Shown: positions 1 to 64,000 of the stretch, in pieces
How positions within the stretch are numbered: position 1 is the stretch's first letter
Layout of the letters: each line of letters starts with the position of its first letter
NCBI RefSeq assembly: GCF_030994125.1
Contig: NZ_CP099917.1
Span: 1,178,001-1,242,000, forward strand
From: Pseudoalteromonas xiamenensis
Lineage (GTDB): Bacteria > Pseudomonadota > Gammaproteobacteria > Enterobacterales > Alteromonadaceae
DNA length: 64,000 bases
Direction: 5' to 3'
Made by a program: the position numbers and the translations under genes
The notes under the pieces: model-generated
What the model saw: only the letters and a program-made list of their open reading frames with translations
Database searches by the model: none
What the model was told of the DNA's origin: nothing

Positions 1-49
1 ATTTTAAACATTGGCTTTAACTAGGCTAATTTTTTTAACCTGTCGAAGA

Positions 50-502
50 CTAATCCTTGTTTATCAAAAGAATGCCAAAAATCAACAAGCTTGCGCCTAC
101 CAACTTTGTTGTAGAGAGCAGCTTTTGAGGCGAATCAAACAAACCAAAGTGACTGATCACCATCGCCATCACCAGTTGACCTGTTAACGCATAGCTCATT
201 AAATTGCCTACACCCATTTTGGGAATGAGCCAATACATGCTGCCAACACCAATTACACTCAAACAGCAAGATAGCCACAGATACCAAGGAATTGCACTTG
301 TTTGGAGCTGCTCAAATTGAGCACTGAGAGATTTAAACTGAGTGACTACTAGCACAAACCCAATGAGTAGAAAGCTCGTTAAAAATGCGTAGCTTGTAGC
401 AAGCCATGCATTATTGAAATGTTGTCCAAGCCGCGCATTCATTGCCGCTTGCAAAGCAATACAACTCCCCGCAAATAACGCGATAGGCCAAAGAAACGTC
501 AT
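50..502 (-). CDS. DMT-superfamily transporter, YdcZ (DUF606) type
   Basis: The 150-residue protein is almost entirely hydrophobic, with about five predicted membrane helices. It begins with a membrane segment (MTFLWPIALFAG) followed by the small-residue pattern AAMNARLGQ that I associate with the YdcZ/DUF606 family, a short half-size relative of the EamA transporters. The length fits that family. The start is the ATG at 502. The substrate cannot be read from the sequence. It lies alone, transcribed in the same direction as the Crp/Fnr regulator upstream, with 86 bp between them, so co-transcription is possible but unproven. Confidence 0.75.
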   Translation of the reverse strand: MTFLWPIALFAGSCIALQAAMNARLGQHFNNAWLATSYAFLTSFLLIGFVLVVTQFKSLSAQFEQLQTSAIPWYLWLSCCLSVIGVGSMYWLIPKMGVGNLMSYALTGQLVMAMVISHFGLFDSPQKLLSTTKLVGASLLIFGILLINKD

Positions 503-588
503 AACAGACTCCCAGTAGAATACGAGTAAGTGACGAGTCTAGCGCCTAAGCAACCGACAGTGCATTTACATATGTTGAAACAACGGAC

Positions 589-1173
589 TTATTTTAATTC
601 TTTACGGACACGACTAAGCTGAGTGGGTGTAATCCCCAAGTAACTCGCAATGTGGTATTGCGTTAACCGCGAAATTATTGGCTTATGGGTATTCAAAAAT
701 GCGAGATAACGCTGCTTGGCGTCAAACTGTAAATATTCAATCTCCTTTTGCTCTTTTTCCAACAACCAGTGTGTTTCGAGGTAATTGATCTGATAGATCA
801 TCAAGTCGGGTTTGGTAAGTAATGCGGATCGAAACAGCTTAAAATCAATTTCAACGAGTACACAGTCTTCGAGTGCCTCGATTGCAAGCAAAGTTGGCGC
901 AGCTTGCAAAAGCGCAGACATACAACCAGGAAATCGACCTTCAGCAAAGAAGTTTTTATTAAATTCATTTCCTCGCTCATCCACGACATAACTTCGCATC
1001 AACCCTTGGTGAATAAAAGCAAAACTCGTTGGTATCTCTCCGATCCGGTATAATAATTGACCTTTCTTTAGATGTTTCACCTTGCACGCATCCAAGTAAA
1101 GTCCAAGCGACTCTTTACTTAATGCACTGTAGCGATGAACAACTTGGGTTAGATGAGCGATTGCTTCGAGCAA
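589..1173 (-). CDS. Crp/Fnr-family transcriptional regulator
   Basis: The protein has 194 residues. An N-terminal cyclic-nucleotide-binding-like beta barrel (about residues 15-120, including GQLLYRIGEIPTSFAFIHQG) is followed by a helical linker and a C-terminal winged helix in which HIASYLGITPTQLSRVRKEL is a clear recognition helix-turn-helix. Short Crp-like proteins of this shape often lack the cAMP-binding arginine, and I do not see a canonical phosphate-binding cassette, so the ligand is unknown. The frame opens after a stop and its only reasonable initiator is a TTG at 1173; no strong ribosome-binding site is visible, so the start is uncertain. It may control the neighbouring YdcZ-type transporter. 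Confidence 0.8.
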   Translation of the reverse strand: MLEAIAHLTQVVHRYSALSKESLGLYLDACKVKHLKKGQLLYRIGEIPTSFAFIHQGLMRSYVVDERGNEFNKNFFAEGRFPGCMSALLQAAPTLLAIEALEDCVLVEIDFKLFRSALLTKPDLMIYQINYLETHWLLEKEQKEIEYLQFDAKQRYLAFLNTHKPIISRLTQYHIASYLGITPTQLSRVRKELK

Positions 1174-1506
1174 ATGAGGTTCGTCCAGTGTGTGTTTAAA
1201 AAACTATAACAGGCAGACTAGTGGCATTCAATTAACTGACCCCAGATAACGCCAAAAGCGCTCACAAATGAGCATGATAAAAACATAATTCAACTTAGCA
1301 TTGCCACCTAGGACCTGCGCGACAGTTTGCGTTAGTTCAAAGGCTCAATTTGATATGAATATCCGATACCGATCCTACCTATTTCGTTTCGACATTTAGC
1401 GTGTCCAAACCACTTTGGTTGAATATTCCAAATACCAACGCATTGAAATTCAGCGATCCCTGTGTGCCTTCATCAGCCAAAACAAACTTCGAATGAAAGT
1501 TTCTTA
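1174..1506. other. Intergenic stretch without a recognisable gene
   Basis: This 333-bp interval lies between two genes read on the minus strand. I find no open frame of useful length, no strong hairpin with a T-run and no repeat shared with the rest of the window. It presumably holds the promoter of the Crp/Fnr gene at its left end. Confidence 0.5.
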
Positions 1507-2904
1507 TTAGAGATTGCTGTTCTCTTTTGAAGCATTCCCTTCGGCAATCGACTGGTTACCACTTGTATAAAACGTTAGTGTACCAAGACGCTCTTGAAAA
1601 TATCGAGTTTGATTAAACTCGTGGATTTTCATCACTTGATTGAAATGAAACGTTGACTCTACACTGGCTACATTGTTCACAGCCCACTGTTCAAGTGCAT
1701 CGGACTTAGAAAATTGCTCTGGCATCTCGTCTTTATCCGCAAGTAACTTACTCCAAAGTTCTTTTTGTATTTGAGCTGGAGAGCCTTCCATTTCCTTCAA
1801 GGCATCATTTATCCAACCTACTCCAAATTCATTATACGCTTTGAGCACGTTCTTATAGAGGCTACGGCGGTCGGATTCAGACGCGATATCGTCTTGCTGA
1901 GCAACATAGTCACCTGACTCGGTTTGGTAATATTGTCGATGCGCTTGATAATTCATTTGTTCACCGAGGTACGCAAATAAATCCTGTTCCGCGTCTTTAT
2001 CAACGTCATTAAACATAGCCAACATGTCATCAATCTGATGTGTCTTGATAAGACTTGCCATATCAACCATTCCCCTCGTCTGTTCAAACGAGCTTTGAGA
2101 AAGATGTGTATTGAATTGTACGGTTTGCTCGTCAGACATTTTACCTGTGATTAAAAGCTCGGCGTAGCGCTTGGACAACTCCGTGTCTGCGTTCGCCGCT
2201 AAATAACCAGCCTTAAAATCCATGCCATCTTCACTTGCAGTGAACAATGTATTTTCTAATCCTCGTTCATCTAGCCCAACTGGCGGAGGATTCTTCTTAT
2301 ATGATTGGCCATTTTCAAGGAGCGACTTCATCGCGCCAATTGAAGAGCTTAAGGCGTCTGCAGAGAGATCATTGAGTGCGGGAATAAGCCGTTCCGCTAA
2401 TTTGCTACTTTTATTTTGCAAAAAATCATACTGCGACACTTCCACCATAAACTCCGCAAGCTGACCAAGCTCTTCATCGGTTAACTTAGTCGCCAACTCG
2501 AGTAATTCTTTTGTTGGTTTCACATGCTCAAACATTAGTTTTTGGTCACCACTGAGTCTTTCAAGCTGGTCCAAGAACGCATTAATGTCGTCGGTTTCAG
2601 TTAAATCACCATATTGGTAGGTTCGCTCTTTGTTCGGGTTACCCATTTCAATCGCACTCGATTGAATTCGATAATGCCGCATGCCAACAAAACGAGAATA
2701 CTGTTGCAATGATGCATTGCGACCTTTAAATGGATCTTCATAGGCAATAACAGGCGCATTTTCGAATTCTTTGTATTTATCTAATTCGCTAGTTTGTTGG
2801 AAATTGCGGGCAGCCTGAGACATCTCATCAAGCGTAGTTGACGAGGGTACGGTATCCGATTTTGGCAACAACACATTGGGAAGGGTTGGTGAGTTAATTT
2901 TCAT
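1507..2904 (-). CDS. Hypothetical protein, 465 residues, acidic and helical
   Basis: I do not recognise a family. The protein lacks a signal peptide and membrane segments. Its N-terminus is low-complexity and polar (MKINSPTLPNVLLPKSDTVP), and the rest is acidic, rich in D, E, Q and L, and probably alpha-helical, with many aromatic residues. The ATG at 2904 is preceded by AAAGGACTGAG, a good ribosome-binding site. The N-terminal style resembles the unrelated-looking small helical protein at 24453-24869, which also starts with a short polar segment. It stands alone with about 290 bp upstream before the divergent PadR gene. Cytoplasmic location is inferred only from the absence of export signals. 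Confidence 0.75.
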   Translation of the reverse strand: MKINSPTLPNVLLPKSDTVPSSTTLDEMSQAARNFQQTSELDKYKEFENAPVIAYEDPFKGRNASLQQYSRFVGMRHYRIQSSAIEMGNPNKERTYQYGDLTETDDINAFLDQLERLSGDQKLMFEHVKPTKELLELATKLTDEELGQLAEFMVEVSQYDFLQNKSSKLAERLIPALNDLSADALSSSIGAMKSLLENGQSYKKNPPPVGLDERGLENTLFTASEDGMDFKAGYLAANADTELSKRYAELLITGKMSDEQTVQFNTHLSQSSFEQTRGMVDMASLIKTHQIDDMLAMFNDVDKDAEQDLFAYLGEQMNYQAHRQYYQTESGDYVAQQDDIASESDRRSLYKNVLKAYNEFGVGWINDALKEMEGSPAQIQKELWSKLLADKDEMPEQFSKSDALEQWAVNNVASVESTFHFNQVMKIHEFNQTRYFQERLGTLTFYTSGNQSIAEGNASKENSNL

Positions 2905-3113
2905 CTCAGTCCTTTAGATGACAATAGCAATGTCTCATTATCGGCTACAAAGGTCAAAACTTGAGCATTATTTATTACCTATACTCATTTCAAGTATGAC
3001 GACTAAGCTATGAGTGTTGAACATTTCAATCGCCCCCTACGTCGCAGCTGACATATACATAGAGATAGACGCCGCGTTGCTTTACACAAGCCACATCTTT
3101 TTCAATAACATTT

Positions 3114-3190
3114 ACTCTACTTTGTAGTTTAAACCCTTGCACTCACTTAGAATGCAAATTACACTCAATATATACTCTACAATGTAGTAT
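3114..3190 (+). promoter_or_regulatory. Two putative PadR operators, CTAC-N3-GTAG
   Basis: Two near-identical palindromes, TACTCTACTTTGTAGT (3113-3128) and TACTCTACAATGTAGTAT (3173-3190), lie 60 bp apart directly upstream of the PadR gene. The second is only a few bases before the start codon. Paired palindromes in this place are typical of autoregulation by small winged-helix repressors; the assignment to this PadR protein is inference. Confidence 0.6.
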
Positions 3191-3195
3191 TTATT

Positions 3196-3540
3196 ATGAA
3201 TGAAAAAGAAAAGTACCTTGGCGAATTTGAACAGATGGTCTTGCTCGCCATTGTTCGACTAAAGCAAGATGCCTATGGTGCCACCATTCGGCAATTGTTA
3301 GCAGAAACCATTCAACGTGATGTCTCTATTGGCGCACTCTATACCACATTGGATAGGCTGGAGAAAAAAGGGCTTTTAACCAGTATGTTGGGTGAATCGA
3401 CCAGCGAACGAGGTGGTCGAGCAAAGAAATACTTTAATGTGACCGCTGATGGCGTTCAGGCATTAAAACGTTCAAAGGATGCGTTAACTAATTTATGGCA
3501 AGGACTCTCTTTCCAACTAAAGGGAGATTTTTTTGGCTAA
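3196..3540 (+). CDS. PadR-family transcriptional regulator
   Basis: This 114-residue protein is a PadR winged helix: FEQMVLLAIVRL (helix 1), YGATIRQLL, then the recognition region SIGALYTTLDRLEKKGLL and the wing ending in GGRAKKYFNVT, in the usual order. Its length matches the short PadR proteins encoded beside permease-prefix membrane proteins. It overlaps the next gene by 8 bp, so the two form one transcription unit. The paired CTAC-N3-GTAG palindromes upstream suggest autoregulation. The effector is unknown. Confidence 0.88.
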   Translation: MNEKEKYLGEFEQMVLLAIVRLKQDAYGATIRQLLAETIQRDVSIGALYTTLDRLEKKGLLTSMLGESTSERGGRAKKYFNVTADGVQALKRSKDALTNLWQGLSFQLKGDFFG

Positions 3541-4204
3541 TTATCAACAACCACCCAAACTCGCCGAACGCTTTTTACGCTGGTCACTACCGGAAGAACT
3601 TAAAGAGCCTTTGCTCGGAGACTTGGCCGAAGAGTTTCAGTTACTTCATTTTAGCAATCAATCTTGCGCAACTCAGTGGTACTTAAAGCAGGTACTTCGT
3701 ACGTCAAATCAATATATTTGGCAAACTAAAAAAGGAATACTTATGTTCGTATTAAGCTTACTCGTTTTTTCAGCAATGTCATACATGGCGTTGTGGTTCA
3801 GTGTTGATGGCAGCATCGGCGATACTTTTGCAGATTTGCCATCACTTATGTTGACGTTTCCGCCTGCAATTTTATTTGCGATTGGCGTCACATCGGTCAA
3901 AGACATGAAAAATGCTTTTGCACTTTTGTATAATGACGAGCTCGCATTGAGTGCGTTACAGATGCAAAATGCAAAGCAATTCTATCGCGTGTTGGGTAAT
4001 ACTGCCGTGTTGATGTCGGTATTCACCGCGTTTATTGGTGCCGTTGCCATAGCTGTAAATATCGAAAATGTAGAGCACGAATTTGGCCCTGCACTTGGCG
4101 TTTGTATGCTTGTTTTGATGTACAGCTTCGGACTAAAAACAGTATGTTACGCAGCAGAGCAAAAGGTTCAATACCGTTTGAACTCGCTAAACGCGGTAAC
4201 GTAG
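3533..4204 (+). CDS. Permease-prefix-domain membrane protein
   Basis: The 223-residue protein begins with a soluble segment (about residues 8-35: LAERFLRWSLPEEL, then LLGDLAEEF) that matches the permease prefix domain found before MacB/FtsX-type permeases and in stand-alone proteins coupled to PadR regulators. Four hydrophobic segments follow (about 66-86, 95-117, 155-178 and 188-205). No FtsX or ATPase domain follows, so this is the short form. It is translationally coupled to the PadR gene through an 8-bp overlap. The function of such pairs is not established; a regulatory or membrane-stress role is only a guess. Confidence 0.75.
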   Translation: MANYQQPPKLAERFLRWSLPEELKEPLLGDLAEEFQLLHFSNQSCATQWYLKQVLRTSNQYIWQTKKGILMFVLSLLVFSAMSYMALWFSVDGSIGDTFADLPSLMLTFPPAILFAIGVTSVKDMKNAFALLYNDELALSALQMQNAKQFYRVLGNTAVLMSVFTAFIGAVAIAVNIENVEHEFGPALGVCMLVLMYSFGLKTVCYAAEQKVQYRLNSLNAVT

Positions 4205-4273
4205 TCCTCTACCTTTAAACAACCAGCGCCAATTTTATGCTTTCGTGCAAAGCACCAAACCAATGAAATGGCG

Positions 4274-5170
4274 CTAACCTAAGGTTTTCTGCGAGCTTGG
4301 CGCCACCAAAAGTGCCAATAACCTTTTCCCCAACACGCAAACAACGAGTCCGGACATAATCATCAGTGCGCCAACAATTTCACTGGTTTCTAAACTTTCG
4401 TTCAGCATAATATTGGAGGTCAACATTCCGACCACCGGGATTAATAATGCAAACGGAGTGACTGATGCTGCTGAGTAATTTTTAAGTAATGCTCCCCAAA
4501 GTGCGAAAGCAAGTAGAGTCGAAATGTAGCTAACATAGGCTAATGCTCCCCATGTTTTCATAGAAGTCGAAAGTAAAACCTCGACTGGATTGGATGTTTC
4601 CATGAACAAAGAGAGCGCCAACAGTGGCAAAGGTGGTATCAAGCTCACCCAAATTATAAAGTGAAACAGATTGACTCCCTGCATTCTTTTCATCATTACA
4701 TTGGCAATCGCCCAGAAAAAAGCAGCAGATAAAATCAGCATCAAACCGAGTACGGTAATATTTCCCCCCGCATTAAACATATAAAAACTAAATCCAATCA
4801 CAGCGATACCAATACCTGCGATTTGTACTTTCGTAATATGTTCTCTAAGAAACAACACACTAAGCACGATGGTGAAAAACACTTGAGCTTGCAAAATGAG
4901 TGACGATAGACCCGCAGACGCATCCGATTTCATGGCAATAAACAATAAACCAAACTTGAAGACGCCTAAAAACATACCTACACCAATAACATTCCATTTC
5001 GATGTTTTAGGAAACGGTATAAATAACACCGCAGGAAGTGCTACCACCGCAAAACGTAAGGCAGAAAAAAGAATCGGCGGCAGTTCCTGAAGTCCCACTT
5101 TGATGAAGGAAAAATTCACGCCCCAGATCAATACCACCAACAATGCTAAAAAAATGTCTTTGGTGTTCAT
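4274..5170 (-). CDS. EamA/DMT-family metabolite exporter
   Basis: At 298 residues with ten hydrophobic segments in two repeats, this fits a full-length EamA transporter. The first repeat starts LALLVVLIWGVNFSFIKVGL, and the signature glutamate-containing loop (LFLREHITKVQ) precedes helix 5; the second repeat has the matching LNESLETSEIVGA. It resembles the amino-acid exporters of the EamA/YdeD branch, but the substrate cannot be inferred. ATG at 5170 is preceded by AGGGAAAGCGA. The gene is convergent with the PadR pair and separate from the sigma-factor unit upstream. Confidence 0.85.
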   Translation of the reverse strand: MNTKDIFLALLVVLIWGVNFSFIKVGLQELPPILFSALRFAVVALPAVLFIPFPKTSKWNVIGVGMFLGVFKFGLLFIAMKSDASAGLSSLILQAQVFFTIVLSVLFLREHITKVQIAGIGIAVIGFSFYMFNAGGNITVLGLMLILSAAFFWAIANVMMKRMQGVNLFHFIIWVSLIPPLPLLALSLFMETSNPVEVLLSTSMKTWGALAYVSYISTLLAFALWGALLKNYSAASVTPFALLIPVVGMLTSNIMLNESLETSEIVGALMIMSGLVVCVLGKRLLALLVAPSSQKTLG

Positions 5171-5255
5171 TCGCTTTCCCTATATTTGAGATAGATTTCC
5201 TGCCAAACGAAGTACTTAGCCTGTGTCCCTTTGCACGATGGCACTTCGAATCACT

Positions 5256-5900
5256 TTATACGCCTTTAAGCTCCCGCATGTCTGCGATTATTTCTTCTAG
5301 CTTTTTGAATTGTCGACCGTAAACCACATTGAGATCAAAGCGATAAATCGCCTCTGAATAACGAACAACGACAACAAACACCAAGAGTATCACTAACCAA
5401 AGGTAATACGGCACATCAAAGAGAACATAGTCCGTTGGAAGTTGGGTCAAACACAGAGCCAACACCTTGTGACCTGCTTGACTCATGATCGCTTGCGTCA
5501 CCATACCTAAATACAACAAAGGGTATGCAACACGATAATATGCCCCATATGCTGCAATCGAGCTCTTTAGCCAAAGATCAAAATTCTGTAGATAATCCAG
5601 ACTACTCTGCCCTTTCGATAAATCATACGATTTGCTCAACTCTCGCTTTGCGATATAAATAAGCGGCGAAACTAACAAACAAATGTACCCCCCTAATAAC
5701 GGCGCACCTATCATCGTCATCACAATGAACATCACACCACAGCCGATGATGATCGCTTTGATATTTAGCGCAAACATCGCTTGAAGCTTATCAACAATAT
5801 TTTGCGATTTTTGATTGTATAAATCATTTACTTTTGGCACGGAAAGTTCACCTTCATCGACAAACCCTTGTTTCCACATCGCTTCGATTGATTTGCTCAT
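5256..5900 (-). CDS. Membrane protein co-transcribed with ECF sigma factor
   Basis: I place the start at the ATG at 5900 (MSKSIEAMWKQGF), which has the ribosome-binding site GGGGTGAG and sits 4 bp after the stop of the sigma-factor gene; a longer frame reaches back into that gene but has no initiation signal. The 214-residue product has a cytoplasmic N-terminal stretch of about 40 residues, then four to five membrane helices (about 48-75, 110-140, 150-190). Position and topology suggest an anti-sigma or sigma-associated membrane protein. No zinc-binding HxxxCxxC anti-sigma motif is visible, so that role remains an inference from context. Confidence 0.7.
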   Translation of the reverse strand: MSKSIEAMWKQGFVDEGELSVPKVNDLYNQKSQNIVDKLQAMFALNIKAIIIGCGVMFIVMTMIGAPLLGGYICLLVSPLIYIAKRELSKSYDLSKGQSSLDYLQNFDLWLKSSIAAYGAYYRVAYPLLYLGMVTQAIMSQAGHKVLALCLTQLPTDYVLFDVPYYLWLVILLVFVVVVRYSEAIYRFDLNVVYGRQFKKLEEIIADMRELKGV

Positions 5901-5904
5901 ACAC

Positions 5905-6393
5905 TCACCCCATCTGATGAATAATTTTGTTAATACGCTCTTTAATTCGCGAAACTCGAACACCAATGCTATTACTGCTAGCGCCAATTATCTCCGCAAT
6001 TTCGGCATAGGATTTCTCTTCCAAATAAAGCAGTATCACTGCTCTATCAATTTCGGATAGATGCTTTATCGCGTTGTAAAGTTGATTAATTTCATCTGAG
6101 TCAAATGCTTTTACCTCATCGAATTCGAGTTCAGACAATGCATCTGATGCAAATCGCCTCTCTCCACGCTTATGCTGTTTTAAATGAGTCAGACACACAT
6201 TGAGTGCAACTTTATAAACCCACGTAGACCATTTCGCTTGTTTATTGAAGTTCGCTCGGCTTCGCCAGATCTGTAAACAGACTTCTTGGTAATAATCTTC
6301 AAAATCCGCATGATTATGAGTATAAGCTCTGCATATTTTGATGATGATCCCTGCATACGGCAAAATTGATTGCTGATAAAAGTCGCTTCCCAT
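5905..6393 (-). CDS. ECF-type RNA polymerase sigma factor
   Basis: The 162-residue protein has region 2 (DFEDYYQEVCLQIWRS and the following WSTWVYKVALN) and region 4 (LSEIDRAVILLYLEEKSYAE then IAEIIGASSNSIGVRVSRI), which is the order and length of an extracytoplasmic-function sigma factor. It initiates at ATG 6393 and is followed after 4 bp by a membrane-protein gene, the usual arrangement with a membrane anti-sigma partner. The signal sensed is unknown. Confidence 0.9.
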   Translation of the reverse strand: MGSDFYQQSILPYAGIIIKICRAYTHNHADFEDYYQEVCLQIWRSRANFNKQAKWSTWVYKVALNVCLTHLKQHKRGERRFASDALSELEFDEVKAFDSDEINQLYNAIKHLSEIDRAVILLYLEEKSYAEIAEIIGASSNSIGVRVSRIKERINKIIHQMG

Positions 6394-6491
6394 TCACCCC
6401 GTTCCATACATTGATTTGTTCTTATTAGTGACCTCTGTGCGCAACTTATTACAGGCTACTGGAAAATTTTTTGATAGGAAAAGAAAAAACA

Positions 6492-6521
6492 AAAATGAGG
6501 AATCCTGTTATTCCTCATTTT
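6492..6521 (-). terminator. Rho-independent terminator after the serine hydrolase gene
   Basis: A perfect 11-bp inverted repeat (AAAATGAGGAA / TTCCTCATTTT, 8-base loop) ends 14 bases after the stop codon and, read on the minus strand, is followed by a T-rich run. Confidence 0.8.
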
Positions 6522-6535
6522 CTTCTCACGTTGGC

Positions 6536-7693
6536 TTACTTCGTCAATTCATTGACCACCTTTTGGTATAACGCATCATGCGCATCATCACAGGCTTTGT
6601 AACCGTTGCAATTCACTAGCATCGCAACCGTCGTTTTGCTTTCGACAACGTAAAAGTTATAGGTCGCATAACCCAATTCAGAACCACCATGGTGTATAAC
6701 ATGCTTACCGTTAATCATCTCTTTAAAAAGTCCAGCACTGTATTGCAATCCGTTGATCCCTGTTGGGATAAAGTGATCATCGGCCATCAAGAATTGATGT
6801 GTTGGCTCACTCAAGAGCGCTCCCTCAACAATTATTTTAAGTAAATCAGCCATGTCTTTTGCGTTGCCGACTACAGGGGCATCCGCCACACCAATGTTTT
6901 GATAAAACGGCCGAGTGTTCAGCACGCCATCTTCATTTTTAAAGTAGCCGGAAGTAATGGAGCCTAGGTTTTGTTCTATGCCACCATAGCTCAAACTCGC
7001 CAGCCCTAATGGCTCGATGATCATCGAACGCATTGCGCCTGAATGATGTGCGCCAAGTACCTTATCTAAAATAAGACCACTCAAAATATAACCTGTATTT
7101 GAGTATCGCCAGCCTTGACTAGGCGAAAAATGCGCTGGTTTGTCCAATGCAAATTGCAGTGCGAATTCATCCGTTTTAATGCTGTCAGGATCCGCAATTA
7201 CCGCGTCATAAAATGCGCCACCCGAATCATTTAAATAATCGAATAGCCCAGCAGTGTGTTGCAGCATTTGTCTTGTTGTCATGATAGATGCATTAGGAAT
7301 GTGATCGGTGATGTCCGACGCAAGATACTCCGTTATCGGTTTGTCCAAATCGAGCCGCTGCTCCTGTGCAAGCATTCCGGCTAACAAAGCGGTTAGTTTT
7401 TTCCCTGCACTACCATTTGGAATACGAGCATCTATTTGCATTGGTGTATTTTCTTCCTGATCGGCTATCCCTGCGGCACTGTAAAAATGCAGTTGTGGTG
7501 AATCAATGTATAGGACGACTCCGGGTAATTCGCCGAGTACCACATTCTCAATTAATGCTTGATAATCGAAAGGCGTAGTCGGTTCAATTTGAGGATCAGG
7601 CGTTTTGTTACCATTCGAGCCGCATGCAGTGAGCGCCAGTGACAGAAAGCAGGTCGTTAGTGTCGGTAGCAAGAGTTTCAATTTTAGTTTCAT
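6536..7693 (-). CDS. Beta-lactamase-fold serine hydrolase lipoprotein
   Basis: The protein (385 residues from ATG 7693) carries a lipoprotein signal peptide with lipobox LTAC (Cys24). It then shows the three motifs of class C beta-lactamase / DD-peptidase serine hydrolases: SxxK as SAGK (Ser95-Lys98), YxN as YSN (Tyr197-Asn199) and the HHGG triad element (His335-Gly337) in place of KTG. An in-frame ATG four codons upstream lacks a spaced ribosome-binding site, whereas TTGGA precedes the chosen start by about seven bases. It is divergent from the mipA operon across a 234-bp region with paired TGTATCA repeats, so co-regulation with the envelope two-component system is plausible. Substrate unknown: peptidoglycan peptide, D-amino-acid peptide or ester. 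Confidence 0.85.
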   Translation of the reverse strand: MKLKLKLLLPTLTTCFLSLALTACGSNGNKTPDPQIEPTTPFDYQALIENVVLGELPGVVLYIDSPQLHFYSAAGIADQEENTPMQIDARIPNGSAGKKLTALLAGMLAQEQRLDLDKPITEYLASDITDHIPNASIMTTRQMLQHTAGLFDYLNDSGGAFYDAVIADPDSIKTDEFALQFALDKPAHFSPSQGWRYSNTGYILSGLILDKVLGAHHSGAMRSMIIEPLGLASLSYGGIEQNLGSITSGYFKNEDGVLNTRPFYQNIGVADAPVVGNAKDMADLLKIIVEGALLSEPTHQFLMADDHFIPTGINGLQYSAGLFKEMINGKHVIHHGGSELGYATYNFYVVESKTTVAMLVNCNGYKACDDAHDALYQKVVNELTK

Positions 7694-7770
7694 TTTGACA
7701 TCCAATGTAGTTTTGATGTCACTAACTTAACGCGGCACAAGACAGCAAGCTGTACCGACGTTTAACGATA

Positions 7771-7850
7771 TGTATCACTTTGTATCACGATTACCTTGTG
7801 ATTCTAACTCACTGCTTTTGATTGGTTTTAGGTGATACACATTGATACAC
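7771..7850. promoter_or_regulatory. Symmetric pairs of TGTATCA direct repeats (candidate response-regulator sites)
   Basis: TGTATCAC occurs at 7771-7778 and 7781-7788, and its inverse TGATACAC at 7833-7840 and 7843-7850. Each pair has a 10-bp period, as expected for an OmpR-family dimer, and the two pairs face each other about 55 bp apart between the divergent hydrolase and mipA genes. Binding by the regulator encoded at 9171 is inferred. Confidence 0.6.
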
Positions 7851-7927
7851 TCATAGACTGACTGTTACGGTTAAACTCCACCAACCGAAATAGGATAACG
7901 GCAAATTAACTATCATAAGAAATTGCA

Positions 7928-8761
7928 ATGAAAACGTTTATATTCACACTCTTCTTGTTTTTTAGCGCACTGAGCGCCGCGAACGAAACCCAAAATACGG
8001 CTCATTGGGTGGATGCGTTTACAAACAAACGAGATGCTGGCGGTTACTTATCTGTCGGCATTGCGGTTCAAAATCAACAAGGTCTATATCAATCTTCAGG
8101 AATTAAACTAAAAGGCAATGTACACGGGGCCTATTACTTTGAAAATGGCTTTTTACTCGAGTTTCCTGGGCTATCTGACAAGTTTGAAAGTCAATTTGCA
8201 TTAGGATACAACATCGCGAATCTTGGCAACTGGGAAGTTGATGCGCTGCTTTCAATGGCTCATGGAGCCATCGAGTATAAAGCAGAACAGGATGGATTCA
8301 GTAAAGAGGCAACGCCCTATTGGGGTATCCGCGCAATGGGGACTATTGCAGACTTAGATGCGATGTTTGTGGTGGGGACAAACAGCAATAAAATGGATTA
8401 CAGTGGTGGTCTTTACGCGGCTGCTTGGCTTGCAAAAAGCTGGAACATCAATAATTGGAACCTGTACTCGTCTATTGGCGCGCAGTACCGCAATGACACA
8501 ATGCTTGACTACTATTATGGCGTTCCAGAATCAGCGAACGTGACAGAGCCATTTCAAGCAACCGGTGGATTTAATTACCTTTATAAACTTGGAGTCAAAA
8601 AGCCACTTGATGAGCATTGGCTAATGGAGGGCTTTTTTAGTTACACCCATTATGCATCAAGTATCGTTGACAGTCCTTATTCGCAGAATATTCTCAAATA
8701 CAATGAGGGTCGAAGTGACAAAGGAAGCCTGTTTAACCTGTCTATCAACTACGTATTTTAG
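7928..8761 (+). CDS. MipA/OmpV-family outer-membrane protein
   Basis: The 277-residue product has a short signal peptide (to about residue 19, LSAANE) and alternating hydrophobic strands ending in the outer-membrane C-terminal pattern LFNLSINYVF. The overall sequence, including GGYLSVGIAVQNQQGLYQ near the N-terminus and the ending NEGRSDKGSLFNLS, fits MipA/OmpV proteins, which in E. coli bind a lytic transglycosylase and a penicillin-binding protein. It is followed after 6 bp by a DUF3019 gene and then a two-component pair, a recurrent arrangement in marine gammaproteobacteria. The upstream TGTATCA repeats suggest control by that pair. Confidence 0.88.
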   Translation: MKTFIFTLFLFFSALSAANETQNTAHWVDAFTNKRDAGGYLSVGIAVQNQQGLYQSSGIKLKGNVHGAYYFENGFLLEFPGLSDKFESQFALGYNIANLGNWEVDALLSMAHGAIEYKAEQDGFSKEATPYWGIRAMGTIADLDAMFVVGTNSNKMDYSGGLYAAAWLAKSWNINNWNLYSSIGAQYRNDTMLDYYYGVPESANVTEPFQATGGFNYLYKLGVKKPLDEHWLMEGFFSYTHYASSIVDSPYSQNILKYNEGRSDKGSLFNLSINYVF

Positions 8762-8767
8762 GGGTAA

Positions 8768-9160
8768 ATGATGCAAAACATCCTTCAATTACTTCTATTC
8801 ACCTGTGCAGCGATACTGACTCATCCAAGTCTTGCTGAAACACCCGAGCAAACCATTAATCTGGTCGTTTCGCCAAAACAATGTACTGCTTTACAACAAG
8901 GTGATACGTGCTTTTTAGATTTAGATGTCATTTGGAACATGCCTTCAACGTCAGATTATTGCCTTTTTGCAGACCAACAAAAACTGAAGTGCTGGCATAA
9001 TGTTGACCAAGGCGCTTGGCAGCAAGCGTTAACCCTTACCGAGGATATGGAGATACGACTTACGTCACTCCACCAACAAACACTTCATACACACACCATT
9101 CGCTATGCATGGGTACATAAAAAAAATAACAGCAAAGCCATGCGGTGGCGCATGTTCTGA
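8768..9160 (+). CDS. DUF3019 domain periplasmic protein
   Basis: This 130-residue protein starts with a signal peptide (cut near ILTHPSLAE) and carries the DUF3019 pattern: a conserved cysteine pair in CTALQQGDTCFLDLDVIW and a second pair in YCLFADQQKLKCW, which could form disulphides. DUF3019 has no known function, but it is commonly found between a mipA-like gene and an OmpR/EnvZ-type pair, as here (6 bp after mipA, 10 bp before the regulator). A periplasmic ligand-binding or signal-modulating role is inferred from context only. Confidence 0.8.
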   Translation: MMQNILQLLLFTCAAILTHPSLAETPEQTINLVVSPKQCTALQQGDTCFLDLDVIWNMPSTSDYCLFADQQKLKCWHNVDQGAWQQALTLTEDMEIRLTSLHQQTLHTHTIRYAWVHKKNNSKAMRWRMF

Positions 9161-9170
9161 TGGAGAGCCA

Positions 9171-9868
9171 ATGACTTCAATCGTATTAGTAGAAGATGAC
9201 CAAGAACTGGCTTGCTGGATTGCCGAATACTTACGTGCAAAACAATATCATGTCACGGTGTATCACGATGGAAAGCAAGCGTACGAGGCGCTGCACCGAC
9301 ACATACCAGATCTCGTTATTCTCGACGGAATGTTACCTTCGATGGATGGCCTCGACATCTGCAAACTAATACGATTGCACTCTCAAGTTCCAATTATTAT
9401 GTTAACGGCTCGAGACGAAGAAATTGACGAAATTTTAGGACTGGAAATGGGCGCGGATGACTACCTCACCAAGCCCGTTCGTGGTCGATTGCTTGAAACC
9501 CGAATCAAATCACTGTTAAGACGCACAGGCCCAAGCCACCCTGAGCGCTTAGAACAAGATGTATACACTCTAGGTGAGTTAACTATTTGTAAGTCTGCCC
9601 GCACTGCTGAACTTGGCGGCACTCATTTGAAATTATCGACCAATGAGTTTGATGTCTTATGGATACTCGCACAACATGCCGGCAATGTTGTCAGTAGAGA
9701 ATCATTAAGTCAGCAACTACGTGGTTTTGAGTATGACGGATTTGATAGAACTATCGATTTGCGGATTTCGCGGTTGAGAAAAAACTCATGGACGATGCCG
9801 CTGAGCCTTATAAAATCAAAACGATTTGGGGTAAAGGCTATTTGCTTGCCCCCGAGGTTTCACACTAA
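9171..9868 (+). pseudogene. OmpR-family response regulator with C-terminal frameshift
   Basis: The start ATG at 9171 follows GGAG. A receiver domain (residues 1-115: EDD acidic pocket, phospho-acceptor Asp in LVILDGMLPSMDG, Thr in MLTARD and Lys in YLTKPV) leads into a winged-helix DNA-binding domain. In the recognition helix (TIDLRISRLRK) the run of six A at 9779-9784 throws the frame. As written, the protein continues in the wrong frame to 9914. One additional A would restore the normal ending LMDDAAEPYKIKTIWGKGYL and a TAA at 9866-9868 overlapping the kinase ATG by one base, which strongly supports a single-base loss. This is either a sequencing/assembly error or a real null allele. Confidence 0.8.
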
Positions 9869-11149
9869 TGTGGCGCTTTACACTGGCGTTACTCCTCATC
9901 GTCGTGATGGGTAGCATTTTCGTTGGCCAACTTTTTGATGCACTCGCCATACGTCAATCCGAACAACGATTGAGTACAGAGCAACAACAGTTGATGAATC
10001 AAGTAAACCTCATACAGAGTGCGTTAGCATCAGGAGTTGCCGTAGACAAACTTCCTAATTGGTTGGCGCTCAGTTCAACGACCTCAGAAGTTCGTTACGA
10101 AATACAATCTCTCAAAGACTACCCATTACCCGCAGCGTTACTTGACCAATTGGAGTCTGCTGGTGCTGTATTTTTAGAATCAAATGAAGGGCTTACAGCT
10201 TATTCGTTCATCGACCCACAAACCGTACTTCTTATTACTCAAAACATCAGCAACGAATCAGATACTATTCCCTTATTGTTGACTGTCGGTTTTTATGGAG
10301 TCTTACTGTGTTTAATGCTGATATTTTTAGCGCCGTTTTTGCTTCGAATTTATCGCCTACGTTCAGCAGCAATGGCCTTTGGTGAAGGCAAACTGACTAC
10401 GCGTTTGACTGTTGGATCGCTTTGGTATCTCAAAGACATAGAACAAACGTTTAACCAAATGGCTGAACGCATTGAAAATCTTATGCAAGACATGCGCTTG
10501 CTGTCTGGGGTTGTCACACGAGTTACGTACACCTCTGGCGCGGGTCCGAATGGGATTAGATACGCTTTGTGATACTGAAGACGAAACACTTCGCACCAAA
10601 TACGAGCTCCGCATCAATCAAAATTTAGATGACATGGAAGCACTCATTAATGCGCTACTCAATTTTGCCCGGTTACAACACTCACTTAATGATACGGAAA
10701 AGTCTCTCGTCAATGTGCAAACCGTGGTTAGCCAACTTTGCACTAAGGCCAATGACCCACGCTTGTTGCTGTTTATAGAGGGAGACGAACATTCGGTTGT
10801 CGGTCATGAATATTACCTTAGCTTATTGTTCAGCAACCTCGTGACAAATGCATTGAAGCATTGCAACGAAAAGGTCCATGTGACGCTAAGCCAAGCGAAT
10901 TCGGCCGTCTTGGTAAGTGTCGAAGACGACGGTACTGGCATTGCGGCAAGTGAAGCAGAAAAAATATTCAAACCATTCGTTCGTTTAGCAAAACAAACAG
11001 CAGCGAGTAAAGAAGGATTTGGGATTGGACTCGCGCTTGTTGAACGGATTACGCTCTGGCTTCAGGGCGACGTAAACGTCGATACAAGTGAACAATTAGG
11101 TGGTGCGCACTTTGTTGTAACTCTACCGCTTCTTAAGCCATCACGTTAG
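9868..11149 (+). pseudogene. Sensor histidine kinase, frameshifted at the H-box
   Basis: The 5' part encodes a membrane helix at residues 1-20, a periplasmic segment, a second helix at about 135-157 and a HAMP region. The 3' part encodes the H-box LSHELRTPLARVR, dimerisation helices and an ATPase domain with N-box NLVTNALKH and G-boxes DDGTGI and GFGIGLALV. The two parts are in different frames, and the junction falls in a run of four G at 10507-10510. Removing one G joins them as SGLSHELRTP, so one base is in excess. Together with the lesion in the preceding regulator, this would abolish signalling unless both are base-calling errors. The likely role is envelope stress sensing for mipA. Confidence 0.8.
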
Positions 11150-11228
11150 CCTGTTCAGGTGGTTCATTACTCCCCCTGAATATCTCGATTTTATTAACAA
11201 AGTGATTAAAAAACTGACGAATTTTCTC

Positions 11229-11250
11229 AAAGCGGTATAATACCGTTTTT
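11229..11250 (+). terminator. Hairpin with T-run after the histidine kinase
   Basis: AAAGCGGTA and TACCGTTTT pair across a three-base loop, with one mismatch, and are followed by T residues; it lies 80 bp after the kinase stop and before the pilus operon. Confidence 0.6.
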
Positions 11251-11264
11251 GAAGCCAATTCTTT

Positions 11265-11280
11265 TGGTTGTTCGCTTGCT
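11265..11280 (+). promoter_or_regulatory. Possible sigma-54 promoter for the chaperone-usher genes
   Basis: TGGTTGTTCGCTTGCT has the GG (11266-11267) and GC (11278-11279) of the -24/-12 elements at the required 12-bp distance, but the -24 box deviates from TGGCAC. It becomes more credible because the pilin downstream has a much better sigma-54 match. Confidence 0.4.
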
Positions 11281-11371
11281 AATGACGGACATGTTCTGCG
11301 CTTTTGATAGCGTTGAAGGTGCTTACCGTATTTAGCAAATGGTAAGTCTCGTTTTTGGAGTTGGAAGTCAA

Positions 11372-12067
11372 ATGCGTAAACTGTTTTTACTATTCGTGTG
11401 GTTATCTGCACCTGCAATTGCTTATCAAGTTCAACCAATGATCGTGGATCTTGCATCTCATGGTAAAAAGTCGTTAGTCACCTACAGACTGCAAAATCCG
11501 AGCGAAAGTACGCTCCCTATCGAAGTTGAAGTCTTTAAGCGTACCTTTGATGAAAACCAAAAAGAAGTATTGGTTAGTGCTGAAGAAGACTTCATTGTTT
11601 TGCCTCCACAAATTGAAGTGCCAGCCAACGGTTATCAAGTGTTTCGAGCTAAATATTTAGGGTCACCAGAGCTTAAGAAGACGGAATCTTACCGCATCGT
11701 GTTCAAACAGCTTCCTTTACCAAGTGAAAATGAACAATCTGGCGTGAAGATGGTTTATAACTTTGCGACACTGGTTTTTGTGAGCCCTGACGGCGTCCAA
11801 GCGCAGCTCACTCACACTCTGAATTGTGAAAAATTGGACGAATGTAAACTGACCATCCGCAATGATGGAGAACGAGTTCTCGATTTAGCTCAGTTTGAAT
11901 ATCGCTTTCATCAAGAAAATACCGTCATAAATTGGGCCGATTTTCAGGCCGTGACATCGGGCCGCTTTATCATGCCCACTCATTCGATGAGCGTTGACTT
12001 AAAAACCTTATTGAAAGATAAACCAACCAAAACGGTCACAATAGTCAATTTGTCCAATAAGAAGTAA
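11372..12067 (+). CDS. Periplasmic fimbrial chaperone (PapD/CsuC-like)
   Basis: From the ATG at 11372 (ribosome-binding site GGAAGTCAA), the 231-residue protein has a signal peptide ending at about AIAYQ and two immunoglobulin-like domains. Domain 1 contains the subunit-binding strand region FKRTFDENQ and the VPANGYQVFRAKYLG segment typical of pilus chaperones, followed by YRIVFKQLPLP. Domain 2 has a cysteine pair (LNCEKLDECKL). It would cap pilin subunits in the periplasm and deliver them to the usher encoded 10 bp downstream. A possible upstream in-frame ATG at 11339 lacks a binding site and signal peptide logic. Confidence 0.85.
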   Translation: MRKLFLLFVWLSAPAIAYQVQPMIVDLASHGKKSLVTYRLQNPSESTLPIEVEVFKRTFDENQKEVLVSAEEDFIVLPPQIEVPANGYQVFRAKYLGSPELKKTESYRIVFKQLPLPSENEQSGVKMVYNFATLVFVSPDGVQAQLTHTLNCEKLDECKLTIRNDGERVLDLAQFEYRFHQENTVINWADFQAVTSGRFIMPTHSMSVDLKTLLKDKPTKTVTIVNLSNKK

Positions 12068-12077
12068 TCATTTAACG

Positions 12078-14528
12078 ATGTTGTACAAAGGCTCTAAAAC
12101 TTGGCCTTGGTTATGCAAACCTGCCTTCTATACCCTATTGGCTACCTCTGCAGCACAAAGTGTCGCGGCAGTTTATTACATGGATTTTCCCGTGCGGCTA
12201 AATGTTGCCGAAGTGGGGCAAATTTCTGCAGCCGTCGATGATTTTGAGCTTGCCTCTGTCAGTGCTCGTGAATTTAGACAAAATTTGCAATCTGTGTTGA
12301 GTACGGAAGTATTAGCCTGGTTGGCAAGTCGCGAAGATGAAGCGATCACCCCTGATGAATTCAAAGCGCATGGCATTACTCTCGTGATGCAGCAACAAGA
12401 TCTCACTATCGAGATGACTTTGAGTGAATCCGCGATGGCCACTGACAGTCTATCTTATGGCCGCGAAAAACATTTTGAAATCCCCAAAGGGGAAGCTTAT
12501 TGGGCAATGTTAAATAACCTCAATTTAAGCCATGAGCGTAGTAACAATAACCAAATTCACCATTCACAATTTGAATGGTTAATAAACGGCAATGTGGGTG
12601 GTGGCAATGGGCTCAATTTCCAAAGCGCGGTATTTTGGGAAAGCGGCACAAACGAGGAAAGCCACGTTTATCGAGGCGATACCTCCCTGTTTTATGATAT
12701 GCCTGAAAAGCCTCTGCGAATGACTCTCGGTGATACGCAAGTAAACAGTACAGGACACTTGGCTGGGGTCCAACTTGCGGGTATTGGCATCGAAAAAGCG
12801 TATTCGAAGTTACAACCTCAGCGCAGGGTTTCACCAAGCAACAACCAACAATTTGTGCTGCCTCGTGGTGCTACCGTCGAAGTGTTTATCAACGAATTTT
12901 TAATATCTCGATTGAGACTGCAAGCAGGACGCTACAATCTCAGCGACTTGCCGTTGACCTCTGGCGTTAACAATATTCATCTGATTGCCACCTACGCAAA
13001 CGGCGAAACACAAGCATTCCATTTCACAACCCACTACAATTCTCGGTTGCTTGCAAAAGGACTTAGCGATTATTCACTCGTATTAGGCTTTGTTTCGTCT
13101 TTAGATAACGGCCACTATCATTATGACGATGAAGCCTTGTTGTCAGGTAGTTACGAATATGGTTTGACTGATGCAATAACGGTTGGTCTTAATGGTGCTG
13201 TCCACGATTTAGGACACGTTGTTGGTTCGACAACCTCGCTCAACACGCCTCTTGGTAATTTATCTCTACGTTACTCACAAAGTAAAGCACCTCAAATATC
13301 CGGGTACGCGTATTCGATAGAAACGGAACACAGTGTCTTTGGTAGTGGCAATTTTGGTTCACCAAACTTGCGTTTAGGGTATGAAATTAAAGATAATTTT
13401 ACGAATACACCGTGGCTCGAGCTCAACACAATAAATAATACCAGACGCACCTATTTTGATTATAGTTACGTCATTAGTGACACGATGGATTTCAACTTGA
13501 ATGCGTCACGTTCCACGAACAGTGTTAACCAAGCAAGTGAAAACGTTACGGCTGAATTTAACGTCCGCTATGATGGATTTCGCGTTAGATTCGGTTATAA
13601 CCACAATAACAGTGAAGACACGCGCCTCATTTCAGACAATCAATTTGTACTCAATATCGTTTGGAATGGGTTTAATCGAGAGACCAATACGCGTACTAGA
13701 GCTCAGTACGATAATCGCACGAAAGTCGGCAGTGCGAGTTTCGAAAAAACCAACAACAACTTTGTGCATGATTATGGTTATGAACTACGCTCGGAAAGAG
13801 GCAGTGATTTTCGGCAAGAACAAGTCAGAGCCAGTTACACCGGTGCTTTTTTTAGAACGGACGTAACCGCTAACAACTACACGCGTCTTCATCAATATAG
13901 CGACAGCAGTGCAAGCGTCAATTTATCAACGAGCCTCGGTATTGCTGACGGACATGTCGGTATGGGTTCGACCACAACGGCTCCTTTTGCTGTCATTTCG
14001 AAACACAAAACGCTGAGTAAGACAGAAGTCGCCGTCAACGTTGATAGATTGGGTCAAGCTCAAACAACGCCTTCCGCACAAATAGGTGCGTTAATAAACC
14101 TTGGTACGGGCTATGCGGCAACTCAATTCAATGTTGATGTACCCGATGCTCCACTGGGATATGATTGGGGCCCTGGCACTTACACCCTGATAGGCGGCGC
14201 AGCCACTGGTCACTATATCCAAATAGGCTCTGATCTCTCTTTCACCGCGATTGGCGCCCTACAGGATGAACAAGGCATGCCCTTTGCAATGAAACGTGGG
14301 CAAGTCATAAAAGTAAGCCATGACGATAATACGCCTGCAATGAGCTGGCCTATTTTCACCAATCGCGCTGGCCGATTTGTTGTGGAAGGCATTAGTGCTG
14401 GCGACTATCGAATCGAAGTGGGAAGTGCTATGGGTAACTTCCAGATTGATGACTCCGAAAAGCGCTTTGTTAAAGTAGGTAGTATCACGCTCAAGCAAGC
14501 TAACTCAAAAGGAAACTCAAACAAATGA
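12078..14528 (+). CDS. Outer-membrane fimbrial usher
   Basis: The 816-residue length and strand-rich composition fit a pilus usher of the archaic or alternate type, which is somewhat shorter than PapC. A signal peptide (to about residue 30) precedes an N-terminal chaperone-binding domain, a long beta barrel with a plug region (around LPRGATVEVFINEFLISRLR and SDLPLTSGVNNI), and a C-terminal domain with the usher-typical PFAMKRGQVIKVSHDD and FTNRAGRFVVEGISAGDYRI. It would form the pore through which pilin polymerises. Its stop overlaps the next start by ATGA, so translation is coupled. Confidence 0.88.
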   Translation: MLYKGSKTWPWLCKPAFYTLLATSAAQSVAAVYYMDFPVRLNVAEVGQISAAVDDFELASVSAREFRQNLQSVLSTEVLAWLASREDEAITPDEFKAHGITLVMQQQDLTIEMTLSESAMATDSLSYGREKHFEIPKGEAYWAMLNNLNLSHERSNNNQIHHSQFEWLINGNVGGGNGLNFQSAVFWESGTNEESHVYRGDTSLFYDMPEKPLRMTLGDTQVNSTGHLAGVQLAGIGIEKAYSKLQPQRRVSPSNNQQFVLPRGATVEVFINEFLISRLRLQAGRYNLSDLPLTSGVNNIHLIATYANGETQAFHFTTHYNSRLLAKGLSDYSLVLGFVSSLDNGHYHYDDEALLSGSYEYGLTDAITVGLNGAVHDLGHVVGSTTSLNTPLGNLSLRYSQSKAPQISGYAYSIETEHSVFGSGNFGSPNLRLGYEIKDNFTNTPWLELNTINNTRRTYFDYSYVISDTMDFNLNASRSTNSVNQASENVTAEFNVRYDGFRVRFGYNHNNSEDTRLISDNQFVLNIVWNGFNRETNTRTRAQYDNRTKVGSASFEKTNNNFVHDYGYELRSERGSDFRQEQVRASYTGAFFRTDVTANNYTRLHQYSDSSASVNLSTSLGIADGHVGMGSTTTAPFAVISKHKTLSKTEVAVNVDRLGQAQTTPSAQIGALINLGTGYAATQFNVDVPDAPLGYDWGPGTYTLIGGAATGHYIQIGSDLSFTAIGALQDEQGMPFAMKRGQVIKVSHDDNTPAMSWPIFTNRAGRFVVEGISAGDYRIEVGSAMGNFQIDDSEKRFVKVGSITLKQANSKGNSNK

Positions 14529-15385
14529 AATTAAGGAATATGGTTTTACTTGTATTGGGTTATTTGCTGCTAATAAACACTGCATTTGCAAAACCGTGCA
14601 AAGGCAACATATTAGTCTCGTCGAACTCCTCTGAAGTGATTGAAGAGTACAACAATCGCGCGACGGTTTATTTACCCTTAAAAATCCAAGTTCCGGATTC
14701 ATTAGTCAGTTGTGCAGATGAAATTTGGGTGGAGGATGTTTACTACTATTCGCTTGTATTCTCAGGCCCAACAGAAGACAAATACGGCAAGCTTCTCGAC
14801 GAGCAATTCAATACCTTATCTCCTCGCAATGGAATTTGGAGCATGCCGCTTAATAGTCGAACAACTCAATTATGGATTCGATTAAGACACTACAGCTTAT
14901 TCCCTGCAGGAAATTACACAGGCAGTATAAAAGTAACACTACTACGCAAAAGCAAAATAATTGATGAACAGTACTTAGATGTCACTTACTACTCTGAGCC
15001 GCAAATCGCTATTTCGCTTGATAATTCCAGCCAAAGTAAAGTGTCGGGTAGTAACGGGCTTTATCAGATCGATCTGGGTGACTTGAAATCAAACATGCGA
15101 TTCTACTGGGGTATTAAAATTCTTAGCAATAGTTCATACGACGTTGTTTTAGATTCAGAATTCAATGGATTACGTCATGAATCCGACTCGCAATCTGTAA
15201 TTGATTACACCATTGGCTTCGATAACGTCAAAATTTCGTCATCTGAGCGTCTTATGCGTAGCTACAACTTTTATCCTGGTGTCAGAAATACGTGGTACGG
15301 CTTTGAATTTATTTTGGGTAATACCGAAATGAAACCTGCGGGTATTTACCGAGATAATTTATCCCTGACTGTCTACCCAAGATAA
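14525..15385 (+). CDS. Two-domain pilus tip subunit, candidate adhesin
   Basis: This 286-residue secreted protein (signal peptide to about LINTAFAK) appears to be two tandem strand-rich domains, each ending in a PAGxYxxxLxLTV-like strand: FPAGNYTGSIKVTLL near residue 140 and KPAGIYRDNLSLTVYPR at the C-terminus. That ending is typical of spore-coat-protein-U-like pilin domains. Two-domain architecture, position directly after the usher and ATGA overlap match the CsuE-type tip adhesin of archaic chaperone-usher pili. The receptor is unknown. An alternative is a minor pilin. Confidence 0.65.
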   Translation: MKLRNMVLLVLGYLLLINTAFAKPCKGNILVSSNSSEVIEEYNNRATVYLPLKIQVPDSLVSCADEIWVEDVYYYSLVFSGPTEDKYGKLLDEQFNTLSPRNGIWSMPLNSRTTQLWIRLRHYSLFPAGNYTGSIKVTLLRKSKIIDEQYLDVTYYSEPQIAISLDNSSQSKVSGSNGLYQIDLGDLKSNMRFYWGIKILSNSSYDVVLDSEFNGLRHESDSQSVIDYTIGFDNVKISSSERLMRSYNFYPGVRNTWYGFEFILGNTEMKPAGIYRDNLSLTVYPR

Positions 15386-15458
15386 CAAGTTGATTTAAAA
15401 AGACTTTAAACAGAAATAAGAGTTATAAAGAAACTAACACAATATATTTTAAAGAAGT

Positions 15459-15474
15459 TGGCACACCCTTTGCT
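15459..15474 (+). promoter_or_regulatory. Sigma-54 promoter of the major pilin
   Basis: TGGCACACCCTTTGCT matches the -24/-12 consensus (TGGCAC-N5-TTGCT) with the correct 12-bp separation of GG (15460) and GC (15472). It lies 83 bp before the pilin ATG, implying RpoN and an enhancer-binding activator not encoded in the window. Confidence 0.8.
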
Positions 15475-15556
15475 TTATGTATTTCATCTAGGTAATCAAA
15501 CCTAACTAATTAAATACAAATAAATACAAAGCTGTACTTATTCAAGGGGAAAAGCC

Positions 15557-16063
15557 ATGAACACATTACTTAAAACTCTACTTGTAACGACTGCAATCAC
15601 ATCAGCTGCGGCAAACGCGGCAAACGTTACAAGCACTTCAGCGTCTGAAGCTAAATTCTCATTTGCTGGCAAAATTGACCCTATGTGTAAGACAAGCAGC
15701 GGCACAACAAACAGTGTAACTAATCTTGTATTGGACGCATCACAACAAGTTCAAGACATTGGTACATTGGACGTTTGGTGTAACACGGGTAAAAATGCAA
15801 CGACAGAATACACGTCTTTAAATGGTGGCTTCCTACAAGCAGACAATACACAAAAAAGCCAAATTGCGTATACGCTAACGATTGATGGTATCGCTGATAT
15901 TAACCTGCAAAGTGGTAAATACACTCACACTTCAACGCTTGCTGGAACGGGTGTTAACGGTGAAACCAAAGCAACTACATTAAAAATCAAACCTCTTTCT
16001 AACGGTTTGAATGATGCTGGTACTTACTCAGACACTATCACAGTAACAGTAAGCCCGAACTAA
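15557..16063 (+). CDS. Major pilin subunit, SCPU-like
   Basis: The 168-residue protein has a signal peptide (cut near AAANAANV), a cysteine pair (CKTSSG and DVWCNTG) expected to form the pilin disulphide, and the terminal strand GTYSDTITVTVSPN characteristic of spore-coat-U-like pilins. It is preceded by a strong binding site (AAGGGGAAA), its own sigma-54 promoter and followed by a clear terminator, so it can be expressed more strongly than the assembly genes. A closely similar paralogue lies inverted at 16392-16895. Role: structural subunit of the chaperone-usher pilus. Confidence 0.8.
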   Translation: MNTLLKTLLVTTAITSAAANAANVTSTSASEAKFSFAGKIDPMCKTSSGTTNSVTNLVLDASQQVQDIGTLDVWCNTGKNATTEYTSLNGGFLQADNTQKSQIAYTLTIDGIADINLQSGKYTHTSTLAGTGVNGETKATTLKIKPLSNGLNDAGTYSDTITVTVSPN

Positions 16064-16118
16064 TTTAGATTTAAGGCAATGGAGTTTATGGCTTAATCTT
16101 TATTGCCTGTAACCCTAC

Positions 16119-16149
16119 AAACGCTGGTCATAACATGACTAGCGTTTTT
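16119..16149 (+). terminator. Rho-independent terminator of the pilin gene
   Basis: A 13-bp stem (AAACGCTGGTCAT / ATGACTAGCGTTT, one G-T wobble, loop AAC) runs into TTTTT, 56 bp after the pilin stop. Confidence 0.85.
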
Positions 16150-16391
16150 CTTTACGACGAGTCAATTTAATTCTCTCACGCAAAAAATCACACGAATACA
16201 CAGCGGTACTCTGAATTAACAACGTTTGGGATGCATTGCCTTTTAAAAGCGATAGATTGCAAGGTGTGAGAATTACGTTAGACCACGTTGAAGGCTTTTT
16301 TGCTATTCCAGTTGAATTTTACGGAAGCCATACGCGACCACAGTACACAAACCACGGCATTGCAAAAGGGCGATTGTTTAATAAGAATTAC

Positions 16392-16895
16392 TTAATTGGC
16401 GCTAATCGTTACGGTGATCGTGTCAGAATAAGTGCCAGCCTCATTAAGCCCATTAGATTGAGGGGTAATTTTCAATGTGGTTGCTTTGGTTTCCCCAGCA
16501 AGACCAGAACCCGCGAGCGTTGCCTTAACGTGCTTGTAAGCACCACTTTGTAAGTCGATACCTGATGTGTCACCAATGTCCAACGTATACGCAAGTTTAC
16601 TACCTTGAGCATTATCGGCAACAAGAAATCCGCCATTGGCTGAGCTATATTCCGTTGTTGCGTTCTCGCCAGTATTGCACCAAACATCTAATGTGCCAAT
16701 ATCTTGCGTTTTTTGGGATGCGTCTAACGTAAGCCCCGTCACTGTATTCGTGCCACTGCTTGTTTTACAGGCAGGCTCGACCGCGCCTTCAAACGAAAAC
16801 TTTGCTTCATTGCCTGATAAATCAGTTACATTCGCAGCCAACGGCATTGATGCGATAGCAAATACAATAGACCAGTTTTTTAATGATGTGCGCAT
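16392..16895 (-). CDS. Second pilin subunit, inverted paralogue
   Basis: This 167-residue secreted protein aligns along its whole mature length with the pilin at 15557-16063: shared blocks include EAKFSF, CKTSSGT, QDIGTLDVWCNTG, NATTEY, NGGFL, GETKATTLKI and AGTYSDTITVT. By eye about two thirds of residues are identical. It is on the opposite strand and converges on the first pilin, with its own binding site (GGGGGG before ATG 16895) and no sigma-54 element that I can find. It could be an alternative or minor pilin used under different conditions. DNA similarity is lower than protein similarity, so the duplication is not recent. Confidence 0.78.
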   Translation of the reverse strand: MRTSLKNWSIVFAIASMPLAANVTDLSGNEAKFSFEGAVEPACKTSSGTNTVTGLTLDASQKTQDIGTLDVWCNTGENATTEYSSANGGFLVADNAQGSKLAYTLDIGDTSGIDLQSGAYKHVKATLAGSGLAGETKATTLKITPQSNGLNEAGTYSDTITVTISAN

Positions 16896-17199
16896 AGACC
16901 CCCCTATCCTTCAAATTACAGCATTCCTTGAGTATTTTGCAACTTTTAAACGACGAATATTTCGAATAAAAATAACGACATTTCTTTCATTTTACCGTCA
17001 AATTTGCCCACAACTTTGATCTTGTTTAAGAAAAACAAACTTTCAATCTTTACGTCGGCGCGTTTAAAACCGAGTACTCTATTTATACCGATGAGTTTAT
17101 GTATTACCTACTCAGTTTGTAATACGTTGTAATTGCTCTCTCCATCCATCAATTCTAGCTTTACATTTCAACCTCGATATAACTTCAAAGGAATATGAA
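16896..17199. other. Intergenic region between divergent pilin and VWA genes
   Basis: About 300 bp, A/T-rich, between the divergently read second pilin and the VWA gene. It must hold both promoters. A TTGACG hexamer on the minus strand near 16990 could be a -35 element for the pilin, but I find no convincing -10 partner. Confidence 0.4.
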
Positions 17200-17832
17200 A
17201 TGAAAAGTGAAATGTTAGTTGATGTGTACTTTTTAATGGATGCCACGGGCAGTATGCAAAATGCGATTGATGGCGTGAAAACCGAAATCAAGAACTATGT
17301 TGCAAGCTATTGCAAGTGTAACCCAAGAGTCAATCTTGCATACGGACTTGGTATTTATAGAGATACTGGTGATTCACAACCATTCAATTTTATCCAAACG
17401 GTAAACACAAATGTCGACTCGCTTGTGACTAATTTGGCGCGGGTTACAGCAACAGGAGGCGGTGATACACTTGAGGGACAAGTTATTCCACTATCGTTAC
17501 TAAATTACAACGTAGCGCGATGGAGACCCGGCGCGCTCAGAATTGTTGCTTGGTATGGTGATCATGGTGCGCATGAAACTAGAGTGTATCAAGGTCGGAC
17601 CTATAACAAAGAAACGGCTGTAAATAACCTCTTGGAGACGAACACCATTGTTATCGCTTTGAGTGTTGGCAACAATTGTCTCAATGAAAGAGGTATTGCC
17701 CAATTTATCACTTCCTCAACAAGTGGACGCTACGTAGAAGATGTAAATTACGACAAACTTTGTAGTACACTTTTTGAGGAAATATCAGAACGATTCAATC
17801 TTGTCTCCGTTCCGCTCGAACTTTTGGCGTGA
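17200..17832 (+). CDS. Stand-alone von Willebrand factor A domain protein
   Basis: The 210-residue protein is a single VWA fold with no signal peptide or membrane helix. The metal-ion-dependent adhesion site is visible as DATGSM at residues 14-19 (DxTxS variant), with GGGDTLEGQ further along providing the Thr/Asp-like contacts and YGDHGAH a later loop. The DATGSM variant is typical of VWA domains in alpha-kinase-like and other intracellular proteins. Five cysteines are present. No AAA ATPase or partner gene is adjacent, so the function is open. It starts at ATG 17200 after AAAGGAATATGAA and ends at a hairpin. Confidence 0.75.
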   Translation: MKSEMLVDVYFLMDATGSMQNAIDGVKTEIKNYVASYCKCNPRVNLAYGLGIYRDTGDSQPFNFIQTVNTNVDSLVTNLARVTATGGGDTLEGQVIPLSLLNYNVARWRPGALRIVAWYGDHGAHETRVYQGRTYNKETAVNNLLETNTIVIALSVGNNCLNERGIAQFITSSTSGRYVEDVNYDKLCSTLFEEISERFNLVSVPLELLA

Positions 17833-17847
17833 TGTACTAGCTCTGAA

Positions 17848-17878
17848 ACTAAGCATCGTTCTGGTTTCGATGCTTAGT
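17848..17878 (+). terminator. Hairpin between convergent genes
   Basis: A perfect 11-bp stem (ACTAAGCATCG / CGATGCTTAGT, 9-base loop) begins 16 bp after the VWA stop and overlaps the last codons of the opposing membrane-protein gene. No long T-run is present. Confidence 0.5.
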
Positions 17879-18235
17879 GATCAAATCAAATTGCGCAACC
17901 ATGACAGCAAAAACCTGTACCAATATACACGGGATAATGAAAAACAAGTCGATGCGAATATTCACCTGCACGGGTATCAGTATTTCATTTAATCCATTTA
18001 CACAAATGAGCAACAAAAGCGAATCGTGTAAATAGGGTTGAATTTTAACCTTGTAACTCATATCTGACTTGACGGATTTAAGAACAAACCAAGTCGAGAT
18101 AAAAGGAATTAACGCGGTGTAGAGAAAATTCACCAGAAAAATGTGATCAGATATTGATTCGATATGGGATGAATGCCTCAAGCTGTAGACGAATAAGCCG
18201 CCAAAAATGGCTAAAATAATTGCTCTTCGCAGCAT
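17849..18235 (-). CDS. Small hydrophobic membrane protein, family unknown
   Basis: Choosing the ATG at 18235, which follows AAAGGAATTTT, gives 128 residues with four hydrophobic segments (about 2-20, 35-60, 75-90 and 100-122); a longer frame upstream lacks a comparable binding site. Nothing in it points to a catalytic or transport family I recognise. Its 3' end forms one arm of the hairpin that follows the VWA gene, so the two genes terminate into each other. Confidence 0.55.
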   Translation of the reverse strand: MLRRAIILAIFGGLFVYSLRHSSHIESISDHIFLVNFLYTALIPFISTWFVLKSVKSDMSYKVKIQPYLHDSLLLLICVNGLNEILIPVQVNIRIDLFFIIPCILVQVFAVMVAQFDLITKHRNQNDA

Positions 18236-18502
18236 AAAATTCCTTTTGTAAATCGCAAGTATAATGGCTAACAGTAAAAAATTAAGGTACAAAAAGCAAT
18301 TACTCTTTAAAATCACACCGAACTTCCCCCTCGAGAACCTCCGTCAACAAAGGCCTAAGATCGCCCAATCGCTCATTTCTCAGCAAAAGATAAGGACTAG
18401 ATAATATTCAATAACCTAGTGATGGCTTGAACTTTATTTTCTTTTGCGTAACGTAAAATCAAATGGAGATTAACACTTCATATTTAAACAAAGGAGATAA
18501 CA

Positions 18503-18646
18503 ATGTTAATTACACTTAAAAAGAAAGAAATGAAAAAATTGACCGATGCACAACGTATTAAAACCGCGGCAACGAAACAAATTGCGGGAGCAAAAGCCTC
18601 TGGAGGTAACTCTCAAGCGTCAGACTGCTGTACGATGACAGACTAA
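18503..18646 (+). CDS. Candidate RiPP precursor peptide, 47 residues
   Basis: A short open frame with a textbook ribosome-binding site (AAGGAG, 7 bp before ATG 18503) encodes a lysine-rich leader (MLITLKKKEMKKLTDAQ), then ATKQIAGAKASGG and a small core NSQASDCCTMTD with adjacent cysteines. The leader layout, LKKKxxKKL followed by an ATxQ(V/I)xG cleavage-like region, is shared with the peptide at 47420-47632 and resembles leaders annotated as class I lanthipeptide-like in marine bacteria. No modifying enzyme or dedicated transporter is visible nearby. A cysteine-containing quorum or bacteriocin-like peptide is equally possible. Confidence 0.6.
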   Translation: MLITLKKKEMKKLTDAQRIKTAATKQIAGAKASGGNSQASDCCTMTD

Positions 18647-18801
18647 TAATAACGCGGTTTATTGGAGGGCTGTTTACAACTTAACCGCAGATGTTGTCGT
18701 CATGCAGACCCTCTATCAAGTCATCTTCCTGATTGTCACCACACAAAACATAGTGCTTAACACCAGCTATATCGAGAGATAAATCAACGAAGAGAAATGC
18801 A

Positions 18802-19206
18802 TCAATCACCGATTGAGATTCGCTTTCGCAATTCTTCAAGCAATCCATCTCTATCGTTACTCGCTTTTGTGACCAAAGCCAGTGGGATATTTGTGTCTGG
18901 GCTGTATTTCGCACTCCAGAGAATCATTTCCAACAAAATTGGTAGCATATCTATGCCTTTTTCCGTCAGTGTATAGATTTTCTTTCGCTTATCTTTTTCA
19001 TCCTGCTGTTTTGAAATAAGACCATCCATTTCTAATTTCTCTAAGCGACTAGACAAAATATTGGATGCCACTTTTTCATCTGAATTTTGTAAATCTGAAT
19101 AGGACTTTTTTGCAAAAAACAGAAGGTCGCGCAAGATCAATAAACTCCATTTATCCCCAACCAAATCCAACACATTTGAAATTGGACAATCCGAACGTTT
19201 AGCCAT
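18802..19206 (-). CDS. HxlR-family transcriptional regulator
   Basis: Starting at ATG 19206 (binding site AGAGGTG), the 134-residue protein shows the HxlR winged helix: CPISNVLDLVGDKWSLLILR at residues 7-26, then the recognition segment SNILSSRLEKLEMDGLI and the KRKKIYTLTEKG wing. The N-terminal cysteine (Cys7) is the conserved HxlR cysteine used for redox or electrophile sensing in relatives such as HypR/YodB. It is divergent from a SnoaL-like gene, with two matching repeats in the shared promoter region, the usual regulator/target arrangement. Confidence 0.88.
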   Translation of the reverse strand: MAKRSDCPISNVLDLVGDKWSLLILRDLLFFAKKSYSDLQNSDEKVASNILSSRLEKLEMDGLISKQQDEKDKRKKIYTLTEKGIDMLPILLEMILWSAKYSPDTNIPLALVTKASNDRDGLLEELRKRISIGD

Positions 19207-19237
19207 AAGCACCTCTAAATGGAAAGATGAAAGTATA

Positions 19238-19286
19238 TTTAACTTGCACTTTGCAAGCAAATAATTTAACTTGCGTTTTGAAAGTT
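19238..19286. promoter_or_regulatory. Twin HxlR operator repeats
   Basis: TTTAACTTGC(A/G)(C/T)TTTG(C/A)AAG occurs twice at a 27-bp interval (19238-19257 and 19265-19284) between the divergent HxlR and SnoaL-like genes. The first contains the palindrome CTTGC-N5-GCAAG. Confidence 0.6.
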
Positions 19287-19311
19287 AAATTTAAACAATG
19301 AGGCCAATCCT

Positions 19312-19791
19312 ATGCACGGACCTAAAATCGACATCAACAAGCTAACAAAGCTACACTGGTCAGAAAACGACTTAACTAATGCGAAGCTTGCAGTAGAATT
19401 TGTACAGCGCATTATGAATGACCACGATTTCAATGGTCTGCGTGCACAGTTTTGTGGCCAACCGTACACTCAGCATAATCGTAACATCGCGGATACTATC
19501 GAGGGAGTAATTGAAGCCGTAAGCGCTCTTGTCAATAAAGCCCCAGAATTCAGTTATGACATAAAACATATTTTTGTCGATGGAGACCATGTAATCTTGC
19601 ATTCACACGCGACCTTAAAAGCCAAACAGCGAGGCATTGAGACGGAAGGATTTAATATCATGGATACATGGCGTGTGGAAAATGGGCGCCTTGTCGAACA
19701 TTGGGATGCCGTTCAAGGCATTAGTTTTTCTATGCGCTTGTATGCATTACTTACTGGCGGGAAAATTAGGAACAATAACAGTATTTTCTAG
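19312..19791 (+). CDS. SnoaL/NTF2-like protein
   Basis: The 159-residue protein fits the NTF2-like cone fold of SnoaL-type proteins: helix AVEFVQRIMNDHDFNGL, a middle IADTIEGVIEAVSALV helix, and closing strands HVILHSHATLKAK, GFNIMDTWRVENGRLVEHWD. The final DTWRVENGRLVEHWD block is highly typical of the predicted SnoaL-like aldol-condensation/nuclear transport factor 2 group. It is probably the target of the divergent HxlR repressor, which suggests induction by reactive electrophiles or quinones. The enzyme reaction, if any, is unknown. Confidence 0.82.
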   Translation: MHGPKIDINKLTKLHWSENDLTNAKLAVEFVQRIMNDHDFNGLRAQFCGQPYTQHNRNIADTIEGVIEAVSALVNKAPEFSYDIKHIFVDGDHVILHSHATLKAKQRGIETEGFNIMDTWRVENGRLVEHWDAVQGISFSMRLYALLTGGKIRNNNSIF

Positions 19792-19878
19792 CTGCTGTTA
19801 GTCCCACCCTAATATCCAAGAATTTGACCTGATATTTCTGAGGCACTCTCTCATTTGTCAGTTTCAACAACGATAGCG

Positions 19879-20979
19879 CTAGGCAAATTTGGTCTGCCAA
19901 AATGCGCTATCAGCAAAACGATGCTCACTGGCGTAATACAACTTCCTAGACTTCTGATTTGCATGAAAGACGGACTCTATCGTCCGATCGTAGCCAGCAA
20001 AGTCATTGTTAAACTTATCGTAATTGATAAGCACACTCTCAGCCGCTTTTGTCCCACTGTACAGCGCAAAAAACATTCCTTGCGATGAAAGAGGATCAAA
20101 GCTTAATACCGCATCACCGATAGCGAGAAAACCTTTTTTGGCATCACTGAATCGTTCAAGGCGACTCACGCTTGCGTCTTTTAATTGCAACGGCGCCAAA
20201 ATTTGCTTTGCGTGCCACCGCACTGGAAGCACATTGCTTTCATTCAGTTCGCCTAAAAATTGCGCTTCATGATTCGTTTTCTTTGCCGTTTTTGGTAATG
20301 AAAACTTAGCGACAACACGAACTGGCAAGCCATTTTTGGACAGCATAGGTAATCGCGCACTGTACCACCAGCCGTCGTGAACAGCTTTGATACGCGTTAA
20401 TTGCTCTTTGTCCTCTTTAGCCGATTCCAACCACGCTACAACTGCGGTTTGCGAATCAATATATTGCTTTTTAAAACCAACAAGACGACTCACAACAGAT
20501 GCTCGTCCGGTCGCATCAAGCAAAAAGCGACTGTCTAAAACATCAGGAGTATTTTCCAAGCTGATTTTCCAGCTTGAATCAAACATGGCATTCGCTAGTT
20601 TAGAATTGATTCTCATCACGCCCGACTGCTGAGCACATTTCATCAACGCACGATTAAATGCCGTTCGGTCAACATGCCATCCACCACCTTGCGGGTTTTG
20701 GACGGCATCGCTTCTGTGCCAAATTTCACTGCCCCATGAAGATACATTGCCCGTACAAGCACTGACTTGGAATGGAGATAGGATGTCGCTTAAGCACCCA
20801 ATACCTACCCGATTGAGTAGCGCTATTGCCGCACCAGGTAACGACTCCCCTACTGAAAACTCACATTCAACCTCACTTTCTGGCGCAACAAGACACACTG
20901 ATAATCCTACTTGGCGTAAAATCAGTGCGCAAGCACAAGCCGAAGGGCCTGCACCTGCTATCACACAATCGAACTTCAA
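19879..20979 (-). CDS. LodB-like FAD-dependent tryptophylquinone-biogenesis oxidoreductase
   Basis: The 366-residue protein opens with a Rossmann FAD-binding motif (CVIAGAGPSACACALIL), contains a substrate-side VGESLPG segment and the C-terminal FAD motif FLAIGDAVLSFDPLSSQGM, the order seen in flavin halogenase/monooxygenase-type proteins. It follows the LodA-like gene after only 21 bp in the same direction. In Marinomonas mediterranea the flavoprotein LodB encoded beside lodA is needed to build the cysteine tryptophylquinone cofactor, so this is very likely the maturation partner. The family assignment rests on context plus the FAD motifs; no tryptophan-halogenase lysine motif was identified. 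Confidence 0.82.
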   Translation of the reverse strand: MKFDCVIAGAGPSACACALILRQVGLSVCLVAPESEVECEFSVGESLPGAAIALLNRVGIGCLSDILSPFQVSACTGNVSSWGSEIWHRSDAVQNPQGGGWHVDRTAFNRALMKCAQQSGVMRINSKLANAMFDSSWKISLENTPDVLDSRFLLDATGRASVVSRLVGFKKQYIDSQTAVVAWLESAKEDKEQLTRIKAVHDGWWYSARLPMLSKNGLPVRVVAKFSLPKTAKKTNHEAQFLGELNESNVLPVRWHAKQILAPLQLKDASVSRLERFSDAKKGFLAIGDAVLSFDPLSSQGMFFALYSGTKAAESVLINYDKFNNDFAGYDRTIESVFHANQKSRKLYYASEHRFADSAFWQTKFA

Positions 20980-21000
20980 ACGACGCTCCTTATTGGTAGG

Positions 21001-24000
21001 TTAGCTTTTAACAATCGTCGCGAACTCATCACGTTGCTCCTCATTAAACCAACCCGCCTCTTGCAGCGCTTTGTCACTCGGCCCCAATTTGGCGTAATTT
21101 TTCTGGAAGATTTTGTACGCTTCATCCAGTTCAGCTTGTTTCGTCGCGGTCAGATTTTCTACCCACAATTTCTCGGGTAGCCAATCTAAATCTTCAGGTC
21201 TGTCTTTGGCTTCCAAAATGCCCATTTCATTAAAATGCGCCACCATGTAATCCATGGCATCAACGGCGCCTGCAGGTAGCTGGCGGAACCAACTTGGTCG
21301 ATTTCTGAATGCCGCTATCCTAAGTTCCATGGGTTGCTTCTTATCAGCCAAAATATTGTAGTCCGACAAGGTCAAAACGTTATTCGGTACTCGTGCTGGC
21401 CAATACGTCGGCATGAATGGGTCGTAATCGGAATCGTAGCCTGAACGGCAAAATGCCGTATCCCCTTGCCATGGTAATGCCATCCAACGTGTTAAATCAC
21501 CCGGTCCTTGTTCATAGAGAGGACCGCCGACGGCAAGCACTTTATTTTGGTCTAGCATACTGCCATAGCTCGGCTGCGCCTTACCTTCTGCACGTTCACG
21601 GATCCGATATGGCGCACGGTACATAGAAGCATGACGCATCGGCCAAGTGAGTTCACAGCCCGGGTGGAAAGCATCAGCTAAACAGAAATGCATATTTGCT
21701 CTATCAAGCATATCCGGTTGCTGTTGCAGCGGTACCTGTTCTATATCATCACAATTATTTGCCTCTGGGTTGAAGTCACTGACAAAGTTTCCGGTAACCC
21801 AACACGTCAATACGTAGTCAAAATAGGGAGGTAAAGTCAAATAAGTCGATGCCGCATTTTCACCTGCACCAACTGTCTCACCGTATAGATCACCATACAT
21901 CATCGGCCATTGGCTAATTTGACTATTCACTGCTTTCCCGTTTGTACCATCCGAGATAACCACGCTGTCAGTACCTCGGAAATTATGATAGACGGTACGA
22001 CGTAGTTCTGCATAGGGGTCTGGATAGAGGCTACTTAGTGGCGCAATAGAGAGTTTCTTAAGGAGCTCAACATTGGAGAAGTCAAATGGCGACCCCGCGC
22101 CGAAGCTGGCAAAAAATCCTTTGTTTACCCATTGCAATTCATTTAAGCGTGCCAGCACAGGTAACACGTCACGCTGAAATTCCACTCGTTTGGGCAGCTG
22201 CAACATACCGCAGTCCGTCCAGACAGCGCGCATCAAGTCATCCATGGTGCGCCAACCTACCAAATTTTGACCATAATTAGGCGGTGCAGAAGCCACCCAT
22301 GCCGGATCTGCGCTAAACACTTTGTCTTCTAATACAACTTTTGCATGAACAGGCCCGTCTGCAATGTCATCATACCAACCCGCTGCATTATTGAAGCTTG
22401 TGGGTACTTCAGGTCTATACACCGGCTTATTTGCAGGGCTTGCCGATTTACCAAAGCCCGGTAAAACTAACAATCGACCGACTGAATCCGTTCTCAATTC
22501 GCCGAGGTAAACCTGCGTACCTTGGAAATTACCGACTAGGCTGTAGCTTGAATCATTCATATTCAAGCCCTGAATTTTACAAGGTCCTGGGTCAATCGCT
22601 AAAGCACCTCGTGCAGCTCCTGTTACCTCAGGATTGCGCAGTGCAACCGTAACACCGGCTGTTTGTGGTAAATCTAAAGCAGATTGAAATTCATACCACT
22701 GCGCCTTGCGATTAGCGACATGCACTGACCACTCTATCGTTGAATTTTCACTTTGCTGAATTTCGGCAACCACATCACCATTCGCATCGTATCCATACAC
22801 CCTAAATCGCGCAGCTTGGCGCTTAATTGCGCCACTTTCATCTCGAGTGCTGCCAAAATTAACCAATTTGGGCTCTGTCACTTCCGGCCCAACATAGTAG
22901 TCGCTTTTGCTGTCACCAACACGGGCTACACCAATCCCCGGATGGATCCGTACAGACGTTATCCGGTCAATTTGTTCTTTGGTCAGCTTTTTAGGAGCCG
23001 GTCCTGATTTAGGTTGATTCGGTAACGGACAAGTTGGATTTTTAATTATTGGTTTACCGGGTTGCTTAGGCTGCTCATTGGGTTGACCATTTTGTTCATG
23101 GCGATATTTCGCTGCTGCTGCATAAACCTTCATACGGGCCAATGCAATCGAACTTTGTGGCGCGGGCGCGTTTAGCTTTGGTACTCGACCAATGTTAAAA
23201 TCGAGCCAATCCCCATAAATTTCTTGCTCAGGTTGTGTTATATCTTGCTTAGGTAATGAGATGGTTGCGATCAGTTCAGGTTTAGCAACGTCTTCGTCCC
23301 ATACTGTCATCGCCTTATCGAGCGGGAAGTGTTTATCAATATAGGCTTGTTCAAATTCTTTTGTCGTTGGGCGTCTTTGAATATAAAGGTTCAATGTTGC
23401 ATTACCCGCTTTCATTCGTGCAGCCAAATCTTTACCTAAAAAGTCAGGATCATTGATGTCTACTTCACCAGAAAAGGTCGATTTACCCGGTCTGACGATG
23501 TATTTGCAGTAATTGTCTTTGCCCAGTTTAAACGGCACTACACTCCATACCGAGGTTTCGAATACGGAACGGATAGGTTTGGCCATTTTATCTAATAAGA
23601 TGTTGGTTTTTGGCGAGTTTTCTTGTACCCACTGATCGCTCCACCCTTCAAACCCTGCCTTAGTGAAGTTACAAAAATCAGATGCATTATCCACAAAGAA
23701 GAAAGGCACATTTTGCAAGATTAAATCAGCGACCTCTGCGCCATCGTCCGATACTTCCTTTTCCCCTTTGATACCAAACAGTTTGATCCCCAACCCAATA
23801 GTGCTTTTCCAGTCAGGTCGCCCATCCGACAGGTCGGAGGAATAACGCACGTAAACAGGGTGCTTTCCTGCATGAGCGAACATACCTTGTTTTAAGTCAT
23901 CACTCACTTTTTCATGGATTTCAATCTCCCCTTTCATGATGCCATGCGTCCTCAAAAATACAGGACGACGCACAGGACATTGACCAGCAGCTACACGCTT

Positions 24001-24102
24001 TTTCTGTACCATATCAATGAACATGTGTTCGAGACATTTAATAGGATCTTTACAGCTACAGGTAATATTGAAACTTTTCGTTCCTTGCTTGAGGCTTCTC
24101 AT
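21001..24102 (-). CDS. Fusion of catalase-like domain and LodA/GoxA-type quinone oxidase
   Basis: This 1033-residue protein has two parts. Residues 40-340 are a catalase-superfamily domain: the distal-histidine motif RTHG (His53), MFAHAGKHPVYVRYS, and the proximal-ligand pattern RMKVY with Tyr327, followed by RHEQNG. A proline-rich linker (341-372) leads to a LodA-like domain starting at ITSVRIHPGIGVARVGDS (about 381-398). That domain contains DAFHPGCELTW (Cys816) and RWMALPWQGDTAFCRSGY (Trp873, Trp878), the blocks in which LodA-type enzymes form cysteine tryptophylquinone. LodA oxidises lysine and GoxA glycine with release of hydrogen peroxide, so an oxidase fused to a peroxide-handling fold is suggested. 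No signal peptide is seen. The amino-acid substrate cannot be told. The LodB-like partner follows. Confidence 0.85.
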   Translation of the reverse strand: MRSLKQGTKSFNITCSCKDPIKCLEHMFIDMVQKKRVAAGQCPVRRPVFLRTHGIMKGEIEIHEKVSDDLKQGMFAHAGKHPVYVRYSSDLSDGRPDWKSTIGLGIKLFGIKGEKEVSDDGAEVADLILQNVPFFFVDNASDFCNFTKAGFEGWSDQWVQENSPKTNILLDKMAKPIRSVFETSVWSVVPFKLGKDNYCKYIVRPGKSTFSGEVDINDPDFLGKDLAARMKAGNATLNLYIQRRPTTKEFEQAYIDKHFPLDKAMTVWDEDVAKPELIATISLPKQDITQPEQEIYGDWLDFNIGRVPKLNAPAPQSSIALARMKVYAAAAKYRHEQNGQPNEQPKQPGKPIIKNPTCPLPNQPKSGPAPKKLTKEQIDRITSVRIHPGIGVARVGDSKSDYYVGPEVTEPKLVNFGSTRDESGAIKRQAARFRVYGYDANGDVVAEIQQSENSTIEWSVHVANRKAQWYEFQSALDLPQTAGVTVALRNPEVTGAARGALAIDPGPCKIQGLNMNDSSYSLVGNFQGTQVYLGELRTDSVGRLLVLPGFGKSASPANKPVYRPEVPTSFNNAAGWYDDIADGPVHAKVVLEDKVFSADPAWVASAPPNYGQNLVGWRTMDDLMRAVWTDCGMLQLPKRVEFQRDVLPVLARLNELQWVNKGFFASFGAGSPFDFSNVELLKKLSIAPLSSLYPDPYAELRRTVYHNFRGTDSVVISDGTNGKAVNSQISQWPMMYGDLYGETVGAGENAASTYLTLPPYFDYVLTCWVTGNFVSDFNPEANNCDDIEQVPLQQQPDMLDRANMHFCLADAFHPGCELTWPMRHASMYRAPYRIRERAEGKAQPSYGSMLDQNKVLAVGGPLYEQGPGDLTRWMALPWQGDTAFCRSGYDSDYDPFMPTYWPARVPNNVLTLSDYNILADKKQPMELRIAAFRNRPSWFRQLPAGAVDAMDYMVAHFNEMGILEAKDRPEDLDWLPEKLWVENLTATKQAELDEAYKIFQKNYAKLGPSDKALQEAGWFNEEQRDEFATIVKS

Positions 24103-24452
24103 TATGTTCTCCGCGACATTAAAGTTATCGATGCAAGCAGCTAAGCAGCTTTTACCAGGTGGAAAGGTAAACTTAGGCGCTTCACACGGATCGTCATCGC
24201 TCAGAACATGGTGATGAACATCTTGAACACCCGTTTATTATTCACGTAAAGACGAGATAACAACGGTAAAATGAATACCAAGATGCGGACATGAACGAGT
24301 CGATGATTTACATTTACGTAAAGAAAATGTAAACCAACAATTCAAATCTCGCTATTACATGTCATTACATTTTTTGGGGATATGAGAATCGAAACGGAAA
24401 GCGTCTGATGTGGCGCTCTTCAGTAATCTGAAGTAGCCCGCTACATGAAAAT
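24103..24452. promoter_or_regulatory. Upstream region of the catalase-LodA gene with an inverted repeat
   Basis: This 350-bp gap contains a 9-bp inverted repeat, TTTACATTT (24307-24315) and AAATGTAAA (24325-24333), with ACGTAAAGA between the arms. ACGTAAAGA also occurs near 24246. It lies about 200 bp upstream of the lodA-like start and could be an operator. I see no gene here. Confidence 0.4.
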
Positions 24453-24869
24453 TTAAACCAATACATCGACCAGTACACTTGGATCTGTGACACCTTGATC
24501 TTCAAGCGCTTTCTGCAAAGCTTGCGCCGCATTCATTAGTTCGAAATTAAGCGAATTCACTACACTCGATTGCAGCTTTATTTGGGCTGCCTTTTGCTCT
24601 TCATCTTCAAATATCCGCTCCTTGAGTTCTGCCAAGGCTTGCTTTGCCGTTTCTAAACGTTCTTTAATCTGCTTAACATAGGCTTTGAGTTTACGGATAT
24701 TGTCAGGTAGGTGTTCGTCACTCTCGGATTCAGTTGGTTTACTTGGCTCGTTTTTGTGCAGACTCTCTAGCGATAAACGCAGTGGATACGGCTGATTTTT
24801 AACGTCTTTTTCATGAAGTCCAATTGATGTACTTCCATCTAAATTGGATGTGTTTCCCTGAATTCTCAT
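24453..24869 (-). CDS. Small coiled-coil protein, family unknown
   Basis: The 138-residue product has a polar N-terminus and a heptad-rich central segment (about residues 55-125, beginning NIRKLKAYVKQIKERLETAK) that should form a long coiled coil, and it ends VLVDVLV. There is no signal peptide, membrane helix or cysteine. The start ATG 24869 has GGAG five bases upstream. It does not overlap other genes and its codon use looks normal, so I accept it as real, but I cannot name a function. Confidence 0.65.
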   Translation of the reverse strand: MRIQGNTSNLDGSTSIGLHEKDVKNQPYPLRLSLESLHKNEPSKPTESESDEHLPDNIRKLKAYVKQIKERLETAKQALAELKERIFEDEEQKAAQIKLQSSVVNSLNFELMNAAQALQKALEDQGVTDPSVLVDVLV

Positions 24870-24947
24870 CGTGGCTCCAATAAAAGTGCTCTTACCATAT
24901 ATCGGTATGGAATCTTAATACTTGAGCCATCGATAAGCACATTCATA

Positions 24948-25988
24948 CTAGAACGAAATACTCAACCGTAAATTAACAATGGTTGTGTTGCCAAGCGTTT
25001 CATCTCCTGCAATGTTATGGAGATAAATCAGTCCCGGTTTTAGGCCGACGTTTTCATTTATTGTTATGTTTGTATAGCACTCAATCGCCGTTTCGCTATC
25101 CGCGCCATAAACATCTACGTTGCTTATCATTACGCCACTAAAGTCCTCTTGATAAAAGAGTCCCTGATAATTCAGCCCAATCGACCAATGCGTTTTTATC
25201 TCATTGAAATGTGTGTTCGCATTACCAAACTGTATAAACCCATTCAATGACGTCGAAATCGCCTGATCTAAAACGGCATAAAAGTCTGAGGTACTTCGAA
25301 CGTCCCCTGCTCGTGTTTCTAAACCCGTATGATGCCACGTCCCTAACCGAATGGAACTTGCCGTTCCATAAGGGATTTCCACCTCCAATATTTGAAATGA
25401 ATCAGAAAATGAAATTCGATTCTCTGCATCCGAATAGCTTGCTATCTTTACAGACCACTGCGGCATTTTTTTTGCGATGAGCACCCCGAGCTACGGCGTT
25501 GGAAAAGTTGAAAGTCCTAAAATGGTGGGACTGAATCCCATCGACGCGTTGATAAATGAATCACCATAGGTAGGCGCAATAAAATCATTGGTCGCATCCA
25601 TAAGACCAATTTGATAGCTAAAGTCATGGGGCAATTGCGCCCCCAAATATGCTTCATACCATTTACTGTATCGCGCCTCGTCGATGTTGCTAAAACTCTG
25701 AATATCTTGAACAAAATCCGACGCATTTTTGCCTCGGAACAAACTGTAACTCACTACCATGTGACTATGTGCACCCAAAAACGTGCTTCCGAAATCCTGT
25801 TCAACACCCATATCGAGTTTTGCGCGTGACATAAATCGTGAATCTTCAGGTACAGAAATGTAAGATGTGTCTGAGTCCAACGCGAAAAAGAACTCACGTG
25901 CATCAGTCTGGCTCGAACTTAAGGCCAACAAACACCAGTAAGTACAATGCCTCGCGTGGATACGCGAAAGTGTTAAACGCTTCCCCAT
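24948..25988 (-). pseudogene. OprB-like carbohydrate porin interrupted by an in-frame TAG
   Basis: Two stretches in the same frame (25988-25494 and 25490-24948) are separated only by a TAG codon at 25491-25493. Joined, they give about 345 residues with a signal-like N-terminus (poor, charged then LLALSSSQTDA), strand-rich repeats, the OprB-like block YLGAQLPHDFSYQIGLMDA and a final outer-membrane strand NTTIVNLRLSISF. The stop falls at LSTFPTP-X-LGVLIAKK, where related porins have a continuous strand-turn. A one-base change from CAG, AAG or TGG would explain it. The gene begins 11 bp after the chemoreceptor stop, so a sugar-uptake/chemotaxis pairing is possible. Confidence 0.7.
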
Positions 25989-25999
25989 ATAAACATCCG

Positions 26000-28027
26000 T
26001 TACTCAATTATTTTAAACTGATTTACTTGGCTATTTAGATTATTTGAAATTTGGCTTAACCCATTACTTACCATCATCACCGACTTAACGGCGTTGAGCG
26101 TTTCTTTTGCTGAGTTGGAAATGTTTACAAGGTTATTCGCAATATCTTCCGATGTTGCGGATTGCTGTTCAGTGGTGGCGGCCATATGAGAGTTGATGTC
26201 GTTTATTTGAGAAACCAATTCCACAATGCCCGTTAATGTTTTATCCGTTTCATCAATCTGCTTGACCGTCTCTTGCGATTGCGCGCTACTTTGCTGCATA
26301 GCATTGACGACTCCCTGAGTACTGCTCAGGAGGCTGTTAATCGTAATCTGAATTTCTTGCGTTGATTTTTGAGTACGTGAGGCTAGCGTTCTTACTTCAT
26401 CTGCTACCACCGCAAATCCTCTACCTTGCTCTCCTGCGCGGGCGGCTTCAATCGCCGCGTTCAGCGCCAACAAATTCGTTTGCTCGGCAATATTTCCAAT
26501 GACTTCAACCACCGTCGCAATTTTCTCGGTATCTTTGTTGAGATTAAGGATCGCCGTAGACATTTTCTCCATGTTATTAAATAACGCGTGTATTTGGTTT
26601 TTGGTAAACGAAACCGATTGATGTCCTTCCGTTGCGGTGTTTAGCGCCTGATTTGCTGCGAGTGACGCTGACTGGGCACTTTCACATAAATGTTTGATGC
26701 TTTGGGCCATTTGTTGAATCGAAAACGCGCTTTGTTCTGTGTCAGCTTCTTGTTGATTCACTTCCTCAGAAGTCACTTCAGCAGAATGTTGAAGCAGTGT
26801 AGATTGGCATTCCACCAAGTAAGTACCCATTTCAATTTTAGACAAAGCATTCGCTTGGCTAGAATAAGCGCGGTTTATCGAGGCGCACAGCATACCAATT
26901 TCATCTTGTTGAGAATCATCCAGTTTAATCGCCAAATTATTCGGATTCTCATCAAGCACCTTAGCCATATTCTTGACGGGTCGAACGATAAAACGATTCA
27001 CACCAATGCCCGCCAGAATTGAAATAAAGACGGTTACAAGCATGGAAATCACCAAAATAGACGCTACGTAATTTCGTAAATGCTGAATGATGTCTGATTC
27101 ATCTTCCACTTTGGCATCGGCGAGTGCTTCTACTTTTTCTAAGCGTTTTAAAAATAGCTCGGACGCGTTGTTAAACACGGCAAGATTATCCGTGTAGCTT
27201 TTCCAACTACGCATGAGTTCGCTATTATTTTTCGCAAATTGGCTATCATGTTCTTTAATAAGCGCCGCAAATGATCGATTCGAGTCTTTAGACTTAGTCT
27301 CTATAAATAATGGGTGTTGTGCAATTTCCTTTGTTAATGCCGCAAAATCAGACTGAGCCGAGGTATAGTGGTTTAAGTCTTCTTCTTTACCACCGCTTGA
27401 AAAATACTCCTGCAAAAAATATTGCATCTGCAGTAATGCAATTTGCGCTTCCATGCCTCCATCCGCCGCACTCCAACGTTCAGACAATCCATCTTGCCAA
27501 GAAACGGCTTCACTAGGGTTTTGCTCTAAATACTCCACCGCGCCGTCACCTACTTCCTCCAGCTCTGTCATGAAAGACTGAAAATTTGCAAATATGGTGC
27601 GATGGTCCGTACTTTTTTGCGCGTAATCTTTATAACTTGAGAGTACTTGCTGTTCGGCCCGCTCAAATTGCTCAAACGCATGCGATAAGCCCTGCACGTC
27701 TTCCTCAGCAATTAACCCTGAGTCCAGCATCCGCTTGTACGCCTCAAGCATTTTTTCGTGCGATTCTTTTTGAACCGTTAATTGTTCACGCGCGTAGTCT
27801 GGATTTAATTCAGCGTAATGTGTCATGTAGTTTTGGATAGCGCGGATCTGGCTTTGGATTTCAATCGTCGATTCCATTGCACCGTCAGAAGCGTTCCAAC
27901 CTGGACCTGTGATAAATTGCAGCTCTACATTGAGTTTATAAAAACCAAAGAAGCTCACTCCACCACCAATAAGCGACGATGCCACCAAGCAGCCAACCAA
28001 CAGGGAGACTTTTCTATTTAGATTCAT
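26000..28027 (-). CDS. Methyl-accepting chemotaxis protein
   Basis: The 675-residue receptor has a membrane helix at residues 8-30, a periplasmic helical sensor of about 290 residues, a second helix near 320-342, a HAMP domain and the cytoplasmic signalling hairpin with the invariant tip [20 protein letters not shown]. The sensor contains two related blocks, [16 protein letters not shown] and [17 protein letters not shown], indicating an internal duplication of a four-helix module. It signals to CheA/CheW, which are not in the window. The porin gene follows after 11 bp. The ligand is unknown. Confidence 0.93.
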
Positions 28028-28307
28028 TATTCACTCCAAAGCGCAGAACGTGCCCTAATTTGGCAGTTTCAGTGAGGCATTTAAGTCTCAAGGCAATCTA
28101 CAAAGAGACAGAAGAACTCGTTTAGATTTCAATACAATCGGAATCAAATGACCCTGCTTTTTAGAGTGTAGCAACAACATTTCAATGTGCAATTTGGCAT
28201 ACGGGCTGAATAATGTGAGCACATTCGAGGCGCAATAGAAGCCTAGCGCTGTAACGCCCAGCATCGATGCTAGACAAGCGTAATAATGAATAAAGACAGT
28301 GGGAACA

Positions 28308-29303
28308 CTAGTTAAGTTGTCTTTTCCACATTTTACCTAAGAAAATCATCGCGACAAAAACCATTAACATAAAGATCCCCGATTGCTCGGTAAGCGGCAA
28401 TACTCTCGCTGAATTGTTTAACGCAGTATGAAATAAAACAGCAACAAGCAAGCTCTGATTTGAACGATTGAATAAATACGTAAACATTGTCGCCAACAGA
28501 ACACACGCCCCCATTTTTGCAATGGTAGCAATGGGTGATTCGGCATACTGACCAATAACAAAGAGCGGAAAATGCCACGCTCCCCAAACCAGCCCTAAAT
28601 AAAAAGAACTGGCTAATGGGCTGAAGCGTTTTTGTAGTTCAGGAAGCAACCAGGCTCGCCATCCTGCTTCCTCACCAATGGCGACGACGAAAAACGTAAA
28701 CAAAATACTTCGAGTCAAAAATATCAGATGAGAAGAATCTGACCAATTAATGGCAAAAGATTGGATTGGACTGTCAGTTAGATACGCCGTTAAAATACCC
28801 AGCGACATCCAACCTGCTGGTAAAAAGAACGCGATAAACAACCATCTTTTTTGTTTTGGTTGTGTAAAAAGTGACTTCAAGCGTGCATCTTTGCTGCAAT
28901 TCAAACAAGCAACAATAAAGCCTGTAACTGCCGATGAAATTACCACTGAAATGACGCTTTTTACTGTAAATCCAACGGGTGTTGCGTGTTCAAATTGAGC
29001 TAAGGTAATCGCGTCACCCGTAGAAAGAACCGAGCTATAAATACAACACATTAAGACGAAGGTTAGACTAAACGTTCCCCACCATTTTAAGGTTTTAACA
29101 CTGCAGCCTGTACCATTGAGCTGCGCAAGTACAATGGCGGCTATGGCAGGTCCAAACCCTGCACCAACAATAATTTTGACAAACGCCCAATCCGTACCAG
29201 CAATACTTGGTGCGCTAAACCAAATGCTCCACGTGATAAAAAAACAAAGCACGAGAAACGATAAAATAGGCCATTCACGAGTGACTCGTCGCAACATTTC
29301 CAT
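28308..29303 (-). CDS. CPBP-family intramembrane metalloprotease
   Basis: With about eight hydrophobic segments, this 331-residue protein carries the three CPBP/type II CAAX protease motifs in order: EEAGWRAW (glutamate pair), WGAWHFPLFVIG (His) and LFHTALNNS (His/Asn). The open frame extends to a TTG at 29324, but the ATG at 29303 is preceded by GGAGAAAG and gives a sensible N-terminus. It is the third gene of a PadR-HAAS-CPBP operon, 30 bp after the HAAS gene. Members cleave membrane substrates or protect against self-made peptides; the substrate here is unknown. Confidence 0.85.
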   Translation of the reverse strand: MEMLRRVTREWPILSFLVLCFFITWSIWFSAPSIAGTDWAFVKIIVGAGFGPAIAAIVLAQLNGTGCSVKTLKWWGTFSLTFVLMCCIYSSVLSTGDAITLAQFEHATPVGFTVKSVISVVISSAVTGFIVACLNCSKDARLKSLFTQPKQKRWLFIAFFLPAGWMSLGILTAYLTDSPIQSFAINWSDSSHLIFLTRSILFTFFVVAIGEEAGWRAWLLPELQKRFSPLASSFYLGLVWGAWHFPLFVIGQYAESPIATIAKMGACVLLATMFTYLFNRSNQSLLVAVLFHTALNNSARVLPLTEQSGIFMLMVFVAMIFLGKMWKRQLN

Positions 29304-29332
29304 AACCGACTTTCTCCACGTCAATCAATTGA

Positions 29333-30222
29333 CTAGGCGGCAACTAACATGGCTTTTGCAAATTTGCCATGAAACTGGCCGAAATACTTTGCCAATGTTA
29401 GTGACAGTGCTAGCAACCCAATACTTGACAAGGTAGTCAGTGGGAACCAGTACCAATTAATATCGATGTCTTGCGTTGGGTAAAGCGCATGCACAATAGG
29501 ATCAACAAGAGGTGATAAAAACAGCACCACAGCAAGCAACAACGGCGTAATGACTGAGACCAAGTAAAAAACAGCCAAAGGCAATTGCATGACGAAATAC
29601 AGTCCCGCCGTCCAATGTTGCTTTGAGAAAAATGGTTTAACGATATTTTTAATCGACATACGATTTACAGCCTTTGCCGTATACACCGGACGCCTAGGCA
29701 TTCGCGTGCCAAGTAAGGCTTCAACTAAGCGTCCTTCAAAGAGCGAGAAGTAACGCATCGATTGCACAAAAATAGGAGTACCGGCAGCCCAATGACAAAA
29801 GCAGACGCGACAACACTACTAAAACCCACCAGCACCGTCCACGCGATATAAACAATGCTTAAAGGCAATTGCACAAAGCAGTACACCAAGGCCTTATATG
29901 CTGATTGGCATTTAAAAATAGACACTCGTGAACCTGACTCCTGCTTTTCGGCGGTCAAGCTAGTTGCACCATAAAGCGCTTGATTCACCACTCTCTCCAT
30001 TTCGATATAGTAGTTGGCAATTTCTACCGGCGAACCATACTGTTCAATCACCGCATCAATAAGATGGTCACTTGGCGCTTGATCTTCTAACGCATCCTGA
30101 AAATGACTCTCTGCATCAAATAACGCGTCTTGGACAAGCGCCGCATCTTGTCCCTTTAGTGCTATAACCAATGCCTCCAAATAGGCCTGAATACGTTGAT
30201 CTTTTGTTTTAATGGGCATCAT
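29333..30222 (-). pseudogene. HAAS-domain membrane protein, frameshifted
   Basis: The 5' section (from ATG 30222, overlapping the PadR stop by 14 bp) encodes a helical HAAS/DUF1700 signalling domain: RIQAYLEALVIAL, then AESHFQDALED and AVIEQYGSPVEIANYY, followed by a membrane pair. The 3' section (to 29333), in another frame, continues with QSMRYFSLFEGRLVEALLG and three membrane helices. The switch lies at a run of five T (plus-strand A at 29768-29772); a sixth T rejoins LPVLLFFVQSMRYFS. HAAS proteins next to PadR regulators are common and couple membrane state to transcription. Whether the lesion is real or a base-calling error cannot be decided here. Confidence 0.75.
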
Positions 30223-30607
30223 TTTCTCCTTTGGCAGTACTTAAAATCGCTTGATTTACGAGCTGTTGGGTTTGTGTCCAAACTTGTTGCCACTGCACCA
30301 GAACGGCTTTTCCTAGCGGTGAAATCGTAAAGTATTTCCGTGGAGGTCCGCTTTCTGAAGGTTGAGTTTCGCTATAAAGCAACCCTTTTGCTTCCATGTT
30401 TCTAAGGACTGGGTAAATAGCACCTTGTTTGTCGGTATTAAGCAGTCTGCCGATTTGATACCCGTACAAAGGCTGTTTGGCGTTACTTAAAATACTCAGC
30501 AATACCAAGGCAGAGGTGCCTGCACTTAACTCTTTACTGAATTTTTTGGTCAACGATTCAATCGCTATATGGTGTTCAACTTCATTACTTTCATCAAACT
30601 CGTTCAC
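30209..30607 (-). CDS. PadR-family transcriptional regulator
   Basis: The 132-residue protein has a polar N-terminal extension of about 30 residues and then the PadR fold: TSALVLLSILSNAKQPLYGY, IGRLLNTDKQGAIYPVLRNM, and the wing SGPPRKYFTISPLG. It heads the operon with the HAAS and CPBP genes and is preceded by three tandem 17-bp repeats at 30627-30677, which are good candidates for its own operator. The neighbouring promoter therefore probably controls all three genes. Confidence 0.88.
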   Translation of the reverse strand: MNEFDESNEVEHHIAIESLTKKFSKELSAGTSALVLLSILSNAKQPLYGYQIGRLLNTDKQGAIYPVLRNMEAKGLLYSETQPSESGPPRKYFTISPLGKAVLVQWQQVWTQTQQLVNQAILSTAKGENDAH

Positions 30608-30626
30608 ATTAAAACCAGTAGTATTT

Positions 30627-30677
30627 AGTTAACAGTAGTACCAAGTTAACACTACCATTAAGTTAATACTAGTTATT
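30627..30677. promoter_or_regulatory. Three tandem 17-bp repeats upstream of PadR
   Basis: AGTTAACAGTAGTACCA, AGTTAACACTACCATTA and AGTTAATACTAGTTATT follow one another without gaps, starting 19 bp before the PadR start on the complementary strand. The shared AGTTAA(C/T)A(C/G)TA core at a 17-bp period looks like an array of repressor sites. Confidence 0.6.
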
Positions 30678-31162
30678 TACGTGCCGTTTTTGAGACATTG
30701 GATTAAACCTCCCCAAAAAAATACTGTAAGCGATTGTTTTAAAAAAATTTAAAATAAAAGGTGGAGTTATCATTTTCCTCAACAAATGCGTTACGAGGCT
30801 AGTATCTTAATCTCTGTCTGTTCTATGAATTGAATATTCTCGCTGAGAAGCCAATTTGACCTTGTTGTTTTGCCTTCTCTCTTGCCCTGTGTGCCCACCT
30901 AAATTCACTTTGGTTTCGTTCTGATAGATTCTAGAAATACTGGTTTAGGTCATTTTCCCTTTCGTTATTCGTGAGTTAAAGCCGCTTTGACTCAGTCACG
31001 CAAATAGCGTCCCAGAATAGAAAGATTAAAAAAGCAGGAACATCACAAAAAAGTAACATTTTTTCGGCATTTTATCGCTCAGCGACTAAACTCAAACCTC
31101 GATTCAAACTAGGCCCAATTGCTTTTAAGCAAGGCTTACATGACGCTAAAAGGAAATTTGTT
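30678..31162. other. Long intergenic stretch without recognised features
   Basis: Between the divergent PadR operon and the acetyltransferase gene lie about 480 bp with no open frame of note. It is A/T-rich with A-runs near 30715-30760. I see no convincing hairpin terminator, repeat or RNA gene in it. Confidence 0.4.
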
Positions 31163-31705
31163 ATGCCGTCAAATCTTGCGGCTTTGCCAGCGCTTAGCAC
31201 TCAGTATTTCAAACCTAAGCACGCCCCAACGGATACCCTTAACGAAATAGGGTCACTCCGTGCATCCATTTGGCAAGACAACCAACATAGTGACCGCCAG
31301 AAGGCCTGCCAACAAGTCTGGCTAGAAGAGGCAGACCAAGATGCCCACCTTTGGGCGGTAACTTCTGACACAGGAATGATAGCAACAGCACGACTTTGCA
31401 TTAGCAGCACCTTAAGTCATCTTCCTGAACAAGAGCTCTATGACGGACTTGAACTGCCCGCCCCTTTCGCAACCATGGGTAGATTGGTTGTTGTCCCTTC
31501 TTGGCGTGGCAAAGGGATTGCGAGCGCCTTAATTCGCGAGCGCCTCAATTTATGTGACGACTTAGGTGTAAAGAGTTTATTGCTTGACTGCCCTGAACAT
31601 CGAGTCCCAGTTATGCAGCGTTATGGTTTTTCGGCATTAAAACTGCCTCAAGTTGGGATCTTATTCCCCGATACGCGGTTTGTCGTTATGGGTCGGTTTA
31701 ATTGA
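31163..31705 (+). CDS. GNAT-family N-acetyltransferase
   Basis: The 180-residue protein contains the acetyl-CoA-binding motif of GNAT enzymes: strand MGRLVVVPSWRGKGIASALI (Arg/Gly-x-Gly-x-Ala pyrophosphate loop near residues 117-124) followed by helix RERLNLCDDLG and the closing VMQRYGFSAL. ATG 31163 is preceded by AAAGGAAATTTG. It stands alone. The acceptor substrate is unknown. Confidence 0.85.
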   Translation: MPSNLAALPALSTQYFKPKHAPTDTLNEIGSLRASIWQDNQHSDRQKACQQVWLEEADQDAHLWAVTSDTGMIATARLCISSTLSHLPEQELYDGLELPAPFATMGRLVVVPSWRGKGIASALIRERLNLCDDLGVKSLLLDCPEHRVPVMQRYGFSALKLPQVGILFPDTRFVVMGRFN

Positions 31706-31917
31706 CTCTTTACGTTTGCACGACAACGTTACAGGCATCTAGGTTCAAAAAGACGGTTCGGATAGTCGCCCAATAGACTCAGCCCCCAACGTTTATAAAG
31801 AACGACCAAACGCAGTTGAGCCTGTGTTCACGCCCGTTGGGTGTAATCATCCCATAACGTGAACACTCTGTTTTTGGTGGCTCGTTAAATTGAACAAACG
31901 CGCAGCTTTTATTGAGA

Positions 31918-32574
31918 TTAAAACTCATGCTCCGCGCTAAAACTGACTCGTTCTTTGCTAGTTGGGTGCGTGAAACTTAAGGTTTGCGCGTGTAAATTGA
32001 GTCGTGTTGAAGCCGCGATACAACCCGCATCTCCATAAAAATCATCCCCTAAAATAGGGTGCCCGAGCGCCAGCATATGCACTCGTAATTGATGCGTACG
32101 CCCTGTTACAGGTTTTAACTCTACCAGCGTTGAATTTTCTCGCTCTTCAAGTACGCGATAATAGGTTATTGCGCTTTTACCTTGCTCTTGGCAGACTTTT
32201 TGTTTGGGTACATTGTCGAAATCTTTTGCAAGCGGCAAATCAATGCATCCCTCTTTTTCGACTAGCTGTCCTTGGACTTCAGCGATATAGATTTTACTTG
32301 TTTCTCGGTTTTGAAATTGCACCTTCAGATCAATTTCCACCCGTTTACTTTTGGCATACACCATGACACCAGAGGTAGAGCAGTCCAAGCGATGCACCAA
32401 ATAAATACATCCAAGTTGCCTCTCCAGACGTGTTAGAGCGCAGTCGAACGTGACTTCAGCACGTCCTGGATTCGATAGTAAACCTGAAGGTTTATTAATA
32501 ATGACTAAATCATCGTCTTCATAGCGAATATCGAGCCATGGGTCGCTTGGCGGATTGTATTCAAATATCTGCAT
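31918..32574 (-). CDS. rluA: RluA-type pseudouridine synthase
   Basis: The length (218 residues) and sequence closely parallel E. coli RluA: the N-terminal EYNPPSDPWLDIRYEDDDLV, NKPSGLLSNPGR, the catalytic-aspartate motif LVHRLDCSTSG, PKQKVCQEQGKSA, and GRTHQLRVHMLALGHPILGD all align in order. RluA isomerises U746 in 23S rRNA and U32 in several tRNAs. It stands alone on the minus strand, convergent with the acetyltransferase gene. A close paralogue of RluA with other specificity cannot be excluded without comparison. Confidence 0.85.
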   Translation of the reverse strand: MQIFEYNPPSDPWLDIRYEDDDLVIINKPSGLLSNPGRAEVTFDCALTRLERQLGCIYLVHRLDCSTSGVMVYAKSKRVEIDLKVQFQNRETSKIYIAEVQGQLVEKEGCIDLPLAKDFDNVPKQKVCQEQGKSAITYYRVLEERENSTLVELKPVTGRTHQLRVHMLALGHPILGDDFYGDAGCIAASTRLNLHAQTLSFTHPTSKERVSFSAEHEF

Positions 32575-32683
32575 GTTAAGTGCTATTACGAACTAAATTG
32601 AGTCAATTATACCTGAGCGAACTCTCGCCACAAAGCACGGCTGTTATTGACGCGCTCAAACTTCAATTTTGGATTAAAAACTA

Positions 32684-32707
32684 AAAGGCATAACGAAGTA
32701 TGCCTTT
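32684..32707 (-). terminator. Terminator after the 627-residue lipoprotein gene
   Basis: A perfect 9-bp stem, AAAGGCATA / TATGCCTTT, with a 6-base loop lies 20 bp past the stop and is followed on the minus strand by TTAGTTTTT. Confidence 0.8.
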
Positions 32708-32726
32708 GCGTATAACACTAAACGAA

Positions 32727-34610
32727 TTAGTTCACTTTTTTCAGCGTGCGTAGAGAATTGTAAAATCCATAAGTCGAATTAATCGAGTAAGCCAGTCCAA
32801 AATTGCTCCCTTCTCGGTGCACTAACTTGATATTGATAAGATAATACGTATCTGGATTGGTCTTTTTGATAAATGCTAAGCAGTCATCAAATGGCTGATC
32901 GGGAAATTCACAATCGTTGTCATATAAAAGCGACAAGCTACCATCATTTTCATAACGAGTCAGAAAACGAGGTGTCGCATCCAATGCACCTGACCATACA
33001 GCTTTGCCTTCTGACGATAAAGTAAAGTAGCGTTTTTCACCCTCATATTCATTATCGAGTATTTCAAATGTACCTAAGTAGTCATTTTTGTTAGCCGTAA
33101 AATTCACTGGCTTTACGGCGTAAAGTGTATAACTCGTGGTGTTGGTCTCGGGATAGGTATATTTCAATGTCATACCCGTTTGACCGTTTGGAAACTTAAA
33201 GAATCGCTTTTCCTCAACCTGCCCGTCTGTTGTAACAACAAACTTACCGGCTTTGAATTCATAACTAAAGGGAACAGTAAACACAGCTTCTAGATCTGGT
33301 TTTTTCGCGTACGCTTTACCTGTGGTTGCATCATCGAGTGTAAACGTGAGTGAACCACCAAAGTAGTGCGGATCACTAATCGTTTGAGCTTTTTCGTAAA
33401 GACGCGTTAGATAAGATGTGCCTGGCACAAATTCGATTGCAGGAGCTGCATCCAATTTTTCCAACAGGCTCACATAGTGTCGCAGCCTAACCAGATCACT
33501 TAAACCGGAATAGTCTGACAATTGCCCTTTTAGATTTTGCGGCTCGCCGATGGTTTCAATTTCAACAAACAAATGTTGAGCCGTCGCCCCCATTATTTTT
33601 GCATTTACTCGGTAAGTAACTTGGAGGTCTTCTAGCTCAAACGTATTTTCATTTCTAATAGAAAATGAATCTTGGTAAGTGTATTCAGGTAATTCGGTCA
33701 CACCGCCCTTGAACGTCATTGGGAAATAGGCCGTTTGCCTTAAATACCACGAGCTTGAATTACCATTGGCTCTAATGTCAAAACTAACTTGAAGACTGCT
33801 GTCATCCGACGTTGTATCGACAATCGAAATACCAACATAGCTAACCTTGGGCTGGCTATTTTTTATCGTGTAAGCCCCCGTATTTAAACTCATAGGCTGT
33901 TTAGTCAACGTTACCGAGTAATCTTCTTTACCACTTTCTGAAACCAAAAAACGAATTCGATTACCCGCCTGTGCAATCGGTCGAATCACTATCCTATCCA
34001 GTGTTTCACAAATCTCGGCTATACACCCCACCTCCGACAAATCAAGTGCTAAAGAATAAGAAAGCGAATGAGCAAAGCGTTTCACTCCACCGTTATTATT
34101 TATCCAATAGCCTTGACGATTGTGCATGAAGCTGAATGTTTGGTCGCCTGTTTCATTCGTCCAAACACCTTGAAGTTCCTGTTCATCGAGTAACAACGTT
34201 GCCCACTTTGCAGGATTATCCGCAACAGAGAGTTTAAGCGTGTAAAGGAGGTTGTTTTTACCATCACTCAGTGTAAATGGTAGGTCGTATTCACCCAGCG
34301 CGAAAAGCGTGGGTTTAGTTTTGATCCTGAGCTTTTTGTTGATGACCGAATACGTTAACCAAGCGGGTTGGTTTGAAAACACAACGCTCAGCGTATCTCC
34401 ATCATGTTCTTCGATATCAAAAACGGTTTCTGTTTCAACTTCCGCTTTAAGTAAAACAACTCCATCCATCTTAAGTACAGGCAAAGTATCAACTTTAACT
34501 GGAGGTACTGTCTGATCTGGCGTTGTGATAACTGGCTTCGTTTCAGTATCAGAGCCACCACAACCGTTGAGCAGAGCAACAACGGCGAATACTAGGACTA
34601 CTTTGTTCAT
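32727..34610 (-). CDS. Large secreted lipoprotein of unknown function
   Basis: The 627-residue protein has a lipoprotein signal peptide with lipobox LNGC (Cys17) and a proline/threonine-rich tether (about 20-45). A cadherin-like/Ig-like domain follows (about 50-135, with LPVLKMDGVVLLKAEVE and PTLFALGEYDLPFTLSDG). The remainder is strand-rich without a family I recognise; several short blocks (for example GKAVWSGALDATPRFLTRYE) look like repeated lipocalin-style or beta-sandwich units. It is likely anchored at the outer membrane. Single gene with its own terminator. Confidence 0.7.
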   Translation of the reverse strand: MNKVVLVFAVVALLNGCGGSDTETKPVITTPDQTVPPVKVDTLPVLKMDGVVLLKAEVETETVFDIEEHDGDTLSVVFSNQPAWLTYSVINKKLRIKTKPTLFALGEYDLPFTLSDGKNNLLYTLKLSVADNPAKWATLLLDEQELQGVWTNETGDQTFSFMHNRQGYWINNNGGVKRFAHSLSYSLALDLSEVGCIAEICETLDRIVIRPIAQAGNRIRFLVSESGKEDYSVTLTKQPMSLNTGAYTIKNSQPKVSYVGISIVDTTSDDSSLQVSFDIRANGNSSSWYLRQTAYFPMTFKGGVTELPEYTYQDSFSIRNENTFELEDLQVTYRVNAKIMGATAQHLFVEIETIGEPQNLKGQLSDYSGLSDLVRLRHYVSLLEKLDAAPAIEFVPGTSYLTRLYEKAQTISDPHYFGGSLTFTLDDATTGKAYAKKPDLEAVFTVPFSYEFKAGKFVVTTDGQVEEKRFFKFPNGQTGMTLKYTYPETNTTSYTLYAVKPVNFTANKNDYLGTFEILDNEYEGEKRYFTLSSEGKAVWSGALDATPRFLTRYENDGSLSLLYDNDCEFPDQPFDDCLAFIKKTNPDTYYLINIKLVHREGSNFGLAYSINSTYGFYNSLRTLKKVN

Positions 34611-34672
34611 TCTTTTATTAGTTTTATTTTTGGGGACTGGATTGTAACAACAAAAACAAACAAAACATCTAA

Positions 34673-34699
34673 AAAACTCACAAAACTCACAAAACTCAC
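34673..34699. repeat. Short tandem repeat, 9 bp x 3
   Basis: AAAACTCAC is repeated exactly three times in the 550-bp gap before the thioredoxin gene. Copy-number change by slippage is possible, but it lies too far from either start to suggest a known phase-variation switch. I see nothing else in this gap. Confidence 0.7.
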
Positions 34700-35163
34700 A
34701 ACTTTAACTTTACTCCTACATTCCATACGCAATCCTGTGATCAATAAAATCTCCGTGCTTTCCCTCTGAATTGCTTGATAGTACGCGACCACAATACATC
34801 TAATTAATTGAAACTCTTCCATTAGCTGAAAACCTCAAAGCCTCTCGATTTACATTAGCCAGTCAACTATTCTGAGCGTTTGAAGTCATTCTCAAAGATG
34901 TTGAAACAGACCCATCAGGTGACTTTCTGTACAAAGAATATTGAACAATTGCGCGGCAAATGAATCAGGTTCAAGCGTCATAAACGGATTGTTGCTTTAT
35001 GTTCAGGGAAGGTTCTACATATAAATCGGTCGCAATAACTCCATTTTTATTTTTCGTTCTGCTCGACAAGCCACACTCATATTTCTCTCAACGCTTCGAT
35101 GAAAGATTTATTCGCGTAACTCGTTCTTTCTCTGTGCAACTGAATTACCACAGAGAAAATCAC

Positions 35164-35541
35164 ATGAAGAAATTGTTTTTCACCGGCTTTTTGGCCTTAC
35201 TAAGTTTTACTGTTTCCGCTCAAAAATTGCCATTTACTGAAACGCTATATCAGCAATATCAAGATAATAACGAAGTATTCCTCGTCGACATTTTCGCCAA
35301 GTGGTGTCCAACGTGCAAAAAGCAATCGTTGATACTAGACAAATACTTTACCGACCATCCAAAGAGTTCGCTCAAAGTACTCGTGGTCGATTTCGATGAA
35401 CAAAAAGATTGGGTTTCTCATTTTCGAGCGCCACGACAATCGACCTTGCTACTGTACAAAGGTCCGAAGCAAATCTGGTTCTCCGTAGCGGAGACGAATG
35501 AAAACAAAATCGTTACTCAATTGCAGCATGCGGAACAGTAA
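35164..35541 (+). CDS. Periplasmic thioredoxin-like protein
   Basis: I start the gene at ATG 35164, where a signal peptide begins (MKKLFFTGFLALLSFTVSAQ); an open frame upstream to 34999 has no export logic. The 125-residue product has a thioredoxin fold with the redox motif WCPTC (in AKWCPTCKKQ) and the following strand LKVLVVDFDEQ. The cis-proline region reads RAPRQSTLLLYKG. The CcdA-like gene starts 6 bp downstream, so together they probably move electrons from the cytoplasm to the periplasm, as a DsbD-like pair split in two. Confidence 0.8.
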   Translation: MKKLFFTGFLALLSFTVSAQKLPFTETLYQQYQDNNEVFLVDIFAKWCPTCKKQSLILDKYFTDHPKSSLKVLVVDFDEQKDWVSHFRAPRQSTLLLYKGPKQIWFSVAETNENKIVTQLQHAEQ

Positions 35542-35546
35542 TTACC

Positions 35547-36239
35547 ATGGAATTTACCGCAATCCCTTTAGCGTTACTCGCTGGTATTTTGAGCCTAGTG
35601 TCTCCATGTGTTTTACCGATGATCCCTGCCGTGGCGGCATCTGCGATGCAATCTTCCAAGTGGGGGCTTGTTACACTTGCACTTGGAATCAGCTTAGCGT
35701 TTGCTTTTGCGGGTACCGTATTGACCTTCTTGTTGTTAAATCTCGGTATTTCGACACAATGGCTGCGCTACTTTTCAACTGCACTCCTCCTTTTAATGGG
35801 GATGACATTACTTATTCCTAAATTGGCAAACATACTTGCCTATTCACTTTCTCGTTTAACGAGCCGTGCTGCAAACGTGCAGATAGAAGGGAATTCCCCT
35901 GCAATGCAATTCTTAATCGGTGCGTCGCTTGGATTAGTCTGGCTACCGTGTGTCGGCCCGACACTTGGTACAGCGATTGCGCTCGCATCAACTGGACAAA
36001 GCATGCCGATGGCTTTCGCTGTCATGCTTGCTTTTGGGTTTGGTACGGCTATCCCGTTGGTCGCCATTGGGCATTTTTCAGGGAAGAAAATCGCCACCTT
36101 ACGAACAACAGGCCGATACGGGAAATACATTTTAGGTGCCACCCTGGTATTCCTTGCCATCATTATTCTAACGGGGGTTGATAAAGTGTTGGAAACTTGG
36201 GCACTGGAAATATTGCCCGACTGGGTGAGTTCTATTTAA
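35547..36239 (+). CDS. CcdA/DsbD-beta-like thiol:disulphide transmembrane transporter
   Basis: The 230-residue membrane protein has six hydrophobic helices and the two conserved membrane cysteines of the CcdA family: VSPCVLPMIPAV in helix 1 and LPCVGPTLG in helix 4, each followed by proline. The two halves form the pseudo-repeat typical of the DsbD membrane domain. It is encoded 6 bp after a periplasmic thioredoxin, its likely electron acceptor. The cargo could be cytochrome c maturation or disulphide repair. Confidence 0.88.
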   Translation: MEFTAIPLALLAGILSLVSPCVLPMIPAVAASAMQSSKWGLVTLALGISLAFAFAGTVLTFLLLNLGISTQWLRYFSTALLLLMGMTLLIPKLANILAYSLSRLTSRAANVQIEGNSPAMQFLIGASLGLVWLPCVGPTLGTAIALASTGQSMPMAFAVMLAFGFGTAIPLVAIGHFSGKKIATLRTTGRYGKYILGATLVFLAIIILTGVDKVLETWALEILPDWVSSI

Positions 36240-36245
36240 AAAATT

Positions 36246-36277
36246 GTCGGGGGGGACCAAATTCTTCCTCCCCGATA
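36246..36277. terminator. Hairpin between convergent CcdA and peroxiredoxin genes
   Basis: TCGGGGGGGA and TCCTCCCCGA form a GC-rich stem across about nine bases, placed between the two convergent stops. T-runs are short on both sides. Confidence 0.55.
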
Positions 36278-36294
36278 GGATTACCGAATATCTA

Positions 36295-36945
36295 TTAGGC
36301 AATCTTTTCTAAAGCGTGAATGACATCAATTGGTTCAGCACGGCGCGTGTAATCTGCATTCACATCTGCAAATATCACTAGGCCAGATTTATCAATTACA
36401 TATGTTGCTGCTACGGGTAATTCAAAGACGCCTTTACCATTATGTGCTTCTATATCAATACCGAACTTTTGGTATATCGGTTTTAACGATTCTGGAAGCG
36501 TAAAGACCAGACCGAGTTGTTTAGCAAAAAGCGCTTGAGGGTCGGAAAGCACAGAAAACTCAAGTGCATTTTTCTCTGCGGTCGTCAAAGACGCATCCGG
36601 TAACTCAGGCGTTATTGCCAACAACTTTGCACCTCTTGCAGAAATTTCGCCTAATACTTGCTGATATGCTCTTAACTCTAAATTGCAATAAGGACACCAT
36701 CCTCCGCGATAAAATGTAAGCACTACGGGTCCCTGCGATAAGCTGTCAGCTAAGTTTACCTCGTTACCGAGCTGGTCTTTTAAGTGGAACTGAGGAAATA
36801 GCTCTCCCAGTTTTGGGGCATTTTGTTCTAGCGCCTGACGTCTGAGTGCCTCTGTTTCCGCAAGCATAACGTCTAAGATGTCAGCAGAGACATTTTTAAT
36901 TGTTGAGTTTCTGATTTCTTGTAACTGGGATTCTAACGTCATCAT
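36295..36945 (-). CDS. AhpC/TSA-family peroxiredoxin-like protein
   Basis: The 216-residue protein shows a long N-terminal helical extension, then the thioredoxin-fold peroxiredoxin core with the active-site motif FYRGGWCPYCNLELRAYQ (CxxC), a conserved TPE step (AITPELPD) and C-terminal VAATYVIDKSGLV. It belongs to the peroxiredoxin-like group with a CPYC motif. It is divergent from a TetR gene, and perfect TetR-type operators lie between them, so induction by an organic or oxidant ligand through that repressor is likely. The CPYC pair suggests reduction of hydroperoxides with an intramolecular disulphide. Confidence 0.85.
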   Translation of the reverse strand: MMTLESQLQEIRNSTIKNVSADILDVMLAETEALRRQALEQNAPKLGELFPQFHLKDQLGNEVNLADSLSQGPVVLTFYRGGWCPYCNLELRAYQQVLGEISARGAKLLAITPELPDASLTTAEKNALEFSVLSDPQALFAKQLGLVFTLPESLKPIYQKFGIDIEAHNGKGVFELPVAATYVIDKSGLVIFADVNADYTRRAEPIDVIHALEKIA

Positions 36946-36974
36946 TTTTTACCTTACTGTGTTCTTTAATATTG

Positions 36975-37040
36975 TGAACGATCGTTCAAAATATATCTGC
37001 ACCTACAAATCACGTCAATAACAATTTGAACGATTGTTCA
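36975..37040. promoter_or_regulatory. Two TetR operators TGAACGATCGTTCA
   Basis: TGAACGATCGTTCA (36975-36988, perfect) and TGAACGATTGTTCA (37027-37040, one mismatch) lie 52 bp apart in the gap between the divergent peroxiredoxin and TetR genes, matching the palindromes used by AcuR/NemR-like repressors. Confidence 0.75.
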
Positions 37041-37069
37041 AAATGAGGTTAAATAGCGGTCAAGGCAAA

Positions 37070-37675
37070 ATGAGCAGAGAGCAAAATATTGTGGCGGTAA
37101 AAAAATTTAATACCGAAGAGGTACTCGACAAGGCAATTCATACTTTTTGGCAGTTTGGCTACCATGGCACAGGAATGCAGCAACTGCTCAAAGAAACTAA
37201 TTTACGCGCTGGCAGTCTATATCGTGAATTTGAAAATAAGGACGCTCTCTATCTGCTTGCACTTCGCCAGTACGCTCAACGAAGCATCGATAACATTGAT
37301 ACTATTATTAAGGACTCGACCAATGTTTTGTCCGGTATTCAAGCGATAATATCTGCCTTGATCGAAGACTCAAAGAACACGGATTATTGTGGCTGTTTCC
37401 TTATAAAAAGTCAGCTCGAACTCGATTCACATAACAGCGATATCTCTGCATTTATTTCAGGAGAGTTTGCGAAAATTGAGACGAATTATGCGCGCCATTT
37501 GGCCGATGTGTTTTCAAAAGAACTAAGTCTTCAATACGCAAAACAACTCATGATGATTATCTATGGGATACGGGTTTCTGGCTATCAAAAACAAAACACA
37601 GAGTACGTCGAAAAGACGGTTTATCAGTTACTTCCATGGTTAGGTTCAACACACGACGATAACGATAATGAATAG
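37070..37675 (+). CDS. TetR-family transcriptional repressor
   Basis: The ATG at 37070 has AAGG five bases upstream; earlier in-frame starts lie inside the second operator. The 201-residue protein has an N-terminal helix-turn-helix (DKAIHTFWQFGYHGTGMQQL then LRAGSLYREFENKDALYLLA) and a helical ligand domain containing a CGCF motif (DYCGCFLIKS), as in AcuR/NemR-type regulators whose cysteines sense electrophiles. It probably represses itself and the divergent peroxiredoxin gene. Confidence 0.88.
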   Translation: MSREQNIVAVKKFNTEEVLDKAIHTFWQFGYHGTGMQQLLKETNLRAGSLYREFENKDALYLLALRQYAQRSIDNIDTIIKDSTNVLSGIQAIISALIEDSKNTDYCGCFLIKSQLELDSHNSDISAFISGEFAKIETNYARHLADVFSKELSLQYAKQLMMIIYGIRVSGYQKQNTEYVEKTVYQLLPWLGSTHDDNDNE

Positions 37676-37784
37676 AAAGCACTTTATTTTAAAACTAATA
37701 CCTTCTCCCCCTGCGACGTCGATTCCATCCTTTGCCGTTTTAAAGTAAGCTGCTTCCATTACGTCTAAAAAACGATAGGTAACT

Positions 37785-38576
37785 GTGTTGAATAAACGAA
37801 TTGAACCTGAACTGTTCAGCCTGACACCCGATCTCGACCAAGTCGAGGATTACAAGCAGGCGCAAACAAAATCGAAAAATAATGCGCCCACGGTTGAGCT
37901 AACCTCATCAACTCCCCCTTCACAAACCAAGACTTCAAGAATGGTAATATGGCTCGGTATTCTTGCTGTAGTTGGCTTTGCTACTGGTGGATATGCCCTT
38001 TATAAACAAAATTTAGCAACCCTCGCACAACTACACGCCTCAGAGTTGCGGATTGGTGAGCTTGAACGCGCCCTTTCGGCAACGGGTGAAGAGATGGGTC
38101 AATCTGCTGGTGCAATTCAAGCTAAATTGTCTGCAGTCGCAACCCGCACAGATGAATTGTGGGAGCAGATGGATAAGCTTTGGGCATCGGCTTGGCGTAG
38201 AAACCAATCTGAAATTAAAGATTTAAAAGAACAAGCTGACAAGTTCGCGGCGGCTCAAACACAACAGATTAAACAACAGTCTGATGTCTCGACAAACCTT
38301 AAAACCCTTTCGCAAACTCAAACTGAGCTCACGTTAAAAATGTCGTTGTTGCAAGAGCAATTACAAGTTGCTGAATCGCTTAAAGGCCAATTGACCACCA
38401 TTAACACTGAACTCGATAAAGTGAAATCACAATCTCAAACTCGAGATACGAAGCAGTTAGAAATTGGGGCGAATATGGCGCAACTTGAAATCACACAAAA
38501 TGCATTAGCAGAGCAAATTGAACGCCTTGAAAAAAGCATCGCAGCTCAATCTAAAGTGCCATCAAGTCCAAATTAA
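37785..38576 (+). CDS. Membrane-anchored coiled-coil protein, unknown
   Basis: The 263-residue protein starts with GTG at 37785 (AGG six bases upstream). It has a polar cytoplasmic N-terminus of about 50 residues, one membrane helix (MVIWLGILAVVGFATGGYAL, about 54-73) and a long alanine/glutamine-rich coiled coil (about 78-250). This topology suggests a structural or scaffold protein of the inner membrane facing the periplasm. I do not recognise a named family, and the gene is not in an obvious operon. Confidence 0.65.
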   Translation: MLNKRIEPELFSLTPDLDQVEDYKQAQTKSKNNAPTVELTSSTPPSQTKTSRMVIWLGILAVVGFATGGYALYKQNLATLAQLHASELRIGELERALSATGEEMGQSAGAIQAKLSAVATRTDELWEQMDKLWASAWRRNQSEIKDLKEQADKFAAAQTQQIKQQSDVSTNLKTLSQTQTELTLKMSLLQEQLQVAESLKGQLTTINTELDKVKSQSQTRDTKQLEIGANMAQLEITQNALAEQIERLEKSIAAQSKVPSSPN

Positions 38577-38604
38577 AGTCCCTTGATTTAACGCTTTAAG
38601 CACC

Positions 38605-38636
38605 AACAATGGGGGTCAAACCTGACCCCCATTGTT
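38605..38636. terminator. Bidirectional terminator with REP-like core
   Basis: A perfect 14-bp stem, AACAATGGGGGTCA / TGACCCCCATTGTT with loop AACC, lies between two convergent genes. Its core (GGGGTCA...TGACCCC) resembles the repeats around the RAYT elements at 49.7-63.7 kb. Confidence 0.75.
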
Positions 38637-38652
38637 ATAAATACGCTTACAC

Positions 38653-39354
38653 TTACAGCGCGCGCTTTTTAAAACGATAGACAAAGCGATCTGTGTTACC
38701 CTTCGTTGTGGGTTGCCACACATCTAAACTGTAATCGTCATTCGCATTGGCAAGCACTGAGCTCGACATATCCAATTCAAAACCCGCTTTTAACACTTCA
38801 TTGAGCACAAAACGGTTTTCTACTCGGTGGAGTTTCTTCGTTTGACTAATGCCTACTCCAGCGCCTGCGTTGTGGTCGATAATAATTAAGTAACCATCAT
38901 CGCTTAGTTTCTGATGCATTGACTTTAAGAGTGCCTGACGGTCAAAGTTCGCTTTGTTTATTAAGTCGTGGTAGTTCAGCGCGGTAAAGATCCGATCGAC
39001 AGGACCTTCCAAGTCGTCCAACTCAAGTGAAGTAAGCGTTTTAATGTTGTTGAATTCACTTAAGTTTCGAGTTTCCAATTTGCCTTTTACACTAAATACC
39101 GTACCCGAATTATTCAATAAGCGAGCAAAGAGTTCAGTGTAATAACCACCGCCTGCTATATAGTCAACCACCTTCATATTTTCTTTAACATCAACGATAG
39201 CAAGAATGTCTGCGGGCTTTCGCCCTGCATCTCGTGCGATATCTTGAGCCATACGATTAGGGTTTTGCACCGCGTGTGTAATGGACGAAGGGTTGGCGAT
39301 TGCCGATAGACTTGACACCAATAAGCTGGCGATAAAAAATGGTGTAGATTTCAT
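38653..39354 (-). CDS. Secreted class I SAM-dependent methyltransferase-like protein
   Basis: The 233-residue protein has a signal peptide (MKSTPFFIASLLVSSLSAIA) followed by a Rossmann methyltransferase fold: VKENMKVVDYIAGGGYYTEL matches motif I (the usual glycine-rich loop DxGxGxG is here DYIAGGGY), and IFTALNYHDL and DDGYLIIIDHNAG follow as motifs II and III. Exported methyltransferase-like proteins of this type are common in marine gammaproteobacteria, but their substrate and even their SAM supply in the periplasm are unclear. ATG 39354 is preceded by AAAGGAGCA. Confidence 0.75.
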   Translation of the reverse strand: MKSTPFFIASLLVSSLSAIANPSSITHAVQNPNRMAQDIARDAGRKPADILAIVDVKENMKVVDYIAGGGYYTELFARLLNNSGTVFSVKGKLETRNLSEFNNIKTLTSLELDDLEGPVDRIFTALNYHDLINKANFDRQALLKSMHQKLSDDGYLIIIDHNAGAGVGISQTKKLHRVENRFVLNEVLKAGFELDMSSSVLANANDDYSLDVWQPTTKGNTDRFVYRFKKRAL

Positions 39355-39525
39355 ACATTGCTCCTTTCAATTTCGTTGTAATTCAAATGCATTTTTGTTG
39401 TAGCGATTTAGCAAAATGAGCTCAACAATCGAAGTGCGATTTTATCTTGATGCTTTGATGATGTTTTTTTGATGTCTTTATAATTCAATACGTTATTTTC
39501 ATATTATGTAAGAAAGGAGTCTTTG

Positions 39526-41649
39526 TTGGCACACCCATTACCCGATATTTTTACGGTAGGCACTTGCAGAATTATCGCGAGCTTGAATCAAATACATCGT
39601 GATAAACAATGTCTCGTGGTTGAACCTAAGGTCATGGAAGTGCTTGTGTATCTAGCCAGCCACCAAGGCGAAGTCTGTTCAAAGCAACAGCTTATGGATG
39701 CCATTTGGCCTGCCCCTGTCAGCGACGGCGCGGTCAGCCGTGTGATCGCTCTTCTCAGAAAAGCCTTAGCTGATAGCATCGACTCTCCCCTGTATATTCA
39801 AACGATCGCAAAAAAGGGCTACCAATTTATCGCTACTGTTGAGGTTTCGACGAGCGAACCAATGCACAGTAGCAAGCATGAATCCTGTTCGTCATCTGGA
39901 ATACGCCTTTACCGCACGCGTGGAGCGCCCTTCGTTACTTTCGCACTTTTAATTTTATTGGTTTTAGTAACCTATCACCTAATTACTTCTCCACCAGCGG
40001 CGGAAACCATAACGTTCACAAAACCTCCGTCATTTCAAAAATTAACGAGCGAAAGTGGACGCGAATACGACGCACAGCTCTCCGCTGAGGCAAGTTGGCT
40101 GATTTATCGACATCAAAATAACCAAGGGCAACCCTATCAACTGTATTTAAAACAGCTTCAAACTAATCGCATCATTCAACTGACCAACAATGAATTTGAC
40201 CATCGCTCGCCTGCACTTTCACATGACCAACGGTCCATTGCGTATTTCCAAAAAGGGCAAAATCAATGCGCGCTTCAGCGCCTTACATTGTTACCGAATG
40301 GCGAACCTAACAGCGTACAAACTCTGCACCTTTGCGGCGCGCTTGAGCATTACAGCAATGTGGTATGGTCTCCAGACGATAAGTGGCTTTATTTTACCGA
40401 CCGTGCAAATAGCACTGTTCCCTACCAGATCTATCGATTAGAGCTGGCGTCTAACCGCATGGAAACCGTGACCAGTCGAGAAAACAACTTCTATGGTGAC
40501 AATGAACTCGCACTTTCTCCTTCCGGTCGCTTTCTGCTGTTTTTTAGAAATAAGTATTGGGGCAATAATCAAGTTTACGTCATGGATTTAACCACAAACA
40601 CACTGAAGAAAATCGGTGAATTAGGTTTTCTCAGCTGGAAACCAAGCTGGACACCTGATGAAAAAAGCATTGTGTTTAGCGACAATCGAAATGGCGGAAA
40701 ACTCAATCGTTTAGGTATCTCAACAGGTCAAATAACCACGTTCTACCAATCCCCAAAAGCGATTCAATATCCTATGTTTAGCACGGATGGCAAAAGAGTC
40801 GTGTTCTCAGAAGAAACCATGGTCGCGGATTTATGGGAAACCAAACTAGCCTCTTTGCAAGCAAGCACAGACGACAACGCTGATACACCAAAAAAACTGG
40901 CGTTCAGTTCAAGCGGCGTTGAACGCCAACCAGCTTATTCCCCAGATGGCCGAAAGCTGGCGTTTTTATCCGATAGAAATGGTGAAATGCAGTTATGGAT
41001 TGCGGACGATGAACAATTGATCGCCGCCCCGATGCTCCCCAACGGAGCTATTATTGATAGCTTTAGCTGGAGTCCTGATAGCCAGCAACTAGTGATTGCC
41101 ACTAAAGACAAAGCACTTTTACGCTATCAATTGACAACCCAAACCATTGACGAGTTGCGACTCGAACAAAGTGCAGCCTTTCCCATATACGCCCACGATG
41201 GATCAAGCCTGTATTTCAGCTCTGATAGTAGCGGTCAATGGGAAATTTGGTCCTTCAATCTGCAAAGTGGCGAAACACAACAAGTGACAACTGCAGGCGG
41301 TTATCAAGTGAAACAAACAGCGGATAACCAAACTCTGTATATCACCAAATATACCCAGACAGGTATTTGGCGATTTGATCTTAAGGCAAACTCTGAACAA
41401 AAAATCCTTGCTGACCTCGCTCGCACCACTCAATACACTTTGTGTGATAATGCGCTTTACTACGAAAAACACCTAATGTCAGGTGACGTGTGGCAGTATT
41501 CACTTGACGGCAAACTCGCTCAGCCTGCTTTTTCACTGCCGAATAAAGCTCAAATTAGTTTTGATGTCACGCCTAATTGCCAACGACTTGTGTATGCGTA
41601 TCAAGAAGATTTGCAAGCGGATATTGTTGAGTTAAGTTGGGATGAGTAG
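39526..41649 (+). CDS. CadC-like membrane regulator with periplasmic TolB-type propeller
   Basis: The likely start is the TTG at 39526, six bases after AAAGGAGT; a second TTG sits one codon earlier, too close to that site. The 707-residue protein has an OmpR-type winged helix (about 20-110: VVEPKVMEVLVYLASHQGEV, then SDGAVSRVIALLRKAL), one membrane helix (near 135-155) and a periplasmic WD40-like/TolB beta propeller with repeats such as LSPSGRFLLFF, YSPDGRKLAFLSDRNGEMQ and WSPDSQQLVIAT. This is a one-component transmembrane transcription regulator: the propeller senses and the cytoplasmic domain binds DNA. Its target genes are unknown. Confidence 0.85.
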   Translation: MAHPLPDIFTVGTCRIIASLNQIHRDKQCLVVEPKVMEVLVYLASHQGEVCSKQQLMDAIWPAPVSDGAVSRVIALLRKALADSIDSPLYIQTIAKKGYQFIATVEVSTSEPMHSSKHESCSSSGIRLYRTRGAPFVTFALLILLVLVTYHLITSPPAAETITFTKPPSFQKLTSESGREYDAQLSAEASWLIYRHQNNQGQPYQLYLKQLQTNRIIQLTNNEFDHRSPALSHDQRSIAYFQKGQNQCALQRLTLLPNGEPNSVQTLHLCGALEHYSNVVWSPDDKWLYFTDRANSTVPYQIYRLELASNRMETVTSRENNFYGDNELALSPSGRFLLFFRNKYWGNNQVYVMDLTTNTLKKIGELGFLSWKPSWTPDEKSIVFSDNRNGGKLNRLGISTGQITTFYQSPKAIQYPMFSTDGKRVVFSEETMVADLWETKLASLQASTDDNADTPKKLAFSSSGVERQPAYSPDGRKLAFLSDRNGEMQLWIADDEQLIAAPMLPNGAIIDSFSWSPDSQQLVIATKDKALLRYQLTTQTIDELRLEQSAAFPIYAHDGSSLYFSSDSSGQWEIWSFNLQSGETQQVTTAGGYQVKQTADNQTLYITKYTQTGIWRFDLKANSEQKILADLARTTQYTLCDNALYYEKHLMSGDVWQYSLDGKLAQPAFSLPNKAQISFDVTPNCQRLVYAYQEDLQADIVELSWDE

Positions 41650-41690
41650 ACAGAATGACTTGCTTTACGGATAAAATGTCACAAATAAAA

Positions 41691-41709
41691 CGGGCTGCGA
41701 TGCAGCCCG
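41691..41709. terminator. GC-rich hairpin between convergent genes
   Basis: CGGGCTGC and GCAGCCCG form a perfect 8-bp stem with a GAT loop, preceded by AAAA, so on the minus strand the hairpin is followed by a T-run. Confidence 0.75.
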
Positions 41710-41733
41710 CCATTGACCTCATTCGCGCTTCAT

Positions 41734-42930
41734 TTAATTTAGAACCACCGCTTTTAGGCGTGCTTGTGAGCTCATTAACATATCGAAGTAAGGATAGGAT
41801 TTGTCTGCAAGCTTTATTGCGTGTTCCAACGAGTTCAAGGCATTGGCATTATCCTCTTTTGACTCGTAACCATAAGACAAACCAAACCATGCATCCACCG
41901 AGTTTGGGTGCAACTTCGTGTTGTGGATAAATACGTTTATCGCTTTATCGTAATTCTGGCTACGTACAAGTTGATACCCCAATTGTCTTACTGCACCTTC
42001 GGGCGGCTCAATGTTGTCTCCCCACTGTTTAGATAGTTTTTCATAGTAGGCATCAATGGAGGCCACGTCTTTCGAGAGTGCATTAAGTGGCATTTGTTTT
42101 GGCATAAACAATTTATGATAGGCATTAAACACGCCAGCAACTGCGGTGAGATCGTGTTGTACACCATCAAATGCATCGCTCACATAGGTCATATTTGTTG
42201 GTTTATTGTGTAGAATAAATTGCTGAAGCTCATCATAACGCTCCCGCATTACACCACTTTCTTCACCTATGTTCATGTATAAATACGTATCGAGAGTGTG
42301 CGTTTCTTTAATAAACTGTTTGGTGCGCGTTGTTGCAGCCCCGTAATTCCACCAGACGGCAGGACTATATGCCAAATGCGCTTGAAACAAGTGAGGCCTG
42401 GCCTGCATGGCATAAAGTACAAATACCCCCGCCGCAGACGCTCCACTGATCACCTTAAAATCATGCGTGCGATAGGTTTTGTCAATTAATGGTATGAGCT
42501 CTTTCTCAAAAAAACTCAGAAAAACGGCACCACCACCGCCAAGACCAACAGGCCCCTGCGGCTCTTCGTTCACCGTTGGGTACAAATCTCTCAATCTATC
42601 CGTGTTTTCAATTGCAACGACAATTACCTCTGGCGCGCTATTCGTATTTTGTAAACGTTCAATAACCGATGAAATTAAAGGTAAGTTATTTGCTCCATCT
42701 AAGCGATAAATTACCGGATAAACCTTATTTGAGTTCGCTTTGTAACTCTTTGGTAATTGCACTACAACAGTACGTTCTTCATTCAGTATTTTTGATTTAA
42801 TGACATGAGTTTGCATCGTGTATTCAGAGGCCGATTTACTGGACTCTTCTTGCGAAAACACCGACGAAGAACTAAAGAGTGAAGATAAAGCAACGCTTAA
42901 AACAAGTATCAGGCATTTTGAAAATCGCAC
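41734..42930 (-). CDS. Secreted esterase-like alpha/beta hydrolase with TPR tail
   Basis: The product has 398 residues and starts with GTG at 42930 (AAGGATTAGTT upstream). A signal peptide (to about residue 26) precedes an enterochelin-esterase/antigen-85-like alpha/beta hydrolase: YPVIYRLDGANNLPLISSV, EVIVVAIENTDRLRDLYPT, the nucleophile region ISGASAAGVFVLYA (Ser in GASAAG) and the later His in FDGVQHDLTAV. The last 100 residues (YDKAINVFIHNTKLHPNSVDAW, ANALNSLEHAIKLA) form TPR-like helices. The nucleophile elbow GxSxA deviates from GxSxG. Substrate unknown; siderophore ester cleavage is one option. Confidence 0.82.
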   Translation of the reverse strand: MRFSKCLILVLSVALSSLFSSSSVFSQEESSKSASEYTMQTHVIKSKILNEERTVVVQLPKSYKANSNKVYPVIYRLDGANNLPLISSVIERLQNTNSAPEVIVVAIENTDRLRDLYPTVNEEPQGPVGLGGGGAVFLSFFEKELIPLIDKTYRTHDFKVISGASAAGVFVLYAMQARPHLFQAHLAYSPAVWWNYGAATTRTKQFIKETHTLDTYLYMNIGEESGVMRERYDELQQFILHNKPTNMTYVSDAFDGVQHDLTAVAGVFNAYHKLFMPKQMPLNALSKDVASIDAYYEKLSKQWGDNIEPPEGAVRQLGYQLVRSQNYDKAINVFIHNTKLHPNSVDAWFGLSYGYESKEDNANALNSLEHAIKLADKSYPYFDMLMSSQARLKAVVLN

Positions 42931-43005
42931 AACTAATCCTTTAAAATAAGATGGTTACAAAATGACCTTAACAAGAGTTTAGGGTTGGCACAAGGGACAG
43001 GTAAT

Positions 43006-43455
43006 TTATTGAACCATACCTTCACTTTCCGAATAACAATATTGTTTAAGTACATCCATCATAGTGTCTGGGATAGGCGCTTTTTGTGCAGTATTCATGT
43101 TAAACATCACCACATTAGCGTAACCCGTTGTACACACAGCTTGCTGTGCTTCGCTGTATGCTTCGTAGCGCATGGTGAATCTATCCTGCTTAATATCCGT
43201 AATATACGTCCCAACAATCAGTGTATCGGGAAAGACGACAGGACGTTTATAATGTGCGTGGGTATCGCGAAGAACCGGGCTGGTACTTGGATCCGATAAG
43301 ATTTCCAGCAAACCCGTTTGTGCCAAAAAGTCGATACGCGCGGTTTCAAAATAGCGAAAATACGACACATTGTTTACATGCCCCAATGCATCCATATCTC
43401 CCCACGCGACTTTAATTTTTGTTTTAATCGGAAACTTGTCGAAAAATGCCTGCAT
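43006..43455 (-). CDS. Hot-dog acyl-CoA thioesterase (4HBT)
   Basis: The 149-residue protein matches YbgC-type thioesterases: the N-terminal VAWGDMDALGHVNNVSYFRYFE block contains the catalytic Asp and conserved His-Val-Asn-Asn, followed by LIVGTYITDIKQDRFTMRYEAYSE and NVVMFN. These enzymes hydrolyse short or hydroxybenzoyl acyl-CoA thioesters and act as dimers or tetramers. It stands alone. Confidence 0.88.
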   Translation of the reverse strand: MQAFFDKFPIKTKIKVAWGDMDALGHVNNVSYFRYFETARIDFLAQTGLLEILSDPSTSPVLRDTHAHYKRPVVFPDTLIVGTYITDIKQDRFTMRYEAYSEAQQAVCTTGYANVVMFNMNTAQKAPIPDTMMDVLKQYCYSESEGMVQ

Positions 43456-43583
43456 TTTACTGCCTTATTGAGCTTAATTTAGCTCGAGGTTAGCAATTTG
43501 CTGGTAACCGCACAAGCGTCAACAAGGGATAATCTCTGTAACTACATAACATTGCACAAATCAAAAAATGAGAACAGCAATAG

Positions 43584-43645
43584 ATTACACTTGTAATTTA
43601 TTCTAAGCATCGCTATTGTAATTTCAAATAAATTACAAACGTAAT
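43584..43645 (+). promoter_or_regulatory. Three TTACA/TGTAA palindromes before the serine protease gene
   Basis: ATTACA-CT-TGTAAT (43584-43597), TTGTAATTT-N5-AAATTACAA (43616-43638) and ATTAC-N4-GTAAT (43632-43645) crowd the 70 bp before ATG 43652. Such clustered palindromes suggest operator sites; the regulator is not identifiable. Confidence 0.5.
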
Positions 43646-43651
43646 CATCGT

Positions 43652-44518
43652 ATGAAACACTATGCTCAAACTCTCATAAGCATCACTTTATTTGCGGCGA
43701 CTTCCCTACCCTCTTTCGCAATTGTGTTGCGACATGACGTTACGCCTGAAAACTACTTAGCAACCGTGAAAGACTTCCCTCCCCTTGCTCAGTTTTATGT
43801 TGATGGCGCACATGGGACGCTAATCGCGCCAACTTGGGTCGTCACCGCGGCACATACCACATTTTGCACCGACCCAGGGGTCACTATTTTAGTGGGAGGG
43901 AAACACGTAAAAGTGAAACGGCGTTTTGTACATAGGAACTATACGCCTGGTGTAAGTCATGATTTCGCGTTACTTGAGTTAGAACATCCGATTACTCATA
44001 TCCAACCGGCCGAAATCTATAAAGCATCCGATGAATTAGGACAGGTGATCACTTTCATTGGTATCGGTGGAACTGGCAATGGAATAGATGGCCAAACGAT
44101 TGATAATGCTAAAAATAAGGGGGTTTTACGCAAAGCAAACAATACCGTAGCAAAAGCGGAGGGCCCGTTGCTGCAGTTTATCTTCAACCAAGGGAACGAA
44201 GCGTTACCGCTCGAGGGAATCAGTGGAGGTGGGGACAGTGGAGGTCCTGCATTTTTAAAAAAAGATGAACGTTATTATGTGCTTGGTATCAGTTCAAGGG
44301 GAGACATCGACAGCATGCTTGGCAAATACGGAAATCGCGAGTACTACTCTCGTATCTCCTACTTCAAAGACTGGATCCACAATGTCATGTATGGTTCTGA
44401 ACAACTGCGCGATGCCATCACACTTCCAAAGTTGAAACATTTACTGCCCGGCTTAACAGCAAAGAATTTACCGCAAGTGTGCGCCGAGATTCGTATTGAG
44501 CCTGAACAACCTAATTAA
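43652..44518 (+). CDS. Secreted trypsin-like serine protease
   Basis: The 288-residue protein has a signal peptide (cut near LPSFA) and an S1 protease fold with the catalytic triad in order: His in VVTAAHTT, Asp in SHDFALLELE and Ser in GGGDSGGPAFL. No propeptide processing site is obvious, and a C-terminal tail (about 250-288) follows the protease core. It is secreted to the periplasm or beyond and probably degrades protein. No good ribosome-binding site precedes ATG 43652, so expression may be low or leaderless; palindromes upstream suggest control at transcription. Confidence 0.88.
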   Translation: MKHYAQTLISITLFAATSLPSFAIVLRHDVTPENYLATVKDFPPLAQFYVDGAHGTLIAPTWVVTAAHTTFCTDPGVTILVGGKHVKVKRRFVHRNYTPGVSHDFALLELEHPITHIQPAEIYKASDELGQVITFIGIGGTGNGIDGQTIDNAKNKGVLRKANNTVAKAEGPLLQFIFNQGNEALPLEGISGGGDSGGPAFLKKDERYYVLGISSRGDIDSMLGKYGNREYYSRISYFKDWIHNVMYGSEQLRDAITLPKLKHLLPGLTAKNLPQVCAEIRIEPEQPN

Positions 44519-44662
44519 AGACAACGTCAAAGTATGTTCAGGCACTTAGCGTTTGTGAATGCGAGGCAAAGTCCAATTCTATTCGTGGGCTTGGACAGAC
44601 ATGTAACAACAAGACCTCATGTATGGAGGTTAGTAGTCCAAATCACGCCTATTCAAGCCCAC

Positions 44663-45136
44663 TTACAACAACCACGTCGGTTCAATAGGAATAAACCGGC
44701 TGACACTATTAATCAACGTATTAGAGGTTAACTGCTCGACGCCAATAACCCACGTTTCGACACCATATTTTTGGGCAACTTTTTGCATCAATAAATCAAA
44801 GTCACCATCACCTGAAAGCAAGCAAACTACATCAACTTCAGAGGCAAGCTCTAGCACATCGATGGTGATCCCAACATCCCAATCTCCTTTTGCAGAGCCA
44901 TCCTTTCGCTGAATGAAGGGTTTAAGTTTTACATTAAAACCAATGTGCGAAAGCGCTTTTTGAAACTTATGTTGTGAATCCTCATTCGGCGCAACGGCAT
45001 ACGCATTGGCGACCGCAATGTTTCCTTGCTCCGATAAAAATTGCCAAACATGACGATAATTAAATGGTCGTGAGTAGGTATCTCGTGTGGTGTAATAAAT
45101 ATTTTGCACATCCACAAAAACAGCAATGTTTTTCAT
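44663..45136 (-). CDS. NYN-domain (LabA/DUF88-like) protein
   Basis: The 157-residue protein is a compact PIN-like NYN domain: NIAVFVDVQNIYYTT at the N-terminus, KGDWDVGITIDVLELA and CLLSGDGDFDLLMQ carry the conserved acidic residues (Asp8, Asp85-type and the GDGDF aspartates) of a metal-dependent nuclease site, and the end VIGVEQLTSNTLI, SRFIPI is typical. NYN proteins cleave RNA or act as RNA-processing factors. It is located between the protease and ppiC genes without overlap. Confidence 0.88.
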   Translation of the reverse strand: MKNIAVFVDVQNIYYTTRDTYSRPFNYRHVWQFLSEQGNIAVANAYAVAPNEDSQHKFQKALSHIGFNVKLKPFIQRKDGSAKGDWDVGITIDVLELASEVDVVCLLSGDGDFDLLMQKVAQKYGVETWVIGVEQLTSNTLINSVSRFIPIEPTWLL

Positions 45137-45186
45137 AACCTTCTTTGCTTAATTAAATAAAACTTCAGCCAATCCAGTTTGTGCAC

Positions 45187-45465
45187 TCAAGTACGATACA
45201 ATACTTTAATTACGTGCCAACCAAATTTAGTTTTAACGATTTGCGGAGTAAGTACTTCGCAAGTGAAGCAGACCTTATCGAATTGCGGCACCATGGTACC
45301 GCGCTTAAACTCACCTAAATCCCCACCTTTTTTACCAGAAGGACACGTTGAATACTTTTTTGCCAAGGTTTGGAACTTAGCCCCTTTCTTAAGTTGCTGT
45401 AGAATGTCGTCCGCTTGCTCTTTATGCTTTACCAATATGTGTAATGCGTGTGCTGTACTCGCCAT
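45187..45465 (-). CDS. ppiC: Peptidyl-prolyl isomerase C (parvulin)
   Basis: The 92-residue protein aligns end-to-end with E. coli Ppi[53 protein letters not shown] and [12 protein letters not shown]. It is a cytoplasmic single-domain parvulin that isomerises X-Pro bonds. The gene stands alone with about 50 bp to the NYN gene. Confidence 0.93.
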
Positions 45466-45757
45466 TATGTTCTTTTCTTACCATTTAACGTCTTTCATCT
45501 TCATTAAATGTAATGATACACGAAATTGACGTTAAGCATGAACGTAACGATATTCAGGCGAACTGGAGAGTAAAGCATTATACCAAACAAGACTCTCGAT
45601 CCTGTTTCATATCAATACGCTAAACCCCGATTGTTCCCGCCGTTCACATCAACAGACACATTTACTTTTTTGTCATCGCGACCTTTTGACAAGTATTATT
45701 TTCGAAAAGTGGAGATTTGACCTACGCTAACTCTATATGGGAAAAGAGGTTCGACAC

Positions 45758-46525
45758 GTGAGAATTAAAATTGAATGGTTAAAGTTAAGCTTATTCGCGT
45801 GTCTCTATTCGCTCTTGCTCGTTTCGGCTGGGTTCTCCAAACAAACTTTTTCTAGTACCTTATCTATTTCAGTAGGTTGGAACAAACCACCGTACGTCGT
45901 CGAAGAGCAAAACTCTGGATTTGAGCTCGAGATGGTGTCTGCAATTTTCAAAAAAATGGGATACCCTGTTAGTTACGTCTATGTGCCGTTTGGCCGCTCG
46001 AACACCCTAATAAAACTAGGCAGAGTGGATGCCGCTTTAACAATGAATCAACGAATGGATACCGAAGGCCTCGAGCTCAGCGATCCGTATATTTCTTATC
46101 AAAATGCAGCCATCAGCTTAAAAGGACGCAGCATAGAAATCAGTTCGATACAGGATTTGGAGCACTACTCAATTGTTGGATTCCAAAATGCCTCTGTCGT
46201 CCTCGGCAATGAATATCGGATAGCGACAAGGAAATGTCCTCTTTATTTAGAGTTACCCGATCAACGTAAGCAGGTCGAACTGTTGTTAAAAGGCAAAGTA
46301 GATTTCGTCATCATGGACATCAATATTTTTAACTATTTAAGTACCGAATTAATGGGTAGTTCACACATGTCTAATGTTGTTGTTCACCGACTTTTTCCAA
46401 AAACGAACTATCACGTTGCGTTCACGAGCAAAGAGCTTATGCTAATTTTCAATGCGGAGATGAAAACGTTTAAGCAATCCGATGAGTATTCTAATCTCGT
46501 GGCAAAATATGAGTTTTTGCACTAA
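45758..46525 (+). CDS. Extracellular solute-binding protein family 3
   Basis: A GTG at 45758 has AAGAGG eight bases upstream and directly starts a signal peptide (MRIKIEWLKLSLFACLYSLL); an ATG at 45737 lacks a binding site. The 255-residue protein has the SBP_bac_3 pattern: SVGWNKPPYVVEEQNSGFEL, a first lobe with VDAALTMNQRM and the second-lobe hinge NAAISLKGR. No ABC permease or ATPase gene is adjacent, so it may be an orphan periplasmic binding protein or sensor. Ligand likely a polar amino acid, but not certain. Confidence 0.8.
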   Translation: MRIKIEWLKLSLFACLYSLLLVSAGFSKQTFSSTLSISVGWNKPPYVVEEQNSGFELEMVSAIFKKMGYPVSYVYVPFGRSNTLIKLGRVDAALTMNQRMDTEGLELSDPYISYQNAAISLKGRSIEISSIQDLEHYSIVGFQNASVVLGNEYRIATRKCPLYLELPDQRKQVELLLKGKVDFVIMDINIFNYLSTELMGSSHMSNVVVHRLFPKTNYHVAFTSKELMLIFNAEMKTFKQSDEYSNLVAKYEFLH

Positions 46526-46826
46526 CGGTATACCTAATTTTGTCCACACAATGCGGCTAATAAACTGAGCTTGGTGTTTTTGAACTGATTCGTCAATAGA
46601 ACCTCAACCAAGCCCCTTCGCCAGAGAATGACCGATGCCCCACAAATATGTATCTAATTACTTTTAACGTTTCAAAAAATTGACACTCGATGAATTGCAG
46701 AACGCGTATTTACAATAAGCTGGCTATTTAACCACCGCTTTAAGGAAAATTTACATCAACACGTCGTTTTTTAGCTTGGTCTGAAAAATGCATAAAGGCA
46801 TTACCACCACTGAGAATGTCACTATA

Positions 46827-47141
46827 ATGAATAAAAGTTCAAATACCGTTTTCGTGTTGAGCGGGTACGCTAAATGTTCGATGACGAACAACGACAAGTA
46901 CAAACACGGTAACAAACATTCTATCGGCTTACTTACCACCGATGAAAATTACCAAAATAACCTGCAACACCTAACCTCCTTTGTTAAAGGGCTTGGTTGG
47001 GACTCCGTCATGTTTTGTCTGGTTGAAAAGATTGATGATATTAATACGTTGGAAAACGACGTTTTGATTTCAAGCTTCATTCGCGCAAAGGAAAATGGCC
47101 AATCTTTGGTGGTTAACGATCACCCTATCACAGTGCATTAA
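46827..47141 (+). CDS. Hypothetical protein, about 104 residues
   Basis: The open frame reaches from ATG 46788, but ATG 46827 (MNKSSNTVFVLSGYAKC) gives the more natural start; neither has a strong binding site. The protein looks soluble and mixed alpha/beta (TVFVLSGYAKCSM, ISSFIRAKENGQSLVVND). I do not recognise it. It is followed by a hairpin terminator, which supports its being a gene. About 250 bp before it show no feature. Confidence 0.45.
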   Translation: MNKSSNTVFVLSGYAKCSMTNNDKYKHGNKHSIGLLTTDENYQNNLQHLTSFVKGLGWDSVMFCLVEKIDDINTLENDVLISSFIRAKENGQSLVVNDHPITVH

Positions 47142-47234
47142 CTTCCCCCAGAGGACAGAGGATTGATGCGTTTTTCGATGAGCCGTTTGGCAAGCTTGTC
47201 ATTTCGTTGACACAACCTAATATAGCGTAGGACT

Positions 47235-47264
47235 AAAAGCAGAACCAAGGAGTTCTGCGCTTTT
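47235..47264 (+). terminator. Hairpin terminator after the 104-residue gene
   Basis: GCAGAAC / GTTCTGC forms the core stem, flanked by AAAA and CTTTT, about 95 bp after the stop. A second weaker hairpin (GCCAGAG / CTCTGGC) follows near 47281-47313. Confidence 0.6.
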
Positions 47265-47419
47265 ATACCCAGTTAATAACGCCAGAGCCAACACTGTTTT
47301 AACGACTCTGGCTAGCTCAACTTTACTAGGTTATAAAGCAGACTATTGACTTTTTAGGGCCATAAACAGTATGAGGGTTATGGCACCTGCAATAAAAAAG
47401 AGTTAGTCAATTTTTGGAC

Positions 47420-47632
47420 CTAACAAAGGCAAGTAAAACCGATTTGACAGCTAGCGTCATCAGAGTGATTGCAACACGCCGATAGATTCTGACGCGATGC
47501 ACATCTGATAGTGTTCTGGCAACCATAAACCTCTGTAAAATTGCCTCCACCTACTTGAGGTGTCGCATCCTGAGGTAGTTTGGTATCTAGTGATAGTTTT
47601 TTAAGTAGCTTTTTTTGAAGCTTTATTTTCAT
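47420..47632 (-). CDS. Candidate class I lanthipeptide-like RiPP precursor
   Basis: Starting at ATG 47632 (AAAGGA eight bases upstream), the 70-residue peptide has a basic leader (MKIKLQKKLLKKLSLDTKL) ending PQDATPQVGGG and a core with seven cysteines and several Ser/Thr, including SACCNHS and the tail GFTCLC. The double-glycine end, LKKL leader and Cys-rich core fit precursors annotated as class I lanthipeptide in Pseudoalteromonas and relatives. No LanB, LanC, LanM, protease/ABC transporter or immunity gene is visible in the window, so the enzymes must be elsewhere. The M23 peptidase that follows is divergent and likely unrelated. Confidence 0.72.
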   Translation of the reverse strand: MKIKLQKKLLKKLSLDTKLPQDATPQVGGGNFTEVYGCQNTIRCASRQNLSACCNHSDDASCQIGFTCLC

Positions 47633-47830
47633 TTTCAATATCCTTTTTGTAGAGTTTTATCGATTTTCATCACCTAACGTGACGTCTCTAAAACTAATAC
47701 AAATCACTAGCATTGTAAAATAAATGTAAGTTACCCCATTAATGTCGAATTCTAAATTAAAAAGTCGATTGGCCCTTAAACCTTTTTAAAACACGCCACG
47801 ACTTAATGTTGTTGCAAAAAGGAATTCAAA

Positions 47831-48433
47831 ATGAAAACAACTATCGTTATTGCACTGTTACTTGTGATGTCATTAAGCGCACGCTCCGAACCTGACATTG
47901 ACTGCACGGTATTTCCATCGCAGCAAACCTCACTTTATGTACTGCCTTACGAAGTCGGCAGTGCATGGATTGTCTATGCCGCAACAGAACATTACCGCAG
48001 CGCTAATCAGGGCGTGGGGACCTATGCCATCGACTTTGTGATGCCAATTGGTACTCAGGTACTCGCAGCAAGAGACGGTGAAGTAGTCAGTACCCAAGCC
48101 ACTTATAAAGATGGTAACAACGAAGATTTAAAAGAAAATTATGTATTCATCAAACATAACGACGGCACTATTGCTCGCTATTTTCACCTGACTTTTAACG
48201 GTGTTTTTGTCAAAGAAGGGGAGCGAGTAAACGCTGGTGAGGTCATTGCGCTAAGTGGCAATACAGGTCAAAGCGGTGGCCCACACTTGCATTTTGATGT
48301 GCAACAATGCGGCCCAAACCTACCTCCCCATTACAACCGCCTACCCTGCGGCCAAACCGTGCCTTTGACCTTTAAAAATACGACCGAGCACAGTTGCGGT
48401 TTAAAAGCAGGTCAAAAGTACACTGCTCTTTAA
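47831..48433 (+). CDS. M23-family metallopeptidase-like protein
   Basis: The 200-residue secreted protein (signal peptide to about SARSEP) has the lysostaphin/LytM fold: GTYAIDFVMPIGTQVLAARDGEVV, VFIKHNDGTIARYFHL, and the zinc-binding HLHFD in GNTGQSGGPHLHFDV. In canonical M23 enzymes a His lies four residues before the Asp of AIDF; here that position is Thr, and no His falls at the alternative position seven residues upstream. The site may be incomplete, as in LytM-like regulators of amidases. Six cysteines in the mature part suggest disulphides. Confidence 0.8.
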   Translation: MKTTIVIALLLVMSLSARSEPDIDCTVFPSQQTSLYVLPYEVGSAWIVYAATEHYRSANQGVGTYAIDFVMPIGTQVLAARDGEVVSTQATYKDGNNEDLKENYVFIKHNDGTIARYFHLTFNGVFVKEGERVNAGEVIALSGNTGQSGGPHLHFDVQQCGPNLPPHYNRLPCGQTVPLTFKNTTEHSCGLKAGQKYTAL

Positions 48434-48455
48434 TGGGTTTGTAGTTTCGAACGAA

Positions 48456-48489
48456 CCAGCCTGAATTCACCATAGTGTATTCAGGCTGG
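48456..48489. terminator. Hairpin between convergent genes
   Basis: A perfect 11-bp stem, CCAGCCTGAAT / ATTCAGGCTGG, with a 12-base loop lies between the M23 and aminotransferase genes. It has no long T-run. Confidence 0.6.
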
Positions 48490-48501
48490 ATAACATGAAA
48501 A

Positions 48502-49497
48502 TTAGCAGACTTTATGCAACCAACCGTGCTTATCTTCCGCCTTACCCCATTGGATTTCATTTAATGCCTGACGCAGAGCGTTGGTGGTTTCACCGCCCTG
48601 ACCAGAGCCTACTTGATGCTCTTTGCCATTGTGGATCAAGGTGCCCACCGGCGTAAGCACCGCAGCTGTACCAGAGAGCGCCGCTTCCGTACCCGGTTTT
48701 GCCGCACGCTCAAGCAATTCGTCTACCGTCAATTCACGTTCTGATACTTTCATACCACGATCGCGCGCTAAAGTGAGGATAGAGTCACGAGTGATGCCGT
48801 GCAGGAAGCTTGCATCTAATGCTTTGGTGATAATTTCATTGCCATCGATAAGCAAGAAGTTAGCAGCGCCGGTTTCCTGAACATCGCCGCCTGGGCAGAA
48901 TAATACTTGATCGGCTTGCACTGAAGCACGAGCTTTCATGATAGGATGTAATGCACTGGCATAGTTACCACCACTTTTAACCATCCCCATGTGAGAAGCG
49001 CAGCGCGCACTGTCTTCAAGCAGCAATCGCAACGGCTTAGCGCCACCAGCGAAGTAATCGCCAACTGGCGATAATAAAACATAAAGTAGAGAGCTATCAC
49101 TAGGCGCTGCCGCTTTGCCGATTGACGCTTCAGTACCGATGTGTGTCGGGCGAATATACATAGAACCCGGTGGGTTTGGCACGTCGTCTGCGTATTGTTT
49201 GACGATGTCTGTAATCATGTTATTCAGCATCGCTTGATCGAATTGAGGCAAAGCCAACAAAGCACTGCTTTGTGCCATTCGCGCCACATTTTTGTCCATG
49301 CGGAAAATATGCACGCTGCCATCGTCGTGGCGAAACGCCTTTAACCCTTCAAAGCAAGTGCTAGAGTAATGTAGCACGTGTGCGCCCGGGTGCAGGGTCA
49401 AACTGTCTGAAGCGACCATCTCTGGAGCACTCCATTGACCGCTCTCAAAACGGGAGATAATCATCTGTGGAATAAAAACTGTACCAAACGCTGACAT
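48502..49497 (-). CDS. ilvE: Branched-chain amino acid aminotransferase (class IV PLP)
   Basis: The 331-residue protein is a fold-type IV aminotransferase: STCFEGLKAFR near the N-terminus, PPGSMYIRPTHIGTEA, the PLP-lysine region MGMVKSGGNYASAL, and VQETGAANFLLI then GITRDSILTLAR. Its length and N-terminal shape fit the BCAT group that makes and breaks down Leu, Ile and Val. It begins at ATG 49497 with AGGAGTCCGTAGCCAC upstream and stands just before the repeat island, with about 230 bp of plain sequence between. Confidence 0.9.
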   Translation of the reverse strand: MSAFGTVFIPQMIISRFESGQWSAPEMVASDSLTLHPGAHVLHYSSTCFEGLKAFRHDDGSVHIFRMDKNVARMAQSSALLALPQFDQAMLNNMITDIVKQYADDVPNPPGSMYIRPTHIGTEASIGKAAAPSDSSLLYVLLSPVGDYFAGGAKPLRLLLEDSARCASHMGMVKSGGNYASALHPIMKARASVQADQVLFCPGGDVQETGAANFLLIDGNEIITKALDASFLHGITRDSILTLARDRGMKVSERELTVDELLERAAKPGTEAALSGTAAVLTPVGTLIHNGKEHQVGSGQGGETTNALRQALNEIQWGKAEDKHGWLHKVC

Positions 49498-49725
49498 GTG
49501 GCTACGGACTCCTGTAAATTCTGTTTTTTTAATGTGGTATTACATATCGGGTTACAGATAAGCAACGACGACATGTTCAATATGGTAGATTGTATACTTA
49601 TGGGCTAGAGTTTGCCCCGCGGATAATTTGATTTCAACCAAAATCATTACAGATAAAGCATAAAATTCCGACTTTCAAAGGTGTGAGGTGTCGTTGAAAC
49701 TCTTATCAGCGAGAATAGCAAAATG

Positions 49726-50572
49726 TTAACTCTTCCCTCTCATAACCGCCCGACTCACTGTCGAATAATGCACGCCAAATTCCTTTGCGATTTCGCTCAT
49801 GGCATACTGCCCGTCTAAACACGCGTTTGCCATGCCCTGCTTTGGGTCGTTTTGGTACATTTGTTTAAAGTGGCTAAGTGGCAATGCACTCGCTCGCTTT
49901 GCTTTATTGGCACTTCGCTGAGGGTTAAATCCGCATCGTCTTGTTCTGTCTTTAAGTGCTGCTCTACAAACTCGCTGCTGCCTAAAAACACCTGATTTTT
50001 TAAGTTCTGCCAAATATCAACGCCGATGCCTTGTGCAACAAAGTCGCTGTAGCGCTTGATGGCGGTCTTTCGCGACTTGGCAAATAACAGCAGTAGCGCA
50101 TCGGTTGCCAACCAATCGGGAGATTTTCTAAGACCGATAGCCGCTTGGTAGCTGCTCCACGGCCACTCTATTGGCGAATCAACCATCCCTTTTCCCGCAC
50201 TGGATTAAGCACAATATAGCGGCATAACTCGAGCAAATAGCTGTCTTTATCGACCAAAATGCTTTTATAGCGCCCTTGAAACAGATGACCAACCCGTTGG
50301 TATTTACGATTAAACTGCTGGGTATAGACACCGTTCAGTTGCCGCATCCCTTTAGCGAGATTCGCATCAGGTGTTTCAACCAATAAATGGTAGTGATTGG
50401 TCATTAAACAGTAAGAATGTATCACCCAATTAAACCGCTCACAGACCGACATTAGCACCGCCAAAAAACGGGCAAAATCGTCTTCATCGCGATAGATAGT
50501 TTGACGCTCATTGCCTCGCGACGTGACATGATACAACGCCCCTGCTAACTGAAGTCGTAAAGGTCAGCTCAT
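49726..50572 (-). pseudogene. RAYT copy A, degraded
   Basis: Compared with the intact copy at 57216-58067, this copy has three lesions. The codon after MS is TGA instead of CGA (near 50566). A base is missing near 50185 (TTTTCCCGC for TTTTGCCCGC), separating the HUH half from MVDSPIEWPWSS. Another T is missing near 49902 (GCTTTGC for GCTTTTGC). All parts are recognisable, including TNHYHLLVE and the C-terminal HTH. The 3' end reads MRGKS rather than ARCKT, so the left terminal repeat is lost. The right repeat and the 5' hairpin remain at 50593-50638. Confidence 0.9.
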
Positions 50573-50592
50573 CACCAAGCCCCAAAAAAGAA

Positions 50593-50638
50593 AAAGGTTA
50601 ACTCACTTCAGTCAACCTTTCGTGCAAGACCTGACCCC
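50593..50638. repeat. 5' hairpin and outer repeat of RAYT copy A
   Basis: AAAGGTTAACT / AGTCAACCTTT (50593-50620) is followed by CGTGCAAGACCTGACCCC (50621-50638). The spacing is shorter than in the other copies because the ATTGCAC segment is missing. Confidence 0.85.
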
Positions 50639-50710
50639 CAGTGCATAATGCATAAGAAATCAGGACTAACATTATTTCCTTATCATGATGAACCAGAGAG
50701 CTCAGATATT

Positions 50711-50741
50711 ACTCTTGGACCAAGTATATTGACCCAAGAGT
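50711..50741 (-). terminator. Hairpin after the GlyGly-CTERM protein gene
   Basis: ACTCTTGG / CCAAGAGT (8 bp) flanks an inner CTTGG-type palindrome, 13 bp after the stop at 50754. Confidence 0.5.
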
Positions 50742-50753
50742 ACAAGCTGGTTA

Positions 50754-53700
50754 TTACAATGTTGGGTTGGGAGCAGTCTCGCTAAACCTCAACTTGCGGA
50801 TGAACCCTGCTAGCAATAGCAGAGACAGTAAGTAAACAGGCATACTTCCGCCACTTTTGTTCTTTGGTTCCGTGACCTCTGGCTCTTTATCTGTATTATC
50901 TTTGTTATCGTCAGCTTTTGTCGTGTCGACGTTAACGACAATATTGCTTGGCTCTGAATAACTCATGCCATCAAATACTCGATACTGAAAGTTTACCTTA
51001 TAAGTAGCATCATTTTCTGGGGTATAAGACATCAGCCCCGTATTACGATTTATCTCGACCACGCCTTTATCTGGTTGTGATACCAATTCGTAAATAAGCG
51101 GGTCTGAATCAGCATCCTGAGCTAAAAGCGGGACGTTAATCACTCCAGACTGGTTAACCTCGAATTCGACTGGCAGTGCCTGCGGCGTCGTATTCGTATG
51201 GTTTACCGTGATGACTTTCTCAATGTGTAGACCATGTTCATTACTTACATTCACGCTAAGCATTGCAGGCTCTAACGTTGAAGTCGATGGTGTATATGTA
51301 AATTCACCCGTTGCTGTATTACTGAAGACAAACTCACCTGAATCAGGTGCGCTAGTCACTCCGAACTGAAGAACCGTATTTTCGTCTATGCCTGATAATG
51401 ACAATGTGCCAATAAGCGGAGTACGCCAGTGGGCAGAAAGTGAACTAGATTCAATAATAAGTGGAGTTCCTTCAATATTAATAGAGATTAAGACGCTTTC
51501 GGTAGTTTTTCCCCCAACACTCATGGAAAGCTCAAACTGGTCTAGTCCGACTTCGCCTGTTGTGGGTGTATAGTTGAAATGACCCAGCGCTCTATCTGAG
51601 AAGGAGATATTGCCTTTGCTCGGTGCTTTAGAAACGTAAAAGCGATAGTTAAAAGCATCTTTTTCATCTAGTAAGGCAAAATTCACGGGTGTAAATTTGT
51701 TGGTATTAAACTCAGCTGCACTCAGCTGAAAAGGCAGCTCAGTACTTTCTGAAATTTTATATAATTCTCTTCCATTATCATGTCGTACAAGCCAATAAGT
51801 ATCCTGACCAATTATTTCAATATCTGCATGGGTTGCGGCCACATCAAGGCTTACCAGCTTACTATATTGTTGGCTAGCCAAATTAAAGGTACCCAGTTCT
51901 TTTTCACAGGTAATATGGAGTTGGCCGTCAAGGTGTTGCTCGATATCAATTAATTTTGACGATGTACATAAGGTCGTGATTTCTTGTTTGTTTCCTTGTG
52001 CAGAAATGGACTGCAAAGTGCCATTAGGCGTCGTCATGTAAAGCTTTTCTACCGCGTTATTGGTAAACGTGTGGAGTGATTTAAGATCGCCGAGGTCCAG
52101 TGATGAGTGGCTGTTTTTAACAAGATTATAGATTGTCGTTTGATTTTTATGTTTAAACACTAGCTCTTTAACGCCATCACCATCAAAGTCTATTTGTGCT
52201 GTAAATCCTGTCTCGTAGTTAGGCATATCAACCAGTGTGACGGTATACTTAACCGTGTCACTATTAAAGTCTTTGATTTCGAATGGTATTGTAATGTCAA
52301 GTATTAAGTGGTTATTTTGGCGAAGATACTCAGGGTTATCATCACCGTCAATATCGCCCAAAAACTGAAAATATCCAAGAACAGGTTTTGTAGTGTATGA
52401 CGAGCCATCCATATTCATTATTTTAGTTTTATAAATATATTCGTCATATGGTTCACCTCTGGTCTGATATACAATTTTATCAACAAGGTTGCTTCCAAAA
52501 GTACCAATAGAAACTCCTGCCAACTCTGACCGTTGCGTTGTACCTCTGCCCGCAATTTCTTTTGCCCATAATTCACTTTGCGTGATAGGAGAAATATTGC
52601 TTAATGTTACAATATCTTGGACTATAAACGCAGGGTCCGGAGTGCCCCAAGGGGAAGCGGCGGCTGTAATCTTTTTATTTACATCAATAATCCTTAATTC
52701 ACCATCTTGGTTGGCTAAATAAACATCACCATGGAATCCCAGTTCAGTTATTTCACCAAATAAAACTTCTTCGACGTGAAGTTTAGTCTTTTGCTCAATC
52801 TTTTCTTTTTTCTCATCACCATACAAGTCTAAATAGTTATAGATATGGTGATAGGTATTAGGTTGATAATCTCCACCTCCTTCTATGAAACTTATACCGA
52901 TAACCTCTTTTTCTCGAGTTAGGTAGTCATAGTATTCTAAATCTAAAGCGTAACGATCATAAGGGTAACCACGACCGCTAAGAACTTCCGCATTAAATTG
53001 ATATAAAGTGTTGTTGAACTTTGATGAACGACCATACTTTGAATAGCCAGGCTCCTGCTTACAACTTTCTAGAGAATTCCCTACAGGCCAAATAACACTG
53101 CCGTTTTTTACGTCGATAGTACAGCCCTCACTAACTACTTCATCTGTTCCATCATCGTTTATATCTTTAGTAAATAAATAGGTGCCTGTTACCGCAAGCG
53201 TACTAACTTGATTTATTTCATTATCTTGAATTCGGTAGATTTTACCGTCCCATGTCAGCATTTCATTGAACAGATGATTGGTAAACTTCCCAACAACAAA
53301 TTCATAGTGTGGTAAGTTGTAGTGCGCTTTGGTTTCTAGTGTATGCATATCGAGTGTATGCATACTGCTTTCATTTATCAGCATGATTTCGACGTCACCA
53401 TCGTTATCTATGTCTTTAAATTTAACGATCTCAGCGGTTACATTTGGGAGCGCTTTTACATATTTTCTAGCAGTTAAATTGAGAAGGTGTACGTTTTGTG
53501 TCTTACTTATAACAACAGCAAAGTGATTATCAGATCGCCTATCATAATAAATTTCGAAAGAATCTATTGATTCATTGTCGCTCTCGAGTTTTATTGAATC
53601 AGTCAGTGTTGTTTTTATACCTTCATTTTCAGAAGGTATATTTACAATATACAATCGTTGTTTGTCATTATTAATCATTGTAACGATGTCTTTTTTATTA

Positions 53701-53837
53701 TCATTATCAACATCGATGATTCTGATATTGCTCAAATCTCTAAAGCTTGAGCAATGCTTTATCTTCTCTACGTAAGCCTGCGATTGCTGGGTTGCTAATA
53801 GCAAGGTGAGAAGTGTTGACGTGATGAAAAATTTCAT
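50754..53837 (-). CDS. Large secreted FG-GAP/cadherin-like protein with GlyGly-CTERM
   Basis: The 1027-residue protein has a signal peptide (to QSQAYVE), an N-terminal region with FG-GAP/VCBS-like integrin beta-propeller repeats (blocks such as IIDVDNDNKKDIVTMIN, FKDIDNDGDVEIMLIN, DINDDGTDEVVSEG, GDIDGDDNPEYLRQN) and, from about residue 720, tandem Ig/cadherin-like repeats with GHFNYTPTTGEVG and ATGEFTYTPST. The C-terminus GGSMPVYLLSLLLLAGFIRK fits the GlyGly-CTERM sorting signal that rhombosortase cuts after export by type II secretion. It is calcium-rich in composition (many DxDxDG motifs). Probable surface adhesin or binding protein; ligand unknown. Start ATG 53837 after AGGAATAAC. Confidence 0.8.
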   Translation of the reverse strand: MKFFITSTLLTLLLATQQSQAYVEKIKHCSSFRDLSNIRIIDVDNDNKKDIVTMINNDKQRLYIVNIPSENEGIKTTLTDSIKLESDNESIDSFEIYYDRRSDNHFAVVISKTQNVHLLNLTARKYVKALPNVTAEIVKFKDIDNDGDVEIMLINESSMHTLDMHTLETKAHYNLPHYEFVVGKFTNHLFNEMLTWDGKIYRIQDNEINQVSTLAVTGTYLFTKDINDDGTDEVVSEGCTIDVKNGSVIWPVGNSLESCKQEPGYSKYGRSSKFNNTLYQFNAEVLSGRGYPYDRYALDLEYYDYLTREKEVIGISFIEGGGDYQPNTYHHIYNYLDLYGDEKKEKIEQKTKLHVEEVLFGEITELGFHGDVYLANQDGELRIIDVNKKITAAASPWGTPDPAFIVQDIVTLSNISPITQSELWAKEIAGRGTTQRSELAGVSIGTFGSNLVDKIVYQTRGEPYDEYIYKTKIMNMDGSSYTTKPVLGYFQFLGDIDGDDNPEYLRQNNHLILDITIPFEIKDFNSDTVKYTVTLVDMPNYETGFTAQIDFDGDGVKELVFKHKNQTTIYNLVKNSHSSLDLGDLKSLHTFTNNAVEKLYMTTPNGTLQSISAQGNKQEITTLCTSSKLIDIEQHLDGQLHITCEKELGTFNLASQQYSKLVSLDVAATHADIEIIGQDTYWLVRHDNGRELYKISESTELPFQLSAAEFNTNKFTPVNFALLDEKDAFNYRFYVSKAPSKGNISFSDRALGHFNYTPTTGEVGLDQFELSMSVGGKTTESVLISINIEGTPLIIESSSLSAHWRTPLIGTLSLSGIDENTVLQFGVTSAPDSGEFVFSNTATGEFTYTPSTSTLEPAMLSVNVSNEHGLHIEKVITVNHTNTTPQALPVEFEVNQSGVINVPLLAQDADSDPLIYELVSQPDKGVVEINRNTGLMSYTPENDATYKVNFQYRVFDGMSYSEPSNIVVNVDTTKADDNKDNTDKEPEVTEPKNKSGGSMPVYLLSLLLLAGFIRKLRFSETAPNPTL

Positions 53838-54132
53838 GTTATTCCTTTAAATTATTATAGCATCGAAGTACTTTGAGACTAGCGATTGGTGACAGGAGGT
53901 AAGTTAGCATAGTTTATTTTAATCTGTAACTGAATTGGGGAAGGTAACGTAGAAAGCGAATGTTGCCTTTTTAACTCCTCTTCAAAAATAAGTATGTTAT
54001 GACACTATGTTTGCTTGTTTCTAGCGTTGCTTTGCACCGCCAGCTCATACATTTTTGCAAATAAAAAAGTCCCCCGAGGGTGGCTTGGAAACGTGACATC
54101 ATGTAAAAACAGGGAGAAATGAACTTAGTCGA

Positions 54133-54245
54133 TTACTTATTTTCGACGAGTTTGCCTCTTCCAATTTCAAACTTTCTTGGCTTGAGTGCTTCTGGAATTT
54201 CGCGCTCAAGGTCAATGGTTAACAGGCCATTTTCAAAGGTCAAGA
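54133..54245 (-). pseudogene. ibpA: C-terminal remnant of an IbpA/Hsp20 small heat-shock protein gene
   Basis: Reading the minus strand from 54245 gives LTFENGLLTIDLEREIPEAL, then KPRKFEIGRGKLVENK and a TAA at 54133, which is the end of an IbpA-type alpha-crystallin protein (compare the [23 protein letters not shown] end of E. coli IbpA). The N-terminal two thirds are missing: upstream lies a 14-bp direct repeat and the left end of RAYT copy B. This is a truncated gene left at an element junction. Confidence 0.75.
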
Positions 54246-54273
54246 AAGATCTAGGGTCAAAGATCTAGGGTCA
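54246..54273. repeat. 14-bp direct repeat at the ibpA/RAYT B junction
   Basis: AAGATCTAGGGTCA occurs twice back to back (54246-54259 and 54260-54273), exactly where the ibpA remnant meets the left end of copy B. Confidence 0.8.
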
Positions 54274-55074
54274 GGTCTTGAATCGTGCAACCGCCCTGCT
54301 CACCGTCGAATAATGTACGCCAAATACCTTTGCAATGTCACTCATGGAGTATTACCCGTCTAAATACGCGTTTGCCATGCCCTGCTTTGGATCGTTTTGG
54401 TATGTTTGTTTAAAGTGGCTAAGTGGCAACGCACTCGCTCGCTTTTGCTTTTTCGGCACTTCACTGAAAGTTAAATCAGCATCGTCTTGTGCTGTTTTTA
54501 AGTTTTGTCAAATATCTATGCCGACGCCTTGTGCTACAAAGTCGCTGTAGCGCTTGATGGTGGTCTTTCTCGACTTGGCAAATAACAACAGTAGCGCATC
54601 GGTTGCCAACCAATCAGGAGATTTTCGAAGACCGATAGCCTCTTGATAGCTACTCCACGGCCACTCTACCGGTGAATTAACCATGCTTTTTGCCCGCACG
54701 GGATTAAGCACAATATAGCGGCATAACTCCAGCAAATAGCTGTCTTTATCGACCAAAATGCTTTTATAGCGCCCTTGAAACAGATGACCCACGCGCTGGT
54801 ATTTGCGATTAACTTGCTGGGTATAAACACCGTTTAGTTGCCGCATCCCTTTGGCCAGATTCGCGTCGGGTGTTTCGACGAATAAATGGTAGTGATTGGT
54901 CATCAAACAGTAAGAATGTATCACCCAATTAAACCGCTCACAGACTGACGTTAGCACTGCCAGAAAACGCGCAAAATCGTCTTTACTACGATAAATAGTT
55001 TGGCGTTCATTCCCTCGCGACGTGACATGATACAGTGCCCACGCAGATTGAAGTCTTAATGATCGGCTCATCAA
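54271..55074 (-). pseudogene. RAYT copy B transposase, degraded
   Basis: The 5' 188 codons are open and nearly identical to the intact copy (HUH motif TNHYHLFVE, LCRYIVLNPVRAKS). At the codon for Trp in GIDIW a TGA appears (near 54510), and directly after it about 48 bases (NQVFLGSSEFVEQHLK of the intact copy) are deleted between two short CTTAAAAA repeats. A further TAA replaces Gln in DGQYSMS near 54352. The intended stop lies in the left terminal repeat. Start ATG 55071, or TTG one codon earlier. Confidence 0.88.
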
Positions 55075-55090
55075 AAAGCCCTAAAAAGAA

Positions 55091-55148
55091 AAAGGTTAAC
55101 TAACTTTAGTCAACCTTTCGAACATTGCACAAAGCAAGACCTGACCCC
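55091..55148. repeat. 5' hairpin and right terminal repeat of copy B
   Basis: The hairpin AAAGGTTAACT/AGTCAACCTTT (55091-55118) is separated from the terminal GCACAAAGCAAGACCTGACC (55127-55146) by a short spacer, as in copy E. Confidence 0.8.
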
Positions 55149-55186
55149 AATGAGTTTCCATTGAGTTTAGGTTTTAGTAACTATAA

Positions 55187-55209
55187 AGTCAGGCAATCAC
55201 GACCTGACT
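55187..55209 (-). terminator. Hairpin after the 563-residue secreted protein gene
   Basis: AGTCAGG / CCTGACT (7 bp, 9-base loop) lies 14 bp past the stop codon and is followed by TTTAT on the minus strand. Its stem resembles the CCTGAC core of the surrounding repeats. Confidence 0.6.
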
Positions 55210-55222
55210 CTGTAAAGACGGC

Positions 55223-56914
55223 TTATTTTGAGCCGTCACAACTACCATTGTCGGTACCATCGGCTACATTGCCATTACAAATTTCATCATAGCCAAAATA
55301 ACGACGTGCTTCCATGTCTATGCAACTTGCATAGCCTTTATCGGTGTTGGTATCGTTCAAACATTGTAAGCCATAGCTCAAATCACAACGGAACAAACGT
55401 TCTTTACCATCACCTAAATCGCCTCTGATCCAAGTACCATCAATCGTCGCAGACTCGTTGCTAAACACCGTATTTGGATAAGATTTGGCGCGACATTCTA
55501 TCTTGTTCGGTGTGCGAGCAGGCATTCGTCCACCTAAGGGTGAATTACTCCAGTTAGTCCAATACGTATGACCTTCATGGTCACCACTGCCTGTTTCTCT
55601 GTCTCTTGATAACCACGGCGTCCAACCATAATGAAAACGAATTTCATAATCACCAGAGATTGGATTACTCGAGTAATTTTTCACTTTGCCCCCGTACATG
55701 GTATTCAACCCATACGCATCGCCAGTGTCACTCACATCTTTTCTATCGTGTTTACGGCGCATCTCAACATAAGCAGGTTCAACCCGAGTTAACCCTTCAA
55801 TCAAGTTACCACTTGATGAATGTTGCTCAAGCTTTTCCCAGTCATGATCGCCATTTCCCGCCGAACCTGGGTCATCTCTGTCTAACCAACCCGTATCGTA
55901 ACCGTGTTTGTGAATTTCAGCGATAGCCGTATCGACATGGTCACAATAATATTGCACTGTCCAATTGTCCCAGCATGATGTACCGCCATACTGATTACCA
56001 CTGGCGCTTGAGTCACAGATCAGGCCTTGGTACAAATCGCACGATAAGTCGGTGTTATCTTCATGATAATAAGCCTTCAAATGGTCAACTGCATACGCAT
56101 AGTTGCCTTTGCTGGTGTTGTAACAAGTGACGGCCGAAGGCTCTTTACACGCCAAACTCCCCGTGGTTGTGTGAATTGTAATGCCTTCGTTTTCAAATCG
56201 ACTATTCGGTGTTGATGAGATATCTAGCCAACCTGACCACAATTGAGAACGAATGCTGTCACTCGTACCTAGCTTCTTGAAATAGCTATCATATAAATAA
56301 TATTCATCATCCGATTGTACAAACTGATTACTACCACAGCCGTAGATCAATACATTGAGGATGTTATTCGATACATCACCATTGTAGTCATCATCCTGCC
56401 ATTGATTAAGCGTGATGCTGTGCGTTTGCCCATATCCTTGACTTTGGCATTGGTATTGCACCTTCCAGATCACCGGCTCCTGAAAGAGATTCGTCATTTC
56501 AATATAATAACCATCGTCAGAATCAGTATATTCATATAGACGATTAACATCATTATCGTTAAACGAAGAAGAACGGCCCATATTGCCATAAATTATCCGC
56601 TGTGGACTATTAGCATCACGTATACTTTTGCCCTTGGGCGCCTCAATGATCTGCGCAGCATTCATCCACCACTGAGAACCAATAGCTGCTGTTGGAAATC
56701 TCGCTTGCACATTGATAATTTTGATGGCGTCTTGGCTTTGCTTGTATGCAAATCTCAGCCACTTATCAGTCACCGAGTCTGATACATCGGTTTTCATCGC
56801 ATTGATAATATTTAAATGATAAATATTTTCATTGGCCACTGCCGATGACAGTGGAATAGCCAGTAACGTCGCAACGCCAATAGCGTGTTTGAGTACGCTT
56901 AAATGCCTGTTCAT
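55223..56914 (-). CDS. Large secreted cysteine-rich protein, family unknown
   Basis: The 563-residue protein begins with a signal peptide (to about SSAVANE) and contains about 15 cysteines, mostly in the second half, suggesting disulphide-stabilised domains. Aromatic and acidic residues are abundant, with blocks such as GWLDISSTPNSRFENEG, DNWTVQYYCDHVDTAIAEIH and SNSPLGGRMPARTPNKIECR. I do not recognise a family; there is no cell-wall anchor, membrane helix or lipobox. It lies between two RAYT elements with its own terminator. ATG 56914 follows GGAAAGAAA. About 200 bp upstream show no gene. Confidence 0.7.
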   Translation of the reverse strand: MNRHLSVLKHAIGVATLLAIPLSSAVANENIYHLNIINAMKTDVSDSVTDKWLRFAYKQSQDAIKIINVQARFPTAAIGSQWWMNAAQIIEAPKGKSIRDANSPQRIIYGNMGRSSSFNDNDVNRLYEYTDSDDGYYIEMTNLFQEPVIWKVQYQCQSQGYGQTHSITLNQWQDDDYNGDVSNNILNVLIYGCGSNQFVQSDDEYYLYDSYFKKLGTSDSIRSQLWSGWLDISSTPNSRFENEGITIHTTTGSLACKEPSAVTCYNTSKGNYAYAVDHLKAYYHEDNTDLSCDLYQGLICDSSASGNQYGGTSCWDNWTVQYYCDHVDTAIAEIHKHGYDTGWLDRDDPGSAGNGDHDWEKLEQHSSSGNLIEGLTRVEPAYVEMRRKHDRKDVSDTGDAYGLNTMYGGKVKNYSSNPISGDYEIRFHYGWTPWLSRDRETGSGDHEGHTYWTNWSNSPLGGRMPARTPNKIECRAKSYPNTVFSNESATIDGTWIRGDLGDGKERLFRCDLSYGLQCLNDTNTDKGYASCIDMEARRYFGYDEICNGNVADGTDNGSCDGSK

Positions 56915-57127
56915 TTTCTTTCCTTAACGGTTAAGGTCAATGCAAATATCATTTAATTGCTTCACACATCTGCTCAGATAAAGGTACTCCCTACGGGTCA
57001 TAAACGTCATTACTGCTCGCGGTAACATGGCATATCCTTGATCTGATCGAGGCAATTAAAGGCCAGCAATGTGGATCAAATATGAAAATGAAAAAGATTA
57101 ATCAAATTAGGTGCATAACTAAAACTG

Positions 57128-57234
57128 TTGGGGTCAAAACTAGAACAGTTGGGGTCAGGTCTTGTAACGTGCAATACCAGTGGGGGTCAAGTGGCGGGGT
57201 CAGGGGGTCACGGGGTCAGGTCTTGCATCGTGCA
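57128..57234. repeat. Cluster of GGGGTCAGG repeats before RAYT copy C
   Basis: In about 110 bp there are a GGGGTCA at 57130-57136, a complete GGGGTCAGGTCTTG at 57151-57164, GGGGGTCA and GGGGTCAGGGGGTCA at 57182-57210, and the true left end of copy C at 57212-57234. The partial GTTGGGGTCA repeat at 57127 and 57148 points to tandem duplication of solo ends. Confidence 0.85.
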
Positions 57235-58067
57235 ACCGCCCTGCTCACCGTCGAATAATGTACGCCAAATTCCTTTGCAATGTCACTCATTGAGTATTGC
57301 CCGTCTAAATAGGCGTTTGCCATGCCCTGCTTTGGGTCGTTTTGGTACGTTTGTTTGTAGTGGCTAAGTGGCAATGCACTCGCTCGCTTTTGCTTTTTAG
57401 GCACTTCGCTGAGTGTTAAATCAGCATCGTCTTGTGCTGTTTTTAAGTGCTGCTCTACAAACTCGCTACTACCTAAAAACACCTGATTTTTTAAGTTCTG
57501 CCAAATATCTACGCCGATGCCTTGCACTACAAAGTCGCTGTAGCGCTTGATGGCGGTCTTTCTCGACTTGGCAAATAACAACAGTAGCGCATCGGTTGCC
57601 AACCAATCGGGAGATTTTCTAAGACCGATGGTCTCTTGATAGCTGCTCCACGGCCACTCTATCGGCGAATCAACCATCCCTTTTGCCCGCACTGGATTGA
57701 GCACAATATAGCGGCATAACTCCAGCAAATAGCTGTCTTTATCGACCAAAATGCTTTTATAGCGCCCTTGAAATAGATGACCCACACGCTGGTATTTACG
57801 ATTAAACTGCTGGGTATAGACACCGTTTAGTTGCCGCATCCCTTTGGCCAGATTCGCGTCGGGCGTTTCGACTAACAAATGATAGTGATTGGTCATCAAA
57901 CAGTAAGAATGTATCACCCAATTAAACCGCTCACAGACTGACGTTAGCACTGCCAGAAAACGCGCAAAATCGTCTTTACTACGATAAATAGTTTGGCGTT
58001 CATTCCCTCGCGACGTGACATGATACAGTGCCCCTGCAAACTGAAGTCGTAAAGGTCGACTCATCAT
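57216..58067 (-). CDS. REP-associated tyrosine transposase (RAYT), intact
   Basis: The 283-residue protein has the Y1_Tnp/IS200-like fold: N-terminal SRPLRLQFAGALYHVTSRG, the HUH metal motif His61-Tyr62-His63 in TNHYHLLVE, NGVYTQQFNRKYQRVGHLFQ and the likely catalytic tyrosine in LCRYIVLNPVRA (Tyr120; Tyr113 is an alternative). A C-terminal extension ends in a helix-turn-helix (MSDIAKEFGVHYSTVSRAVA), also seen in RAYTs of the DnaA-HTH type. It is the only copy of five without a visible lesion, so it may supply activity to the others. RAYTs bind and nick REP-like hairpins. No second gene (TnpB) is present. Confidence 0.9.
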   Translation of the reverse strand: MMSRPLRLQFAGALYHVTSRGNERQTIYRSKDDFARFLAVLTSVCERFNWVIHSYCLMTNHYHLLVETPDANLAKGMRQLNGVYTQQFNRKYQRVGHLFQGRYKSILVDKDSYLLELCRYIVLNPVRAKGMVDSPIEWPWSSYQETIGLRKSPDWLATDALLLLFAKSRKTAIKRYSDFVVQGIGVDIWQNLKNQVFLGSSEFVEQHLKTAQDDADLTLSEVPKKQKRASALPLSHYKQTYQNDPKQGMANAYLDGQYSMSDIAKEFGVHYSTVSRAVARCKT

Positions 58068-58084
58068 AAAGCCCTAAAAAAGAA

Positions 58085-58112
58085 AAAGGTTAACTCACTA
58101 TAGTCAACCTTT
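58085..58112 (-). terminator. Terminator-like hairpin upstream of the intact RAYT
   Basis: Read on the minus strand, AAAGGTTGACT / AGTTAACCTTT (11 bp, one mismatch, 6-base loop) is followed by a run TTTTTCTTTTTT just before the ATGATG start. This looks like a terminator that blocks read-through into the transposase; IS200 has a hairpin of the same purpose. Confidence 0.65.
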
Positions 58113-58151
58113 CGAGAAATGCACGATGCAAGACCTGACCCCGTTGATTTC

Positions 58152-58392
58152 TTAGTTGCCGCATCCCTTTAGCCAGATTCGCATCGGGCGTTTCGACTAA
58201 CAAGTGGTAATGATTGATCATCAAACAGTAAGAATGTATCACCCAATTAAACCGCTCACAGACTGACGTAAGCACCGCCAAAAAACGGGCAAAATCGTCT
58301 TCATCGCGATAGATAGTTTGACGCTCATTGCCACGCGATGTGACATGATACAACGCCCCTGCAAACTGAAGTCGTAAAGGTCGGCTCATCAT
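58152..58392 (-). pseudogene. RAYT copy D, N-terminal fragment
   Basis: Only the first 80 codons remain (through GMRQL); the HUH site survives as INHYHLLVE, but the tyrosine and the C-terminal half are absent. Reading continues into a terminal-repeat sequence of copy C (NQRGQVLHRAFLERLTIVS), so the open frame ends at 58090. The fragment is in the same orientation as copy C and shares the flanking sequence GTTGATTT on both sides, as if a tandem duplication had been trimmed. Confidence 0.85.
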
Positions 58393-58409
58393 AAAGCCCT
58401 AAAAAAGAA

Positions 58410-58467
58410 AAAGGTTAACTCACTATAGTCAACCTTTCGAGAAATGCACGATACAAGACCTGACCCC
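58410..58467. repeat. 5' hairpin and right end of RAYT copy D
   Basis: Hairpin AAAGGTTAACT/AGTCAACCTTT at 58410-58437 and terminal repeat at 58445-58467, identical to copy C except for one base (GATACAAG for GATGCAAG). Confidence 0.88.
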
Positions 58468-58498
58468 GTTGATTTTAGTGATTTTAGCGTTGATTTTA

Positions 58499-58536
58499 GT
58501 GATATTGAGGCGAACCATTTCATTAGACCTGACCCC
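58499..58536. repeat. 38-bp perfect repeat, first copy
   Basis: The sequence starting GTGATATTGAGGCGAACC and ending AGACCTGACCCC is identical to 63605-63642. At the second place it lies directly upstream of an IS110-type start, so this may be the stub of another IS110 end joined to a REP core. Confidence 0.8.
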
Positions 58537-58584
58537 TGTGATTGTGACCCCAGTGATTCTTAGTGGACCACGATGGTACCTAAG

Positions 58585-60054
58585 TCAGCCCGTGGCTTTA
58601 CGCACAGAAAACGTAAATTCAGTGCCTTTACCTAATTCACTCTCAACTTTAATTTCTGACTTTAATAGACGGATAAGACGAGAAGTAATCGCCAGTCCTA
58701 ACCCTGCATGGGTCTTTTTACAACCTTGACTGTTACTGGCTTTATAGCGCGCTTCAAAAATATAAGGCAGCTCTTTGCTACTAATACCGAGCCCGGTATC
58801 ACGCACTGCTAACGTATATTGTTGATTGCGCTCTTGGACCTCTATCGTGATATTACCGCCTGCAGGCGTATGCCGAATAGCGTTATCAATTAAGTTAGCC
58901 AACACTCGCTCAAGTTTGGCGATATCAGAGTAAACTTGAGCATCGAAAGTTTCGGGCTGTAAAGTTAAAGTAATATTGGCCTTAGCCGTTTTGAGCGCAA
59001 ATTTAGCAAAAATGTCGTAAATCAATTCACCTAAATTAAATACTTCAAGCTGTACATTGGCATGGCCCGACTCTAGATGCGCAAGCTCAAATATTTGATC
59101 AATCAAACTCTTTAATTGGGTGCAGTTTTTAAGTGCTACTTGTAAGTAATGGGTTTGTTGCTCAGGTTTGGCATGTTGTTTCTCAATCAGCTCTAAATAC
59201 CCTTGTAATGAGGCGAGCGGCGTACGCAGATCATGAGAAAGGTGCGCTAATAACTGTCTACGTTGCGTGTCGAGTTCAGTGAGCTGCGCCATTTGTTGAT
59301 TAATGGTCACTAGCATTTGATTGACACTATTGCCGAGTTGGTGCACTTCGTTATTCGTGTTTGACCACTGTGGCATAGCCAATTCGGTTAGATCAAACTG
59401 CGCCTTTTCTGCTTTATGAATAAAATCCCCTAGTTGTTTTAAGGGCGAGGTAATATAGCGAAATAGCAACACCGCCACAAAAAGTAAAATAACCACCAAG
59501 ATCAATAAACCCGCCGAATGCTGAAACAAGTGATCTGAGCTGCTGATCTGCGTAAAAATAGAATCGTAGGCAGACGAGCCGATAATTACGTATAAATAAC
59601 CTTGTAATGTCTCATGATTATAAACTGGCGCAACTGAGAAGATTTTTTGTTGATCAAAACTGCGTGGATCATCGCCAAAAATAGGCAAGTTGTGTGGTTC
59701 TTCAATAAGCTGTAGCAGAGGTCTTAAATCGATACTTTGCTTTTTCACATCGCCGGGGTTGGCTGAGTATGCAACTAATTTACCGCTTGGATTGACAAAG
59801 TAAAACTCAAAGGACGGGCCTAGCACCATCAAAGTATGAAATAGGCTTTCAAGGGCCTTATAATCGTAAACGCCTTGCTTAAGTAACGGGTTGTCATGGG
59901 CTAGGTGTTCAGCCAGGCCTAAATGCAGCTTTTGCTCAGCTTGAGCGCGAGAGACTTCAGACACACATTGCGTCCAAGTCACAAACGAAATAAGAATAAT
60001 AAAAAGCACCGTTGAAATAGTCAGGCTTAGGCGCTGATAAAGAGATTGGATCAT
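58585..60054 (-). CDS. Sensor histidine kinase (EnvZ/BaeS type)
   Basis: The 489-residue kinase has a membrane helix at about 10-30, a periplasmic PAS-like region, a second helix near 175-200, a HAMP domain, HisKA with H-box LAHLSHDLRTPLASLQGYLE and an ATPase domain with N-box NLIDNAIRH, G-boxes DTGLGI and GLGLAITSRL. It overlaps the response-regulator stop by 4 bp (ATGA) and is the last gene of a four-gene operon with two spondin-domain proteins. It likely senses an envelope or extracellular signal linked to those proteins. Confidence 0.92.
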   Translation of the reverse strand: MIQSLYQRLSLTISTVLFIILISFVTWTQCVSEVSRAQAEQKLHLGLAEHLAHDNPLLKQGVYDYKALESLFHTLMVLGPSFEFYFVNPSGKLVAYSANPGDVKKQSIDLRPLLQLIEEPHNLPIFGDDPRSFDQQKIFSVAPVYNHETLQGYLYVIIGSSAYDSIFTQISSSDHLFQHSAGLLILVVILLFVAVLLFRYITSPLKQLGDFIHKAEKAQFDLTELAMPQWSNTNNEVHQLGNSVNQMLVTINQQMAQLTELDTQRRQLLAHLSHDLRTPLASLQGYLELIEKQHAKPEQQTHYLQVALKNCTQLKSLIDQIFELAHLESGHANVQLEVFNLGELIYDIFAKFALKTAKANITLTLQPETFDAQVYSDIAKLERVLANLIDNAIRHTPAGGNITIEVQERNQQYTLAVRDTGLGISSKELPYIFEARYKASNSQGCKKTHAGLGLAITSRLIRLLKSEIKVESELGKGTEFTFSVRKATG

Positions 60055-60785
60055 AATGATGCCTGTTGCACTGATTTAGCGTTAAGTTTGTAGCCCACAC
60101 CCCATACTGTTTCTATGATGTCTTGCTGGCACAAGTGGCCGAGCTTACTGCGCAAGCGATTGATGTGCGAGTTAACGGTATGCTCGTAACCTGAGTGGTC
60201 ATAACCCCACACAGATTCAAGTAATTGTGCGCGCGAAAAGACTTGATTGGGGTGTCTTGCAAAAAAGTAGATTAAATCGAATTCGGTGGCTGTGAGGTCG
60301 ATGATTTGATTGTCAATGAAGACTTCATGGCTGCTTGTATCAATCTGCAATGCGCCCAACATCAGGGCGGACGGCTGTGCCGTGACAGTATCGCTTGACT
60401 GTTTCTGCATGTTAAGCAACTTAATATGGCGGATCTGAGCTTTAATCCTCGCTTGGAACTCTCGATAGCTAAAAGGTTTGCAAATATAGTCATCGGCACC
60501 AATCTCTAGACCAATCACTCTGTCTATTTCACTACTTTTAGAGGTTAGTAATACCACACTTACCTGGGGGAATAGCGATTTGATTTCTCGACAAACACTG
60601 AGCCCATCTATACCCGGGAGCATAATATCGAGCAGCACGATGTCATAATAGCCTTGCATTAATTTTGCCATGGCGCTTTCTCCATCGATCACGTGCTCGA
60701 CATCCAGTGATAACTCTTTAAGGTGTACCAGAACTAACTCTGCAATATCGAGATCGTCCTCAACGACCAATACTTTATGTTGCAT
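60051..60785 (-). CDS. OmpR-family response regulator
   Basis: The 244-residue protein has an intact receiver domain (VVEDDLDIAEL, phospho-acceptor Asp in IVLLDIMLPGIDGLS, Thr-Ser in VVLLTSK, Lys in YICKPFS) and a C-terminal winged helix (LTATEFDLIYFFARHPNQVF, and HINRLRSKLG before WGVGYKLN). Unlike the regulator at 9171, nothing is broken. It sits between the spondin genes and its kinase. Binding sites were not located. Confidence 0.93.
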   Translation of the reverse strand: MQHKVLVVEDDLDIAELVLVHLKELSLDVEHVIDGESAMAKLMQGYYDIVLLDIMLPGIDGLSVCREIKSLFPQVSVVLLTSKSSEIDRVIGLEIGADDYICKPFSYREFQARIKAQIRHIKLLNMQKQSSDTVTAQPSALMLGALQIDTSSHEVFIDNQIIDLTATEFDLIYFFARHPNQVFSRAQLLESVWGYDHSGYEHTVNSHINRLRSKLGHLCQQDIIETVWGVGYKLNAKSVQQASL

Positions 60786-60870
60786 ATTTCAACCCCTCAC
60801 AAGTAACCCCTCATCGAGGCGCATTTACTTTGTAATGCCCATCACACACATTGCAATGGGCATGTAGGGC

Positions 60871-61581
60871 TTATTTCATTCTTGTTATGGTGACCAACAT
60901 GAGTGGGTTATCGAATTTATGCGTGCTATCTAAAATAGAGCTAGAGAGCCCGTCATCATTACCGACAACGCCTGGATGCATGGCAACCTTATCTATCGCC
61001 TCACGGGTACTATTGAAGCCCTCACCACCATCGGCTGGACCAGGAATAGTGCCTTGAGCCTCAGTATTTGCTTCGGTACCGGCATCATAGGCATAGGTAC
61101 GCATAGCAACACTGTCGCCTTCTGCAAGGTTTGATACGTCCATAGCATTAAGACCGGTAAAACCATCATTTGTATTCACCATCATGGTAATTAACGAGAG
61201 TTTGTAGCCAACAAGGCTTTCGGTAGTGAGCATTAATTCTTGGCTAGCCCCCGGTGCAAGCGGAGCATCCGCTGAGCTTGACATCATGACTGCTTCTAAC
61301 CCAAGTAGACCCGAATTATCCCCGCCTTCCGCTAGTTTTTCTAACTCGACACTTGCCGCTTCGCCTAGTTTCCAAAATTGCCCTTCTTTATGTAGCGCGA
61401 TGCCGATTGGAGAAAGTGGCTGTCCATAGGTGAGGTTAACCGCAGTGACTTTTAACCTTATTTGCTCTGTCGCCGGAGGTGTTGGTGGTGGTGTTTCTGA
61501 CATCATGTCATTGTTGTCACTGCCACAACCTGCCAGTAATAGACCTGCAAATACAGGCACACATAGTTTTAACGCTTTCAT
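60871..61581 (-). CDS. Spondin-domain lipoprotein
   Basis: The 236-residue protein carries a lipoprotein signal (LLLAGC, Cys19) and a proline/threonine tether, then a spondin-type domain starting RLKVTAVNLTYGQPLSPIGI. It shares the blocks LxxLAEGGDxSGL, MMVNTNDGFTGL, YDAGTEAN and VTITRMK with its neighbour at 61592. Spondin domains in bacterial secreted proteins have unknown roles; the paired lipid-anchored and soluble forms with a two-component system suggest sensing or scavenging outside the cell. 10 bp separate it from the other spondin gene. Confidence 0.85.
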   Translation of the reverse strand: MKALKLCVPVFAGLLLAGCGSDNNDMMSETPPPTPPATEQIRLKVTAVNLTYGQPLSPIGIALHKEGQFWKLGEAASVELEKLAEGGDNSGLLGLEAVMMSSSADAPLAPGASQELMLTTESLVGYKLSLITMMVNTNDGFTGLNAMDVSNLAEGDSVAMRTYAYDAGTEANTEAQGTIPGPADGGEGFNSTREAIDKVAMHPGVVGNDDGLSSSILDSTHKFDNPLMLVTITRMK

Positions 61582-61591
61582 GGTAAGCCCC

Positions 61592-62296
61592 TTACTTTAC
61601 TGTTACCGTCACTTTTGCCACAGGGTTTAACCAACGGTGTACTGTGTTGTGTAAATCGCTTTTACCACCTGTTGCTTCGTCATCACCTAAGTTGCCGCGG
61701 TGAATGTGTACCATCATATTTGCTTCTTCACTAGTTACGCCACTACCTTGAGTACCCGGTGCCATACCCGGAGAAGCAGGGATGCCTAATGAGCCTGGTG
61801 CACCAGACCCCTCAACAATCAGCTCGTTATTAGCTTCAGTACCCGCATCGTAAGCGTTGAGATAGATATGATACGTGCCCGCTTGCGTGGGAATTGGCCA
61901 AGCATCTAAACCAACAAAACCATCGTTGGTTGGCAGCATCATTGCGACAAGTGACAATGTTGAGTTAATTTCTGAGCTTTCAACCATCGCCATAGTAGAT
62001 GCAGTCGGCGCCAACAAGCCTTCTGCTGGGTTAGCTGCAGTGCTGGCATTGATGCTTGAAAGCTCTGCCGCAAGACCTGAAATATCACCGCCCTCGGCCA
62101 TAGCTTGTAATTGCAAAGTTGCTTTGCTACCCACTTGATAGAGATGGCTATCACCGCTGTGTGCAGCGACGAGTAAAGGGGTAAAGTAAATGCCCTGCGT
62201 AAGGTTGGTAATTTTGACTTCAACGCTTGCTGCCATGACTTGGCTGCTTGCCAAAAAAGAAAGTCCTGTGATGAGTGCACTTGTTGCTTTATTCAT
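61592..62296 (-). CDS. Secreted spondin-domain protein
   Basis: From ATG 62296 (a preceding CTTAAAAGAGCAAGAC includes AGAGCAAG) the 234-residue protein has a signal peptide (cut near QVMAASV) and one spondin domain: KITNLTQGIYFTPLLVAAHS, LQAMAEGGDISGLAAEL, MMLPTNDGFVGLDA, YLNAYDAGTEANNE and VHRWLNPVAKVTVTVK. A longer frame upstream lacks a signal peptide start. It is first in the operon spondin-spondin lipoprotein-regulator-kinase, so the surface proteins and their probable sensor are co-expressed. Confidence 0.87.
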   Translation of the reverse strand: MNKATSALITGLSFLASSQVMAASVEVKITNLTQGIYFTPLLVAAHSGDSHLYQVGSKATLQLQAMAEGGDISGLAAELSSINASTAANPAEGLLAPTASTMAMVESSEINSTLSLVAMMLPTNDGFVGLDAWPIPTQAGTYHIYLNAYDAGTEANNELIVEGSGAPGSLGIPASPGMAPGTQGSGVTSEEANMMVHIHRGNLGDDEATGGKSDLHNTVHRWLNPVAKVTVTVK

Positions 62297-62488
62297 GTCT
62301 TGCTCTTTTAAGTTTGTTAAACACAAATCAAGTGTGCAAGACAGTTATCGCAAAAGGGTGGCTAAATATTCACAAATCTATCACAAGAGTATTTTAATTT
62401 TATCTCAAGCTTAGTAGAGCATTTAAAACAAGGCGTAGTTCGCAATGAACCACGCTTTTTGAAAGTTAATGAGGGCTAATGGATTGGC

Positions 62489-63365
62489 TCACCCTCTCGA
62501 TTTTATAGTGGCTACGTGTGAATTCATTTTGCACCGTGCAACCGCCCTGCTCACCGTCGAATAATGCACGCCAAATTCCTGCGCGATTTCGCTCATGGAA
62601 TATTGCCCGTCTAAATACGCTTTTGCCATACCCTGCTTTGGGTCGTTTTGGTACGTTTGTTTATAGTGGCTAAGTGGCAATGCACTCGCTCGCTTTTGCT
62701 TTTTCGGTACTTCGCTGAGTGTTAAATCAGCCTCGGCTTGTGCTGTTTTTAAGTGCAGCTCTACAAACTCGCTACTACCTAAAAACACCTGATTTTCTAA
62801 GTTCTGCCAAATATCAACGCCAAGGCCTTGTGCCACAAAGTCGCTGTAGTGCTTGATGGCGGTCTTTCGCGACTTGGCAAATAACAGCAGTAGCGCATCG
62901 GTTGCCAACCAATCGGGTGACTTTCGAAGACCGATAGCGTCTTGATAGCTGCTCCACGGCCACTCTACTGGCGAATCAACCATCCCTTTTGCCCGCACTG
63001 GATTAAGCACAATATAGCGGCATAACTCGAGCAAATAGCTGTCTTTATCGACCAAAATGCTTTTATAGCGCCCTTGAAATAGATGACCCACACGCTGGTA
63101 CTTACGATTAAACTGCTGGGTATAGACACCGTTTAGTTGCCGCATCCCTTTGGCCAGATTCGCGTCGGGCGTTTCGACGAATAAATGATAGTGATTGGTC
63201 GTTAAACAATGCGAATAGCTCACCCAGTTAAACCGCTCGCAGACGGATGTGAGCACTGCCTGAAAACGCACAAAATCGTCTTTACTGCGATAAATAGTTT
63301 GGCGTTCATTCCCTCGCGACGTGACACAGTGCCCCCGCTGATTGAAGTCGTAATGGTCGGCCCAT
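62489..63365 (-). pseudogene. RAYT copy E, 5' frameshifted
   Basis: The first codons (MGRPLRLQSAGAL, ATG at 63365) run into a 5-bp deletion in the ALYHVT region near 63330, after which the frame is shifted. The remaining 260 codons from about 63271 are open and include the HUH site (TTNHYHLFVE), the LCRYIVLNPVRA tyrosine and the C-terminal HTH. The 3' end differs: ARCKM continues for 11 more residues because the left terminal repeat is lost (no GGGGTCAGGTC). Without another start this copy should be inactive. Confidence 0.88.
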
Positions 63366-63384
63366 CAAAAGGCCCTAAAAAGAA

Positions 63385-63442
63385 AAAGGTTAACTAACTT
63401 TAGTCAACCTTTCGAACATTGCACAAAGCAAGACCTGACCCC
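63385..63442. repeat. 5' hairpin and right terminal repeat of copy E
   Basis: Hairpin AAAGGTTAACT/AGTCAACCTTT at 63385-63412; GCACAAAGCAAGACCTGACC begins at 63421 and the repeat ends at 63442. Sequence and spacing match copy B. Confidence 0.85.
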
Positions 63443-63479
63443 ATTGGTCCCGTTTGATGACCCCATTGGTCCCGTTTGA
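63436..63479. repeat. 22-bp tandem duplication at the IS110/RAYT junction
   Basis: A unit beginning TGACCCCATTGGTCCCGT occurs twice without gap (63436-63457, 63458-63479) between the right end of copy E and the IS110 fragment. Confidence 0.85.
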
Positions 63480-63561
63480 CTTGCTGCGCGTGTTCATCCC
63501 ATCCAATGACATGAAAGCTAGTCTTGCCTAAATCGATACCAAGAGTTTTTATATGAGTCAT
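63480..63561 (-). pseudogene. IS110-family transposase, N-terminal fragment
   Basis: ATG 63561 opens MTHIKTLGIDLGKTSFHVIG, then WDEHAQQ, which is the DEDD N-terminal motif of IS110/IS1111 transposases (LGIDLGKxxFHxxG). Homology ends at about 63480. The frame runs on through the 22-bp duplication and the RAYT end to a TAA at 63400, giving a 53-residue chimera that has no function I can assign. About 30 codons out of roughly 330 remain. Confidence 0.8.
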
Positions 63562-63604
63562 GGTTTGCCTCTCTATTTTTGTCTTCTCAACAACACCTTA
63601 GCAG

Positions 63605-63642
63605 GTGATATTGAGGCGAACCATTTCATTAGACCTGACCCC
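63605..63642. repeat. 38-bp perfect repeat, second copy
   Basis: Identical to 58499-58536. It lies 44 bp upstream of the IS110 fragment and ends in AGACCTGACCCC. Another solo CAAGACCTGACCCC follows at 63663-63676. Confidence 0.8.
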
Positions 63643-63699
63643 AAACACCTCTTTGGTTATTACAAGACCTGACCCCATTGGTTATTAGATTATTGATTA

Positions 63700-64000
63700 T
63701 TATTTACAAGCGCTTGGAACTCGACACGCACAACTTGACGGAGCATGGCAAGCGTGGTCATCGCCACAGCGAGCACCTATTTGATCGTCATAAAGCATCT
63801 CTGTTGGAAACTGACCAAAGTGCTTCTCATAGAGTTTTACTGTTTCGTTAAAAGTCTTCTGCAATTTATGATGGTCATCCTCACCAAAGATCCCAAAATA
63901 GGGGTAATGATGAATATAGAAACCGAAAACAGCTTCACAGTCTTTCATATAACTTTTGGTGTCAAGAATATGTTCATGCCAAAACTTATCAATCAGTTTA
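63700..64000 (-). CDS. Glycine-rich-domain-like protein, 3' part, runs off the window
   Basis: The open frame continues past the right edge: before the first Met (63948) it reads KLIDKFWHEHILDTKSY, then MKDCEAVFGFYIHHYPYFGI and YEKHFGQFP. The pattern WHxHILDT...DC...FGxxxHHxPYFG is one I associate with proteins annotated glycine-rich domain-containing (GRDP-like) in bacteria, where conserved His residues may bind metal. The C-terminus is cysteine-rich (ARCGDDHACHAPSSCACRVP). The function is unknown, and the true start is outside the window. Confidence 0.6.
   Translation of the reverse strand, partial: KLIDKFWHEHILDTKSYMKDCEAVFGFYIHHYPYFGIFGEDDHHKLQKTFNETVKLYEKHFGQFPTEMLYDDQIGARCGDDHACHAPSSCACRVPSACK

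What the first reader, a model, noticed from the sequence alone, without database searches (positions are those of the whole stretch)
49726..63442. Family of five RAYT elements with one intact master copy and graded decay
Five recognisable copies (49726-50572, 54271-55074, 57216-58067, 58152-58392, 62489-63365), all on the minus strand, lie within 14 kb. Only the third has an open gene. The others carry distinct lesions: a nonsense codon plus two 1-bp deletions (A), nonsense codons plus a 48-bp deletion between short repeats (B), truncation (D), and a 5-bp deletion (E). RAYTs are usually single-copy in a genome and act on small repeats; a local multi-copy family with full-length gene copies is less usual and suggests the gene itself moves or duplicates.
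Basis: partly seen in the sequence, partly recalled or inferred. Interest (0 to 1): 0.75.

Follow-up and report, generated by a model that had tools for sequence, protein, structure and literature searches.

The report
Local transposase cluster with stuttering ends
A marine bacterium carries five neighbouring copies of a little-studied transposase gene, one of them intact, and the ends of such elements often repeat together with about nine bases of neighbouring DNA, which hints at where the enzyme cuts.

Summary
The five copies are real: the only ones found in this Pseudoalteromonas genome, on one strand within 14 kb, only the third open. The element is a known kind, a TIRtron/TIRYT (subclass 2.1 TnpA-REP), with 25-bp perfect inverted repeats (TIRs) containing GGGGTCAG and six short TIR palindromes elsewhere in the genome. 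"RAYT" is right at superfamily level. "One master, graded decay" is too simple: C and E diverged under purifying selection (dN/dS 0.14), A and E lost their 3' tips, and D is a partial tandem duplicate of C's 5' part.

The new point concerns the ends. In 43 of 130 TIR ends (36 of 75 loci from many genera) the tip is tandemly repeated together with flanking DNA; three controls gave 2 of 479, 14 of 6,500 and 0 of 164. The flank part is nearly constant (about 9 nt) while the inner part varies. Flank conservation stops at the same place, as do two homology breaks beside a palindrome. I infer a nick about 9 nt outside the tip, then extension and religation. This is untested; 87 of 130 ends show no such unit, and no precise empty site for a full-length copy was found.

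The parts
49726..50638 (-). Copy A: TIRYT gene remnant (early stop, two 1-bp deletions); 5' TIR tip at 50632-50638, 3' TIR missing
54246..54273 (+). End unit at copy B's 3' tip: AAGATCTA-GGGTCA-AAGATCTA-GGGTCA
   Evidence: sequence
54268..55148 (-). Copy B: TIRYT gene with a 48-bp deletion and two stop codons; both TIRs present
57151..57173 (+). Extra TIR copy outside copy C's 3' end
57212..58142 (-). Copy C: intact TIRtron; gene 57216-58067 (283 aa); perfect 25-bp TIR arms 57210-57234 and 58120-58144
58143..58150 (-). Flank block of copy C's 5' tip (AAATCAAC read on the gene strand), the same 8 nt as beside copy D's tip
58152..58467 (-). Copy D: 5' part only (316 bp), a partial tandem duplicate of copy C's 5' part
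58525..58559 (-). Isolated TIR tip with an approximate end unit (TGACCCC + TGTGATTG, TGACCCC + AGTGATTC)
58585..62326 (-). Block between copies D and E: sensor kinase, response regulator, two further genes (one with a Spondin_N domain); 83% identical block in other surroundings in G084, G045, G009
62489..63442 (-). Copy E: TIRYT gene with a 5-bp deletion; 5' TIR tip at 63436-63442, 3' tip lost
63436..63479 (-). End unit at copy E's 5' tip: TGACCCC + ATTGGTCCCGTTTGA, twice (flank part 15 nt)
   Evidence: sequence
63631..63676 (-). Two further TIR tips (63631 and 63665)

Best explanation
The locus is a local family of TIRtrons: a Y1 (HUH-tyrosine) transposase gene between GGGGTCAG-type inverted repeats (this identification about 0.95). 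SHOWN: five same-strand copies, one open; short TIR palindromes elsewhere; and, across relatives, tandem repetition of the TIR tip together with about 9 nt of adjoining DNA. INFERRED mechanism (about 0.45): the enzyme nicks single-stranded DNA about 9 nt outside the tip (8 nt plus the G or A before GGGTCA), as TnpA-REP and IS200/IS605 enzymes cut outside the structure they recognise. It holds the 5' end; the freed 3' end is extended through the flank block and into the element for a variable length, most often just GGGGTCA, and is then rejoined to the held 5' end. One round gives X-tip-X-tip; longer extension gives a partial copy beside the full one, such as D beside C. A cut at the same point joined elsewhere would explain why unrelated DNA begins exactly there. 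Local copies then diverge, recombine with each other and decay.
For: Family. End units in 43 of 130 ends, 36 of 75 loci, 30 of 67 loci outside Pseudoalteromonas; controls 2 of 479, 14 of 6,500 and 0 of 164. Flank part mean 9.1 nt, SD 1.7 over 42 ends (one value of 25 left out), 8-11 nt in 30 of 43; tip part 5-8 nt in 25 of 43, longer in the rest. Flank composition is skewed at -9 to -1 and near background beyond -10; the purine run at -9 to -7 recurs more weakly in named loci (mean KL 0.165, shuffled maximum 0.063). Homology breaks at -9 on both sides of a palindrome on the second replicon. Same-strand partial copies within 150 bp keep the near tip: 6 of 7 upstream, 7 of 8 downstream. TnpA-REP enzymes cut 5' or 3' of REP and rejoin strands in vitro (PMC8266576 passages).
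Against: 87 of 130 ends show no exact unit. Copy E's unit has a 15-nt flank part, and the flank part ranges from 6 to 13 nt apart from one of 25; in the first, unconstrained test 3 of 46 had a flank part below 6. Paralogues share the block unevenly: G067 shares 9 nt in three copies, B and E do not, and within-genome pairs exceed cross-genome pairs at -1 to -6 but not at -7 to -9. The unit's first bases show no fixed motif. The cut strand is unknown; there is no biochemistry and no precise empty site for a full copy.
Confidence: 0.5

Rival explanations
1. The end units are replication slippage or unequal recombination at TIR hairpins and short repeats, without action of the enzyme; the five gene copies are an old segmental duplication that decayed in place.
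For: Slippage needs no special enzyme; units recur as multiple repeats; copies are old (C-E dS 0.28) and D is a mosaic, so recombination between copies does occur.
Against: 0 of 164 bases of other perfect hairpins in the same loci show such units; the outer edge is nearly constant while the inner edge varies; a purine-rich flank block ends at the same place.
Confidence: 0.25
2. The flank block is a target preference: the element inserts beside RRRNNAATR-like host DNA, and the block is native host sequence. The end units come from some later process.
For: The block follows a consensus rather than one sequence; copies B and E, with the same inner TIR, have different blocks.
Against: At the palindrome on the second replicon, homology to host DNA stops outside the block on both sides (two junctions of one element only); three G067 copies at different places share all 9 nt.
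Confidence: 0.17
3. Full-length copies transpose as conventional insertion sequences, and the 14-kb cluster reflects repeated independent insertions into a hotspot.
For: Complete TIRs on B and C; relatives lack copies beside the orthologous kinase block.
Against: No gene copy found outside 14 kb; all five on one strand; hardly any relative in phage, plasmid or viral-contig collections; no precise junction found.
Confidence: 0.08

Closest known systems
TIRtron / TIRYT (PMC3733652), equated with TnpA-REP subclass 2.1 (PMC6006769)
   Same: Y1 transposase with C-terminal helix-turn-helix, flanking inverted repeats with the GGGGWSAS motif, and moderate families of dispersed TIRs, singly, as dimers or in clusters (passages and sections read).
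   Different: Here five gene copies lie side by side, and the ends carry tandem units with a nearly constant flank length. I did not see this in the passages read; figures and supplements of those papers were not seen.
TnpA-REP / RAYT with GTAG REPs (PMC8266576; structure 4ER8)
   Same: HUH-tyrosine fold, single-strand chemistry by homology, cleavage 5' or 3' of the recognised structure (passages).
   Different: No GTAG REP identified; recognition element is a GGGGTCAG TIR; extra C-terminal domain; NCBI's RAYT model narrowly missed (75.1 of 80 bits).
Tandem REP clusters (PMC3733652)
   Different: There the flank segments are described as of variable length; here about 9 nt, and at TIRs rather than REPs.
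IS200/IS605 elements (IS608, ISDra2)
   Same: Fold matches after 4ER8; cut sites lie outside the recognised hairpin and are chosen by guide sequences (PMC8266576 passage).
   Different: Inverted repeats instead of subterminal hairpins; a guide sequence was looked for only roughly and not established.

Membership tests
TIRYT / TnpA-REP subclass 2.1 | Y1 transposase core with HUH and Y-x3-N-P motifs | tested here: met
   Y1_Tnp 57.9 bits; H61, H63, Y120, N124, P125 invariant in 25 aligned relatives; best fold match 4ER8
TIRYT / TnpA-REP subclass 2.1 | C-terminal helix-turn-helix (HTH_23, HTH_28 or Bac_DnaA_C) | tested here: met
   HTH_28 and HTH_23 match at E about 1e-4, but slightly below Pfam's cut-offs (22.5 of 25; 22 of 24.6)
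TIRYT / TnpA-REP subclass 2.1 | Flanking inverted repeats with GGGGWSAS | tested here: met
   GGGGTCAG in perfect 25-bp arms of copy C; tips found at 134 of 160 possible ends in 80 named loci, 130 of them used
TIRYT / TnpA-REP subclass 2.1 | No GTAG REP beside the gene | not tested
   No dedicated REP search was run
TIRYT / TnpA-REP subclass 2.1 | Low copy number in the genome | tested here: not met
   Five copies, one open. The paper states this as a description of class 2, not as a defining rule
TIRYT / TnpA-REP subclass 2.1 | Single-strand cleavage and joining at the TIR | not testable with these tools
   Needs purified protein
REP-associated tyrosine transposase (NCBIfam NF047646) | Score at or above NCBI's cut-off | tested here: not met
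   75.1 bits against 80
IS200/IS605 insertion sequence | Score at or above NCBI's IS200/IS605 transposase cut-off | tested here: not met
   21.4 bits against 55

The most novel reading that the evidence does not exclude
TIRYT enzymes cut single-stranded DNA at a nearly fixed point about 9 nt outside their TIRs and drive a nick-extend-religate cycle that copies the element's end, with that block, again and again. The ends would be self-amplifying and able to join new DNA one end at a time. This would explain local partial copies, dispersed TIR palindromes, and broken host genes that start exactly at the 9-nt edge.
Probability: 0.35. Interest if true: 0.75.

Novelty: new variant of a known kind. 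Interest (0 to 1): 0.58.

Why it matters
How RAYT-class enzymes spread DNA in cells is described as poorly understood (PMC8266576 abstract, in the listing), and for TIRYTs I saw no biochemistry in the papers searched. The genomes appear to record a repeated act at a nearly fixed position at the ends of these elements in many bacteria. That predicts one cut region and one reaction product, both testable with a published in vitro assay, and would give annotators an outer edge for these elements.

Tried and rejected
Empty sites. Orthologous kinase block in G084, G045 and G009: no TIRYT match and no TIR tip beside it in the stretches scanned (L152-L154; one lone GGGGTCAG about 9 kb from the block in L153), but other neighbours, so no clean empty site. 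G019 palindromes against its relatives (41 genomes searched, G019 included): the island did not align. The IS-like fragment beside E: outside this genome only a 64-bp match in G035, so no intact copy to place E's junction.

Guide pairing between purine run and TIR: composition at -7 shifts with TIR subtype, but I think host G+C may confound this (not measured), so nothing was concluded. A CT or AG dinucleotide at the boundary: no single fixed motif. Likeness of left and right flank blocks: 149 of 440 matches, 128.6 expected by shuffling, shuffled maximum 162; inconclusive.

A first control that joined a host flank to another end's tip scored 868 of 2,600 and 2,006 of 6,500, about as high as the data. 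It is not a valid null, because the flank already holds the first unit and every tip begins alike; I replaced it by swapping only the distal host (14 of 6,500). The first version of the test gave 46 of 130 against 6 of 431 host windows and 1 of 2,600 shuffles. The script also holds an unused loop.

Vehicles: 0 of 50,697 phage records (E up to 1e-20), 1 of 72,556 plasmid records (48% identity, E up to 1e-40), 2 distant loci in viral contigs.

Rows dropped: of 160 possible ends in 80 named loci, 26 had no recognised tip, 2 were duplicates (L085), 2 lay too near a contig end. A sequence search of the PDB found nothing at 1e-3. G056's three matches lie at or near contig ends and may be assembly copies.

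They are rewritten here.

Full report
OBSERVATION. The five copies A-E are present at the stated places, on the minus strand. A DNA search of the genome that holds the window (4.6 Mb, two contigs) lists only these five. Copy C is open (283 codons) and bounded by perfect 25-bp inverted repeats. In addition A and E lack their 3' TIR tips, A has a 12-bp deletion next to its 5' TIR, and D is a mosaic of C-like and A-like sequence. C and E differ by dS 0.28 with dN/dS 0.14 over 249 codons: both lines were under selection for most of the time since they split, so the lesions are probably late.

WHAT IT IS. The protein has the Y1_Tnp domain (57.9 bits, cut-off 23) and falls just short of NCBI's RAYT model (75.1 bits, cut-off 80). 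Its predicted fold (mean pLDDT 82, pTM 0.66) matches best 4ER8, the REP-associated tyrosine transposase, then ISDra2 and IS608 transposases. The HUH histidines and the Y-x3-N-P motif are invariant in 25 aligned sequences. The GGGGTCAG inverted repeats fit a TIRtron: PMC3733652 (passages) names such genes TIRYT and gives the motif GGGGWSAS; PMC6006769 (outline and abstract, sections 20 and 31, passages) says subclass 2.1 probably corresponds to them.

DISTRIBUTION. Of 99 genomes of the genus, 17 hold a match of at least 58% identity, this genome and a fragment in G013 included (my count from the rows); 44 of 99 match at E up to 1e-20 when more distant relatives count. Named relatives are mostly gammaproteobacteria (389 encoding stretches, best 80 kept; the genus name Pseudoalteromonas comes from these records). 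GGGGTCAGGTCT occurs 17 times in this genome, 10 in the cluster, against 0 for the pattern read backwards. The 7 others mark six palindromes of about 33-50 bp that look like two element ends brought together. GGGTCAGGTCTT occurs 103 times in 16 other genomes against 2 for the control, often in small clusters (the 16 were chosen because they hold a relative or a palindrome). With exact arms, palindromes were found in 5 of 108 genomes. In 12 of 80 named loci a second, mostly partial, copy lies in the fetched stretch.

END UNITS. At many tips the order is X-GGGGTCA-X-GGGGTCAGGTCTTG, where X is flank particular to the locus. With exact repeats, at least 6 flank and 5 tip bases, and offsets of 8-60, 43 of 130 ends in 36 of 75 loci qualify; 30 of 67 loci outside Pseudoalteromonas do. 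The same test centred 100-250 nt out in the host gives 2 of 479; with distal host swapped between ends, 14 of 6,500; at other perfect hairpins in the same 80 loci, 0 of 164. The flank part averages 9.1 nt (SD 1.7 over 42 ends, one value of 25 left out); the tip part is 5-8 nt in 25 of 43 and longer in the rest. One array in G033 shows a nearly constant outer edge with several inner lengths (L178 209-271).

THE SAME EDGE BY OTHER MEANS. (1) In 126 distinct flanks from 17 Pseudoalteromonas genomes, composition is skewed at -9 to -1, roughly RRRNNAATR (numbered outward from GGGTCA), and near background from -10 outward; some of these tips belong to one array and are not independent. In 130 ends of named loci, eight of these loci from Pseudoalteromonas, the purine run at -9 to -7 recurs more weakly (mean KL 0.165, shuffled maximum 0.063). 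(2) On the second replicon a 49-bp palindrome separates the C-terminal part of an HI0933-family (yhiN-like, name recalled) gene from a duplicated segment. Homology to G035 and G049 (91%) stops at CGTATTT; then follow GGAATTTT and GGGGTCA. G035's gene is a 395-codon ORF; G049's was not checked for intactness. On the other side the 98.5% identical second copy of the segment begins 8 nt beyond CCCC. Both breaks fall at -9, give or take chance matches of a base or two. (3) Partial copies beside a full copy keep the near tip: of same-strand fragments within 150 bp, in loci with both tips found, 6 of 7 upstream ones begin at the left tip and 7 of 8 downstream ones end at the right tip (exceptions L126 and L082; L126 and L146 give two downstream fragments each; some are TIR-length only). 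D beside C, with the shared block AAATCAAC, is the same arrangement with a 316-bp inner part.

MECHANISM. The simplest reading is a nick about 9 nt outside the tip, extension of the 3' end through flank block and tip, and rejoining to the held 5' end. TnpA-REP enzymes cut 5' or 3' of the structure and join strands in vitro (PMC8266576, passages), so the chemistry is plausible. The nick is inferred; the strand is unknown. Against it: 87 of 130 ends show no exact unit; E's unit has a 15-nt flank part; the flank part ranges from 6 to 13 nt, with one of 25; paralogues share X unevenly, and within-genome pairs exceed cross-genome pairs at -1 to -6 but not at -7 to -9.

SURROUNDINGS. The kinase block 58585-62326 lies between copies D and E. 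In G084, G045 and G009 an 83% identical block has other neighbours and no TIR tip beside it. The locus is rearranged relative to them; which side moved is not known.

NOVELTY. The element kind is known. In seven paper searches (PubMed Central open licences only) and the passages read I saw no report of end units with a near-constant flank at TIRYTs. The nearest statement is that large REP clusters repeat in tandem with flanking segments of variable length (PMC3733652). Passages of PMC8049555 added nothing on this. Bertels et al. 2017 on domesticated transposases, recalled as relevant to copy number, was not held and not read. I rate it a new variant rather than a new member because of the end units and the local gene cluster.

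Noticed in passing
63439-63561; 63605-63642; 58499-58536: A 41-codon frame starting MTHIKTLGIDLGKTSFHVIG looks like the start of an IS110-type transposase (recalled; no Pfam match). A 38-bp stretch ending in a TIR tip is identical at 58499 and 63605, and 64 bp of it match G035 at 97% about 1 kb from that genome's TIRYT.
   Followed up: partly
L172, L173, L174 (G092:C5:145658, G066:C92:45335, G020:C3:419940): Nearly identical palindromes of 55-56 bp in three genomes of the genus; G066 and G020 also share about 6-7 nt on each side and then diverge.
   Followed up: partly
L037:2736-3148 (beyond the window's right end): A stretch upstream of the glycine-cleavage genes recurs at many places in G084, G045 and G009; nature unknown.
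   Followed up: no
L163:5166-5321 (G019:C8): A stretch of about 150 bp recurs in several genomes of the genus and in two of other families; nature unknown.
   Followed up: no
L236:6583-8642 and 10974-13033 (second replicon): A 2,060-bp direct duplication at 98.5% identity covers the first parts of two adjacent kinase-TPR genes whose later parts differ; a TIR palindrome lies at the start of the second copy.
   Followed up: partly
58585-62326: Sensor kinase, regulator and two further genes form a block that stands in another gene neighbourhood in three relatives.
   Followed up: partly
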